A stretch of 40,403 nt of DNA from Bacillota bacterium. Its GTDB lineage: Bacteria; Bacillota; Sulfobacillia; JAJZYS01; JAJYTV01. The stretch is taken from NCBI GenBank assembly GCA_021793645.1, contig JAJYSJ010000021.1:1-40403 (forward strand), given 5' to 3'. The translations under genes were made by a program, and so were the position numbers. Below, in pieces: positions 1-40,403 of this stretch. The notes beneath the pieces are model-generated. The model saw only the letters and a program-made list of their open reading frames with translations. It did no database searches and was not told the DNA's origin. The stretch's first letter is position 1; each line of letters starts with the position of its first letter.

Positions 1-518
1 CAACTTGCGATTATGATCACATCGTCAAGAAGTTCGAGAATACCGGAGAGGACACGGACGATCTGATCTCCATCGGGACGGTCGGCTTGATCAAGGGAAT
101 CGACACGTTCAATACGGAGCGGGGGACGAGGCTCGCGACCTACGCCGCACGCTGCATCGAAAACGAAATCCTCATGCACCTTCGGGTTACCAAGCGCCGC
201 CGCAGCGAGGTGTCGATCTACGACCCCATCGGCTACGACCGTGAAGGCAACGAGATTATGCTGATCGATGTGCTGGGCAGCGAGCCGAACGTCATCCCCG
301 ACCAGGTGGTGGCCAGGGAAGAGGTGGAGCTCCTGCACAAGGAGCTTCGCATCCTCGCACCCAAGGAGCGCAAGGTGCTGGAGCTGCGGTTCGGTCTCCG
401 TCACGCGCCGCGCAAGACCCAACGGGAGATCGCGCGGATGCTGGGGATCTCCCGGAGCTACGTCTCCCGGATCGAGAAGCGGGCAGTGACGAAGCTCGCC
501 AGGGAGGACCTGCGGTAG
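1..518 (+). CDS. sigK: SigK-type sporulation sigma factor, C-terminal half (copy 1, 5' part missing)
   Basis: Encodes the C-terminal part of a sigma-70 family factor of the SigE/SigK sporulation group. The readable frame begins at codon 3 (ACT TGC GAT TAT GAT CAC ATC GTC) and gives [20 protein letters not shown], the region 2 core, then [15 protein letters not shown], and ends with a region 4.2 helix-turn-helix ([20 protein letters not shown]). The N-terminal region-2 start (normally RNLRLVA before HIVKKF) is absent or disrupted: the in-frame residues read TCDYD instead. The stop is TAG at 516-518, followed directly by a terminator hairpin. The window starts here, so whether the 5' half lies immediately upstream is unknown. 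In Bacillus and some clostridia sigK is split by the skin element; a similar arrangement is inferred here. A second copy lies at 21520-22050. Confidence 0.85.
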
Positions 519-530
519 GGGTTGCCCCAC

Positions 531-564
531 GGCCGTCGCACCAACGGTGCGGCGGCCTTCTACT
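531..564 (+). terminator. Rho-independent terminator of sigK copy 1
   Basis: A 12-bp stem (531-542 paired with 546-557, one G-T wobble) with a 3-nt loop is followed by TTCTACT. It sits 13 nt after the sigK stop. The group IIC intron begins just after it, the usual insertion position of that intron class. Confidence 0.8.
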
Positions 565-565
565 G

Positions 566-2451
566 GTACGCCCGGCACGGGCGCATGACTTGGCAGTGGA
601 AGTCCGCTACGGAGGGTGGTTGCCCCAACCGTTAGCCAAAGGCCAGGGTGTCCGCCGCGAGGCGGAATCTGAAGGGAGCCGGAGGCAAAACCCCGACCCG
701 AGGGACACGAATCGCATCTGAGGCTGTTTGGAGCGGGCGAGACTGCCAGACAAGTCGAAGTCCGATGCAACCAAGGTTCCAGGCAGTAAATGCGGCGGGT
801 ACATGGGGTGAAGGTCAGCGTTCTTATCCGGGGAGGTCTCCCGGGAACGCCAGGTAACCGGGCAACTTCGGTTGAGAGGCCGAGGTTGACCCGAGAGAAG
901 TCAGCCGAGGGAGTAGTACCGGCGGAGCTAGCGAAGCCGGGAAGGCCCGAACGTGGAAGCGAGGGATTCTCATGGAACGACCAGTGGCAAGGCAAAGAGT
1001 GCAGAAGCCGGAAGCGGCCGGCCTGTGGGAGGATGCGGTGAAGCCGCTGGGGACCCAGGACGGGCAGAGCCTTGCTGTGGCGCCGAACGAGGAGAAGCCC
1101 GGCGCGGCCGAGGGATTGCTAGAGCAGGTCCTCGATCCGGAGAACCTGTGGCTCGCGCTTGCGCGAGTCAAGGCGAACAAAGGTGCAGCCGGAGTGGACG
1201 GGATGCAGGTCAGCGAGCTCGATCAACACCTGACCGAGCACTGGGACGGCATCCGCGAAAAGCTCCTGGCGGGGACCTACAGACCGGCGCCGGTGCGACG
1301 GGTCGAAATCCCGAAACCCGGAGGCAACGGCGTCAGATTGCTAGGTGTGCCCACCGCCCTGGATCGCCTACTCCAGCAGATGCTACACCAGGTGCTGAGC
1401 CCGATCTTCGATCCTGGATTCTCGGACTCCAGCTACGGCTTTCGACCGCTGCGGAGTGCGCACCAGGCCGTGGTGAAGGCAAAGGCACATATCGACGAGG
1501 GCTATGCCTGGATGGTCGAGGTGGACGCCGAGAAGTACTTCGACCGGGTGAACCACGACGTGCTCATGGCGCGCGTGGCACGCAAGGTGAGGGACCAACG
1601 GGTTCTCCGACTTATCCGGCGCGTTCTCCGTTCGGGGGTCATGGTGAACGGGATCGTACAGGAGACGCCGATCGGCACTCCTCAGGGAGGACCTCTGAGT
1701 CCGCTCCTGGGAAACATCCTGCTCGATGACCTCGACAAGGAACTGGAGCAGCGAGGGCACCGATTCGTCCGCTACGCGGACGATATCACGGTCTTCGCGG
1801 GCTCTCGGAAGGCGGGGGAGCGCGTCCTGCAGAGTCTTCGGCGATACCTGGAAGAGCGGCTCCGGATCAAGGTAAACGTGCAGAAGAGCCATGTCGACAG
1901 GCCGTGGAAACTGACACTCCTCGGGTTCAGCTTCTTGCGGAGCCGAAATGGCATCCGCATCCGGATCGCGTCGAAGAGCCTACAAAGGGCCGAGGACATG
2001 ATCCGAGAACTGACAGCCCGTAGCTGGAGCATCGCCATGGAGGAGCGGATCCGACGCCTGAACCGCTACTTGCGGGGCTGGGTCGGCTACTTCAAGCTGG
2101 CGGATGCGGCAAAGACGCCCCTGGCGGACCTAGACGGGTGGCTACGCCACCGCCTGCGCCAGTGTCGGCTGAAGGAGTGGAAGAAGCCCAAGACCCGCTA
2201 TCGGGAACTGGTGCGGCTTGGCGTCAACAGAGAAAAGGCCAGGAAGATCTCCGGTAGCCGCAAGGGCATCTGGCGCCTCTCCCTGACCCCTCAACTGCAT
2301 GTGGCCCTTGGCAACGCCTACTGGCGAAGCCTCGGACTAACCTTCGCGTCCGATCTCTACGGCAAGCGTTAGTTTTCGCGAACCGCCCGGTGCGGACCCG
2401 CATGCCGGGTGGTGTGAGAGGACGGCGGGGTGACCCCGCCTCCTACTCGAT
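566..2451 (+). mobile_element. Group IIC intron with its own reverse transcriptase
   Basis: A self-splicing retroelement. The 5' end at 566 reads GTACGCCCGGCACGGGCGCA, the class C domain I start. The structured leader runs to about 970, the RT/maturase ORF follows, and 2372-2451 folds as the 3' domains V/VI (a GAACCGCCCGG...CCGGGTGGT stem, then a GC-rich stem), ending in CCTACTCGAT. Class C introns are known to insert immediately downstream of rho-independent terminators, and here the intron starts 9 nt after the sigK terminator stem. The exact ends are inferred from class consensus and may be off by 1-2 nt. The intron appears full length. Confidence 0.85.
972..2372 (+). CDS. ltrA: Group II intron reverse transcriptase/maturase
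   Basis: A 466-aa intron-encoded protein that would assist splicing and retrohoming of the surrounding RNA. It has an N-terminal RT domain: GAAGVDGM (RT0/1 region), YRPAPVRRVEIPKPGG, SSYGFRPLRSAHQAV, then GTPQGGPLSPLLGNILLDDL (RT4), and the catalytic YADD box in RYADDITVF (RT5). The maturase (X) domain follows with RYLRGWVGYFKLAD. The length is normal for class C maturases, which lack an endonuclease domain; none is seen here. Start is the ATG at 972 inside intron domain IV. All catalytic motifs are present, so activity is plausible. Confidence 0.95.
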   Translation: MERPVARQRVQKPEAAGLWEDAVKPLGTQDGQSLAVAPNEEKPGAAEGLLEQVLDPENLWLALARVKANKGAAGVDGMQVSELDQHLTEHWDGIREKLLAGTYRPAPVRRVEIPKPGGNGVRLLGVPTALDRLLQQMLHQVLSPIFDPGFSDSSYGFRPLRSAHQAVVKAKAHIDEGYAWMVEVDAEKYFDRVNHDVLMARVARKVRDQRVLRLIRRVLRSGVMVNGIVQETPIGTPQGGPLSPLLGNILLDDLDKELEQRGHRFVRYADDITVFAGSRKAGERVLQSLRRYLEERLRIKVNVQKSHVDRPWKLTLLGFSFLRSRNGIRIRIASKSLQRAEDMIRELTARSWSIAMEERIRRLNRYLRGWVGYFKLADAAKTPLADLDGWLRHRLRQCRLKEWKKPKTRYRELVRLGVNREKARKISGSRKGIWRLSLTPQLHVALGNAYWRSLGLTFASDLYGKR

Positions 2452-2460
2452 TATTCCTGG

Positions 2461-2811
2461 GTGGAGACCGCCGACGTGGTGGCGTTCCGGGAGACGGGGC
2501 AGCCCTGGCTGTTCGGCATGACTCTGCAACGCTTCAAGCTGTGGCTCGACGGCGCTGGCCTGCGCAGGCAGGCGGTCGCCGGCGCGATCGCGGCGCTGAA
2601 CCACGGTGCTGCTCGGGCGCAGGTCGGCAAGAGCGTGGTCGTCGAGGGCCACGAACGGAAGTCCGGCTTCAAGGCGATCCGGCAGTGGCTGGCCGCGGAG
2701 AACGCGGACGCCCTGCTATTCAAGGCTGACCACAAGGACTGGCTTGTGGTCATGGACGAGAAGCATCTGAGGGAGCTGCTCGAGGGCGCAAACGGACAAT
2801 CGGCGGTCTGA
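2461..2811 (+). CDS. Conserved-looking hypothetical protein
   Basis: About 116 aa, starting at a GTG 9 nt after the intron 3' end; the open frame also extends back into the intron (YSW before the start). It has a charged alpha/beta-looking sequence with no membrane segment. I recognise no domain. There is no good Shine-Dalgarno sequence before the GTG, so the intron may have separated the gene from its original 5' end or promoter. If the intron splices, sigK's terminator region is rejoined to this gene. Function unknown. Confidence 0.45.
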   Translation: METADVVAFRETGQPWLFGMTLQRFKLWLDGAGLRRQAVAGAIAALNHGAARAQVGKSVVVEGHERKSGFKAIRQWLAAENADALLFKADHKDWLVVMDEKHLRELLEGANGQSAV

Positions 2812-2969
2812 GGGAAGAAATCGTAATGGGAAACGAGAATTTGGTCTTTGATCGGACGGTGGGCCACACCGGCGACCAGCTTGGGTGTCAAGGGACAGCT
2901 CATCCGATGCCGGTCGAGCGGCGGATCGTGTGCGAAAGAGCGAGGGCGCGGATTCCGACGCCGAGATCT

Positions 2970-4022
2970 TCACGGCTGGCGGGGCTCCTGACGCCTCCGC
3001 TCACGCAGCCGCTTGAGTGCGCGCCAGGCTCCGTACGCTAGCCCTCCCACAGCTGCGAAGGGCAGGAGCCAAGCCACCGCCAGCACGAGGCGCCCCAGAA
3101 CGTATGTCAGGGTGTCCCATCCAACCGTTAGGACCTGCCACAGTTGCGCGGCGAAGCCCTGACGGCCGGCCTGGGAAGCGATAGACGGCGCAGCGGCCCG
3201 TATGGCGACGTCGATCGTCGCCATGGCGACCTCAGTCGACAGCGTCTTCTCCTGTGCCTGTAGCTCCTCGATCTGAGTCCTGGTGCCCTCAAGCTGCTGT
3301 TCGACCTTCAGCATATCCCCCACCGTCTTGGCCTGCTGTAGGAACTTGACCAACTGTGACTCCTCAGCCTGTAGCACCTGCAGCCGGGCGTTGACGTCCA
3401 CCACCTGCTGCGTGACGTCGCTGCCGCTCTGACCTGTGCTGTCGACGTGACCGAGGCGGGAGACCGAGGCCAGAAAGTCCGACAGGTCGGCCACCGGAAC
3501 CTGCACCTCGAGGCTCGCTGAGCTCTGTCCAGTGACGTTCGTGAGGCTTGAACTCACAGCGTAGCCCCCGCTCTGCGTCACGAGTTGCAACACCTCTTGG
3601 TACACCGTCTGTACGTCCTGCACGGAGAGCTGGACGTTGGCACGCCGGACGATCTTGCGCCCCTGAAGGATGTCCACGGCGCCGCTGCTGCTGTTCGCCC
3701 CGTAGCTGCTCGACCCCGCAGGCGCAGGCACGGCGGCTCTGGAGGATGAGGCCGTGGGCGCTCCGACGGACTTTTGGGCGGGGACTTCGGACTGCTGCGA
3801 GGCGGACCCGGCGCCGATTGTCTCCCCCAGCGACAGCGGAACGGCGATGATCGCCGCCATAACTACAGCGACGAGCACGCCGGCTGCCAGGTACTTGTGT
3901 CGGATCAGCCACGCAGACCACGGTCTCGCCACCGAAAACACCCCCAGCGAATACGGTTCCGAATCGCCTGTCTGGCCGCTGCCGAGCGTTGCAGCTTTGG
4001 GCGTCTGGTGGCGGATTCCCAC
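2970..4022 (-). CDS. DUF4349 domain membrane protein
   Basis: About 350 aa, membrane anchored at both ends. A basic stretch precedes the first hydrophobic segment (YLAAGVLVAVVMAAIIAVPL, roughly residues 45-64), followed by a low-complexity Ser/Ala/Gly linker. The DUF4349 core (from about residue 128) has the family pattern IVRRANVQLSVQDVQTVYQE, a central coiled coil (LQVLQAEESQLVKFLQQAK through LEGTRTQIEELQAQEKTLS) and a second membrane helix near the C terminus followed by an Arg-rich tail. The family is widespread in Bacillota and Actinobacteria as a putative cell-envelope protein of unknown function. The start is a GTG; a GTG about 28 codons later would also fit. It is convergent with the gene at 2461-2811. 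Confidence 0.85.
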   Translation of the reverse strand: MGIRHQTPKAATLGSGQTGDSEPYSLGVFSVARPWSAWLIRHKYLAAGVLVAVVMAAIIAVPLSLGETIGAGSASQQSEVPAQKSVGAPTASSSRAAVPAPAGSSSYGANSSSGAVDILQGRKIVRRANVQLSVQDVQTVYQEVLQLVTQSGGYAVSSSLTNVTGQSSASLEVQVPVADLSDFLASVSRLGHVDSTGQSGSDVTQQVVDVNARLQVLQAEESQLVKFLQQAKTVGDMLKVEQQLEGTRTQIEELQAQEKTLSTEVAMATIDVAIRAAAPSIASQAGRQGFAAQLWQVLTVGWDTLTYVLGRLVLAVAWLLPFAAVGGLAYGAWRALKRLRERRRQEPRQP

Positions 4023-4347
4023 CCCCGAACCCCGTCCGCTCGCCGCCTTCCCTTATTTGCGAACTTAAACCCCTTCGGTGGATCGACGTGACGGTTGGAT
4101 GCCTGCGCCCCACCGCCGTGCCATCGGCGCGGAGACGGAGCTCATAGGCACTTTCGGCATGGGAGTGGGGGATACATGCCGGCGTCGCAGCCGTGGTAGT
4201 AGCGCGCCCCCTCGTGTGCGATAAACAGGGCGTCGATTGCCGGTGACCATTGTCGGTTGAGCCGCTGCCCGTATTAGTGAGGGGTTGACACGGCTGGTGC
4301 TGGCTCGGGCTGACTCCCTCATCATTCGAGCTCGAGGGGGGGCCGGT
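4023..4347. other. Intergenic stretch between divergent genes
   Basis: About 325 nt without a supportable gene. It separates the minus-strand DUF4349 gene from the plus-strand small membrane protein, so promoters for both should lie here, but no clear -35/-10 pair stands out. A GAGGGGGG ribosome-binding-like stretch at its right end serves the next gene. Confidence 0.5.
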
Positions 4348-4509
4348 GTGGAGCGGTGGTTCCGGGTAGGTGGATCGGTATTCGTCATCGCAATTGTGGC
4401 CAGCGTCATGGAAGTGGTCGGCACGGCAGCACTGCTTCTCGGCGCAACCTCGCCGGCGTTGATGCTAGCTGGGGCGGCGTTTGGACTGGTCGAGATGTTC
4501 TCCGCCTGA
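4348..4509 (+). CDS. Small two-helix membrane protein, hypothetical
   Basis: About 53 aa from a GTG preceded by GAGGGGGG with about 7 nt spacing. Two hydrophobic segments (VFVIAIVASVMEVVGTAALLL and PALMLAGAAFGLVEM) are separated by a short turn, giving a helical hairpin. A longer reading from 4285 is possible but lacks a ribosome site. No family recognised. Confidence 0.45.
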   Translation: MERWFRVGGSVFVIAIVASVMEVVGTAALLLGATSPALMLAGAAFGLVEMFSA

Positions 4510-4582
4510 CAAGCGCAACTTGAGTAGCGTTTCAGATTCACGATGAGGCTCGGAGGTCGCCGCATGTGCGTCCTCCGGGCCT

Positions 4583-4954
4583 TTGCGCCGGAAGGGGGTG
4601 CTCAGAACGAAGTACGCGACGCCTTTCGCGGAGGAGATTCGCCTGTCGCTCGCGGTGCATCTTCTGCGGTTTGTGGGAGAGCCGATCACGGTTCTTGTGT
4701 CACTCGGTCGCAAGCAGGTAGGCGTCCACACGGGGAGGATCACCGAGGTTCACCGTCACGGCTTCCTTATGGAAGGCGACCGACTCGGTACGAGGAGCTT
4801 CTTCTCCTTCGTCGACCTCTTTGCCGGGCACGCAAAGGTCGCCGACGGGCCAGCCGCTCACGCCGTCCAGGCTACCCTGGCCAGCTTGCGCCTCGAGCTC
4901 GCCGACCTCGCACCTGGTCGGTCGGTGCAGAGGGAAGCCCAAGCGTCTGCCTGA
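4583..4954 (+). CDS. Veg-like small protein (tentative)
   Basis: About 120 aa. The central part (VGEPITVLVSLGRKQVGVHT, then GRITEVHRHGFLMEGD and SFFSFVDLFAGHAKV) has the length, spacing and beta-rich pattern of Veg, a small SH3-like Bacillota protein linked to biofilm and spore germination: a GK/RR-type motif, then a GIL-ETYPS-like stretch, then YSYADVLT. The resemblance is by eye only. The start is uncertain (TTG 4583 or GTG 4598). Its stop lies 34 nt before the tnpB start, and a strong AAGGAGGGG follows it. Confidence 0.45.
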   Translation: MRRKGVLRTKYATPFAEEIRLSLAVHLLRFVGEPITVLVSLGRKQVGVHTGRITEVHRHGFLMEGDRLGTRSFFSFVDLFAGHAKVADGPAAHAVQATLASLRLELADLAPGRSVQREAQASA

Positions 4955-4987
4955 AGGCGCAACGTTCTTAAGGAGGGGACGACCACG

Positions 4988-6142
4988 CTGATCCGCCGAG
5001 GGTATCGCTTCAAGCTGAAGACCACTCCCGATCGTGAGGTCGTCTTCCGCACGATGGTGGGACATGCTCGCTTCGTCTGGAATAAGGCCCTGCGTCTGAA
5101 CCTCGACCGACTGGCACAGGGTCTGCCGATCGTCCGGTACAACGATCTCTGCGGGCTGCTCCGGCTCTGGAAGCAGTCCGAGGAGTACGGCTTTCTGGCG
5201 GAGGCAAACGCCCAGGCCCTGCAGCAAAAGCTCCGTGACCTGGACCGGGCCCTAACTGACGCCTTCGACCCCGCCCAGCGGATGAAGCGTCTCCCTCGGT
5301 TCAAGAAGAGAGGCGAGGGCGATAGCTTTCGCCTGCCCCAGAACGTCAAGGTGGAGAACAGCCACGTCTTCCTGCCGAAGATCGGCTGGGTCTGCTTCTT
5401 CAAGAGCCGAGACATCATCGGTGCGATCAAGCAGGCAACCGTCATCCGCGAGGCGGACGGCTGGTACGTCTCCATCCAGACCGAGCAGGAGATCTCGGAG
5501 CCCGAGCTGCACGCCGGTACAGCGATCGGCGTCGACCGTGGAGTGGCGGTTTTTGCGGCCACCTCTGAGGGGGAGATCGTCGAACCGCTGAGTGCCGGGG
5601 CCAGGGAACGGAGGCGTCTAGCGCGCCTGCAGAGCAAGCTCGCACGGCAGCGGAAGGGCTCCAAAAACCGGGCGAAGACGAAGGCCAAGATCGCCCGGCT
5701 GCACCAGCGCATCCGGCGCCAGCGTGAGGACTTCCTGCACAAGCTCTCGACACGGTGGAGCAAGAGCCACGCTCTCATCGTGCTCGAGGACCTGCGCATT
5801 GGGAACATGACGCGCTCGGCGAAGGGGACGGTCGAGAACCCTGGGAGCCGCGTCTCCCAGAAAGCCGGCCTCAACCGGGCCATCCTGGACCAGGGGTGGG
5901 GCGAGTTCGCAAGGATGCTCGACTACAAACTCGCTGAGTGCGGCGGACATCTCCTTCTCGTCCCGCCGCAGCGTTCGAGCCAAGAGTGCTCGAAGTGCGG
6001 GCATGTGGCCGCGGAGAACCGCCCGACACGCGATCTGTTCCGCTGTGTTGCCTGTGGCCACACCGGGCACGCGGACGTCAATGCGGCCAAGATCGTACTC
6101 CGGCGTCGGCTCTGGATCATGGGAAACCAGTTGGCGAGCTAA
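4988..6142 (+). CDS. tnpB: TnpB RNA-guided endonuclease of an IS200/IS605 (IS1341-type) element
   Basis: About 384 aa. A CTG start at 4988 is chosen because LIRRGYRFKLKTTPDREV matches the family N terminus and AAGGAGGGG lies 7-8 nt upstream. The RuvC triad is intact: D183 in GVDRGV, E267 in VLEDLRI and D363 in HADVNAAKI. The four-Cys zinc finger (CSKCGHVA...FRCVACGHTG) is also intact. TnpB proteins cut DNA using an omega-RNA whose scaffold overlaps the 3' end of tnpB and the element's right end. No TnpA transposase is present, so the element would move only in trans. No left end could be fixed: the coding start follows the previous gene almost directly. Confidence 0.93.
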   Translation: MIRRGYRFKLKTTPDREVVFRTMVGHARFVWNKALRLNLDRLAQGLPIVRYNDLCGLLRLWKQSEEYGFLAEANAQALQQKLRDLDRALTDAFDPAQRMKRLPRFKKRGEGDSFRLPQNVKVENSHVFLPKIGWVCFFKSRDIIGAIKQATVIREADGWYVSIQTEQEISEPELHAGTAIGVDRGVAVFAATSEGEIVEPLSAGARERRRLARLQSKLARQRKGSKNRAKTKAKIARLHQRIRRQREDFLHKLSTRWSKSHALIVLEDLRIGNMTRSAKGTVENPGSRVSQKAGLNRAILDQGWGEFARMLDYKLAECGGHLLLVPPQRSSQECSKCGHVAAENRPTRDLFRCVACGHTGHADVNAAKIVLRRRLWIMGNQLAS

Positions 6143-6287
6143 GATCACCTCGCCGCCGGGCGGGCGGTGACTGCCTGCTGAGGGATAGGGCGTTGGCCTC
6201 CTTGAGAAGCAGGAACCAGCGGGAAACCGTGAGGGAGTACCGCCCCTTGGGAACCAGGGAATCCCCTAGTCGTGGGGAGGACGTCAA
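6050..6287 (+). ncRNA. TnpB omega-RNA (reRNA) scaffold and element right end
   Basis: The stretch from the tnpB 3' end to 6287 ends with a stem (AATCCCCTAGTCGTGGGGAGG) and GACGTCAA, the typical 3' terminus of IS605-type omega-RNA scaffolds. By family knowledge the guide would be the bases after 6287, beginning GTGAACGGCTACAACGG, which is also the start of the cpaB-like gene. The 5' limit is approximate. Confidence 0.65.
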
Positions 6288-6968
6288 GTGAACGGCTACA
6301 ACGGAAACGAGGATCCCGCACAACTGACTGAGATTGGAGGTCGCACCCTTTTGTCCAAGAACCTCGTTCGCGCCCTGCTCGCCCTGGTCGGGGCGATCTT
6401 GGCCGGAATCGTCTTGAGTGTAACGACCAAGCAACCGACCCTAGTGCCTGTGATTGTCGTATCGACCACTATCACCCCCGGACAGACGATCCAGGCTACG
6501 GATCTCGCGACGCAGCGGGTGCTCGCGCCTGCACCGTCCGGTACCTTCTCGTCTCCCTCCAACGTGACCGGCATGATCGCGCAGATCGCCCTCGAACCAG
6601 GGCAGACCGTCGTGCGGCAGGACGTCGCGCGCACCTATGAAGGCGTACCCGCCGGCATGGTCCGCATCGTTGTGCCGGTTTCTGTCGGACAGAGCGCGAT
6701 GGTCTCCCAAGACGAACGAGTGGACGTGCTCGGTGAGATGAAGAAGAGCGACGGCAGCGTGCAGACCGCCGTTCTGGCGAACCACGTCCTGGTGCTTGCG
6801 GTCTACGGCGCGAACGGGGCCGCCCCCGCAACCGGCGCCTCGGCCACCGCCCCGGCGTTCATCGCGCTGTCTCTGAACCCGAAGGATGTCGCCACGGTCC
6901 TCCCCTACGTGATGCAGGGCAGCGGGACGTCCTACTGGCTCGTGCTCGACCCGGCCGGCGCTCTGTAA
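6288..6968 (+). CDS. cpaB: CpaB/RcpC-like SAF-domain protein (Flp/Tad pilus type)
   Basis: About 226 aa. After a short polar N terminus there is one membrane helix (RALLALVGAILAGIVLSV, residues about 27-44), then a SAF-type domain (VIVVSTTITPGQTIQATDLA, GTFSSPSNVTGMIAQIALEP, GQTVVRQDVA) and a beta-rich C-terminal half (VRIVVPVSVGQSAMVSQDERV, VDVLGEMKK). This is the CpaB architecture of tight-adherence pilus systems; no other Tad genes are in the window. The GTG start lies immediately after the tnpB element's right end, so its ribosome site (GGGGAGGA) belongs to the terminal hairpin of that element. It is followed 15 nt later by the HD-GYP gene. Confidence 0.8.
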   Translation: MNGYNGNEDPAQLTEIGGRTLLSKNLVRALLALVGAILAGIVLSVTTKQPTLVPVIVVSTTITPGQTIQATDLATQRVLAPAPSGTFSSPSNVTGMIAQIALEPGQTVVRQDVARTYEGVPAGMVRIVVPVSVGQSAMVSQDERVDVLGEMKKSDGSVQTAVLANHVLVLAVYGANGAAPATGASATAPAFIALSLNPKDVATVLPYVMQGSGTSYWLVLDPAGAL

Positions 6969-6983
6969 CAAGGGGGGGTCGAC

Positions 6984-7607
6984 ATGCGGCTGGACTTCAT
7001 CGCTTACGCAAGGCTCCTGGCTCGTACGGTCTCCTTGCACGAGGACGGGGCCGAGGGACACTCACAGCGCATGGAGACGCTCGTCGAACGGATGGTGGCC
7101 GTTCTCCGGCAGACCGAACCCCTGCCTGAAGACGCTGCACTCTGGCCGCAGGCTGTGCTGGTCCACGACTTCGGCAAGCTGTTCGTCCCCAGCCAGATCC
7201 TGCGCAAGCCGCAGGGCCTGACTCCATACGAACGCGGCCTCATGCAGCAGCACACCGTCATGGGGCGGGAGGAGCTCAGCCGACTGGCGGGAGACTTCCG
7301 AGGGGGGGCTCCGCTGGCACATGCCTTCTGGGGGGTGGCGGCCAAGATCGCCGGGGGCCACCATGAGCGCCCAGATGGGATGGGCTACCCCTTGGGCCTC
7401 AAGGGTGACGCCGTACCGCTGGTGCTTCGCGTCGCGCGTACGGCGGACGTCTACGATGCCCTGACAGCCGGCCGCGCGTATCGGGAGGCGCTGACCTCCG
7501 AGGAAGCCTTCCGGGTGATGCGCGAGGAGATCGGCGGGTTCGACGACGACCTGCTGGAAGCCCTTGCAGCCGCGAGTGAGCAAGGGCTCTTGCATGCAGG
7601 CGATTGA
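6984..7607 (+). CDS. HD-GYP-type phosphohydrolase
   Basis: About 207 aa, one domain. The motifs of the HD-GYP subset are visible: HSQRM near the N terminus, HDFGK (metal-binding HD), QHTVMGREEL, HHERPDGMGYPLGLKG (GYP-like motif, here GMGYP) and ARTADVYDALTAGRAYRE. Such proteins hydrolyse cyclic di-GMP or related nucleotides; substrate is inferred from family only. The ATG start has AAGGGGGGG 7 nt upstream. No sensor domain is attached, so regulation must come from elsewhere. It sits in a likely operon with the cpaB-like gene and the two genes that follow. Confidence 0.85.
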   Translation: MRLDFIAYARLLARTVSLHEDGAEGHSQRMETLVERMVAVLRQTEPLPEDAALWPQAVLVHDFGKLFVPSQILRKPQGLTPYERGLMQQHTVMGREELSRLAGDFRGGAPLAHAFWGVAAKIAGGHHERPDGMGYPLGLKGDAVPLVLRVARTADVYDALTAGRAYREALTSEEAFRVMREEIGGFDDDLLEALAAASEQGLLHAGD

Positions 7608-7624
7608 GAGAGGTGGGGAACGTG

Positions 7625-7900
7625 ATGGCGGTCGAGTTGGACTCGGGCCGTGACGTGGTGTTGCGGGTCGGCGAGGTCGACCCTTTGGATGCGGCTCGGG
7701 ACTACTCGAGCTGCCATCCCGACTTCAGCGGGCGCATCGAGGTCCATTCGACAACTGCATCGGAGAGCCGCAGCGACACCCCGGTACACCTGTGGGGAAT
7801 CTTCGAGGTAACGGCACCGGGAAAGGTCGAGTGGGTCTTTGCCCAGTTCAGATCCGAAAGGAGGGAGTTCTCCGTCCGGTGGCGGGGAACGCAGGAATGA
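7625..7900 (+). CDS. Small hypothetical protein
   Basis: About 91 aa from the ATG at 7625 (GAGGTGGGG 6-7 nt upstream); a TTG at 7604 overlapping the HD-GYP stop is a weaker alternative. It is soluble, probably beta-rich (VHLWGIFEVTAPGKVEWVFA), with no recognised family. Its TGA overlaps the ATG of the ParM-like gene (ATGA), indicating translational coupling in the same operon. Confidence 0.55.
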   Translation: MAVELDSGRDVVLRVGEVDPLDAARDYSSCHPDFSGRIEVHSTTASESRSDTPVHLWGIFEVTAPGKVEWVFAQFRSERREFSVRWRGTQE

Positions 7901-8924
7901 TCAAGCGGATCGCGGTCGACGTCGGCTACGTCGATGTGAAGGCGCTCTCCGGCGGCGGGGATCGCGTCTTGTTTCCCTCGGTGATCGCTCCTGACGAGGA
8001 GGACCTGGCGCTCGACGACGCGCTGGGCACCAAGCGCTCGCGGCAGCGCATCAACATCCAGCGCCCCGGCAACCCGCAGCAGACATGGCTCTTCGGACAG
8101 GCGGCGCTAGTCGCACCTGGCGCCACGCGCCCGTGGGCGGAAGAGGCCAGCTCGCGCGAAGGTTACGACGTGCTGGTGATGGCGGCGGTCGCATCCCTGA
8201 TCCGCACAACGGCCGTGGAGACCGTAGATGTGGATCTCGTGCTCGGTCTTCCGCTCGGCGTGTACGGGGCGCAGCGAGAGAAGTTGCGCGACGCTCTCAG
8301 GGGGCAGGGAGCCTATGTGGCCGTCAACGACCGGGTGCCGGTGCGCCTACGCTTCTCCTCGGTGCTAGTGCTGCCGCAGGCGATCGGGGCCTACTACGCC
8401 GCGGTGCTCAACCCGGACGGCAGCATGCGCTCGGAGCTTCTGAGGCGTCCGACCGGCGTAATCGACGTCGGCGGCCGGACGACGGACTACTTCGTCATGC
8501 AGCGGGATGACAACGGGCTGCGGCCCGTCAAGGCCCTCTCCGGCAGTCTCGACACGGGGACGATCGGCGTCTATGAGGCGCTCAGGCGTCGCGCGCAGAC
8601 GGCCACGGGGCACATGATCGACAGCCTGCGGGTGGAGGCGTCGCTGCGCGAGCAGGGCGGGTTACTGCTCGACATGGGCAAGGAAATCGACCTGCGCCCC
8701 TGGCTTCAGGAGGAGGCCCGTGCGGCAGCGCGGCAGATCGCAAACGAGTTGCGCGTCGCCTGGGGCAACATCTCGCTGGCCTAGGAGCGGTGCTTCTGGC
8801 CGGCGGCGGCGCCCTGCTACTAGGTGAGCATCTGCGTGCCCTGCGCCCGTCGTTAAACGTGGTTAAGGATCCTGTGTTCGCGAATGCGGCGGGATTCCTT
8901 GCAGCACGGGCGATGGCGGTGTAG
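7897..8924 (+). pseudogene. ParM/StbA-like actin-family ATPase, frameshifted near its 3' end
   Basis: Actin-fold ATPase of the kind that moves plasmids or other replicons. The first frame (7897-8784) has phosphate 1 (AVDVGYVDVKAL), FPSVIAPDEE, LVLGLPLGVYG, phosphate 2 (VIDVGGRTTDYF) and SLDTGTIGVYEAL. It stops at TAG 8782-8784. The family's C-terminal motif continues directly in another frame: VLLAGGGALLLGEHL, then DPVFANAAGFLAAR, ending at TAG 8922-8924. One indel near 8780 therefore splits the gene. Either it is inactivated or the base call is wrong. The context (cpaB-like, HD-GYP, small ORF) suggests a remnant of a plasmid-like or pilus-linked module. Confidence 0.75.
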
Positions 8925-8929
8925 ATGTC

Positions 8930-9246
8930 AACGACGTTGCGCTCATCCCTGCACCCGTCCCTCAAGGTCAGCCACACTACGGCCCTGAAGCCGTGGGCTT
9001 GCTAAGGCAAGCCCGAGGTTGACCAGCCCCAGCCAGGGCCTTCGGGCCATCGGGCTACGTTATCTGGGTCACGACACCGGCGGGTGCGCGAGCCAGCCTG
9101 CCGCTCTGTCGTCCAGGGTCAAACAGGCATACGGGGTTGAAGCTAGCGTCCTGGACGCGACAAGCCCGGATAACATCGGCGAGGCTCACTTCACTGGCCA
9201 GGGGTTGCGCCCCTGGCTGAGTTCACTCCGTAAGGAGGTCAACACG
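8930..9246 (+). ncRNA. Putative IscB omega-RNA
   Basis: A roughly 320-nt untranslated stretch directly upstream of the iscB reading frame, the place where IscB omega-RNAs are encoded. It has several strong hairpins, for example GGGCTTGC/GCAAGCCC (8995-9012), and near the end a CCAGGGG...CCCCTGG stem, then TCACTCCGTAAGGAGG just before the protein start, as in known IscB RNAs. The guide would derive from sequence at its left edge, the 3' end of the ParM-like gene. Ends are approximate. Confidence 0.55.
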
Positions 9247-10702
9247 TTGCGCGTCTTCGTCCTCGACAAGAACGGGCAACCGCTCGACCTGTGCCACCCG
9301 GCTCGGGCGAGGCGGCTGCTCCAGGCGGACAGGGCAGCGGTCTTCCGCCGTCAGCCCTTCACGATCATCCTCAAGGACCGGGAACTCGCGACCTCCATCG
9401 TCCACTCTCACCGCATCAAGCTCGACCCTGGCAGCCGGATGGCCGGTGTCGCACTGATGAACGAGAGCACGGAGGGCGTAATCTGGGGTGCTGAGATTCA
9501 ACACCGAGGCGCGCAGATCCACCTTCGCATGACCGCGAGGGCTAGTCTTAGACGGGCACGGCGGCACCGCAAGACACGCTACCGCTCGCCGAGGTTCCTA
9601 AACCGCCATCCTGCGCCTTGCGTCGTCTGCGGGAGGAACGCGCGGCACGGGCATAGGACGTGCCGCCTGCACACGCGCGTTCGACCCGAGATCCCGGCTG
9701 CTCCTCGCCGTCTGCCGCCGTCGCGAGTCGGGTTGCCAATGTGGAGACCTGGACAAAGCGGCTGTGCCGCCTCGCGCCCGTCTCCGCGATCTCCATGGAG
9801 CTTGTGCGGTTCGACCTGCAGAAGGTCGAGCACCCGGAAATCCAGGGAGTGGAGTACCAGCAGGGCGAGATCGTGGGCTACGAGGTGAAGGAATACCTGC
9901 TGCTCAAGTTCGGCCACCAGTGCGCCTACTGCGACGGGCTCTCCAAGGATGTCGTACTTGAGGTTGAGCACATGACGCCGAGGAGCCGAGGCGGGACGAA
10001 CAGGGTGTCGAACCTCGCCATCGCCTGCCATACCTGCAACCAGACAAGGGGGAGCGCACGCCCGAGGAGTGGGTGGACGCTCTGCGCCGATCACGGAAGG
10101 CAATCGACCAAACGCGCATCGCAAACTGCGGCAAGGTACGGGCGCAGGCCAAGGCCCCGCTCAGGGATGCGGCGGCGGTGAACACGACGCGCTGGGCGCT
10201 CTGGCACCGGCTCGTGGCGCTCGGAGTTCCGATTGAGGCAGGTAGCGGCGGCCCCACCAAGTTCAACCGAACGCGGCTCGGGCTGCCGAAGGAGCACTGG
10301 CTTGACGCGTCCTGCGTCGGGACGTCGACGCCCGATGGGTTGCGGATCGAGGGCGGGCCAATTCTGCGAGTCAAGGCGACCGGGCACGGAAAGCGGCAGA
10401 GGTGCGGCACGGACAAGTACGGCTTCCCAATCCGCCATGCACCAAGGCAGAGGCGGTTCTTCGGCTTTCAGACCGGGGACCTGGTACGTGCGGTCGTGCC
10501 GTACGGGAAGCACGCGGTGGTTCATGTCGGCCGCGTCGAGATCCGCTTCCGGCCGCAGTTCGTGCTCAAGGGTTTCGACGTTCATCCAAAGCATCTGAGC
10601 CTGCTTCAACGGGCTGACGGATACGAGTACGCCATCAGAAAAGGGGGAGGCGCTCCTCCAACGGTGGACTCCCAGCGCCTGGCGCGGGCGGTGGCGGCTT
10701 GA
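9247..10702 (+). pseudogene. iscB: IscB RNA-guided nuclease (IS200/IS605 type), two frameshifts
   Basis: Ancestral-Cas9-type nuclease. Frame 1 from TTG 9247 gives the PLMP-like N terminus (MRVFVLDKNGQPLDLCHPAR), RuvC-I (IKLDPGSRMAGVAL, D60), the bridge helix (RASLRRARRHRKTRYRSPRF) and a zinc knuckle (CVVCGRNARHGHRTCRLH). Near 9720 homology moves to another frame: RLAPVSAISMELVRFDLQ, GVEYQQGEIVGYEV and the HNH domain (CAYCDG, EVEHMTPRSRGG, CHTCNQTRG). At a G5 run near 10045 it moves to a third frame: TPEEWVDAL, HWLDASCVGT (RuvC-III) and the C-terminal part to TGA 10702. As written no full protein is made. The elements' transposase is absent. Confidence 0.85.
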
Positions 10703-10948
10703 GGGGGCGGCACACCGTCCCTCTGACCGAAGGGCGATGGTGATGGGAAGCAGGGCGTGGGTAGCGCCGCGCGGTGCGGGGTGCGGCCCGGCCCAGTCTG
10801 GTCTGCCCTGAAAACGCGCCGTTGGTGGCGCCGTGCGGGATTGCTCAGTACGCATCCGGAGGCCACTCCGTACTCAGGCGGCTCGCGCGTGCAAGACTGC
10901 GTCAAACGGCCGCACGTCTGATGCCAACCGAGAGGTTGACGCGGCATC

Positions 10949-10972
10949 TATAATGGTGCCAAAATGGCACCA
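10949..10972 (+). promoter_or_regulatory. TATAAT box overlapped by a perfect operator-like palindrome
   Basis: TATAAT at 10949-10954 is followed by TGGTGCCA-AAA-TGGCACCA (10954-10972), a perfect 8-bp inverted repeat ending on the A of the ATG start of the next gene. The position suggests an operator, possibly bound by the ribbon-helix-helix protein encoded immediately downstream, and a very short 5' leader. No good -35 at 17-nt spacing was found. Confidence 0.6.
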
Positions 10973-11505
10973 TGAAACTCGAGGTGTTTACCGAGAACCT
11001 GATGCGTCAAGTCGCCGTGGCCGCAGAAGCGGACGGCGAGGCCGGGAGGGCCCTGGCCGAGCGCCTCTTGGCATCGCTGGACGCGGCTCTCTGGCTCACC
11101 TTGCAGGACGTCGTCGCAGGCGCGGCGGCAGAGATCACCTGCGAGCTCGCGCCCGGTTCGGTGGATGTCCGCCTGAGGGGGAGGGATCTTGAATTCGTCG
11201 TGACGCCCGCCACCGCGGGCCAGCAGGGCGCTGGCGCTCTGCTAGGCGAGGACGCAACCGCCGGCAGTTTGCCCGAGTCCAGCCTGCTGAGCAGCGAGGG
11301 CGAGGACGCAGCGATGACGCGGATCAACCTGCGCCTGCCGACCCGCCTGAAGACGCGGATCGAGCGCGCAGCCGACAACGAAGGGCTGTCCGTGAACGCT
11401 TGGCTGGTGCGGGCCGCGACCGCCACGGTGGACCGCACGTCCCCGAGACCGCGTCCGGACCGGTCGCCGCGCGGTGCCGAGCACTACCGCGGCTGGGTGC
11501 GCTAG
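10972..11505 (+). CDS. HicB/Arc-like ribbon-helix-helix protein
   Basis: About 177 aa. The C-terminal third holds an RHH DNA-binding unit: MTRINLRLPTRLKTRIERAA, then GLSVNAWLVRAATATV, with a basic Pro/Arg-rich tail. The N-terminal part (LRQ-rich helix, then ELAPGSVDVRLRGRDLEFVV) is a separate domain of unknown role. It heads a four-gene cluster with DUF4097, an ABC ATPase and an ABC-2 permease, a common actinobacterial arrangement, which hints at transfer. The palindrome over its start fits autoregulation. Confidence 0.7.
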   Translation: MKLEVFTENLMRQVAVAAEADGEAGRALAERLLASLDAALWLTLQDVVAGAAAEITCELAPGSVDVRLRGRDLEFVVTPATAGQQGAGALLGEDATAGSLPESSLLSSEGEDAAMTRINLRLPTRLKTRIERAADNEGLSVNAWLVRAATATVDRTSPRPRPDRSPRGAEHYRGWVR

Positions 11506-11561
11506 GGCTGAAGAGGTTTGCGGCAGCGACGTGACCGCCGCGAATGACAGGAGGAGTCTTT

Positions 11562-12446
11562 GTGCCCACGTTCGAGGCGCCGGAACCGATCTCCCTTGAC
11601 CTCAAGATCGGCATCGCGAACATCTGTCTCACCGCGAGCGAGCGCGCCGACACCACGGTCGAGGTGCTGCCGACCAACCCCTCCAGTAACGGCGACGTCG
11701 CCGCGGCCGCTGAGACGCGCGTCGACTATGGTGACGGCAGGTTGTCCGTCCAGAATCCGTTGTCCTGGCGGCAGCGCGGCTGGTGGGGGTGGGGCAAGAA
11801 GGGGTCCGTGGACGTGCGGATCGAGATGCCGAGCGGATCGCGCGTGAACTGCGATGCCGTCATGGTCACCTTCGAGTCCGTGGGCCCCCTGGGCGAGTGC
11901 CGCGTGACGGTCGGCGCCGGTGAGATCCATGTCGAGCAGGCGGGGCCCGCGCAGCTCAAGACTGGGGCGGGGGACGTGACTGCGGATCACATCCTCGATT
12001 GGGTCGAGATCAAGACCGGCACCGGTGCTGTGCGGGTGGGCAGCGTCGACGGCGCGGCGACCATCCACAACTCCAACGGCGCGACGCAGGTCGGTGAGGC
12101 CACTGGCAAGGTGGACGTGCATGCGGCCAACGGGCGGATCACCGTGGACCGCGCCCGCGATTCCGTCCTTGCGCGCACGGCCAATGGGGACGTCGAGATC
12201 GGACAGGTGGAGGGCGGCGCGATCACGGCCCACACCGCTTGCGGCAGGGTCGAGATTGGCGTCCGTGACGGCGTGGCCGCCTGGCTCGACCTGACGACGA
12301 ACTTCGGTCACGTGCGCAACGACCTCGACACCGCCGAGCAGCCGGATGGAGCGCAGGCGACCGTCGAGGTGCACGTGCACACCGGCTACGGCGACATCAG
12401 CGTCCACCGCGTGGCCACAGGCGGCGCCCAAGAGGTGACGGCATGA
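11562..12446 (+). CDS. DUF4097 family beta-helix protein
   Basis: About 294 aa from GTG 11562 (AGGAGGAG upstream). Repeating beta units are visible: VTVGAGEIHVEQAGPAQLK, TGAGDVTADHILDWVEIKTG, TGAVRVGSVDGAATIHNSNG, ATGKVDVHAANGRITVDRA and so on. Proteins of this family form a right-handed beta helix, often secreted or surface-associated, and their function is mostly unknown. No signal peptide or membrane helix is visible here. The stop overlaps the ATG of the next gene (12443), indicating coupling. It belongs with the ABC exporter genes downstream. Confidence 0.8.
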   Translation: MPTFEAPEPISLDLKIGIANICLTASERADTTVEVLPTNPSSNGDVAAAAETRVDYGDGRLSVQNPLSWRQRGWWGWGKKGSVDVRIEMPSGSRVNCDAVMVTFESVGPLGECRVTVGAGEIHVEQAGPAQLKTGAGDVTADHILDWVEIKTGTGAVRVGSVDGAATIHNSNGATQVGEATGKVDVHAANGRITVDRARDSVLARTANGDVEIGQVEGGAITAHTACGRVEIGVRDGVAAWLDLTTNFGHVRNDLDTAEQPDGAQATVEVHVHTGYGDISVHRVATGGAQEVTA

Positions 12447-12730
12447 GCGCGATGGCAGATCGCTCGGCGCTCCGGGCCTCGGGCCTCCGCAAGTCCTTCG
12501 GCCGGAAGCTCGTGCTCGGCGAGGTGGCGCCGGGGAGGATCTGCGCCCTCTTAGGGCCGAACGGCGCAGGCAAGACCACCACGGTCGAGATCCTCTCGAC
12601 GCTCGTCGCGGAGGACCCTGTGGAGTTCGCCGAGGCGTTTCTTCGGAACTACCCGGAGGGTCAGTGGATCAGCCGGGAGCGGGAACGACTGACCAACGCC
12701 ATCGATCGCGTCGTGGGCAACGAACCGTAA
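12443..12730 (+). pseudogene. ABC transporter ATPase remnant
   Basis: About 95 aa. The N terminus is an ABC ATPase: RKSFGRKLVLGEVAPGRICA and an intact Walker A (GPNGAGKTTT). After ILSTLVAEDP the sequence switches to an unrelated charged stretch (FAEAFLRNYPEGQWISRERE) and stops, so Walker B, the signature motif and the H-loop are missing. Probably an internal deletion joined the 5' end of an ATPase gene to the 3' end of another gene. A complete ATPase follows 24 nt later. Confidence 0.6.
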
Positions 12731-12753
12731 CGCAAGAGAGAAGGGATAGCCAG

Positions 12754-13569
12754 ATGACAGCCAATCAGGTCCAGGGGCCTGCGATCCACGTGCAGGGCCT
12801 GGAGAAGTCGTACAAGAAGTTGGAGGTGCTGCACGGCGTGGACTTCGACGTGGCGCGGGGCAGCATTTTCGCCCTGCTCGGCTCGAACGGGGCGGGCAAG
12901 ACCACGGTCGTGAAAATCCTGTCCACGCTGCTCAAGGCCGACGCGGGGACTGCCAGCGTCAACGGCTTCGACGTCGCCACGCAGGCTGCGGACGTGCGGG
13001 AGTCCATCAGCCTCACTGGACAGTTCGCGGCCGTCGACGAAATCCTCAGTGGGCGGGAGAACCTCGTGCTGGTCGCCCAGTTGCGGCACCTCAAGGACCC
13101 GGGCACAATCGCGGATAACCTGCTCGATCGTTTCTCGCTGACCGACGCGGCCGCGCGGAAGGTGTCGACGTATTCGGGTGGCATGCGCCGCCGCCTCGAC
13201 ATCGCGATGAGCCTGATCGGAAATCCGCAGGTCATCTTCCTCGACGAGCCGACGACAGGGCTTGACCCCCAGGCGCGCATCGAGGTGTGGCGGGCCGTCA
13301 AAGAACTCGCCGAGCACGGCACGACGGTGCTGCTCACGACGCAGTATCTGGACGAGGCCGAACAGCTCGCCGACCGGATCGCGATCCTCCACGAGGGTCG
13401 GATCATCGTGAACGGCACCTTCGCCGAGCTCAAGCAGCTGCTCCCACCCGCCAAGATCGAATACGTCGAGAAGCAGCCGACCCTCGAGGACGTCTTCTTC
13501 GCCATCGTCGGTGACGACGGCCGGCACGGCGACGCTGGCAATGAGCGTAGCGTCGGCACGGAGGAGTAA
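12754..13569 (+). CDS. Daunorubicin-resistance-type ABC exporter ATPase
   Basis: About 271 aa. ATP-binding subunit of a two-gene ABC-2 exporter. Walker A GSNGAGKTTVVK, Q-loop SLTGQFAAVDEILSG, signature YSGGMRRRLD, Walker B VIFLDEPTTGLDP and the switch region (LLTTQYLDEAEQLADR, Q in place of the usual H) are in order. The C terminus has the DrrA-type tail (IEYVEKQPTLEDVFFAIVG). The ATG at 12754 has GAGAGAAGGG upstream. The permease starts 10 nt downstream. Substrate unknown; family members export hydrophobic drugs or lipids. Confidence 0.93.
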   Translation: MTANQVQGPAIHVQGLEKSYKKLEVLHGVDFDVARGSIFALLGSNGAGKTTVVKILSTLLKADAGTASVNGFDVATQAADVRESISLTGQFAAVDEILSGRENLVLVAQLRHLKDPGTIADNLLDRFSLTDAAARKVSTYSGGMRRRLDIAMSLIGNPQVIFLDEPTTGLDPQARIEVWRAVKELAEHGTTVLLTTQYLDEAEQLADRIAILHEGRIIVNGTFAELKQLLPPAKIEYVEKQPTLEDVFFAIVGDDGRHGDAGNERSVGTEE

Positions 13570-13578
13570 GGAACAACG

Positions 13579-14346
13579 ATGACCAAGCATTTCTTCGGCG
13601 ACGCCGCCGTCCTGCTAGGACGATCCCTGCGCCACATCACGCGCAGCCCGGACACCATCATCACGACCACGATCATGCCGATCGCCTTCATGCTGCTGTT
13701 CGTCTACGTGTTCGGCGGCGCGATCAACTCAGGGTCGCATTCGTATGTGAACTACCTGCTGCCCGGCATTCTGCTCATCACGATTGCTTCGGGCATCGCC
13801 TACACCGCATACCGGCTCTTCCTGGATATGCAGAGCGGCATCTTCGAACGATTCCAGTCCATGCCGATCGCACGGTCGTCGGTGCTGTGGGCGCACGTGC
13901 TGACCTCGCTGGTCGCCAATCTGATCTCGCTCGTGGTCGTCGTGCTCGTTGCCCTCCTCATGGGCTTTCGCTCGGGGGCGGGAGTGCTGGCGTGGCTTGC
14001 GGTTGCCGGCATCCTGATCCTGTTCACCCTGGCGTTGACGTGGATTGCCGTAATCCCCGGTCTCACCGCAACGTCTGTGGACGGCGCGAGCGCGTTCTCC
14101 TACCCGCTCCTCTTCCTGCCCTTCATCAGCTCGGCATTCGTGCCCACCGACACCATGCCCGGCCCGGTGCGCGCCTTCGCCGAGCACCAGCCGGTGACAT
14201 CCATCGTCAACGCGATCCGCGACCTGTTCACAGGGCAGCCGGTCGGCACCGACATCTGGATCGCCCTTGCCTGGTGTGTCGGTATCCTCATCGTCGCGTA
14301 CATCTTCGCCATGGTCACTTACCGCCGCAGGATCTCCTTTCCGTGA
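13579..14346 (+). CDS. ABC-2 type exporter permease
   Basis: About 255 aa with six predicted membrane segments, starting with IITTTIMPIAFMLLFVYVFG and including LLPGILLITIASGIAYTAYR, LVANLISLVVVVLVALLMG, WLAVAGILILFTLALTWIAV, a segment around SAFSYPLLFLPFISSAFVPT and a final IALAWCVGILIVAYIFAMVT. ABC-2 family (DrrB-like) motifs MQSGIFERFQSMPIARSS and FAEHQPVTSIVNAIRDLFTG are clear. It pairs with the ATPase directly upstream to form an exporter. Confidence 0.93.
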   Translation: MTKHFFGDAAVLLGRSLRHITRSPDTIITTTIMPIAFMLLFVYVFGGAINSGSHSYVNYLLPGILLITIASGIAYTAYRLFLDMQSGIFERFQSMPIARSSVLWAHVLTSLVANLISLVVVVLVALLMGFRSGAGVLAWLAVAGILILFTLALTWIAVIPGLTATSVDGASAFSYPLLFLPFISSAFVPTDTMPGPVRAFAEHQPVTSIVNAIRDLFTGQPVGTDIWIALAWCVGILIVAYIFAMVTYRRRISFP

Positions 14347-14669
14347 ACTGGCCACGTGGTCCGGCGCGCACCGCCAGACGGTCGTCCGTCTCTCTTGCGG
14401 GCCGGTGTCGAACTGCGCTGCAGAGGGGTCTGGAAGGCGGGCAACCGAGCATCGGGACCGGAACACAGTGGCACTTGAGAAGCCTCAAACCTTGATCGCG
14501 CCGCCATGCGCGCCGAGATGGTGGCTCGCTACGAGGCCGGGGCGACGATGAGCCGACTCGCCCGAAGCCAGTAGGCCCGATCAAGACTCCGACTCCACTG
14601 CCGTAACACACACAGCCGGCTGACCGCCCTGGTCAGCCGGTTTTCGTATGTCTAGGAGGAGGTGTTACG
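14347..14669. other. Spacer with degenerate coding remnants
   Basis: About 320 nt after the permease. The only protein-like trace is a 22-codon frame at 14506-14574 (EMVARYEAGATMSRLARSQ), which looks like the tail of a helix-turn-helix recombinase or resolvase. A terminator closes the block at 14616-14645. Confidence 0.45.
14616..14645 (+). terminator. Rho-independent terminator
   Basis: A perfect 10-bp stem CCGGCTGACC/GGTCAGCCGG with a 5-nt loop (GCCCT) is followed by TTTTCGT. It ends the ABC exporter transcription unit. Confidence 0.85.
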
Positions 14670-15174
14670 TTGGAACATGTGCCCTCTACCCCACTCGGGG
14701 CGCGCATTTATGTGGAGCGGCAGATCCTAGCAGGATCGCGCGAGGAACGGTTCCTGCGTGGCACATACGAGCATCGGCTCGGCCGGAATCTGTCGTTCGA
14801 ACATGCGTTAGAGACGGGGGTCGCGATCTTTCGCGGCAGGGTCGTAGAGAAAAAGACAGACACCTGGACGGTTAAGCTCGACAACAGTCCCGATGCTGTC
14901 TCCTCGCTGTTTGCTCGCGGAGAACGCCTTGGCCTGCGGGACGAGGCGTCTGACGGTACGACGCTATTCGCGTCGGGACATCGACCTGCGTCTCGACATT
15001 GCGCTGTGTCGGACCTTGAACGTGTCCGGTTCTGGCATCCTCGCTGTTTGTCCGAACACACTGCCACTTCATGTTGGCGAGATCGTTCAGGTGCTCTTGC
15101 ACCTCCCCTCTGGGCCGCCTGTTGCGGCCGCTGCTCGTGTGATGCGCGCAGGACGTGATGCCCTTCCTCGCTAG
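14670..15174 (+). pseudogene. PilZ-domain protein, frameshifted
   Basis: A YcgR-like two-part layout. The first frame from TTG 14670 (MEHVPSTPLGARIYVERQIL, GTYEHRLGRNLSFEHALETG, VEKKTDTWTVKLDNSP) is the N-terminal domain and runs on to ARGERLGLRDEA. From about 14950 the PilZ domain continues in another frame: LTVRRYSRRDIDLRLDIALC, RTLNVSGSGILAVCPNTLPL, VGEIVQVLLHLPSGPPVAAA, ending at TAG 15172-15174. The RxxxR-like RRYSRR and xNxSxSG motifs are those that bind c-di-GMP. One indel breaks the gene. With the HD-GYP gene it suggests c-di-GMP linkage in this island. Confidence 0.6.
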
Positions 15175-15187
15175 TGAGGTGAAAGCC

Positions 15188-15532
15188 GTGCAGATCGTTA
15201 GGGAACGGGATGGCGCCGCTCTGGCAACGCGCGGCGTCTTCGCGAGAACCGCCCGCGAGCGGTCGCGAGGTCTGCTTCGAACCCGGAGCCTTCCTGAAGG
15301 CGAAGCTTTGGTGCTGGACCCGTGCAACAGTGTCCACATGCTAGCCGTCTACCTCGACCGTGACAATCGGGTGGTGTGGGAGGGTGCGCCCGTGACGGTT
15401 CGGACCTTTCGTTCGCAGGGCGCGCAAGGTGATCGAGTTGCCGGCCCGCGCGGCTGGCGCCCTGGAGAGCGGAGACACAATCGGCTTCTTCGGGGAGGGG
15501 TAGGGCATGGCTCCAGGTCGATCGCGCCGCAG
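15188..15532 (+). pseudogene. DUF192 protein, frameshifted and internally shortened
   Basis: Small periplasmic-type DUF192 fold. ARTARERSRGLLRTRSLPEG, EALVLDPCNSVHMLAVYLDR and DNRVVWEG match the family, but the usual FFMR-PIDV stretch after NSVH is missing. Near 15400 homology moves to another frame: PFVRRARKVIELPARAAGAL and ESGDTIGFFGEG, ending at TAG 15530-15532. Both a short deletion and a frameshift are therefore present. The end overlaps the start of the next membrane protein gene. Confidence 0.6.
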
Positions 15533-16916
15533 TAGGGGAACCTGGCTTGCGGGAGTCACGCTTCTGACATCATCCATCCTGATCATCGCGCTAGCCCACC
15601 ATGGCTTCTCTGGCGACGTGCTCATGGACATCGCAAACGGCCGCTTCATCTTGGCGCATGGGTACGTCCCCCTGCGCAACGTGATGACCCAGGCGATGTA
15701 CGGGCATCCCTGGTCGAACAGCGAGTGGCTGTTCGGCGTGATCGTGGCCGAGATCTACGACCACTTCGGGCCGCAGGGGCTGGTCTGGGGCCCCGCGCCT
15801 GTGCTGGTGGCGACGAGCTTCCTCATCGCCCTCCTCGTGCAGCGTGCGGGGCAGCTGTGGGGCCTCGTCCTTGCGGTGGTTACGGCGTTCTCGCTGACGA
15901 TGGCCATGGCGCCTCGTCCGCAGCTCTTTTCGTATCTCTTCTTCGCCTTCGGGATCTGGGCGGTGCTGCGCCACAGGAAGGGCGTCGAGTGGCCGCTCGT
16001 CGCGTTTGTGGTGGCCGTCGTTCCGCTCTGGGCCAACCTGCACGCCTCGGTCTTCCTGGCGCCGGTGCTGCTGGCCGCGGAAGCCTTCTTCGGCCGCAGA
16101 CGGGATCTTATCTGGCTGACGCTGGCCTCCCTGGCGCTGTCGTTCGCCCACCCTGGCGGCGTGGCGACTTCGGGCAGCTTCCTCGCGTCGATCTTCTCGC
16201 CGGGCGTCGTGAACCGCATCCAGGAGTGGGGGTCGCTGAACCTGCTGCAGGCTGGCTCCTGGTTGATGGCGCCGATCGTGCTCGTTGCACTGCTCTACAC
16301 CGTCCGCCGGGCGTCCCGTAGGGGCGATGAGACCGGCAGCATGTGGACCCTCGCGTGGCTTGTAGCGACGGCGATTTCCGCGAGGTTCGCACCGTACCTC
16401 TCCTTGACCGTCCTCGCCGTCACGGCGCCCCTCGTGCCGCTCAGGCTGCGGCGGATCGAGCGGACAGCAGGGAGGATGGGCACCGCCGCCCTGCTTGCGG
16501 TGCCTCTGGTGTTCGGCTCGTTCTCCGTAGCCGCCGCGATGTCCGTGACCATGCAGGTGACGCAGCCCGTGGGGGCTTTCGCCTACCTGCGAGAGCACCA
16601 CGCAACCGACGTGCTGCCCTTCTACAGCCTCGGCAACGACATGGACCTCTACGGGCCGCGTCCGTTTCTCGACAGCAGGGCAGAACTCTGGACGCACGCC
16701 CCCTGGTGGAGAGATTACGTGAAGGCCAACCTGGGGTTCGTCTCGCCTGTGGCGTTCGTCGCACGTTGGGACCCGAGCGCCCGCTACGTCGTCTGGCCGC
16801 TTCACTATCCGGGTTCGCGATCTCTGCTGCGCTCGCCGCGCTGGCACCTCGTCTTCGTGGACAGGGCGCCGGACGGGACGATCGGCGTCTTCCGCAGGGT
16901 GGGGGAAGGAGCGTGA
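15507..16916 (+). CDS. GT-C-like polytopic membrane protein
   Basis: About 469 aa with roughly ten membrane helices (for example WLAGVTLLTSSILIIALAHH, VLVATSFLIALLVQRAG, LVAFVVAVVPLWANLHASVF, AALLAVPLVFGSFSVAAAM) and a soluble C-terminal domain of about 110 aa (YLREHHATDVLPFYSLGNDM and on). The first loop (SGDVLMDIANGRFILAHGYV, WSNSEWLFGVIVAEIYDHFG) resembles lipid-linked-sugar GT-C glycosyltransferase-like proteins; no acceptor can be named. Start ATG 15507 has GAGGGGTAGGGC upstream. Intact, unlike its two upstream neighbours. Confidence 0.65.
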   Translation: MAPGRSRRSRGTWLAGVTLLTSSILIIALAHHGFSGDVLMDIANGRFILAHGYVPLRNVMTQAMYGHPWSNSEWLFGVIVAEIYDHFGPQGLVWGPAPVLVATSFLIALLVQRAGQLWGLVLAVVTAFSLTMAMAPRPQLFSYLFFAFGIWAVLRHRKGVEWPLVAFVVAVVPLWANLHASVFLAPVLLAAEAFFGRRRDLIWLTLASLALSFAHPGGVATSGSFLASIFSPGVVNRIQEWGSLNLLQAGSWLMAPIVLVALLYTVRRASRRGDETGSMWTLAWLVATAISARFAPYLSLTVLAVTAPLVPLRLRRIERTAGRMGTAALLAVPLVFGSFSVAAAMSVTMQVTQPVGAFAYLREHHATDVLPFYSLGNDMDLYGPRPFLDSRAELWTHAPWWRDYVKANLGFVSPVAFVARWDPSARYVVWPLHYPGSRSLLRSPRWHLVFVDRAPDGTIGVFRRVGEGA

Positions 16917-16922
16917 TGCTCC

Positions 16923-17066
16923 ATGGCCCGCATCAGGAAAGCGCTCGGCATCTTCCTTTCGCGAGGCTCGCCCGAGGTCGACGTACCGTATTCACGGGAG
17001 CTGCTGCCGGCGTTCGTCGCAATGGGGACGGCACTGATCGTACTGCTCCTCGAACACTGGTTTTGA
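16923..17066 (+). CDS. Tiny single-helix membrane protein
   Basis: 47 aa: MARIRKALGIFLSRG, then a polar stretch, then one C-terminal helix (LLPAFVAMGTALIVLLLEHW). The ATG follows the upstream stop by 6 nt, within the same likely transcript. No family recognised. Confidence 0.45.
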   Translation: MARIRKALGIFLSRGSPEVDVPYSRELLPAFVAMGTALIVLLLEHWF

Positions 17067-17075
17067 GGAATCGAG

Positions 17076-17387
17076 GTGGTGTCGTTGTCGAGGCATCTCA
17101 CCCTGCGGCTCACCGATGAGGAGATGGCGGTTCTCGACGCTGGCTGCCGATCGCTCGGGCTAAACCGCTCTGCGTTCCTGCGGTTCGCCTTGCAGCAGAC
17201 GGCAGGGGCCTCGGACGTCGGGAGGCGGCTTTCGGACATCGAGGATTCCATAGCGGAGATCCTGGGGCTTCTGCGCAGCGGGGGAGTCTCCGTAGCGTCA
17301 GGCCCGCCAGCAAGGACGGAGCAGGACGACGGCATGCGTGAGGAGCTTGCGCGGAGCGTGCGCGGCATCCTCGACGGCGAAATCTAG
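17076..17387 (+). CDS. Ribbon-helix-helix (CopG-like) DNA-binding protein
   Basis: About 103 aa. The N-terminal HLTLRLTDEEMAVLDAGCRS and LGLNRSAFLRFALQQTAG are a CopG/MetJ-type RHH, followed by a helical segment (VGRRLSDIEDSIAEILGLLR) and an acidic tail. GTG start. Proteins of this type regulate plasmid copy number, partition or toxin-antitoxin genes. No toxin partner is visible next to it. Confidence 0.6.
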   Translation: MVSLSRHLTLRLTDEEMAVLDAGCRSLGLNRSAFLRFALQQTAGASDVGRRLSDIEDSIAEILGLLRSGGVSVASGPPARTEQDDGMREELARSVRGILDGEI

Positions 17388-17789
17388 AGAGGAGGCGCCT
17401 CCGGGGCCGCGAGCGAACGCACCGGTATCGACAACTGTCACCTGAGACACGCTTCGCTCACCCCCGGTACCTGTGCCCCAAGTATAGGCAACTCGGCGGC
17501 GCGATGGGTTACCGCAGGCGGTTGATTGCCACACCGCCTGCATGACAGAGGAAGTTGGACGGTGCCCACCGCATGGTGCTAGAGGTCAAAGGCTCAAGGA
17601 GACCGGGACGGAGAACGGAGTGCGGATCCTCGGCAGGGCCAGTGACCAAAATATGCCACCTCCCCTAGGGGAGGTGGTGCTCTGCTCCCCGTCCCCCGCC
17701 GTACGGACGAGCACCGTTGCGACCCAGGCCGAACATCAGATCAGAGCTGCCTAGAACGACTCTGTGAGCCCCCCCAGCCTCCAAGGCCA
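17388..17789. other. Gene-free stretch with a long perfect palindrome
   Basis: About 400 nt with no supportable gene. It contains TGTCACCTGAGACA near 17439 and a perfect 22-bp palindrome (17656-17677). It lies directly before the recombinase remnant, so recombination sites are conceivable but not demonstrated. Confidence 0.5.
17656..17677. repeat. Perfect 22-bp palindrome
   Basis: CCACCTCCCCT followed immediately by its exact complement AGGGGAGGTGG, no spacer and no T-run, so it is not a standard terminator. It could be an operator or a recombinase site. Confidence 0.7.
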
Positions 17790-18181
17790 ATGTCGCGACA
17801 GATCGAGCGTTCCGTAGCCTGCTCGACGCGGCGCAGACGCTCGAGCGGCTGCGCGGCTGGAAGGTGGGTATTCGCAGCTACCAGGAGCCATGGATCGACA
17901 CGACCTCGCCCTTCGGCGAAGCCATGTCCGGCATCACGGCGGTCTGGGCACAGCTGGAGCGGGCCATCCTTCGGGAGCGTGTGAAGGCGGGAATGGAACG
18001 GGCCAGGCGCGAGGGGCGAAGGCTGGGGCGACCCAAGGTTACCGACATGCCGAGCGTTGCGCGGGACTGGCCGATGGTGAGGCGTCGAATCGAGAGCGGG
18101 GAGCTCAGCCGGCGCGAGGCAGCGCGACTGCTGCACGTCTCCGAACAGAGTGTGCGAAGGATGCTCGCCGCGGGCGACTGA
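17790..18181 (+). pseudogene. Serine recombinase (resolvase/invertase) remnant
   Basis: The C-terminal part of a small serine recombinase: LLDAAQTLERLRGWKVGIRS, YQEPWIDTTSPFGEAMSGIT, LERAILRERVKAGMERARRE, GRRLGRPK and a C-terminal helix-turn-helix (LSRREAARLLHVSEQSVRRM). The N-terminal catalytic region with the nucleophilic serine and the YxRVS motif is missing, so it should be inactive. It is the only recombinase trace inside the island. Confidence 0.75.
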
Positions 18182-18242
18182 GCCGACTACAAGTGCTCTG
18201 CGTCTCGCCTCGGGTTATAATGCGACTGAGAGGTGACGGCTT

Positions 18243-18563
18243 ATGAAGAGCGCGCGGGAAGCGGTCCACGTTCCTGTTCCCGTGGAAGCGGTGGCCGACT
18301 TTTGCCGGCGGCACCGCGTGCGGGAGCTTGCGCTCTTCGGTTCCGTTCTTCGTGACGACTTCACCGACCACAGCGATGTGGATGTCTTGATCGACTTCAT
18401 GCCCGACACCCGCATCACACTGTTCGGCCTCTCCAGGCTTCAGACCGAACTAGAGGCAATGTTCCGTCGTGACGTAGATCTCGTCATGAAGGATACTCTC
18501 AAGCGGCGGATTGCCGCCGAAGTGCTGGCAAGTCGAGAGGTGCTCTATGTCGCGTCGCAATGA
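18243..18563 (+). CDS. mntA: MNT-family nucleotidyltransferase antitoxin
   Basis: About 106 aa. The nucleotidyltransferase signature GSVLRDDFTDHSDVDVLIDF has the GSx10DxD spacing, with VDLVMKDTLKRRIAAEVLAS at the C terminus. In MNT/HEPN modules this protein neutralises the HEPN ribonuclease by adenylylation. Its stop (TGA 18561-18563) overlaps the ATG of the HEPN gene (18547) by 17 nt, so the two are co-translated. AGAGGTGACGGCTT precedes the ATG. Confidence 0.88.
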   Translation: MKSAREAVHVPVPVEAVADFCRRHRVRELALFGSVLRDDFTDHSDVDVLIDFMPDTRITLFGLSRLQTELEAMFRRDVDLVMKDTLKRRIAAEVLASREVLYVASQ

Positions 18564-19002
18564 CCTGCTCTACTTGGACGACATGGCAGACCATGCCCGT
18601 CGCGCCCGACGCTTTGCGGAGAAGCTGGGCTCGTACGAAGCCTTTGAGGCGGACGAGTTTCTCAAACCGGGGCTTATCCGTGAGCTGGAGGTCGTCGGCG
18701 AGGCGTCGATCCACGTGAGTGCAGAGTTCCGCGCTGCGCACCCGCAGTGGCCATGGAAGGAGATGCGCGACACCCGGAATCGACTGATCCACGGGTACGC
18801 AGACGTCAAGCTCCGCGTCGTCTGGGATACGGTTCAAGACGACCTTCCTGGCCTGATCGAGAAGATCGAGCAGGTGCTCGGAAGGCAGGATGCTCCGCAA
18901 CCCTCGGCAGAACCGCAACCGGGGAAGATTGCGCGACATGCTCCCCTGCGGCGGCAGACGCCACAGAACAAGAAGAGGGAAGGCCCCGACCTTGATCGTT
19001 GA
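18547..19002 (+). CDS. hepT: HEPN-domain toxin (HepT-like)
   Basis: About 151 aa. The HEPN fold is shown by YLDDMADHARRARRFAEKL, FLKPGLIRELEVVGEASIHV, PWKEMRDTRNRLIHGYADV; RNRLIH is the RX4H ribonuclease motif and the usual trailing Tyr (HGY) is present. The C-terminal 35 residues (QPSAEPQPGKIARHAPLRRQ) are a polar extension not typical of HepT. Co-translated with mntA. Such modules stabilise mobile DNA or act in phage defence. Confidence 0.88.
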   Translation: MSRRNDLLYLDDMADHARRARRFAEKLGSYEAFEADEFLKPGLIRELEVVGEASIHVSAEFRAAHPQWPWKEMRDTRNRLIHGYADVKLRVVWDTVQDDLPGLIEKIEQVLGRQDAPQPSAEPQPGKIARHAPLRRQTPQNKKREGPDLDR

Positions 19003-19300
19003 TATGGACCCGATCATTGTCTCGGTGTCGGTGCGGGCGGGCAAGATACGCGTCGCACTACGTGACGGACGCGATGTCGCTATCCCGCTCCGATGGTCTC
19101 CTCGACTCCTTGCCGCGACGCCGACACAGCGCCGTAACGTGCGGATCGTTGATGACGGGCAGGCGCTGCGTTGGCCAGATGTGGACGAGGACATCGAGGT
19201 AAGTGCCTTCCTGGCACACGAGTCCATCGTGGTCTTCCCGCCCGGATCGCTGATCATCAGCGACGACGGGTCCCTTGCCGGCAAGGTGAGCCACGCCTAA
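18992..19300 (+). CDS. DUF2442 family protein
   Basis: About 102 aa. TTG 18992 is preferred because GAAGAGGGAAGG lies about 9 nt upstream; an ATG at 19004 is the alternative. VSVRAGKIRVALRDGRDVAI, PLRWSPRLLAATPTQRRNVR and GQALRWPDVDEDIEVSAFL are DUF2442-like (the 'W-P-LDEDI' pattern). The family often accompanies toxin-antitoxin genes, and here it overlaps the HEPN gene's 3' end. Its stop lies 2 nt before the ORF-less intron. Confidence 0.7.
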   Translation: MIVDMDPIIVSVSVRAGKIRVALRDGRDVAIPLRWSPRLLAATPTQRRNVRIVDDGQALRWPDVDEDIEVSAFLAHESIVVFPPGSLIISDDGSLAGKVSHA

Positions 19301-19302
19301 AG

Positions 19303-20034
19303 GTGCACCCAAATGGGGACGCCTCGTGTACCACGAAAGTTGTGCTGAGCTAGCCGGTGGAGGTCCGGCCACGGTAATGACCAAGCAGCCGTGTAGCTGG
19401 TGGGCGACGGTTGGGGAGACCCAGACGTCGAAGCCCCACGACAAAGTCACCTCGGGTGGCGAGCAAAGCCGCGGTTCGTACGATGAGGAATCCTGCGTAA
19501 GCGTCGAAACCCCATAGGAGCGGGAGCCGAGCCCTTGAAGCGAGGGCGAAGGCCATGCGAGGTGCGAAGACCTTGGAGGCGCAGCACCGACGAACCCGCC
19601 GGCGTAGTGGGATCGGAACGTGGCGACAGTTCAGCACGGAACGTGGGAGATCCGTCTCGGCCCTGCGAGATGTCCTCGGGTAGCCGACCTGAGGTATGTC
19701 AGGAGCAGGCGACGCCTATAACCGTAGATCGGGAAGTGGTGGAGCGCCGAGCGGAGGTCGGAGGAGGCCATACTAGCGAGATCGGCGTGGACAACATAAC
19801 CCGCCGTAGCGAAGGGCCTCCAGCCAGGTGCGCGATCAAACAACGGCCAACGCGGTCAACGCGGAGGAGCCTCGCGGGTCGCTAGGACTAGGCGCCAACA
19901 CCCGTGGCAAGGTGGAATGCGTCTAGTCGACTGCCTGGGGGAGAGCCGTGTGAGGGAGAACCTCAAGCACGGTTCGGAAAGAGGGCATTGGAAACGGGGC
20001 CGTCCTCGGCCGCCGCGCCAGTGCCCTACTTTAC
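19303..20034 (+). mobile_element. ORF-less group II intron
   Basis: A roughly 730-nt structured element without a reverse transcriptase. The 5' end GTGCACCCAAATGGGGACG is a group II start. Blocks such as GAGGAATCCTGCGTAAGCG, CAGCACGGAACGTGGGAGAT and GTAGATCGGGAAGTGGTGGA look like conserved domain I-III sequence. Domain V is clear at 19943-19975 (GAGCCGTGTGAGG, then CCTCAAGCACGGTTC), followed by a domain VI stem (AGGGCATTGG/CCAGTGCCCT) and CCTACTTTAC. It differs in class from the intron at 566, so its maturase would have to come from elsewhere. Confidence 0.75.
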
Positions 20035-20122
20035 CACTCGGGTAACAAACTCGCTCGGGAGGCGGCCCTTCTCGTTTGCTCCGCGTGCGCCTAAAGGATT
20101 TCTTTGTGGCAGGGCCCGCAGT

Positions 20123-20461
20123 TCAAGAGGATCGGGCAGCCGCTTCGTGGTGGCCGTCGGCGATCTCGTTCGCCTCAAAGTAGACATGCCAGTCGACGCC
20201 ACACGCGTCGGCTATGCGGCGCAGCAACGACACCTCAACGGGATGCTTGCCCGACTCCGCTCTCGCAATGACGGACTGAGACGCGCCGATCTTCTCGGCG
20301 AGCTGAGTCTGGGTGAGGTGCAGCCGCGCACGCAAGCCCACGATGGCATCGGCAACAGGGCGGTACGGGAACTCCTCACGCATGGCTCGCAGATACGCTT
20401 CTTCAGAGTCGAAGAGACCCTTCCGTACATCCTCCCAGCGCACGTCCGCACCCCTCTCCAC
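20123..20461 (-). CDS. higA: HigA-like Xre-family antitoxin
   Basis: About 112 aa. The C-terminal half is a helix-turn-helix (LRARLHLTQTQLAEKIGASQ, SVIARAESGKHPVEVSLLRR), with an N-terminal FDSEEAYLRAMREEFPYRPV. The GTG start overlaps the upstream toxin stop by 1 nt. It would bind both the toxin and the operon promoter. Confidence 0.85.
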   Translation of the reverse strand: MERGADVRWEDVRKGLFDSEEAYLRAMREEFPYRPVADAIVGLRARLHLTQTQLAEKIGASQSVIARAESGKHPVEVSLLRRIADACGVDWHVYFEANEIADGHHEAAARSS

Positions 20462-20829
20462 TATCTGCCGTCACGATCGGTAGTATGTCCGTGGCGATCG
20501 AGGCTTGCCACATAGGCTCGCACCGTTCGCTCGGCCCAGTCGTACACACCCGGAGGAAACCGGTCTGCCTTCTTCGTTCTGCCGCATGCAACCTCGAGGG
20601 TGCGGCCAGAAGCAATGCCGAAGAACAACCGATATGCGCCGGTAGAATCGTCGACACGAATCTCCCACAGTTCTCCTCGCACATGGCGAACGTATGGGTA
20701 ACCGATGTACGTCCCGTGCTGTTCCAGGAGATGAACTATTCGGCCGAAGCGCGCGTTGATTTGATTGCGGACGCTGCGTTCGTTGTGGCAGGCGGCAAGG
20801 TACTTCGCCGCGTCCGGGGAGATGTTCAC
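20461..20829 (-). CDS. higB: HigB/Gp49-like toxin (RelE superfamily)
   Basis: About 122 aa. Family features: LEQHGTYIGYPYVRHVRGEL, WEIRVDDSTGAYRLFFGIAS, VACGRTKKADRFPPGVYDWA. This is the phage-derived Gp49-like branch of RelE/HigB, ribosome-dependent mRNA interferases. Toxin-first order with the antitoxin downstream fits HigBA. The 5' end lies 70-120 nt from a low-GC stretch, likely the promoter region. Confidence 0.82.
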   Translation of the reverse strand: MNISPDAAKYLAACHNERSVRNQINARFGRIVHLLEQHGTYIGYPYVRHVRGELWEIRVDDSTGAYRLFFGIASGRTLEVACGRTKKADRFPPGVYDWAERTVRAYVASLDRHGHTTDRDGR

Positions 20830-21068
20830 GGTCCAGCCCTGCAGCTGATCGTCTCCCCGCGTTCAACCCTAAGCGCACCATAGCACCTGCGCTATAACCG
20901 CGCAAGGGCAGCCTACTCAGCGCGTCGTGGAGACGTTCCGTGATTTCCTTTGCATCTGGAGGAATAAGATACGGTGCGTCAGGAGCACAGCCGGGCGGAA
21001 CGCCGCATCTTGGTAGGATCTCGCCGCTTCGCTAGCGAACCCAACGGCAAGTGGAGGGAGTGGCGCTG

Positions 21069-21485
21069 GTGGACCCGGAGTTGAAAGCGTATCTGGACGC
21101 GATGCGGGAGAGCCTCCTCACGCGAATGGTTGACCTCAACAAGGAGACCCGCGAGCACGCGGAGCGGCTGAATGCTGAGAGTCGCGGGGAGATCACCGAT
21201 CGCATGTTTGCGGTGAACACCGAAACTCGTCGCCTAGTCGCCGACCAGGTGAGCATGCAGATCAACGAGGTTCGCAGGGACCTTACAGCCCGTATGGTGA
21301 CACTCAACTCTGAAACACGTGCGCACGCCGAGCACCTGCATACGGAAGCTCGGGTCCTCATCGAAGACGTGAGCAAGAACGTAGGGCTGGTCTGGGAAGG
21401 TGTCCAGGGAATCAAGGAAAGTCTTGACACCAGACTGGACGACAACGAGCAACGCATCCAGAAACTCGAACGCAAGGCGCTGTAA
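21069..21485 (+). CDS. Coiled-coil protein with an internal repeat
   Basis: About 138 aa; a GTG 9 nt after GGAGGGA is preferred. Almost wholly helical. Two related ~27-residue units are visible, [20 protein letters not shown] and [20 protein letters not shown], and the C terminus ([20 protein letters not shown]) has a heptad pattern. No family recognised; phage tail-fibre and DUF-type coiled coils look similar. It ends 34 nt before the second sigK half. Confidence 0.55.
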
Positions 21486-21519
21486 CCCTGCCTCAACAGT
21501 ACGCAGACGGCCTATCTCG

Positions 21520-22050
21520 ACTTGTGGTTATGACCTTATCGTCAAGAAGTTCGAGAACACGGGCGAGGATACGGACGACCTGATCTCCATCGGGACGGTC
21601 GGGCTCATCAAGGGCATCGACACGTTCAACCCGGAGCGCGGAACGCGCCTTGCCACCTACGCGGCGCGCTGCATCGAGAACGAAATCCTCATGCACCTTC
21701 GGGTCACCAAGCGTCGCCGCAGCGAGGTCTCGATCTACGACCCGATCGGCTACGACCGCGAAGGCAACGAGATCATGCTGATCGATGTGCTGGGAAGCGA
21801 GCCGAACGTCATCCCCGACCAAGTCGTGGCCAGGGAAGAGGTGGAGATCCTGCACAAGGAGCTTCGCATCCTCGCGCCCAAGGAGCGAAAGGTGCTGGAA
21901 CTGCGGTTCGGCCTACGGCACGCCCCGCGCAAGACCCAGAGGGAGATCGCCAGGATGCTGGGGATCTCCAGGAGCTACGTCTCCCGGATCGAGAAGCGGG
22001 CAATCAAAGACATAAAGAAACACTACTTCAGTCTCAGCACAGGACGCTGA
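21520..22050 (+). CDS. sigK: SigK-type sigma factor, C-terminal half (copy 2)
   Basis: The frame is open from ACT 21520 ([11 protein letters not shown]) to TGA 22050. Compared with copy 1, I see only two residue changes between IVKKF and EKRA (FNPERG for FNTERG, VEILHK for VELLHK), while many third codon positions differ, so both copies look held by selection. The C termini differ: [15 protein letters not shown] here, [10 protein letters not shown] in copy 1. It lacks the N-terminal half and any ribosome site; on its own it is not a sigma factor. Both copies share the preceding ACTTGYGRTTATGAYC. Confidence 0.85.
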
Positions 22051-22215
22051 CCACCAGAAGCTAAATCGAGGCAGTGCCGGTCAGGGCACGACAGCGACTT
22101 GTTGACCGTTCACGGGTTTCAGCTCGACCCCTTTAGTGTGACTGGGAGGGAGGGCTGGAGGCTGGTGGTGTGCCACTACCGGTGGCCCTCGGTTTGAGCT
22201 GGCCGATCCGGAAGC

Positions 22216-22235
22216 TGTCAAGCTGTTTTGGACAA
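22216..22235 (-). repeat. Putative right inverted repeat of the IS3-family element
   Basis: Read on the minus strand the orfB stop is followed by TTGTCCAAAACAGCTTGACA, which resembles an insertion-sequence terminus. No matching copy was found upstream of orfA, so the other end is not defined. Confidence 0.35.
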
Positions 22236-22259
22236 GTCGGTAAAGTCATTGTGTGACCT

Positions 22260-23246
22260 TCAGGGCGTGTCCTCGGGTCGGTTGATCCAGGCTGTCTGAG
22301 GAGGTTTTGGGGGCTCGGGCTGTCCGTTGACGAAACGGTCGGGATGGGTCGCGTAGGCGGCGCTCAGCACGCGAGCGCGCTGCTCGATGACGGCGTCGGC
22401 GCGGCCGTAATGGACGGTTTCGGGCGTGAGCAGGCCGATGCCGCCATGGCGGTGGTCGTGGTTGTACCAACGGAAGAATGTGCGGCAGAACTCCCGCGCG
22501 TGCTCGATCGAGCCGAAGCGGTCCGGGAAGTCTGGCCGGTACTTGAGGGTCTTGAACTGGGCTTCGGAGTAGGGGTTGTCGTTCGAGGTGTGCGGACGGG
22601 AGTGGCTCTTGGCGACGCCGAGGTCTGCGAGCAGCAGGGCCAGGGGCTTGGATGCCATGGAAGACCCGTTATCCGCATGGATGGTCAGCGCACCGGGCTC
22701 GACGCCCTCGCGGCGGACGCACTCTTCGAGCAGCTCCACCGCTAGTTCGGCGGACTCTCTTGGCGCGATCAGCCAGCCCACAACGTAGCGGCTGAAGACG
22801 TCGAGGACGACGTACAGGTAGTAGTAGGTGCCTATCACGGGGCCCGGCAGCATGGTGATGTCCCACGACCAGACCTGGTTCGGCTGCTGCGCCAGGAGCT
22901 CCGGCTTCACCCTGGGTGGATGCGTCGCCTGGGCGCGCCGCTCCCGTACCTCGCCCTGGCTGCGCAGGATGCGGTAGAAGGTGCGGATCGAAGCGAGATA
23001 GATGCCCTCATCGAGCAGCGTCGCGTAGACGGTGGCCGGACTCATGTCCCGAAAGCGCTCGGAGTGCAGGTGGTCGAGGATCGCCTGGCGCTCCTGTGCG
23101 GATAGCGCCCGCGGATGGGGTTTGCGGTTTGCCTTCGCCCGACTGGGCCGCGGCGTGCTGCGATGCTGCATGTAGTAGGTGGCGCGCGGCTTGCCGATCG
23201 CGCGGCAGGCGCGGCGGATGCCGACGACCGGCTTGAGATCTTCCAA
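22260..23246 (-). CDS. IS3-family transposase OrfB (DDE integrase)
   Basis: About 328 aa. It has an N-terminal HTH_21-like part (GIRRACRAIGKPRATYYMQH, LDEGIYLASIRTFYRILRSQ) and an rve integrase core with the DDE triad: D in WSWDITML, D in IHADNGSSM and E in YSEAQFKTLKY. TTG start; the frame stays open upstream and overlaps the end of orfA, consistent with OrfAB fusion by frameshifting. Intact. Confidence 0.93.
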   Translation of the reverse strand: MEDLKPVVGIRRACRAIGKPRATYYMQHRSTPRPSRAKANRKPHPRALSAQERQAILDHLHSERFRDMSPATVYATLLDEGIYLASIRTFYRILRSQGEVRERRAQATHPPRVKPELLAQQPNQVWSWDITMLPGPVIGTYYYLYVVLDVFSRYVVGWLIAPRESAELAVELLEECVRREGVEPGALTIHADNGSSMASKPLALLLADLGVAKSHSRPHTSNDNPYSEAQFKTLKYRPDFPDRFGSIEHAREFCRTFFRWYNHDHRHGGIGLLTPETVHYGRADAVIEQRARVLSAAYATHPDRFVNGQPEPPKPPQTAWINRPEDTP

Positions 23247-23257
23247 AGCGTCTTCCG

Positions 23258-23686
23258 TTATCGCTTGGGCTTGTCTGGCGCGCTCCCGAGGGATAGATCC
23301 CGCAAGAGCGCGGAGACTTTTCCCTGGACTTCGATGACCTTCTGGGCCTTCTCCAGTTCCTGATTCAGCCGCGCGTTCTCCCGGCGCAGCCGATTCACCT
23401 CCCCGCTCAGCGGGTCTGCCGGCTTGCGGCCTCGCTTCTGGCCCAGTGCGGCCAGTACGCTCTCTTCACGCTGGCGCCGCCACTTGACCAGGTGCGAGGA
23501 GTACAGCCCTTCGCGTCGCAGCAGTGCCCCGATCTCTCCGGGCGCCTGGCAGCGATCCGCCTCTTCGAGGATCCGTAGCTTGTACTCGGCGGTGAACCGC
23601 CGCCGCTCTGCTCGCGGCACGACTTCGATCTCCCGTTCCGGCCGCTCGCCGTCTCTCTGCTGTACGATGCCCGGTTTGCTCAGCAC
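23258..23686 (-). CDS. IS3-family transposase OrfA
   Basis: About 142 aa from GTG 23686 (AAAGGGAGAG 5 nt upstream); a longer start at 23773 is possible. A helix-turn-helix (RRFTAEYKLRILEEADRC, LLRREGLYSSHLVKWRRQRE) is followed by a leucine-zipper coiled coil (VNRLRRENARLNQELEKAQK). It binds the IS ends and pairs with OrfB. Confidence 0.88.
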   Translation of the reverse strand: MLSKPGIVQQRDGERPEREIEVVPRAERRRFTAEYKLRILEEADRCQAPGEIGALLRREGLYSSHLVKWRRQREESVLAALGQKRGRKPADPLSGEVNRLRRENARLNQELEKAQKVIEVQGKVSALLRDLSLGSAPDKPKR

Positions 23687-23773
23687 GATTACTCTCCCTT
23701 TGGCTCGCCGGCTGCGAGGGGGGCAACCTGACGGTTTCCCCCGACCCCTTCCCTTCTTCGCGATCAAGATCAC

Positions 23774-24367
23774 TCATTCTTCGAACTCCGGCGGCCTACC
23801 TCGATTATGGCACAGAGGGATCCAGCCGAAGAACCGCTGCTCCTTGAGCCCCGCCGTGAAGGCGACGATGAGTGAGAGGAGCAGGCTGTGACTACCGCTG
23901 ATTGTCCCGACCGATACCAGCCCGACTTGCAGCAGTCCCGCAGCCACTAGTCCCGTGACTGCGCCGAATGCGGGCTTGGCCACGTTCCACCACCAGAAGG
24001 ACGGCAGCATGTCCTTGTAGAGGAATCCGTGAGTGTACCCGTACAACGCCATGGACGCTCCACCGAGCGCCCCCGCCCAGGCGATCACGAGAGACGGGTG
24101 GGAGTTCACACGCACCAGCCACGCGTGATGGGCCAGGACGTAACCTGTGACGCCCAACAGTAGGACCGTCATGGCAAGCAGCTCCGCACCAAGTCCCATG
24201 CATTCCCTGGACGCCTGCCACTTGGCCCGAGCTCGCTCGCCTTCGACGGTAGCCGTGACGATTGCCTGTGTGAGAGCGTCTCCCACCCCAGACTGGTTGC
24301 CCAGCGCACTCTGGATCTTCGACAGAACGTGATCAGCGTTGTAGTAGCGGGCCAGTCGTCGTGCCAC
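23774..24367 (-). CDS. Polytopic membrane protein, hypothetical
   Basis: About 197 aa, GTG start. A soluble N terminus (LARYYNADHVLSKIQSALGN) precedes four or five membrane segments (LLAMTVLLLGVTGYVLAHHA, SLVIAWAGALGGASMALYGY, AFGAVTGLVAAGLLQVGLVS, SLLLSLIVAFTAGL). The C-terminal LKEQRFFGWIPL is a pattern seen in several uncharacterised membrane proteins. The stop lies beside the IS3 element, which may have trimmed the tail. A frame upstream (24333-24542) could be a broken 5' extension. Confidence 0.5.
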   Translation of the reverse strand: MARRLARYYNADHVLSKIQSALGNQSGVGDALTQAIVTATVEGERARAKWQASRECMGLGAELLAMTVLLLGVTGYVLAHHAWLVRVNSHPSLVIAWAGALGGASMALYGYTHGFLYKDMLPSFWWWNVAKPAFGAVTGLVAAGLLQVGLVSVGTISGSHSLLLSLIVAFTAGLKEQRFFGWIPLCHNRGRPPEFEE

Positions 24368-24792
24368 CTGACGTCATCGGCATCGACGCCAGAACTTCGG
24401 GCAGCCATTGAGGCGACCCATTCGGCGACGAAGGCAGAGGTATGGGGATCGCCGCGTGTTCGGGTCGAGGCGCCGGCACCTGATGTGAGTTCAGGCTGGA
24501 TTCCGCGGCTGCAGCTTCCTCTTCCGCTATCGTGATCCCCACCTCTACCAGCGGAAAGTTTTAGGAGTCGCCTGTTGTTTCACCACCACGCGCGGAGCTC
24601 CTGCGTCCCTCGGAGGGTGCCTCGCGGGTGGAGCCTATCGGCGGGACTATCATTGTTCCGGTTGGGAAGATGCTACTCCAAGGGATCGGCCCCCTTCTGA
24701 GTGCAGTGAACGTGCGAATCCCAGCGTCCAGGCACCGCCTGAAGCGGTGCGGGAGGGCTCCCAGGACGGTAAACAGGATCAAGTCCCCGGAC

Positions 24793-26195
24793 GTGGTGTA
24801 AAGTCGGGCCCCTGCGGTAGGGCTCAATTTACGGCGCTGAGAGCTGGGTTGTTCGCGGCCTCGCTCGCTCGATCGGCGTAGAGCTTCGCCATGGATTCCT
24901 GGGAGAAGTAGCGGCGAGTGGCAGCGGCCCACTCGTCGTTCTGCTCCATCAAGACGGCGCCGACGAGGCGCAAGACCGACGGGCGGTTAGGGAAGATGGC
25001 GACAACGTCGGCGCGCCGACCGATCTCGCGGTTGAGGCGTTCGAGCGGGTTGGTGGAGTGGATCTGGCGCCAATGCTCGCTCGGGAAGCTCATGTAGGCG
25101 AGGACGTCCTCCGAGGAGGTCAGCAGCATCTCGGCCACCTTGGGGAAGCGCGGTCGGAGCGATTCGGCCACCTGCGCCAGTTGGCGCAGGGCGTCCTGCT
25201 TGGTGGGCTGGACGAAGATCGTGCGGATCAGCGCCGCCGTCACCGCCTGGGCCTGCTTCGGCACCTGGCTGAGCAAGTTGCGCATGAAGTGCACTCGACA
25301 CCGCTGCCAACTGGCGCCGACGAGCACGGTCTCGATCGCCTGGCGGAGCCCCTCATGGGCATCGCTGATCGCGAGCTTGACACCCTTGAGACCGCGGCGT
25401 TTGAGGCTGCGCAGGAACTCGGTCCAGAACGGTGCATCCTCGCTCAGGCCGATGTCGCAGCCAAGGATCTCGCGCTCACCGGTGCTGCGCACCCCCGTAG
25501 CCACGACGAGTGCCATGCTTACGACGCGGTCACCTTCACGCACCTTCAGGTACTTGGCATCGAGCCAGATATACGGGTACTCGCCGTCGAGTTGACGCTG
25601 CCGGAAGGCCTCTGCCCGCTCATCGAGCTGCTTTGCTATTCGCGAGACCTCGCTCTTGCTGATGCCGGTCATACCCATCGTCTGGACGAGCTCGTCCACC
25701 TTGCGGGTGCTCACCCCGAGCACGTAGGCCTCCTGGATCACCGATGCCAAGGCCTGTTCGCTGCGCCGGCGTGGCTCCAGGAACCGCGGGAAGTACACTC
25801 CCTTGCGCAGCTTCGGGATCTGCAGCCGCACGGTACCGAGCCGGGTGTTCCAGTCCCTCGGTCGCCTGCCATTGCGGTACGTGGTGCGCTCGTCCGTCCG
25901 CTCGTGGCGCCCGGCTCCGATCTGAGCCGCAACCTCCGCCTCGATCAGGTCCTGCAGAAACGCCTGCAGACCCACGCGCATGAACTCCGGTTGATCGATC
26001 CCCGCGTTGCGCAGCAGCTCAAGCAATGCGATCTTAGACTCAGCCATCATCGGGCATCCCCTGTTGTGTCTGAACAACCACAGGAAACCCGATGGCGGCG
26101 CTTCTTGTCCAGGAAGAACCTGGGGATCGCCAGGGGACTACGTCCCCTGGGACCCCGACCCTTCTCCCGTCAGATCACCCCCTCGTTTACACCAC
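24793..26195 (-). mobile_element. IS256-family insertion sequence
   Basis: Bounded by GTGGTGTAAA at 24793-24802 and its inverted copy TTTACACCAC at 26186-26195, enclosing one transposase gene. No target-site duplication could be recognised at these limits, so the real ends may lie a few bases outside. Confidence 0.75.
24824..26050 (-). CDS. IS256-family transposase
   Basis: About 408 aa with the Transposase_mut fold. DDE residues: D in YIWLDAKYLKVREGDR, D in LAISDAHEGL and the distal E in STNPLERLNREIGRRADVVA. The CRVHFMRNLL motif is also typical. The start at MMAESKIALLELLR (26050) is preferred over the longer MFRHNRG form. Length and motifs are complete, so it should be active. Confidence 0.95.
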   Translation of the reverse strand: MMAESKIALLELLRNAGIDQPEFMRVGLQAFLQDLIEAEVAAQIGAGRHERTDERTTYRNGRRPRDWNTRLGTVRLQIPKLRKGVYFPRFLEPRRRSEQALASVIQEAYVLGVSTRKVDELVQTMGMTGISKSEVSRIAKQLDERAEAFRQRQLDGEYPYIWLDAKYLKVREGDRVVSMALVVATGVRSTGEREILGCDIGLSEDAPFWTEFLRSLKRRGLKGVKLAISDAHEGLRQAIETVLVGASWQRCRVHFMRNLLSQVPKQAQAVTAALIRTIFVQPTKQDALRQLAQVAESLRPRFPKVAEMLLTSSEDVLAYMSFPSEHWRQIHSTNPLERLNREIGRRADVVAIFPNRPSVLRLVGAVLMEQNDEWAAATRRYFSQESMAKLYADRASEAANNPALSAVN

Positions 26196-26355
26196 TCTAC
26201 GGGACGCGAACGCCGCCTGGGTCCGCGCGGTGGAGAGCGTAGAGCCGGGCGCCGCGGTGCAAGTATGGCGGTCTCTATGGATGTTCGCCGAAAGCCCCCT
26301 CGAAGAGAGTGAGGCATGCCTTCCTGCCAGACTATTTTGGGAGGTAGAAGAGTGA
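26196..26355 (+). pseudogene. 3' fragment of a gene cut by IS256
   Basis: The frame is open from the IS end to TGA 26355 (RDANAAWVRAVESVEPGAAV, LEESEACLPARLFWEVEE). It ends with GTGA overlapping the haloacid dehalogenase start, as in a coupled operon. No start codon of its own is evident and no homologous 5' part was found beyond the other IS end. Family not recognised. Confidence 0.4.
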
Positions 26356-27029
26356 AACCAAAGATACTGCTGTTCGATCTCTTCGGAACGCTGGTTGATG
26401 TGGGTGGCGTGGCGGACGAATGTGAGCGCGTGTTTCCTGGACATGGTGAGCAGCTCAGCCGGGTCTGGCGCGACAAACAACTCAAGTACACGTGGCTTAG
26501 GACGCTGATGGGCCGTTACGAGAACTTCGAGCGTATTACCCAACACGCACTTGTGGCTGCTTGCAACGACTTGCGTCTGCATCCGGATGATGCGCTCAAG
26601 GAGGACCTCCCGGCGGCGTTTGAGCGCCTGAAGCCGTTTCCCGAGGTGCCGACGGCGCTTGCTTCCTTGGCGTCGGACGGATTCCACCTCGGTGTGCTGT
26701 CAAATGGAACCCGTCAGCAGGCGAGCGCGGTTTTGGCGCAGTCGGCGTTTGGCGTGCCAATTTTGATCTTCAGCGCCGACGACGTTCGGCTATACAAGCC
26801 AGCACCTGGCGTTTACGCGTTTGGAGTCCAGCAGGTCCAGGCAGAAGTCGGCGAGGTGCTCTTCGTCTCTGCGAACGCCTGGGACGTCGCAGGTGCTCGC
26901 GCATTCGGCCTTTCGTGCGCATGGCTGGACAGGGCACGCGGCTCATTCGAGGAACTGGACGTTACACCGACAATCGTTGCGCATGATCTCGACGACCTCG
27001 TCCACGAGCTGAGACAGCGAGAGGCATAA
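26352..27029 (+). CDS. L-2-haloacid dehalogenase-type HAD hydrolase
   Basis: About 225 aa. HAD type II features: nucleophile motif FDLFGTLVD (D9, T13), WRDKQLKYTW (the substrate Arg), LSNGTR (motif II Ser/Asn), DDVRLYKPAPGVYAFG (motif III Lys) and VSANAWDVAGARAFGLS (Ser, Asn, Asp of motif IV). These match the residues known for L-2-haloacid dehalogenases, which replace halogen with hydroxyl on 2-haloalkanoic acids. GTG start with GGGAGGTAG upstream; coupled to the truncated frame before it. Confidence 0.9.
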   Translation: MKPKILLFDLFGTLVDVGGVADECERVFPGHGEQLSRVWRDKQLKYTWLRTLMGRYENFERITQHALVAACNDLRLHPDDALKEDLPAAFERLKPFPEVPTALASLASDGFHLGVLSNGTRQQASAVLAQSAFGVPILIFSADDVRLYKPAPGVYAFGVQQVQAEVGEVLFVSANAWDVAGARAFGLSCAWLDRARGSFEELDVTPTIVAHDLDDLVHELRQREA

Positions 27030-27177
27030 GCCAAGATCTGCGTCTGCGGGCAATTGCCTGTTGCAATCGAGGCGCATCGCAACGACTTCCCTGAACGGCG
27101 GTGCGATGCGACGTTTCGATTCGACGGATGCGACGCACTAAACGCAAGGCACTGCCCGAAAACGCGAATACGACGCC

Positions 27178-27624
27178 CTACGCGCGATGCCAGACGCTTC
27201 GCATCTCAACACCGGCCGCTGTGAACAGGTTGTGCACGGGGCACCGGTCCTCCACCTGAAGGGCCAACTGCTCGAGTCGTTCTTGCGGCTCGTCCGTCTC
27301 CACCGCGACGTCCAGCTCCACGCGTTGGAAGTGACGCCGTACACCTGGGACACCAAGCATTCCGTCGCGATCGAAGACCCCTTCGGCTGCGAAGGCCAGG
27401 GCACCGTGCTGGAATCCCATAGACTCTGCGACCAAGGGTACTACGACTGCGAGGCAACCAGTGAGGGCGGCCAAGGCGGCTTCCAAAGGGCTGGGTCCCG
27501 ATCCCTCACCACCGGCTGCCGGTGGCTCGTCGGTGCGGAACTTCACTTGCCGCCTCGTCGTGTGTTCGGTCTTGATGCCATACGGTGACCTGCTCTGGAT
27601 CGCAATCTTCAATGTCTGAGCCAC
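27178..27624 (-). CDS. OsmC/Ohr family protein
   Basis: About 148 aa. The OsmC fold has two conserved cysteines, in LAALTGCLAVVV and VEDRCPVHNLF. The family reduces organic hydroperoxides with dithiol partners, or acts on other sulfur compounds. GTG start 15 nt after the selenoprotein stop, the last gene of a minus-strand run (DUF6789-like, lspA, selenoprotein, osmC). The context supports a redox role. Confidence 0.9.
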   Translation of the reverse strand: MAQTLKIAIQSRSPYGIKTEHTTRRQVKFRTDEPPAAGGEGSGPSPLEAALAALTGCLAVVVPLVAESMGFQHGALAFAAEGVFDRDGMLGVPGVRRHFQRVELDVAVETDEPQERLEQLALQVEDRCPVHNLFTAAGVEMRSVWHRA

Positions 27625-27641
27625 ATGATCGCCTACCTATC

Positions 27642-28421
27642 TCAGGTTCTCGTATCCACTTCGACGAGCGAACCGCCCGTTTGAACGTCCTCTATAACTT
27701 GAAGCGCCGCTAGAACGCGCCGTCGCTGAGTAGTCCCATCTCCTGGAGGTCCGGCCGTCTGCCCGCGGGAACCGGGCACGACCAGAGCCCGCGGTAGGAG
27801 GACGCGTTCAGTAAGCTTGCGGTTGATAGAGATCGAGGTCGTTAAGATACCGGCCTGTTCCAAAAAGCGCGCGAGCAGTCCCACGGACTGATGGCACACC
27901 GGTCAGACCGGTACGAGCAGCACCGCATCGACACCGTCTGCTTGGAGCTGCGCCGCGATCTCGGGGGCGGACGTCTCCAGAAACGGTTGGGGATCAGGCT
28001 GGTAGCCCATGAAACTCACGTGGCGAGGGGCAACCCGACCGATCGCTCCCTCATCGGCTAGTTGGCGCACTACATCCAGCGGGAACACGCTGTTGTAGTC
28101 CTGACGGGCTGCGGTCGTGTCGTAATGGGAATGGTGGACATGCCATGACTGCAATGGCCCCGAACTGGCGATCCACCGGAAGCTGGAATCGCCGTATGGG
28201 CTTGCTTCGTCAAACGGAGGCTGTCCGGGGATCACCACACCGCCGGAACTGATCACCGCAATGGCCATATTGCGCAGCGGTTTTGACGGTATGGAGAGCG
28301 GTGCCTCCGTGAACGTGATCCATGGGTAAGTACGGAACGCTTCGCAGTACCTTGCTTCTTGCAGCAGTGGTTCAACCTCGGTTCGCCAGGCGGCGAAGCT
28401 TTGCGACCAATCGGATGGCAA
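27642..28421 (-). CDS. GrdB/PrdB-related selenoprotein with UxxC motif
   Basis: About 259 aa if UGA at 27905-27903 is read as selenocysteine (U173). The frame continues without break: VDAVLLVPV-U-PVCHQSVGLLARFLEQ, giving UxxC with C176. Homologous glycine/sarcosine/betaine/proline reductase B-type proteins have this 'VP(C/U)PVCHQ' site followed by GIxT and PRALVVPGSRGQTAGPP. A hairpin CAGTCC-GTG-GGACTG starts 12 nt after the UGA, with its loop 18 nt away, as in known bacterial SECIS. TTG 28421 start (AAGGAGGG 9 nt upstream). N-terminal part: VISSGGVVIPGQPPFDEASP, FMGYQPDPQ. Substrate unknown. Confidence 0.8.
27876..27890 (-). promoter_or_regulatory. SECIS-like hairpin for the GrdB/PrdB-like gene
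   Basis: A perfect 6-bp stem CAGTCC/GGACTG with a GTG loop, inside the coding frame. The loop begins 18 nt after the UGA; bacterial SECIS elements lie at this distance with a GU in the loop. Confidence 0.65.
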
Positions 28422-28489
28422 GAGATCAAGCCCTCCTTGCGGTCCCACTTTAAAGTACCGACCTCGCCCGCGATTTGGAGATTCTGCTG

Positions 28490-29029
28490 CTACCGCAGCG
28501 GAGGGATGATTCGCCGGCCGGCCGTACCTGAGCCCTCACGCATGGCATCCGGACGCAGCCATGCGACGAGAACCCAAATGGCCCCCACGCGCAACGCGAC
28601 ATCGGCCAAGTTGAACACCGCTGGCCATGGCCATACCTGGAGAAAGTCGGTGACATGGCCAGACGCGAGGCGCGAAAGGACGTTTCCCGCAGCGCCTCCC
28701 AGCATCAAGGCAAGGCCGATTCGGCCACGGGGAATACGCATCACAGCGACGACCAGCCCCAGGACAGCCAGGGCGCCGACCAACAGCCAGAGGAGAGGAA
28801 CCCGTGCGCCGAGCCCGAAGGCGACGCCCGGGTTAGTGATAAGGCGAAGACCGAACCAGGGTTGGACGACCCAGGTCACCACACCTTTGGCGAGTCGACT
28901 GGCTGCCCAAGATTTCGTCGCCCAGTCGACGCCGAGCACGAGGGCAGGCACAGCGAATGCTACCGCCAGATGGCGACGAGTACCGTTGGCGTTTGGGCTA
29001 TGCACGCGCACTGTGAGTCGACGTTTCAA
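28490..29029 (-). CDS. lspA: Lipoprotein signal peptidase (signal peptidase II)
   Basis: About 179 aa, four membrane helices. LspA motifs: VLGVDWATKSWAASRL, LRLITNPGVAFGLGA, MLGGAAGNVLSRLASGHVTD (catalytic Asp in VTDFL) and FNLADVALRVGAIWVL (second catalytic Asp). It removes signal peptides from prolipoproteins. The start (TTG 29029, or GTG 29005) overlaps the end of the upstream membrane gene, so it is co-translated in the same minus-strand run. Confidence 0.95.
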   Translation of the reverse strand: MKRRLTVRVHSPNANGTRRHLAVAFAVPALVLGVDWATKSWAASRLAKGVVTWVVQPWFGLRLITNPGVAFGLGARVPLLWLLVGALAVLGLVVAVMRIPRGRIGLALMLGGAAGNVLSRLASGHVTDFLQVWPWPAVFNLADVALRVGAIWVLVAWLRPDAMREGSGTAGRRIIPPLR

Positions 29030-29477
29030 CAGTTACGCCGCCGTAGATCGCGCCCAGCACGGCTCCGAAGATCAGGTGAGCGACAAGGCTGCCCATGATC
29101 GCTCCAGCGCCCAAGTTGGCGAAGAAGAATCCGGGCGGCATCTTGGCCATCGACGGGTTGAGCATCGGAAGCATCGGCGCCACCATCACCATCATCACGA
29201 TCCACGGTACCAACCCGAAGAGCAGCCCGCGCAGCCAGCCCTGTCCCGGAAGGAATCGGGCGAGCCAGTACACGTACACGAGCGCCAGGATGAGACCGAT
29301 CATCAGATGCATGATCCATCCGAGCGCGATGGAGTTCATGCCGAACATACCGCCCAGCATGGCCGGCACGTTCATGGCAGGCAGTCCCATCAAGGGAGCC
29401 ATGTAGAGCACGACCGTGAACACGACCCAGGCGACGAGGCCAGCAAGCATAGCCCGACCGAAGTCCGGCTTTCTCAT
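28998..29477 (-). CDS. DUF6789-like polytopic membrane protein
   Basis: About 159 aa from ATG 29477 (GGAGGTGTTCCGA upstream). Four helices: AMLAGLVAWVVFTVVLYMAP, ALGWIMHLMIGLILALVYVY, LLFGLVPWIVMMVMVAPMLP, GSLVAHLIFGAVLGAIYGGV, with Met-rich stretches (GLPAMNVPAMLGGMFGMNS). Function unknown. First gene of the run leading to lspA; the promoter region is shared with the divergent glutaredoxin gene at 29574. Confidence 0.7.
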   Translation of the reverse strand: MRKPDFGRAMLAGLVAWVVFTVVLYMAPLMGLPAMNVPAMLGGMFGMNSIALGWIMHLMIGLILALVYVYWLARFLPGQGWLRGLLFGLVPWIVMMVMVAPMLPMLNPSMAKMPPGFFFANLGAGAIMGSLVAHLIFGAVLGAIYGGVTVETSTHSARA

Positions 29478-29573
29478 TCGGAACACCTCCTGGCGGCAGG
29501 ATACCGCCGTGAAGACATGTGTTCCGTAGCGCGCCTTACATTCGGCGACGAGAGGATGTGGTGAACTGATCAC

Positions 29574-29810
29574 ATGGAAGGCAAGAGCGTGACGCTTTAT
29601 GGACATGACTGCTGCCCCGGCACAGTGCGCGCGCGGGAGTACCTGCGCAGGCGCGGTATTCCGTTTGTCGAGCGGGACGTGACACAGCCGGGACCTTTCG
29701 CGGAGATGGTTCGACACGGCTCATACGCGACGCCGTTGCTGGTCTTCGGGGAGTCGCGTATGGTGGGCTTTGACGCGAAGGAGTTTGAGCGCTTGTGGGA
29801 CCAGGCATGA
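29574..29810 (+). CDS. Glutaredoxin-like protein
   Basis: About 78 aa. Thioredoxin fold: VTLYGHDCCPGTVRAREYLR, GIPFVERDVTQ, SYATPLLVFGESRMVGFDAK, where ATP is the cis-Pro loop. The active site reads CCPG rather than CxxC, so a monothiol or atypical mechanism is likely. Probably handles thiol disulfides or metals in the redox cluster. Confidence 0.85.
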   Translation: MEGKSVTLYGHDCCPGTVRAREYLRRRGIPFVERDVTQPGPFAEMVRHGSYATPLLVFGESRMVGFDAKEFERLWDQA

Positions 29811-29855
29811 TGGATTGGCTGGTCGAGCGCTGAACACGGACGGGATGTGCGACGC

Positions 29856-30149
29856 ATGATCGAACCCCTGACGCGCTATCGCTTGCGCACCATGGCAGGC
29901 GAGATCGACGTCGGGCTCTTACGGTTTATCAGCTCCAGAGACATCATCCGGACTTCCGTGTACACAGCTTTGGTTGTGGGAACGATCCTCACGCTCATCA
30001 ACCAGGGCGACATCTACTTGGCGGATCACGTAACAGGCATTGTACTCGTCAAAACCCTGCTAACTTACGTTGTGCCATATTGCGTTTCAATTTTTGGGGC
30101 CATGTCCGCTGCTCGGGTGCGACGGACGACCGACGACGCCACCCGGTAG
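29856..30149 (+). CDS. nrtS: NrtS-like small membrane protein
   Basis: About 97 aa with two membrane helices: SVYTALVVGTILTLINQGDI and VLVKTLLTYVVPYCVSIFGA. This matches the short NrtS family, reported as nitrate/nitrite transporters. ATG 29856 is preferred to GTG 29847. The Crp/Fnr regulator gene follows at once and may belong to the same transcript. Confidence 0.7.
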   Translation: MIEPLTRYRLRTMAGEIDVGLLRFISSRDIIRTSVYTALVVGTILTLINQGDIYLADHVTGIVLVKTLLTYVVPYCVSIFGAMSAARVRRTTDDATR

Positions 30150-30175
30150 ACCTAGATTGGAAGGGGGCAACCCGA

Positions 30176-30871
30176 GTGGAGGATGAGAAGCTAAAGTACC
30201 TCTCACGGATCAACATATTCTCGGACCTTGACAAGGACACGCTGCAAAAGTTGGACAAGATAACTCCCATGGTCACGGTGCCGCGCGGAGCAGTAATCAC
30301 AAGCCCCGGCGACGTGGACTCCGTCCTCTACCTTCTGAAGCGTGGGCGCGTTCGACTCTACAAAACGACGCCGGACGGGAGCGAGATCACACTTGCCATG
30401 CTTGGCGACGGGAACGTCTTCGGGGCAACCGGCTCGCTCGGCCTTGGCAATCCCGACATGTATGCTGAAGCCATACAGAGCTCTCTCGTCTGCGCCATGC
30501 GCGAGGAGGACGTCGCAAGCCTCATCCAGAGGAACCCTGCGGTCGGGATGCGGCTGATCTCGCTCCTCAGCCAACGCGTACGCGAACTGGAAGAACAGGT
30601 CGAAAGTCTTTCACACCAGGACGTGGAAGGCAGGGTTCTGCGTCTGCTGGTGCATCTCGCGGATGATTTCGGCGTGGCCGACAGAGGATACACTCGCCTC
30701 GATGTACCGCTAACACATGAGGAGATTGCCACGATGGTCGGGTCGACGCGAGAGACCGTCACCACGACCTTGTCGCACTTAGGACGGCTGGGGCTTGTTC
30801 GCACGGGAAGGCGCGAGATCGCCATCAACAGGGAGCGCGTCACAGAGTGGCTGAACGCGAAGAGCAATTAG
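30176..30871 (+). CDS. Crp/Fnr family transcriptional regulator
   Basis: About 231 aa. It has a cyclic-nucleotide-binding-type beta barrel (YLSRINIFSDLDKDTLQKLD, VITSPGDVDSVLYLLKRGRV, MLGDGNVFGATGSLGLGNPD), a dimer helix (LISLLSQRVRELEEQVESLS) and a winged helix (LTHEEIATMVGSTRETVTTT). No cysteine cluster is present at the N terminus, so it is not an FNR-type iron-sulfur sensor. GTG 30176 with AAGGGGG upstream. A palindrome TGTAAG-N4-CTTACA starts 9 nt after its stop. Confidence 0.92.
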   Translation: MEDEKLKYLSRINIFSDLDKDTLQKLDKITPMVTVPRGAVITSPGDVDSVLYLLKRGRVRLYKTTPDGSEITLAMLGDGNVFGATGSLGLGNPDMYAEAIQSSLVCAMREEDVASLIQRNPAVGMRLISLLSQRVRELEEQVESLSHQDVEGRVLRLLVHLADDFGVADRGYTRLDVPLTHEEIATMVGSTRETVTTTLSHLGRLGLVRTGRREIAINRERVTEWLNAKSN

Positions 30872-30879
30872 TTCGGACA

Positions 30880-30895
30880 TGTAAGCGCCCTTACA
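30880..30895. promoter_or_regulatory. Putative Crp/Fnr-type operator
   Basis: A perfect inverted repeat TGTAAG-CGCC-CTTACA, size and symmetry like Crp/Fnr-family sites. It sits between the regulator and the SEC-C gene, so it may control the latter. Binding is inferred. Confidence 0.45.
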
Positions 30896-30942
30896 GTTCT
30901 TCTGATGCCGACGGCGCACGATCGACAGGGAGGTGTTAGAGC

Positions 30943-31089
30943 ATGAGCGAGCACGAGCACCAGCATGTTGACTTCGGCGCCGCCTGTCCCTGCGGGTCCG
31001 GCAAGACCTACGGGGAGTGCTGTGGCGCAAACGAAGCCTGTGGCTGCGGGTCAGGCAAGCAGTACAAGGAGTGCTGCGGAGCCAAGTAG
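30943..31089 (+). CDS. SEC-C mini-protein (two zinc motifs)
   Basis: 48 aa, almost only two SEC-C motifs: CPCGSGKTYGECCGA and CGCGSGKQYKECCGAK. The SEC-C motif (CxCxSG...CC) is a zinc-binding unit known from SecA, where it contacts SecB and ribosomes. ATG with GGGAGGTGTTAGAGC upstream. A paralogue is encoded at 40111-40236. Confidence 0.8.
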   Translation: MSEHEHQHVDFGAACPCGSGKTYGECCGANEACGCGSGKQYKECCGAK

Positions 31090-31231
31090 CACGCCAGCCG
31101 GCAGACGCGGAGTGTGAGCCAAGCCGCGTCTGCCGGCATGATTAAACGCCTGAGTCGGCGCCGCGTTGTGATGCGGCCCCATTGGCTCGCATTCGGTCGC
31201 CGCAGAGGACTACGAAAGGGGGCGCGGCCGC

Positions 31232-31995
31232 GTGGTGAGACCATACGCCTCTTATCACGGCATTCCGATCCCCTGCGTGGACGCGCACGAAATGCGGCGT
31301 ATCGACCAGATCATGGCGGATGACTACGGCATCGGTCTCGCGCAGATGGCGGAGAGCGCAGGGCCGGCACTGGCCGCACTGGCGCTTCGTATGTTGCGGG
31401 GCTGCAAGGGCCTGCCGGTGGTCGTGCTGGCCGGCAAGGGCGGAAACGGCAGTGGCGCCCTGGTGGCCGCGAGGCGGCTTGCAGCGTGGGGCTTCACGGT
31501 GCAGGTCGTCCTGTCGGAGGCAGGTCTCGCGGAGCCCTCCCGAACGCTCAGGGCGACGCTGGACAGCATGGATATCCCCGTTACCGCCTACGCGGCATCA
31601 GACGGCCAGCGCGTCGAGGAAGAGATCGGGAGCGCGCGCTCGTCATCGATGGGCTCGTCGGGTACAGCCTGCAGGGCGTCCCCCACGGGAGTGTCGCTGA
31701 GCTTATCCGACTCACGCATGAGACTGCGCGCGTCCTGTCGCTGGATGTGCCCTCTGGCCTGGACCCCACGACTGGCGTGCCGCGGGACCCGGCGGTACGG
31801 GCAGAGGCGACGCTGACAATCGCACTGCCCAAATCAGGACTACTCCGTCCGGCGGCGGGGGCGCATGTCGGCCGACTCTACCTGGCGGATATCGGGGTGC
31901 CTGCCGAGGCGTATTCCCGTCTCGGCATCGAGGTACCGCAGATCTTCGATGGACGGGCTTTCCTCCGCATCACTGGGGGATCGGCGTTCCCGTGA
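31232..31995 (+). pseudogene. nnrE: NAD(P)HX epimerase (YjeF_N type), frameshifted
   Basis: Epimerase that repairs hydrated NAD(P)H. Frame 1: VDAHEMRRIDQIMADDYGIG, LAQMAESAGPALAALAL, VVVLAGKGGNGSGALVAARR. At a GC repeat near 31635 homology moves to a second frame: ALVIDGLVGYSLQGVPHGSV, LDVPSGLDPTTGVPRDPAVR, ATLTIALPKSGLLRPAAGAH, and ends at TGA 31995. The catalytic Asp lies in LVIDGLVG, after the break. The kinase domain often fused to it (NnrD) is absent. Either a slip in sequencing or a recent mutation. Confidence 0.8.
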
Positions 31996-32028
31996 CGGGC
32001 ATCGGATTCGGAAGAGCACAGGCCAGCT

Positions 32029-32532
32029 TCATTCGGCGCCCCAACAAGGTTCCAGTTCCACGCCCAGTCCGAGTGCGATTCGGTTCACGTAGTTGAAGTA
32101 GGCGACGACCTGGGCCGCATCGTGCACCGCTCGCGCGTCCAGGCCGGCCGCACGCAGATCGGCGACGAGCCTCTCGCATTGGCCATGGCCCAGCACGGTG
32201 AGTTCTCTGCTGAAGCGGACGAGTGCCCGCAGACGCTCACTCGCCGCAATCGGGACCTCACCGCTGGCCAGCCTGTCGACCAGCGCAGGTTCGCCACCCT
32301 CGACACGGAGAGCCTCCCCGTGATGGCGCACTCAGTAATGACAAGAGTTTGCGGCGGACACGGCGACTGCCATCGCCTCTCGTTCGAGACGCGTGAGCGG
32401 CGAGGGGGCAAACATCACGGCGCGGTACAAAGAGACATGCGCCCTCGCCGCGTCCGAACTCCAACCGCAGATGCGGAGAATGTGGTCTGCCTCGGACAGT
32501 GGACCATCTGTGGGATAGGGTATGTAGGCCAA
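32029..32532 (-). CDS. AhpD-like peroxidase-related selenoprotein (CxxU)
   Basis: About 167 aa if UGA 32334-32332 is decoded. The AhpD/carboxymuconolactone decarboxylase motif normally reads SAANxCHYCxxHHG; here it is VSAANSCHY-U-VRHHGEALR (C64, U67), with UGA replacing the second Cys. The rest matches: PLTRLEREAMAVAVSAAN, DAAQVVAYFNYVNRIALGLG. A stem (CACGGGGA/TCTCCGTG, one wobble) begins 9 nt after the UGA. TTG 32532 is chosen because AGGAGGGA lies 4-5 nt upstream. CxxU would act in peroxide reduction. Confidence 0.82.
32304..32322 (-). promoter_or_regulatory. SECIS-like hairpin for the AhpD-like gene
   Basis: An 8-bp stem (CACGGGGA pairing with TCTCCGTG) with a 3-nt loop, 9 nt after the UGA; loop at 17-18 nt, within the bacterial SECIS range. 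Confidence 0.55.
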
Positions 32533-32736
32533 GGTATCCCTCCTGTATGGGCTCAAGCGTAGTCTTGCGTCGTGTGCTACGGAATCCCTGTCAAAGGGAA
32601 GCGCTCGCCTCCTGTACGATGGACACGACGCCTCAATTGTAAGCCGCGCTACTGTGCAGTTTTCCGTAGAACATCATGCTCAACAGAGCGGCGATGACCG
32701 CTGCTGCACCATTCCTTTGAGGGGGTTCGAGCGACC

Positions 32737-32982
32737 ATGATGACGCTGTACCAAATCGAGGGATGCCCTTACTGTCACATGGTACGGCAGAAGCTCTCGG
32801 ATATGGAACTGACGTACGTTTCCGTCTGCGTCTCGCCGGATCGCAGTCGCAGGCAGAAGGTGTTGGAGGCGTCTGGTCAGCCAACGGTGCCTGTGCTCGT
32901 CGACGGAGACGTGGTGCTGGCTGACGAGAACGAGATCATCGCGTACCTCGCGAAGACCTACGGTGGGGTGCAGCGCGCTTGA
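32737..32982 (+). CDS. Glutaredoxin family protein
   Basis: About 81 aa. Dithiol active site CPYC in LYQIEGCPYCHMVRQKLSDM, cis-Pro in GQPTVPVLVDGDVVLADENE, and IIAYLAKTYG at the end. Close to the N-terminal domain of glutathione transferases. GAGGGGG upstream of the ATG. A strong hairpin lies 19 nt after the stop. Confidence 0.9.
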   Translation: MMTLYQIEGCPYCHMVRQKLSDMELTYVSVCVSPDRSRRQKVLEASGQPTVPVLVDGDVVLADENEIIAYLAKTYGGVQRA

Positions 32983-33001
32983 TTTGCACCTTGCACGACT
33001 C

Positions 33002-33042
33002 GCGGTGGAAGCGACCACCAAACCGGCGGTCGCTTCCACCGC
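33002..33042. terminator. Strong hairpin, possible two-way terminator
   Basis: A 15-bp perfect stem (33002-33016 with 33028-33042) with an 11-nt loop lies between the convergent glutaredoxin and peroxiredoxin runs. No T-run follows, so the call rests on position and stem strength. Confidence 0.5.
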
Positions 33043-33065
33043 CTTGCTCGAAGAGTCGTTATCAC

Positions 33066-33216
33066 CGAGGAGCTGCTGAAGCCTACCCCGATCGAAGCCG
33101 ATGACGACTTCACGCCCAGCGTCGGTCTCGACGACGGTCGTCGGTGTCGCATGCGAACCCAGGCGTTGGAGGTCTTGGATCCAGCCCTGCTGATCCGCGA
33201 TATTCCGGTCCTGCAT
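33066..33216 (-). pseudogene. Glutaredoxin/NrdH-like C-terminal fragment
   Basis: RNIADQQGWIQDLQRLGSHA followed by TPTTVVETDAGREVVIGFDR and GRLQQLLG matches the second half of NrdH-like glutaredoxins (TPT cis-Pro, GFD motif). The N-terminal half with the CxxC is not found in this frame. It lies just after the peroxiredoxin-like stop. Confidence 0.4.
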
Positions 33217-33233
33217 CTGAGGATGCTCGGGTC

Positions 33234-33790
33234 TCAGAGCACTGCGGGTAGACGGTGGAGTATTTCCTCCGCGCTGGGTCGGTCGGCAGGAGTTCGGCTA
33301 TCGTGGGCCATCTGAATCCGTTCCTGCGGCGTAACGAGGAAGTCGCCGCCCATTTGCAACAGATCATCGCCGAGAAGTGGCCGGTGAATCACTTCTCCAT
33401 GATGCCAAGCCTGCACGTAGCGCCAAAGTGCCATGGGATGGAACGCCTGCCTCCACGGGGCCCGCTGGAGTCCATACAGGCGATACACCTCGCGCTGCGG
33501 ATCACCGAGCACCGGGAATTTCAGGTCGTGCGCCTTTCGAAATGCAGCGAGATCCGGAATCGCGAGAAAGGTGATGAGGACGATTTCACACTGTCTGTCG
33601 CGGAACGGCTGCTCGAAGTGGCGGAACTCCGCCACATGCTCAAGGCACGGCACTCAGTGGCGATGGCGCAGGAAGATCAGCAGGCGCCATTTGCCCGCCT
33701 CCTTCGCAAGGGAGTACGGCTGGCCCGCGTGATCTGGAAGGGTGAAACGAGGCGCCAGATGGGTGCAAGCCGGCCGCCCAAATCCTTCAT
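33234..33790 (-). CDS. Peroxiredoxin-like (AhpC/TSA_2) selenoprotein with UxxC
   Basis: The peroxiredoxin frame LAPRFTLPDHAGQPYSLAKE, AGKWRLLIFLRHRH reaches UGA at 33656-33654 and continues VPCLEHVAEFRHFE, where family members carry CxxC, so the site reads U-V-P-C. Downstream: LGDPQREVYRLYGLQRAPWR, GGDFLVTPQERI. A hairpin GTGGCGG-AGTT-CCGCCAC begins 18 nt after the UGA with GU in the loop. The 5' end is unclear: a good start (ATG 33790 after GGAGG, MKDLGGRLAP) is one frame off, implying an indel near 33758 or a CTG start there. Likely reduces peroxides. Confidence 0.72.
33618..33635 (-). promoter_or_regulatory. SECIS-like hairpin for the peroxiredoxin-like gene
   Basis: A perfect 7-bp stem GTGGCGG/CCGCCAC with an AGTT loop; the loop begins 25 nt after the UGA, inside the range for bacterial SECIS elements. 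Confidence 0.6.
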
Positions 33791-33824
33791 GTGAATTTCG
33801 TACCTCCGCTCCGGTCTGGAAGAC

Positions 33825-34613
33825 CTAGACGCGTACGGCCGTGATCTGGCAGTAACCCAGGTCTCCTTGATCGATCATTCGCCCGATCGACTCCATGAGG
33901 TCTCGAGCGCTGTCGGCAGTCCAGGCTGCGACGGCGGCGTCAGCAGCTCGGAACGAGAGCCATGCGACAAGGGCGCTGCCCACGCGATTCACGAGGTTCT
34001 TGAGATCCCCCGATCGATCTTCACAGGTTGTGATACGAAACCCGTGCCCTTCAAGCAGATCCCGACAGCCGTCAATGGATCTGGCTCCAGAAAGGCATCC
34101 GACCCAGCCTGCGAGGTTGTTCAGGTCCTGCGGAAGGGCGCCTCGCCGGGTGACATCACTGAGCCCGACTCGTCCTCCGGGTCGCAGTACTCGCAGCCAA
34201 TCTCGAACGGCGTTCTCGGCAGATGGGAAGGTGCAAAGGGAGCACTCGCAGACGACCGCATCGACACTCCGATCCTCAAGCGGCAGAGATTCGGCGTCTC
34301 CCCTGCGAAACGTTATCAGATCGCTAAGTCCGTGGTTCTCGGTCAGTGTCTGCGCCCGTGCGATCTGGGCCTCCCCATAATCCACACCTGCCACCCGGCA
34401 CCCGAAGGTTTGCGCCAGGAGCCTAGCTGTTGCTCCCAAGCCGGATGCGACATCCACCACTGTATCTCGGGGTGTCAGCTCCAGCGATTGCCCCAAGCGC
34501 TTTGAGAGCACTGGTCCGCCGGGGTGCCAGTACTCCCCTAGAATGAGCTCGACCAGAGGGTTGCCGTACGCGATCGCGCAGCAACTCTTCAACGTGTCGC
34601 TGTCGGCCTTCAC
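33825..34613 (-). CDS. SAM-dependent methyltransferase, ArsM-like type
   Basis: About 262 aa, class I methyltransferase. SAM motif I DTVVDVASGLGATARLLAQT, acidic motif II VAGVDYGEAQ, RRGDAESLPL, VVCECSLCTF (motif IV) and LRVLRPGGRVGLSDVTRRG. N-terminal SCCAIAYGNPLVELILGEYW, HPGGPVLSKRLG. Cysteines (SCC, CECSLC, CLS) recall arsenite methyltransferase relatives, but the substrate cannot be assigned. GTG 34613 overlaps the radical SAM stop (GTGA), so both are co-translated. Last gene of a three-gene operon. Confidence 0.8.
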   Translation of the reverse strand: MKADSDTLKSCCAIAYGNPLVELILGEYWHPGGPVLSKRLGQSLELTPRDTVVDVASGLGATARLLAQTFGCRVAGVDYGEAQIARAQTLTENHGLSDLITFRRGDAESLPLEDRSVDAVVCECSLCTFPSAENAVRDWLRVLRPGGRVGLSDVTRRGALPQDLNNLAGWVGCLSGARSIDGCRDLLEGHGFRITTCEDRSGDLKNLVNRVGSALVAWLSFRAADAAVAAWTADSARDLMESIGRMIDQGDLGYCQITAVRV

Positions 34614-36064
34614 TTGTGGACTCTCTGAAGGTTGAATCGCATCTGTCCTTCGCGCCCTGCGCGGCGCCATGCGGCTATTTGCGTTCGCGCCTGCTCGCGG
34701 TACCCGACCGTGTTGTAGGCACAGAACGGGATCTGGCGGCCATCCGGCAGAAGAACCGCCTTGCAGCATTTCATGACGTTCTTCTGTGTGAACGTCCAGG
34801 GGTCCAGGAAGTCCTGCAACATGATCATGAACAGGTTGTCCGCGGCAGAACCGAGATCCTGGGGCCCGGTGATCCCGCACGCCGTGCACGCCTGCAACAC
34901 GTCCTCACCGAAGGCCGGTGTGCCTGGGACCGCAGCGGATGACCACAAACGTTCGAGGGCTCCTCGCACCTCCTCCTTGTCAGGGAGCACTCTATTCGCG
35001 ATGTAGTCCAGGTACTGTTCCATGTCGATCAGTCGCGCGATCGGAAGGACCTCCGACCCGCTGACGAACGCATAGCTCACGGAGTTGCACGTGGGAAAGC
35101 AGCACGGCACGGGAATGAAGTCGGTGCTTAAGAACTGACCGTGCGTCTGCTCGGCAATGCTCTGGATCACATCAGGTATCGTGATCCGCTCCAAAGGATC
35201 GTGGGTCAGATGCCGCCCAGAGTGGAAGGCCGGCTGAAAGTTGATGCCGCGCACCGCTGGGTGCGCGAGGCCGAACTCCACTATGCGGCCCACTTCGTGT
35301 AGATTGACCCCGCGTTCGATCGCCGGCACGAGGATCACGCTCAGTCCCGCTTCGGCCAAGCGATCGAGGGCCCGCAGCTTGACTGGCAGAAGATCCGGCT
35401 CTCCCCGAAGTGCTTCGCACGTCCCCGGTTCAAACCCGTCAAACTGGAAGTAGAGCGACGGACCTAGTGCGGCGATCTCCGCGAGGAACTCGTCGTCTGA
35501 GGCCAGCCGCTTGCCGTTCGTGTTGATCATCACATGACGGACGTTGCGTGCTTGGGCAGCCTCGATCATGGACAAAAGCTGCGGATGGATGGTCGGCTCG
35601 CCTCCGGAAAACTGGACGACCTCTGGTTGCCCTTCAGTCTCCACTAGGTGGTCAAGAATGCCTTCGACTTCCGCCAGAGTGAGACTGAAACCCGCTCCGG
35701 CATTGGCGAAGCAGAGCGGGCAGTCCATGTTGCACGCGGTGTTCACCTCAATGATCCCGACGCAGATGTGCTGGGCATGATCTAGGCACAGGCCGCAGTC
35801 GGCTGGACAGCCGTGGTTGATCGCGGTGGAGTGCTGGAGTGGGACCGTTCCCGGTTTGTTGAAACGCCCTGCGCTGACGTACGCCTCGGCATCGCCGTAG
35901 ATCCTCGCCTCGAAGAGGCCGTGTTCGGGGCATCGCTTCCGCAGGTAGACTTGGTTGTCGCGCAAGAGGATCTTTGCGTCGATGCTGCGTCGGCACTCAG
36001 GGCAGATGCTGCGGGTGAGTTCGTAGAACACCTCTCCGCTCGATGGCGCCCCCTGGATGGTCAT
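34610..36064 (-). CDS. Radical SAM enzyme, MJ0619/Tes-like family
   Basis: About 484 aa. An N-terminal zinc-ribbon-like stretch (SICPECRRSIDAKIL, KRCPEHGLFEARIYGD) is followed by HGCPADCGLCLDHAQHICVG, then the radical SAM cluster site CNMDCPLCF (C111, C115, C118) and VQFSGGEPTIHP. The C terminus is Cys-rich (VPCCFPTCNS, VMKCCKAVLLPD, IPFCAYNTVG). The HGCPxxCGLC arrangement is that of the MJ0619 group, whose members methylate or join unactivated carbons (tetraether lipid synthase is a relative). ATG with AAGGAGGTATCTC; it overlaps the thioredoxin-like stop (ATGA). Confidence 0.88.
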   Translation of the reverse strand: MTIQGAPSSGEVFYELTRSICPECRRSIDAKILLRDNQVYLRKRCPEHGLFEARIYGDAEAYVSAGRFNKPGTVPLQHSTAINHGCPADCGLCLDHAQHICVGIIEVNTACNMDCPLCFANAGAGFSLTLAEVEGILDHLVETEGQPEVVQFSGGEPTIHPQLLSMIEAAQARNVRHVMINTNGKRLASDDEFLAEIAALGPSLYFQFDGFEPGTCEALRGEPDLLPVKLRALDRLAEAGLSVILVPAIERGVNLHEVGRIVEFGLAHPAVRGINFQPAFHSGRHLTHDPLERITIPDVIQSIAEQTHGQFLSTDFIPVPCCFPTCNSVSYAFVSGSEVLPIARLIDMEQYLDYIANRVLPDKEEVRGALERLWSSAAVPGTPAFGEDVLQACTACGITGPQDLGSAADNLFMIMLQDFLDPWTFTQKNVMKCCKAVLLPDGRQIPFCAYNTVGYREQARTQIAAWRRAGREGQMRFNLQRVHK

Positions 36065-36381
36065 GAGATACCTCCTTGAGGGATGCGTTCTTTGGCAAGG
36101 ACCCCCCGCAAGAAGTTCGTGAGATCTGGAGCGCTTGGCACTACTCCCTGGCTGTAGACCTTGCCGTCGATCAGGACCACCGGAGGGTGATGGGCGCCTT
36201 GAGGCAGGACCTCGTGCAGATGTGTGAGCCAAGGTTTGATGGTTAGCACATCGTCGCAAAGTCCAACCTGTTCGCATGCCTGTCGCACAGCGGCGATCGT
36301 GAGATCACACTCATGGCAAACCCAGTCGGGAACGCGCAACCAGCCCTGCTGGCCGGTGATGCGGTAGACAACGATTTGCAC
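36061..36381 (-). CDS. Thioredoxin/glutaredoxin-like CxxC protein
   Basis: About 106 aa from GTG 36381 (AAGGAGGGG 5 nt upstream). WVCHECDLT gives C22-H-E-C25 as a redox or metal site, with VGLCDDVLTIKPWLTHLHEV and HHPPVVLIDGKVYSQG as the later strands (cis-Pro in HPPV). First gene of the operon, overlapping the radical SAM start by ATGA. It may feed electrons to, or deliver a metal or sulfur to, the next two enzymes. Confidence 0.75.
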   Translation of the reverse strand: MQIVVYRITGQQGWLRVPDWVCHECDLTIAAVRQACEQVGLCDDVLTIKPWLTHLHEVLPQGAHHPPVVLIDGKVYSQGVVPSAPDLTNFLRGVLAKERIPQGGIS

Positions 36382-36697
36382 AATGTCCCCTCCTTCTGGC
36401 GACGGCACCGATGCTTGTCCGCGGACTTGGTGGTGTACAACTCGTCGTTGCACGAGTGGTGAGACCTAACCCGTGCTTGAGAGCGTCTGCCTACCGTCAG
36501 GGTATGGTCGTGGAAGCCGTCTCACAGTAGGCTGCCTTACAGTACGTGCACGTTGGAAGCGCCAGGTGTCTCCGCGCTCATGTTCGCTGACCGTGTGGAG
36601 CCATGGCATTGTAGTGGGCGGTACATCAAGAGCGGCTGCCCGACCAAGGCCGTACAGTCGGATTCTCTTCAGGTGGAGACACAGGGGCTACACTTAC

Positions 36698-36912
36698 CTA
36701 CTGTCCAGCAGCCACATGGGAGGAGGGGGCTTGCCCCTGATCACGGAACGCGATCACCTCGCGCAGCTCCCCGAGCGTGAAGCAGATGGCGCGACCTGAA
36801 CGAATGAACGAGATGTCGGGCACGTCCTCGCCGTAGTCGCGGTACTCTCCGGCCATTTGTCGCGGCTTTTGGAGCAGCCCCTGCGCTTGATAGAAGCTGT
36901 TGGCTTTGGTCG
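36698..36912 (-). pseudogene. Degenerate MerR-family regulator
   Basis: FYQAQGLLQKPRQMAGEYRD, YGEDVPDISFIRSGRAICFT and LGELREVIAFRDQGQAP follow the MerR winged-helix pattern, but the first DNA-binding helix is replaced by unrelated sequence and the C-terminal metal part is missing. It points away from the intact MerR gene and shares its promoter region. Confidence 0.6.
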
Positions 36913-36952
36913 ACTGTCCAGTCCCACAGGTCCCACAGGCCAGCTCCCGCAT

Positions 36953-36984
36953 TGACCTTGCAGCATAGGGGAAGGTGTACTGTG
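36953..36984 (+). promoter_or_regulatory. MerR-type promoter/operator upstream of the regulator
   Basis: TTGACC at 36953-36958 and TACTGT at 36979-36984 are 20 nt apart, the long spacer of MerR-activated promoters, with the imperfect dyad ACCTTGCAG...GGGGAAGGT between them. It resembles copper/zinc-responsive MerR operators. Confidence 0.7.
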
Positions 36985-37004
36985 GTGGTCGAGGGGGACT
37001 CCAA

Positions 37005-37436
37005 ATGAGGACGAGTGTGCTGTCACGGAGCCTGCATATCGGACAACTTGCCGAGTGGATCGGGGTGAGCGCACGGACAATACGCTTCTACGAGAGCCAG
37101 GGCGTCCTGCCAGAACCTCAGCGGGATTCCGCCGGCTATCGTACGTATGGTGAACGCGATCTGGAGCGTCTGCGCTTTCTGCTGCGCGCCAAGGACGTGG
37201 GCCTGAGCCTTCCGGAGATCCGCGAGATCATTGCGCTTCGCGACGGAGGCGAGGAGCCCTGCGATCGCGTCCGCAGCCTACTCGATGAGAAGATCGCCCG
37301 TGTGCGGTCTCAGATCGAAGCCCTTCAGGCCATGGAGCAGGAACTCATCGCCTTGCGCTATGCCCCACCCCAGATTGTGCAGGACACCGCATGCTATTGC
37401 GGGATCCTCGAGCAGAGCCTGGCGTCCAAGACCTGA
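37005..37436 (+). CDS. MerR-family heavy-metal regulator
   Basis: About 143 aa. Winged helix LHIGQLAEWIGVSARTIRFY, ESQGVLPEPQRDSAGYRTYG, then the long dimer helix. Candidate metal ligands are C in EEPCDRV at the start of that helix and the pair in DTACYCGILEQ near the C terminus, the layout of ZntR/CadR/PbrR (Zn, Cd, Pb) rather than CueR. ATG 37005 with GAGGGGG upstream. It should activate the promoters at 36953 and 37518. Confidence 0.88.
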   Translation: MRTSVLSRSLHIGQLAEWIGVSARTIRFYESQGVLPEPQRDSAGYRTYGERDLERLRFLLRAKDVGLSLPEIREIIALRDGGEEPCDRVRSLLDEKIARVRSQIEALQAMEQELIALRYAPPQIVQDTACYCGILEQSLASKT

Positions 37437-37517
37437 AGTTAGCCGAGCAGTAGCCCCCAACAAGGTTCGCCTTCCGACGCGGTGACGAAGGAGACGTCCT
37501 GACGCACGCTCTTGCCC

Positions 37518-37549
37518 TTGACCTTCCACTCGCGTGAAAGGTTTAAGGT
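37518..37549 (+). promoter_or_regulatory. MerR-controlled promoter of the metal-export operon
   Basis: TTGACC (37518-37523), a 20-nt spacer, TAAGGT (37544-37549). In the spacer lies the dyad ACCTTCCAC-TCGC-GTGAAAGGT (37521-37542), one mismatch per arm pair. It stands 60 nt before the HMA gene and matches the upstream site in ACCTT/AAGGT half-sites. Confidence 0.78.
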
Positions 37550-37610
37550 CGGCGCGAGGGGCGATTTTGGATATCTACCCTCGTCCACTGAGTGTTGGGG
37601 GGAGACAATC

Positions 37611-37844
37611 ATGACCGAGAAGTGCGTGTTCGTCGTCGTCGGTGAGGAGACGATTCACTGCGAGAGCTGCGAGGCCCGCGTAGGCAATGCCTTGCGGCGC
37701 TTGTCTGGCGTGAAGGCGGCAGAGGCGAGCCACCGGACGCAGGAAGTGCGCGTCCAGTTCGATCCTGGGAAGACGTCCAGAGAAGCGATCCGTGAACGGC
37801 TCGAGGAACTGGGCTACGAAGTGCGCGCAGGAGAAGTGTCGTGA
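37611..37844 (+). CDS. HMA-domain metallochaperone-like protein
   Basis: About 77 aa, one ferredoxin-like heavy-metal-associated domain: ETIHCESCEARVGNALRRLS (CxxC) with VQFDPGKTSREAIRERLEEL, GYEV. Would bind soft metals and pass them to the ATPase. ATG start; the last codons overlap the ATPase start (GTGAGC at 37841), so the two are co-translated. Confidence 0.88.
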   Translation: MTEKCVFVVVGEETIHCESCEARVGNALRRLSGVKAAEASHRTQEVRVQFDPGKTSREAIRERLEELGYEVRAGEVS

Positions 37845-40072
37845 GCGCGGAGCGGCTGCAGCTCAAGATCGGTGGGATGGCCTGCTCCTTTTGCGCTGCC
37901 AGCATCACCAAGGGGCTTGGTCGGATGCCTGGCGTGCATGGCGCGAGCGTATCGCTCGCGCACGAGGAGGCGCTCATCGAGTACGACTCGGACCTTGTGA
38001 CCGAGGAGAGGCTCCGGCAGACACTCCTCGACCTCGGCTACACGATCCGCGACCCGCGCCGGGTGAAGGCGTACGAGGAGCAGCAGAAGGAGATTGACCT
38101 TCAAAAGGGCCGACTCATCCTGGCTGCAGTGTTTACTGGGATCTCGCTGGTCGAGATGGCCCTCATGTGGTCCGGTCTCGTACCGAAGCTGGTGCTGCAG
38201 CCCGTCCTGGCGGTCACCATGCCGCTCCTTGCGTTGCTCACCATCTTCGTTCCGGGCCTCTACGTCCTACGTATGGCGTGGCACTCTGTGCGACGTGGCA
38301 TCCTGAACCAGCACGTGCTACTCGAGTTCGGCGCTTTCAGCGGCCTCCTGGGTGGCGCGCTCGGGCTGGTCGGTCAGTACGGGCATATTGCGTCTTTGCG
38401 CTTTCCCGCGCCGGACTTCTTCGCCGTCGCCACCTTCATCACGACCTACCACATCCTCTCCGGCTACGCCTCGCTGCTCGTGCGCACAAAGGCGTCCCGC
38501 TCGGTGATGAAGCTCCTCGAACTCCAGCCGGCGATGGCCACGGTGATCCGCGCCGGCGTGGAGCAGGAGGTATCAGTGGAAGAGGTGCGCGTCGGCGAGC
38601 GCGTGCGCATCCGGCCGGGTGCGTCCATCCCCCTTGACGGACGCGTGTTGCAGGGCGCCTCTGGCGTAGACGAGAGCCTCGTGACGGGGGAGTCCCTGCC
38701 CGTCGACAAGGCGGCGGGCGCTGAAGTGATCGGCGGATCCGTGAACCTCACCGGCTCCCTGATCGTCGAGGTCACCCGCGTGGGCGATGAGAGCTTTCTC
38801 CAGCAGGTGGCGCGCCAGATCGAGGAGGCGCGGGCGCGCAAGCCCGGCATCCTACAGCTCGTCGACCGGGTGCTGGCCGTTTACGTTCCCGGCGTACTCA
38901 CTGCCGCCGCGCTGACGATCCTGATCTGGACGCTCGGTGCCTACCTCGCCACGGGACACGTCGAGATCGCGCGCGGCGTCTTTGCCATGCTGGCCGTCTT
39001 CGTCATGGGCTACCCGTGCGCGCTCGGGATGGCGACGCCGCTCGCGATGATCCGAGGTGGCGGTATGGCAGCCGAGCACGGCATCCTGATCCGCAGTGGA
39101 GAGGCATTTGAGGGCCTCAAGGATATCCGGCGCGTGGCCTTCGACAAGACCGGCACCCTCACGGAGGGTCGTCCGTCCGTCACACAGGTGGTACCGCTCC
39201 GGGACGCCACCGAACAAGATACGCTGCGGCTGGCGGCGTCCGCTGAGGCGCCGTCTGAACACCCGCTGGCCCAGGCTATCGTGCGGCGCGCCGATGCCGA
39301 ACGCCTTGACCGTCTTGATGTTCGGGACTTCGAAGCGATTCCGGGGAAGGGCGTTCGGGCTACCCTCGAAGGAGGACGGCTTTTGGTGGGCTCGCCGCGC
39401 CTGCTGAGGGAGGAGGGTATCGATCTCAGGTCGCTGCTACCCCGCGTCGACGCGCTGCAGGACGCTGGCAACACCGTGGTTGTGGCGGCGGAAGACGGGC
39501 TTCCGGTCGGGCTCATTGCCATCGCGGATACGATCAAGGCTGATGCGCGGGAAGCTGTGGCCCGCATGCGGGCTCAAGGAGTCGAGCCCATCATGCTCAC
39601 CGGCGACAACGAGCGGACGGCCAGGGCCGTGGCGCAGGCGGTCGGCATCTCGGAGTTCCGGGCGGAGGTGCTGCCGGAGGAGAAGGCGATGGAGATCCGG
39701 CGCCTCCAGGCGGGCGGGCGGCGCGTGATGATGGTCGGCGACGGCATCAACGACGGCCCCGCCCTGACACAGGCCGACGTCGGCGTCGCGATCGGCGCGG
39801 GCACCGACATCGCGATCGAGTCGGCCGACGTCGTGCTCATGGGTGAGCGGCTCGCGGCGGTAGCCGATGCGATGGAGATCGGCCGCAGTTCCTACCGCAA
39901 GACGGTCCAGAACATCACGCTCGCCTTCGCCTTCAACGGTGTCGGCATCCCCCTCGCCATGACGGGGCTGGTCGCTCCGATCTGGGCGATGCTAGCGATG
40001 GTGGTAAGCGTGAGTACGGTGCTTGCAAACTCGTTTCTTGGCATGCGATGGGTTGACACATTGCAACATTGA
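37841..40072 (+). CDS. P1B-type heavy-metal efflux ATPase with a YPC motif
   Basis: About 743 aa. N-terminal HMA domain (GGMACSFCAASITKGLG), eight membrane helices, actuator TGES (SLVTGESLPVD), phosphorylation site D435 in FDKTGTLTEG, SEHPLAQAI (HP motif) and GDGINDGPAL. The helix-6 site reads YPC (391-393, GYPCALGMATPLA) where copper and zinc pumps have CPC. The later helices keep AFNGVGIP and MVVSVSTVLANSF rather than the Cu-type YN...MxxSS. Metal therefore unassigned. Expressed with the HMA gene from the MerR promoter. Confidence 0.93.
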   Translation: MSAERLQLKIGGMACSFCAASITKGLGRMPGVHGASVSLAHEEALIEYDSDLVTEERLRQTLLDLGYTIRDPRRVKAYEEQQKEIDLQKGRLILAAVFTGISLVEMALMWSGLVPKLVLQPVLAVTMPLLALLTIFVPGLYVLRMAWHSVRRGILNQHVLLEFGAFSGLLGGALGLVGQYGHIASLRFPAPDFFAVATFITTYHILSGYASLLVRTKASRSVMKLLELQPAMATVIRAGVEQEVSVEEVRVGERVRIRPGASIPLDGRVLQGASGVDESLVTGESLPVDKAAGAEVIGGSVNLTGSLIVEVTRVGDESFLQQVARQIEEARARKPGILQLVDRVLAVYVPGVLTAAALTILIWTLGAYLATGHVEIARGVFAMLAVFVMGYPCALGMATPLAMIRGGGMAAEHGILIRSGEAFEGLKDIRRVAFDKTGTLTEGRPSVTQVVPLRDATEQDTLRLAASAEAPSEHPLAQAIVRRADAERLDRLDVRDFEAIPGKGVRATLEGGRLLVGSPRLLREEGIDLRSLLPRVDALQDAGNTVVVAAEDGLPVGLIAIADTIKADAREAVARMRAQGVEPIMLTGDNERTARAVAQAVGISEFRAEVLPEEKAMEIRRLQAGGRRVMMVGDGINDGPALTQADVGVAIGAGTDIAIESADVVLMGERLAAVADAMEIGRSSYRKTVQNITLAFAFNGVGIPLAMTGLVAPIWAMLAMVVSVSTVLANSFLGMRWVDTLQH

Positions 40073-40080
40073 AATATAAT
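40053..40080 (+). promoter_or_regulatory. Consensus promoter
   Basis: TTGACA (40053-40058), a 16-nt AT-rich spacer, TATAAT (40075-40080): a near-perfect housekeeping sigma promoter. Its -35 lies inside the last codons of the ATPase gene and it drives the SEC-C mini-protein 31 nt downstream. Confidence 0.85.
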
Positions 40081-40110
40081 GTGCCTAAATCCTTCGGGGA
40101 GGTGAACAGT

Positions 40111-40236
40111 GTGAGCGAGACGCCACGTCCCAACGATGCGTGTCCCTGCGGTTCTGGCCGCCCTTACGGGGAGTGCTGCGGGAAGATGAAGACAGCGGAG
40201 ACGAACGCCGAAAGCCGCGGTTGCGGCTGCCGCTAA
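40111..40236 (+). CDS. SEC-C mini-protein (paralogue)
   Basis: 41 aa: MSETPRPNDACPCGSGRPYG, ECCGKM, ending in GCGCR. One complete SEC-C zinc motif plus a short Cys tail; the protein at 30943 has two motifs. GTG start after GGGGAGGTGAACAGT. Its own strong promoter suggests high expression. Confidence 0.78.
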   Translation: MSETPRPNDACPCGSGRPYGECCGKMKTAETNAESRGCGCR

Positions 40237-40247
40237 GAGCAGCTCCC

Positions 40248-40285
40248 ACCCGAGGCACCTTTCCCTTTTGGAGGGTGCCTCGGGT
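40248..40285 (+). terminator. Hairpin after the SEC-C gene
   Basis: A 12-bp perfect stem ACCCGAGGCACC/GGTGCCTCGGGT with a 14-nt loop, 11 nt after the stop. No T-run follows, so terminator strength is uncertain. Confidence 0.55.
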
Positions 40286-40399
40286 ACCGTCCCAGAGCGC
40301 GGGTGATATCCGACTTCAACGTCTGTGATGCGTGGTACCGAGACACCATTGATGCCAATTGTTCAGCGACAGCGCGACGGGGATTGGAGGTGACCTGCA

Positions 40400-40403
40400 A
40401 TGG
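40400..40403 (+). CDS. Start of a further gene cut by the window edge
   Basis: GGAGGTGA followed 7 nt later by ATG at 40400-40402. Only the start codon is inside the window; product unknown. Confidence 0.4.

Follow-up and report, generated by a model that had tools for sequence, protein, structure and literature searches.

Three candidate selenoprotein genes with covarying SECIS-like hairpins in a redox and metal-resistance gene neighbourhood of a Sulfobacillus-related bacterium

Marine metagenomes are rich in PrdB selenoproteins, and a neighbouring pair of Prx-like and AhpD-like genes has been reported once, in marine reads (PMC2398784). AhpD-like selenoproteins of the family TIGR01926 carry a CxxU motif, and clusters encoding several selenoproteins have been described as Tso and SAO (PMC13188914). 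SelL and other Prx-like selenoproteins (NF040769, PF00578) have UxxC or UxxU, and a selenocysteine (Sec) peroxiredoxin of Sulfobacillus was upregulated on arsenopyrite ore (PMC7409299). The window analysed here, a 40,403-nucleotide contig of a metagenome-assembled genome (MAG) related to Sulfobacillus, contains candidate members of the PrdB-like, AhpD-type and SelL-related Prx-like families (Table 1), all three of which are already catalogued selenoproteins. As in the Tso and SAO clusters, several selenoprotein genes share one neighbourhood; in contrast to those clusters, the gene set is a different one, plus-strand genes divide it here, and relatives connect the PrdB-like gene with MerA. The newest element is the association with genes for mercury and heavy-metal resistance.

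Table 1. Features of the window discussed in the text
Feature	Coordinates	Strand	Remarks
OsmC-like protein	27178..27624	-	Cys form
PrdB-like selenoprotein gene	27642..28421	-	UPVC; TTG start 28421 behind AAGGAGGG; GTG 28448 possible alternative
Probable SECIS hairpin, PrdB-like	27876..27890	-	CAGUCC-GUG-GGACUG; loop 18 nt past UGA; covariation in 22 homologues
Predicted Sec UGA, PrdB-like	27903..27905	-	VPVU-PVC-HQS; UPVC
Glutaredoxin-like protein	29574..29810	+	Cys form
CRP-type regulator	30080..30871	+	recurrent neighbour in relatives
AhpD-type peroxidase-related selenoprotein gene	32029..32532	-	CHYU; TTG start 32532 behind AGGAGGG
Probable SECIS hairpin, AhpD-type	32305..32321	-	7 pairs; loop 17 nt past UGA; weaker covariation
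Predicted Sec UGA, AhpD-type	32332..32334	-	SCHYU-VRHH; CHYU
Glutaredoxin-like protein	32737..32982	+	CPYC
Grx-like gene fragment	33079..33279	-	N-terminal half missing here
SelL-related Prx-like selenoprotein gene	33234..33790	-	UVPC; ATG 33790 one base off frame
Probable SECIS hairpin, Prx-like	33618..33635	-	GUGGCGG-AGUU-CCGCCAC; loop 25 nt past UGA; compensated pairs
Predicted Sec UGA, Prx-like	33654..33656	-	RHRHU-VPC-LEH; UVPC
TrsM-like (DVU_1556-like) methyltransferase	33825..34613	-	GTG start overlaps trsS-like stop
TrsS/Tes-related radical SAM protein	34610..36064	-	Cys form
Trx-like small protein	36061..36381	-	WVCHECDLT; upstream of trsS-like gene, arrangement conserved
MerR-family metal regulator	36975..37436	+	CadR/PbrR-like, below cut-off
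HMA metal-binding protein	37512..37844	+	
Heavy-metal P-type ATPase	37841..40072	+	YPC motif

In-frame UGA codons and the selenocysteine machinery

Three minus-strand genes contained an in-frame UGA, each at the position of a redox cysteine, and for all three UGA codons the position and frame given in the original prediction were confirmed. Past each UGA the frame keeps family sequence, also as predicted, with profile matches spanning the codon in all three genes. TGA was found at the identical codon in approximately 20 PrdB-like homologues within the class, and the CxxU of the AhpD homologues was encoded with TGA in all seven that were alignable at the motif. The Prx homologues had either UxxC or UxxU (the latter in L055 and L058). 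The alignments returned cysteine homologues alongside the UGA homologues at the same position; for the PrdB-like protein, the cysteine forms were from Proteobacteria. Since the same redox codon is TGA across homologues, the UGA codons are beyond chance.

The genome search, which the original prediction had proposed as a check, found selA, selB, selC and selD, all above cut-off. The tRNA-SeC has the anticodon TCA, and SelD is itself a selenoprotein with the motif ASGUGCK. Based on established biology, SelB with Sec-tRNA(Sec) would read each of the three UGA codons as selenocysteine. The GC content was 0.64 for the contig, 0.61 around the PrdB-like gene and approximately 0.66 around selA, selB and selD; given these differences the contig could be misbinned, which was counted against the main reading. 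A global reassignment of UGA was ruled out, as several genes in the region, including the Prx-like and AhpD-type genes, stop at UGA.

The UGA codons might instead be true stops or pseudogene mutations, with the similarity downstream a relic. Decay or assembly error is indeed apparent nearby, in the frameshift of the Prx-like gene, the Grx-like fragment and a yjeF frameshifted around position 31600, but many homologues at 35–50% identity keep UGA at this codon, and the sequence downstream is intact. Together with covarying hairpins and a genome that holds the Sec machinery, this makes the explanation highly improbable. The same machinery, conserved UGA/Cys positions and hairpins support the selenoprotein candidates, and judged from sequence the three genes are very likely genuine selenoprotein genes. 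A codon-usage scan of the window for further Sec genes missed even these three and was given no weight. Standard annotation stops genes at UGA, so that such proteins are missed or halved.

Candidate SECIS hairpins

The predicted hairpin was present after all three UGA codons. A SECIS element was defined as a hairpin 16–37 nt past the UGA with a G within the first two loop bases; all three hairpins were of this type, with the loop sequences GUG (PrdB-like), GGC (AhpD-type) and AGUU (Prx-like). A hairpin alone proves little, because of 100 TGAs picked at random from the window, 71 passed a loose bSECIS filter. Hairpin energy was dropped as evidence, since the window is GC-rich and most random TGAs pass this filter.

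The strong evidence is the compensatory covariation of homologous hairpins. Compensatory changes were observed in 6 of 7 pairs for Prx, 3 of 6 for PrdB and 2 of 7 for AhpD, counts that ignore the relatedness of the homologues, and the distance between hairpin and UGA was fixed across homologues. For AhpD the covariation was modest, being attained by 10 of 500 shuffles. Single-gene synonymous tests on the three window genes were mixed (P 0.007 to 0.16). Based on these sequence comparisons, it is very probable that the three hairpins are genuine SECIS elements of the bacterial type. Such covariation, present in each of the three families, provides a reliable route to finding and decoding the genes.

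Family assignment of the three proteins

PrdB was the best curated match of the PrdB-like protein (TIGR04483), at 124.1 bits against a cut-off of 300, and the GRDB superfamily (PF07355) scored 61 bits against a gathering score of 22. The protein shares with the PrdB/GrdB family a UxxC at the selenocysteine position and a common family profile. It differs in this low PrdB score and in its neighbours here and in relatives, which are Prx, TrsS-like, AhpD-type and metal genes. A D-proline or glycine reductase subunit acting in amino-acid metabolism would agree with the best curated match, the motif and the Pfam score. The score far under the PrdB cut-off argues against this role. A genome search for the PrdA/GrdE-type partner (PF09338) also gave no match, although the control genomes gave none either, leaving the search with no positive control; we regard a reductase subunit as very unlikely. 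Because relatives of the PrdB-like protein are encoded close to MerA or MerR/HMA/ATPase genes, we infer that it more likely functions in heavy-metal or oxidative detoxification than in amino-acid reduction. The PrdB-like selenolate would act on some electrophile.

The AlphaFold model of the PrdB-like protein was confident (pLDDT 91) and predicted an alpha/beta fold, with the selenocysteine placed at the N-terminal end of a helix that is preceded by a strand. In comparisons of the model with solved structures none stood out: Foldseek gave one match below 1e-3, with a TM score of 0.30, and the best VIA Z score (7.9, a short-chain dehydrogenase) was in the noise range. The sequence had no match among PDB chains.

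AhpD activity requires a CxxC or CxxU pair plus a Glu and a His. The AhpD-type protein has CHYU at residues 74–77, and E62 and H81 are placed as in AhpD; its score against the peroxidase-related family TIGR01926 was 113.1 bits (cut-off 81.8). Such a protein would reduce peroxides or disulfides. Nothing fundamental separates it from the described AhpD-like selenoprotein (PMC13188914): it has CxxU and Cys counterparts in the PDB, and some Bacillota pair the gene with a PrdB-like selenoprotein gene.

The Prx-like protein scored 151.6 bits against NF040769 (SelL-related redox protein, cut-off 120) and, with its UxxC motif, would be a thiol/selenol oxidoreductase. It is distinguished from known SelL/Prx-like selenoproteins by its location next to trsS-like and trsM-like genes in relatives and by its frameshifted start here. 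The ATG originally predicted as the start lies 134 bases from the UGA and is not in the same frame, and as assembled the stretch from the preceding stop to the UGA contains no ATG, GTG or TTG in frame, so this start could not be upheld. Because the ATG is one base out of frame, the absence of an in-frame start is ascribed to an assembly indel or early decay. A plasmid search with the Prx gene returned distant homologues only, and the viral contigs searched returned nothing.

Gene neighbourhood and possible functions

The three selenoprotein genes are not one operon, because plus-strand grx, yjeF, SEC-C, CRP, NrtS and grx genes separate them. In relatives, the gene order was Trx-like, TrsS-like, TrsM-like, Prx (Sec), PrdB-like (Sec), HAD and MerA, and the closest relatives of the PrdB-like protein were often encoded beside mercuric reductase (MerA) or beside MerR, HMA and P-type ATPase genes. 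PrdB-like and AhpD-like selenoprotein genes were paired in L095, L096 and L098. A search of this genome at the threshold applied gave no MerA.

The original prediction of a peroxide-defence region is partly supported, in that the AhpD-type, Prx-like and OsmC proteins belong to peroxidase-type families. A peroxide-defence operon in which every member reduces peroxides would explain why these families and glutaredoxins are co-located, and is in line with the arsenopyrite response of the Sulfobacillus peroxiredoxin (PMC7409299). However, the PrdB-like protein belongs to no peroxidase family, plus-strand genes intervene, and in relatives the genes are associated with radical SAM enzyme and methyltransferase genes and with MerA or metal ATPases, which leaves such an operon doubtful.

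Judging from families and neighbourhood, the products would rather be selenol/thiol enzymes encoded in an accessory neighbourhood for redox functions and metal stress. More speculatively, and on balance unlikely, the PrdB-like, TrsS-like radical SAM, ArsM-like methyltransferase, SelL-type, AhpD-type and MerA or metal-ATPase proteins may form a module of Sulfobacillus-class bacteria that depends on selenium and detoxifies heavy metals or organometals, in which a selenolate would attack or transfer metal species. The recurrent mercury/heavy-metal neighbourhood is a concrete lead on stand-alone PrdB-like selenoproteins outside amino-acid fermentation, and in this host the conserved RNA signals and the metal-resistance link make a functional lead that is testable.

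The TrsS-like protein scored 325 bits against TrsS (NF045646), below the cut-off of 490, yet this was its best family, and the TrsM-like protein reached 144.7 of the 155 bits set for the DVU_1556 family methyltransferase (NF045667). The homologue of the Grx-like fragment in L062 carries a UGA in YTQPGUNAC. The yjeF gene of the region is also frameshifted.

In-frame UGA codons and selenocysteine machinery

As originally predicted, three minus-strand genes of the window carried an in-frame UGA at a redox position (Table). The family matches (NCBIfam and Pfam) of all three read-through products spanned the UGA, identifying a GRDB/PrdB-like protein, a TIGR01926 peroxidase-related (AhpD-type) protein and a SelL-related, peroxiredoxin-like (Prx) redox protein, the latter two above cut-off. 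Published lists of selenoproteins include all three families (PMC13188914; PMC9312934). Selenoproteins of the PrdB, AhpD-like and Prx-like kinds abound in marine metagenomes, where one pair of neighbouring Prx-like and AhpD-like genes was seen (PMC2398784). The window, a complete contig of 40,403 bases, belonged to a 3.4 Mb genome (94 contigs, 96% complete), in which SelA, SelB, SelD and tRNA-Sec were all detected above cut-offs; the tRNA-SeC, with anticodon TCA, was confirmed by ARAGORN. SelD was itself a selenoprotein candidate (UGA within an ASGUGCK motif), and two further PrdB-like paralogues with UGA were located on other contigs. Since UGA was also the normal stop of several window genes (AhpD, Prx, MerR and P-type ATPase, among others), the genetic code is not globally changed. 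From these sequence data we infer selenocysteine (Sec, U) insertion at the three UGAs.

Features of the window
Feature	Position	Strand	Remark
PrdB-like Sec UGA	27905-27903	-	TGA read as U: VPVUPVCHQS
AhpD-type Sec UGA	32334-32332	-	TGA read as U: SCHYUVRHH
Prx-like Sec UGA	33656-33654	-	TGA read as U: RHRHUVPCLEH
Grx-like gene fragment	33079-33279	-	N-terminal half missing; homologue in locus L062 with UGA in YTQPGUNAC
Frameshifted yjeF, NAD(P)H-hydrate epimerase (YjeF_N)	31232-31995	+	break near 31600; N- and C-terminal halves in different frames
MerR/HMA/P-type ATPase set	36975-40072		
P-type ATPase	37841-40072	+	YPC motif
Mobile elements	651-947, 8967-9194, 19351-20034, 22260-23773, 24824-26077		
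tRNA-Thr call (ARAGORN)	25165-25247	+	within transposase-like ORF 24824-26077

The UGA was kept at the same codon in homologues of all three genes, and Cys forms exist. Most PrdB-like matches among 150 relatives had the same-codon TGA, while proteobacterial and desulfobacterial homologues had Cys and two loci of family f38 (L040, L044) had Ser (SPLCHQT). Close PrdB-like relatives were present in Sulfobacillus harzensis and 'Bacillota bacterium' MAGs; the class of the source genome includes Sulfobacillus-type Bacillota. Selenocysteine-containing formate dehydrogenases are known from Sulfobacillus (PMC4378227), as is a Sec peroxiredoxin that is upregulated on arsenopyrite ore (PMC7409299). Eight strong AhpD homologues elsewhere in the phylum contained one TGA each, at the CxxU position in all seven alignable at the motif; solved AhpD-fold structures have Cys there. 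Among Prx homologues the motif was UxxC or UxxU, with CxxC in the distant L059. In loci L086 and L087 (= L107 and L108), two Prx-like genes stood in tandem, their redox positions encoded by UGA (SSGUASC, and HLGULLC or HLGUMLG). In Burkholderiales and other Proteobacteria (L070-L074), a glutaredoxin-like gene directly followed the Cys-type PrdB-like gene, and L069 likewise had a glutaredoxin-like match after it.

Hairpins downstream of the UGA codons

The predicted hairpin was present after each UGA, but chance hairpins after TGA were common in the window, and presence alone was little evidence; the hairpins of homologues stood apart from this background. The PrdB-like stem, compared in 22 sequences, was mostly CAGUCC/GGACUG with a three-base loop 18 nt past the UGA. 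A change of CAG to CAA was matched by CUG to UUG opposite in the same four sequences, and three adjacent pairs were altered together in L048. Double changes occurred in three of six pairs, and none of 500 shuffles matched the covariation score; the consensus fold was better than all 300 synonymous column shuffles. Eight Cys/Ser homologues, used as a control, showed no excess of single-sequence stability (P 0.27), but their consensus fold, a different one, was below most shuffles (P 0.01), so this control was not perfectly clean. The Prx stem (nine sequences, seven pairs, loop AGUU or AGGU 25 nt past the UGA) had compensatory changes in six pairs, with 98% of cells paired and no shuffle equalling its score. 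The AhpD signal (eight sequences, loop 17 nt past the UGA) was consistent but weaker, with two compensated pairs and a score equalled by 10 of 500 shuffles; covariation counts for all three take no account of kinship among sequences. Partner-slid controls collapsed for all three hairpins.

Gene starts and lesions

The PrdB-like gene started with TTG at 28421 behind the Shine-Dalgarno sequence (SD) AAGGAGGG, and the AhpD-type gene with TTG at 32532 behind the SD AGGAGGG. In the Prx gene, GGAGG preceded an ATG at 33790, whose frame (MKDLGGRLA) resembled the GGRLA start of homologue L056. This frame was one base off the Sec frame, in which no usual start codon was found, indicating a one-base indel just past the start, either an assembly error or a mutation. 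Given two other lesions nearby (the Grx-like fragment and yjeF), the Prx gene may be decaying in the window's strain.

Gene neighbourhood, metal resistance and function

In L062 the order was Grx(U), Trx-like, trsS-like (radical SAM), trsM-like (methyltransferase), prx(UxxU), prdB-like(UxxC), HAD and merA; in L100 it was NrtS, Grx, CRP, Trx-like, trsS, trsM and prx(UxxC), and in L058 trsS, trsM and prx. The glutaredoxin-like gene of L062 (5081-5332, plus strand), upstream of the trsS-like gene, is an extra selenoprotein candidate. The window contained the same gene kinds, but dispersed: Trx-like, trsS, trsM, prx and the Grx fragment on the minus strand were followed by plus-strand Grx, yjeF, SEC-C, CRP, NrtS and Grx genes, together with minus-strand ahpD, prdB-like and OsmC genes. 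TrsS-like genes at ≥68% identity occurred in only three of 150 relatives, none in the window's own genus, and prx adjoined trsM in all three. This absence, and 78% identity of the window protein to one from a different family, suggests that the TrsS-like gene may have been horizontally transferred. PrdB-like/AhpD-like Sec pairs in L095, L096 and L098 point to a functional link between these two in distant Bacillota. In L095, a ChrA-like gene (chromate-transporter-like, by eye only) lay upstream of the pair and a metal P-type ATPase downstream.

MerA was encoded within 3 kb of a close PrdB-like gene in four genomes (G135, G137, G128, G073). With one or two MerA per ~3.5 Mb genome, chance is an unlikely explanation, although these genomes are related to each other. 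A set homologous to the window's MerR/HMA/P-type ATPase genes was close to the PrdB-like gene in L064 and L106. Metal genes of these kinds were not seen at the inspected PrdB-like loci outside the subfamily (L066-L074, L103-L105), and the window's own genome had no MerA at the threshold used. No paper tying PrdB-like selenoproteins to MerA was found, the matches being general reviews only; the link may be reported already.

The analysis established anatomy, conservation, covariation, machinery and neighbourhood. The AhpD-type and Prx-like proteins would have thiol/selenol redox roles. A non-proline role is probable for the PrdB-like protein, as it was far below the PrdB cut-off and a search of the genome, run without a positive control, gave no match to the PF09338 partner. 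The selenium-based peroxide-defence region originally proposed was supported only in part; the neighbouring genes favour an accessory redox and metal-stress neighbourhood over an operon purely for peroxide defence.

The window's P-type ATPase had an unusual YPC motif instead of CPC; in L106 a close homologue neighboured the PrdB-like gene. Group II intron domains, HEARO RNA and transposase-like genes made up the mobile elements, which were plentiful in the contig's left half. The tRNA-Thr call inside a transposase-like ORF is possibly a false positive.
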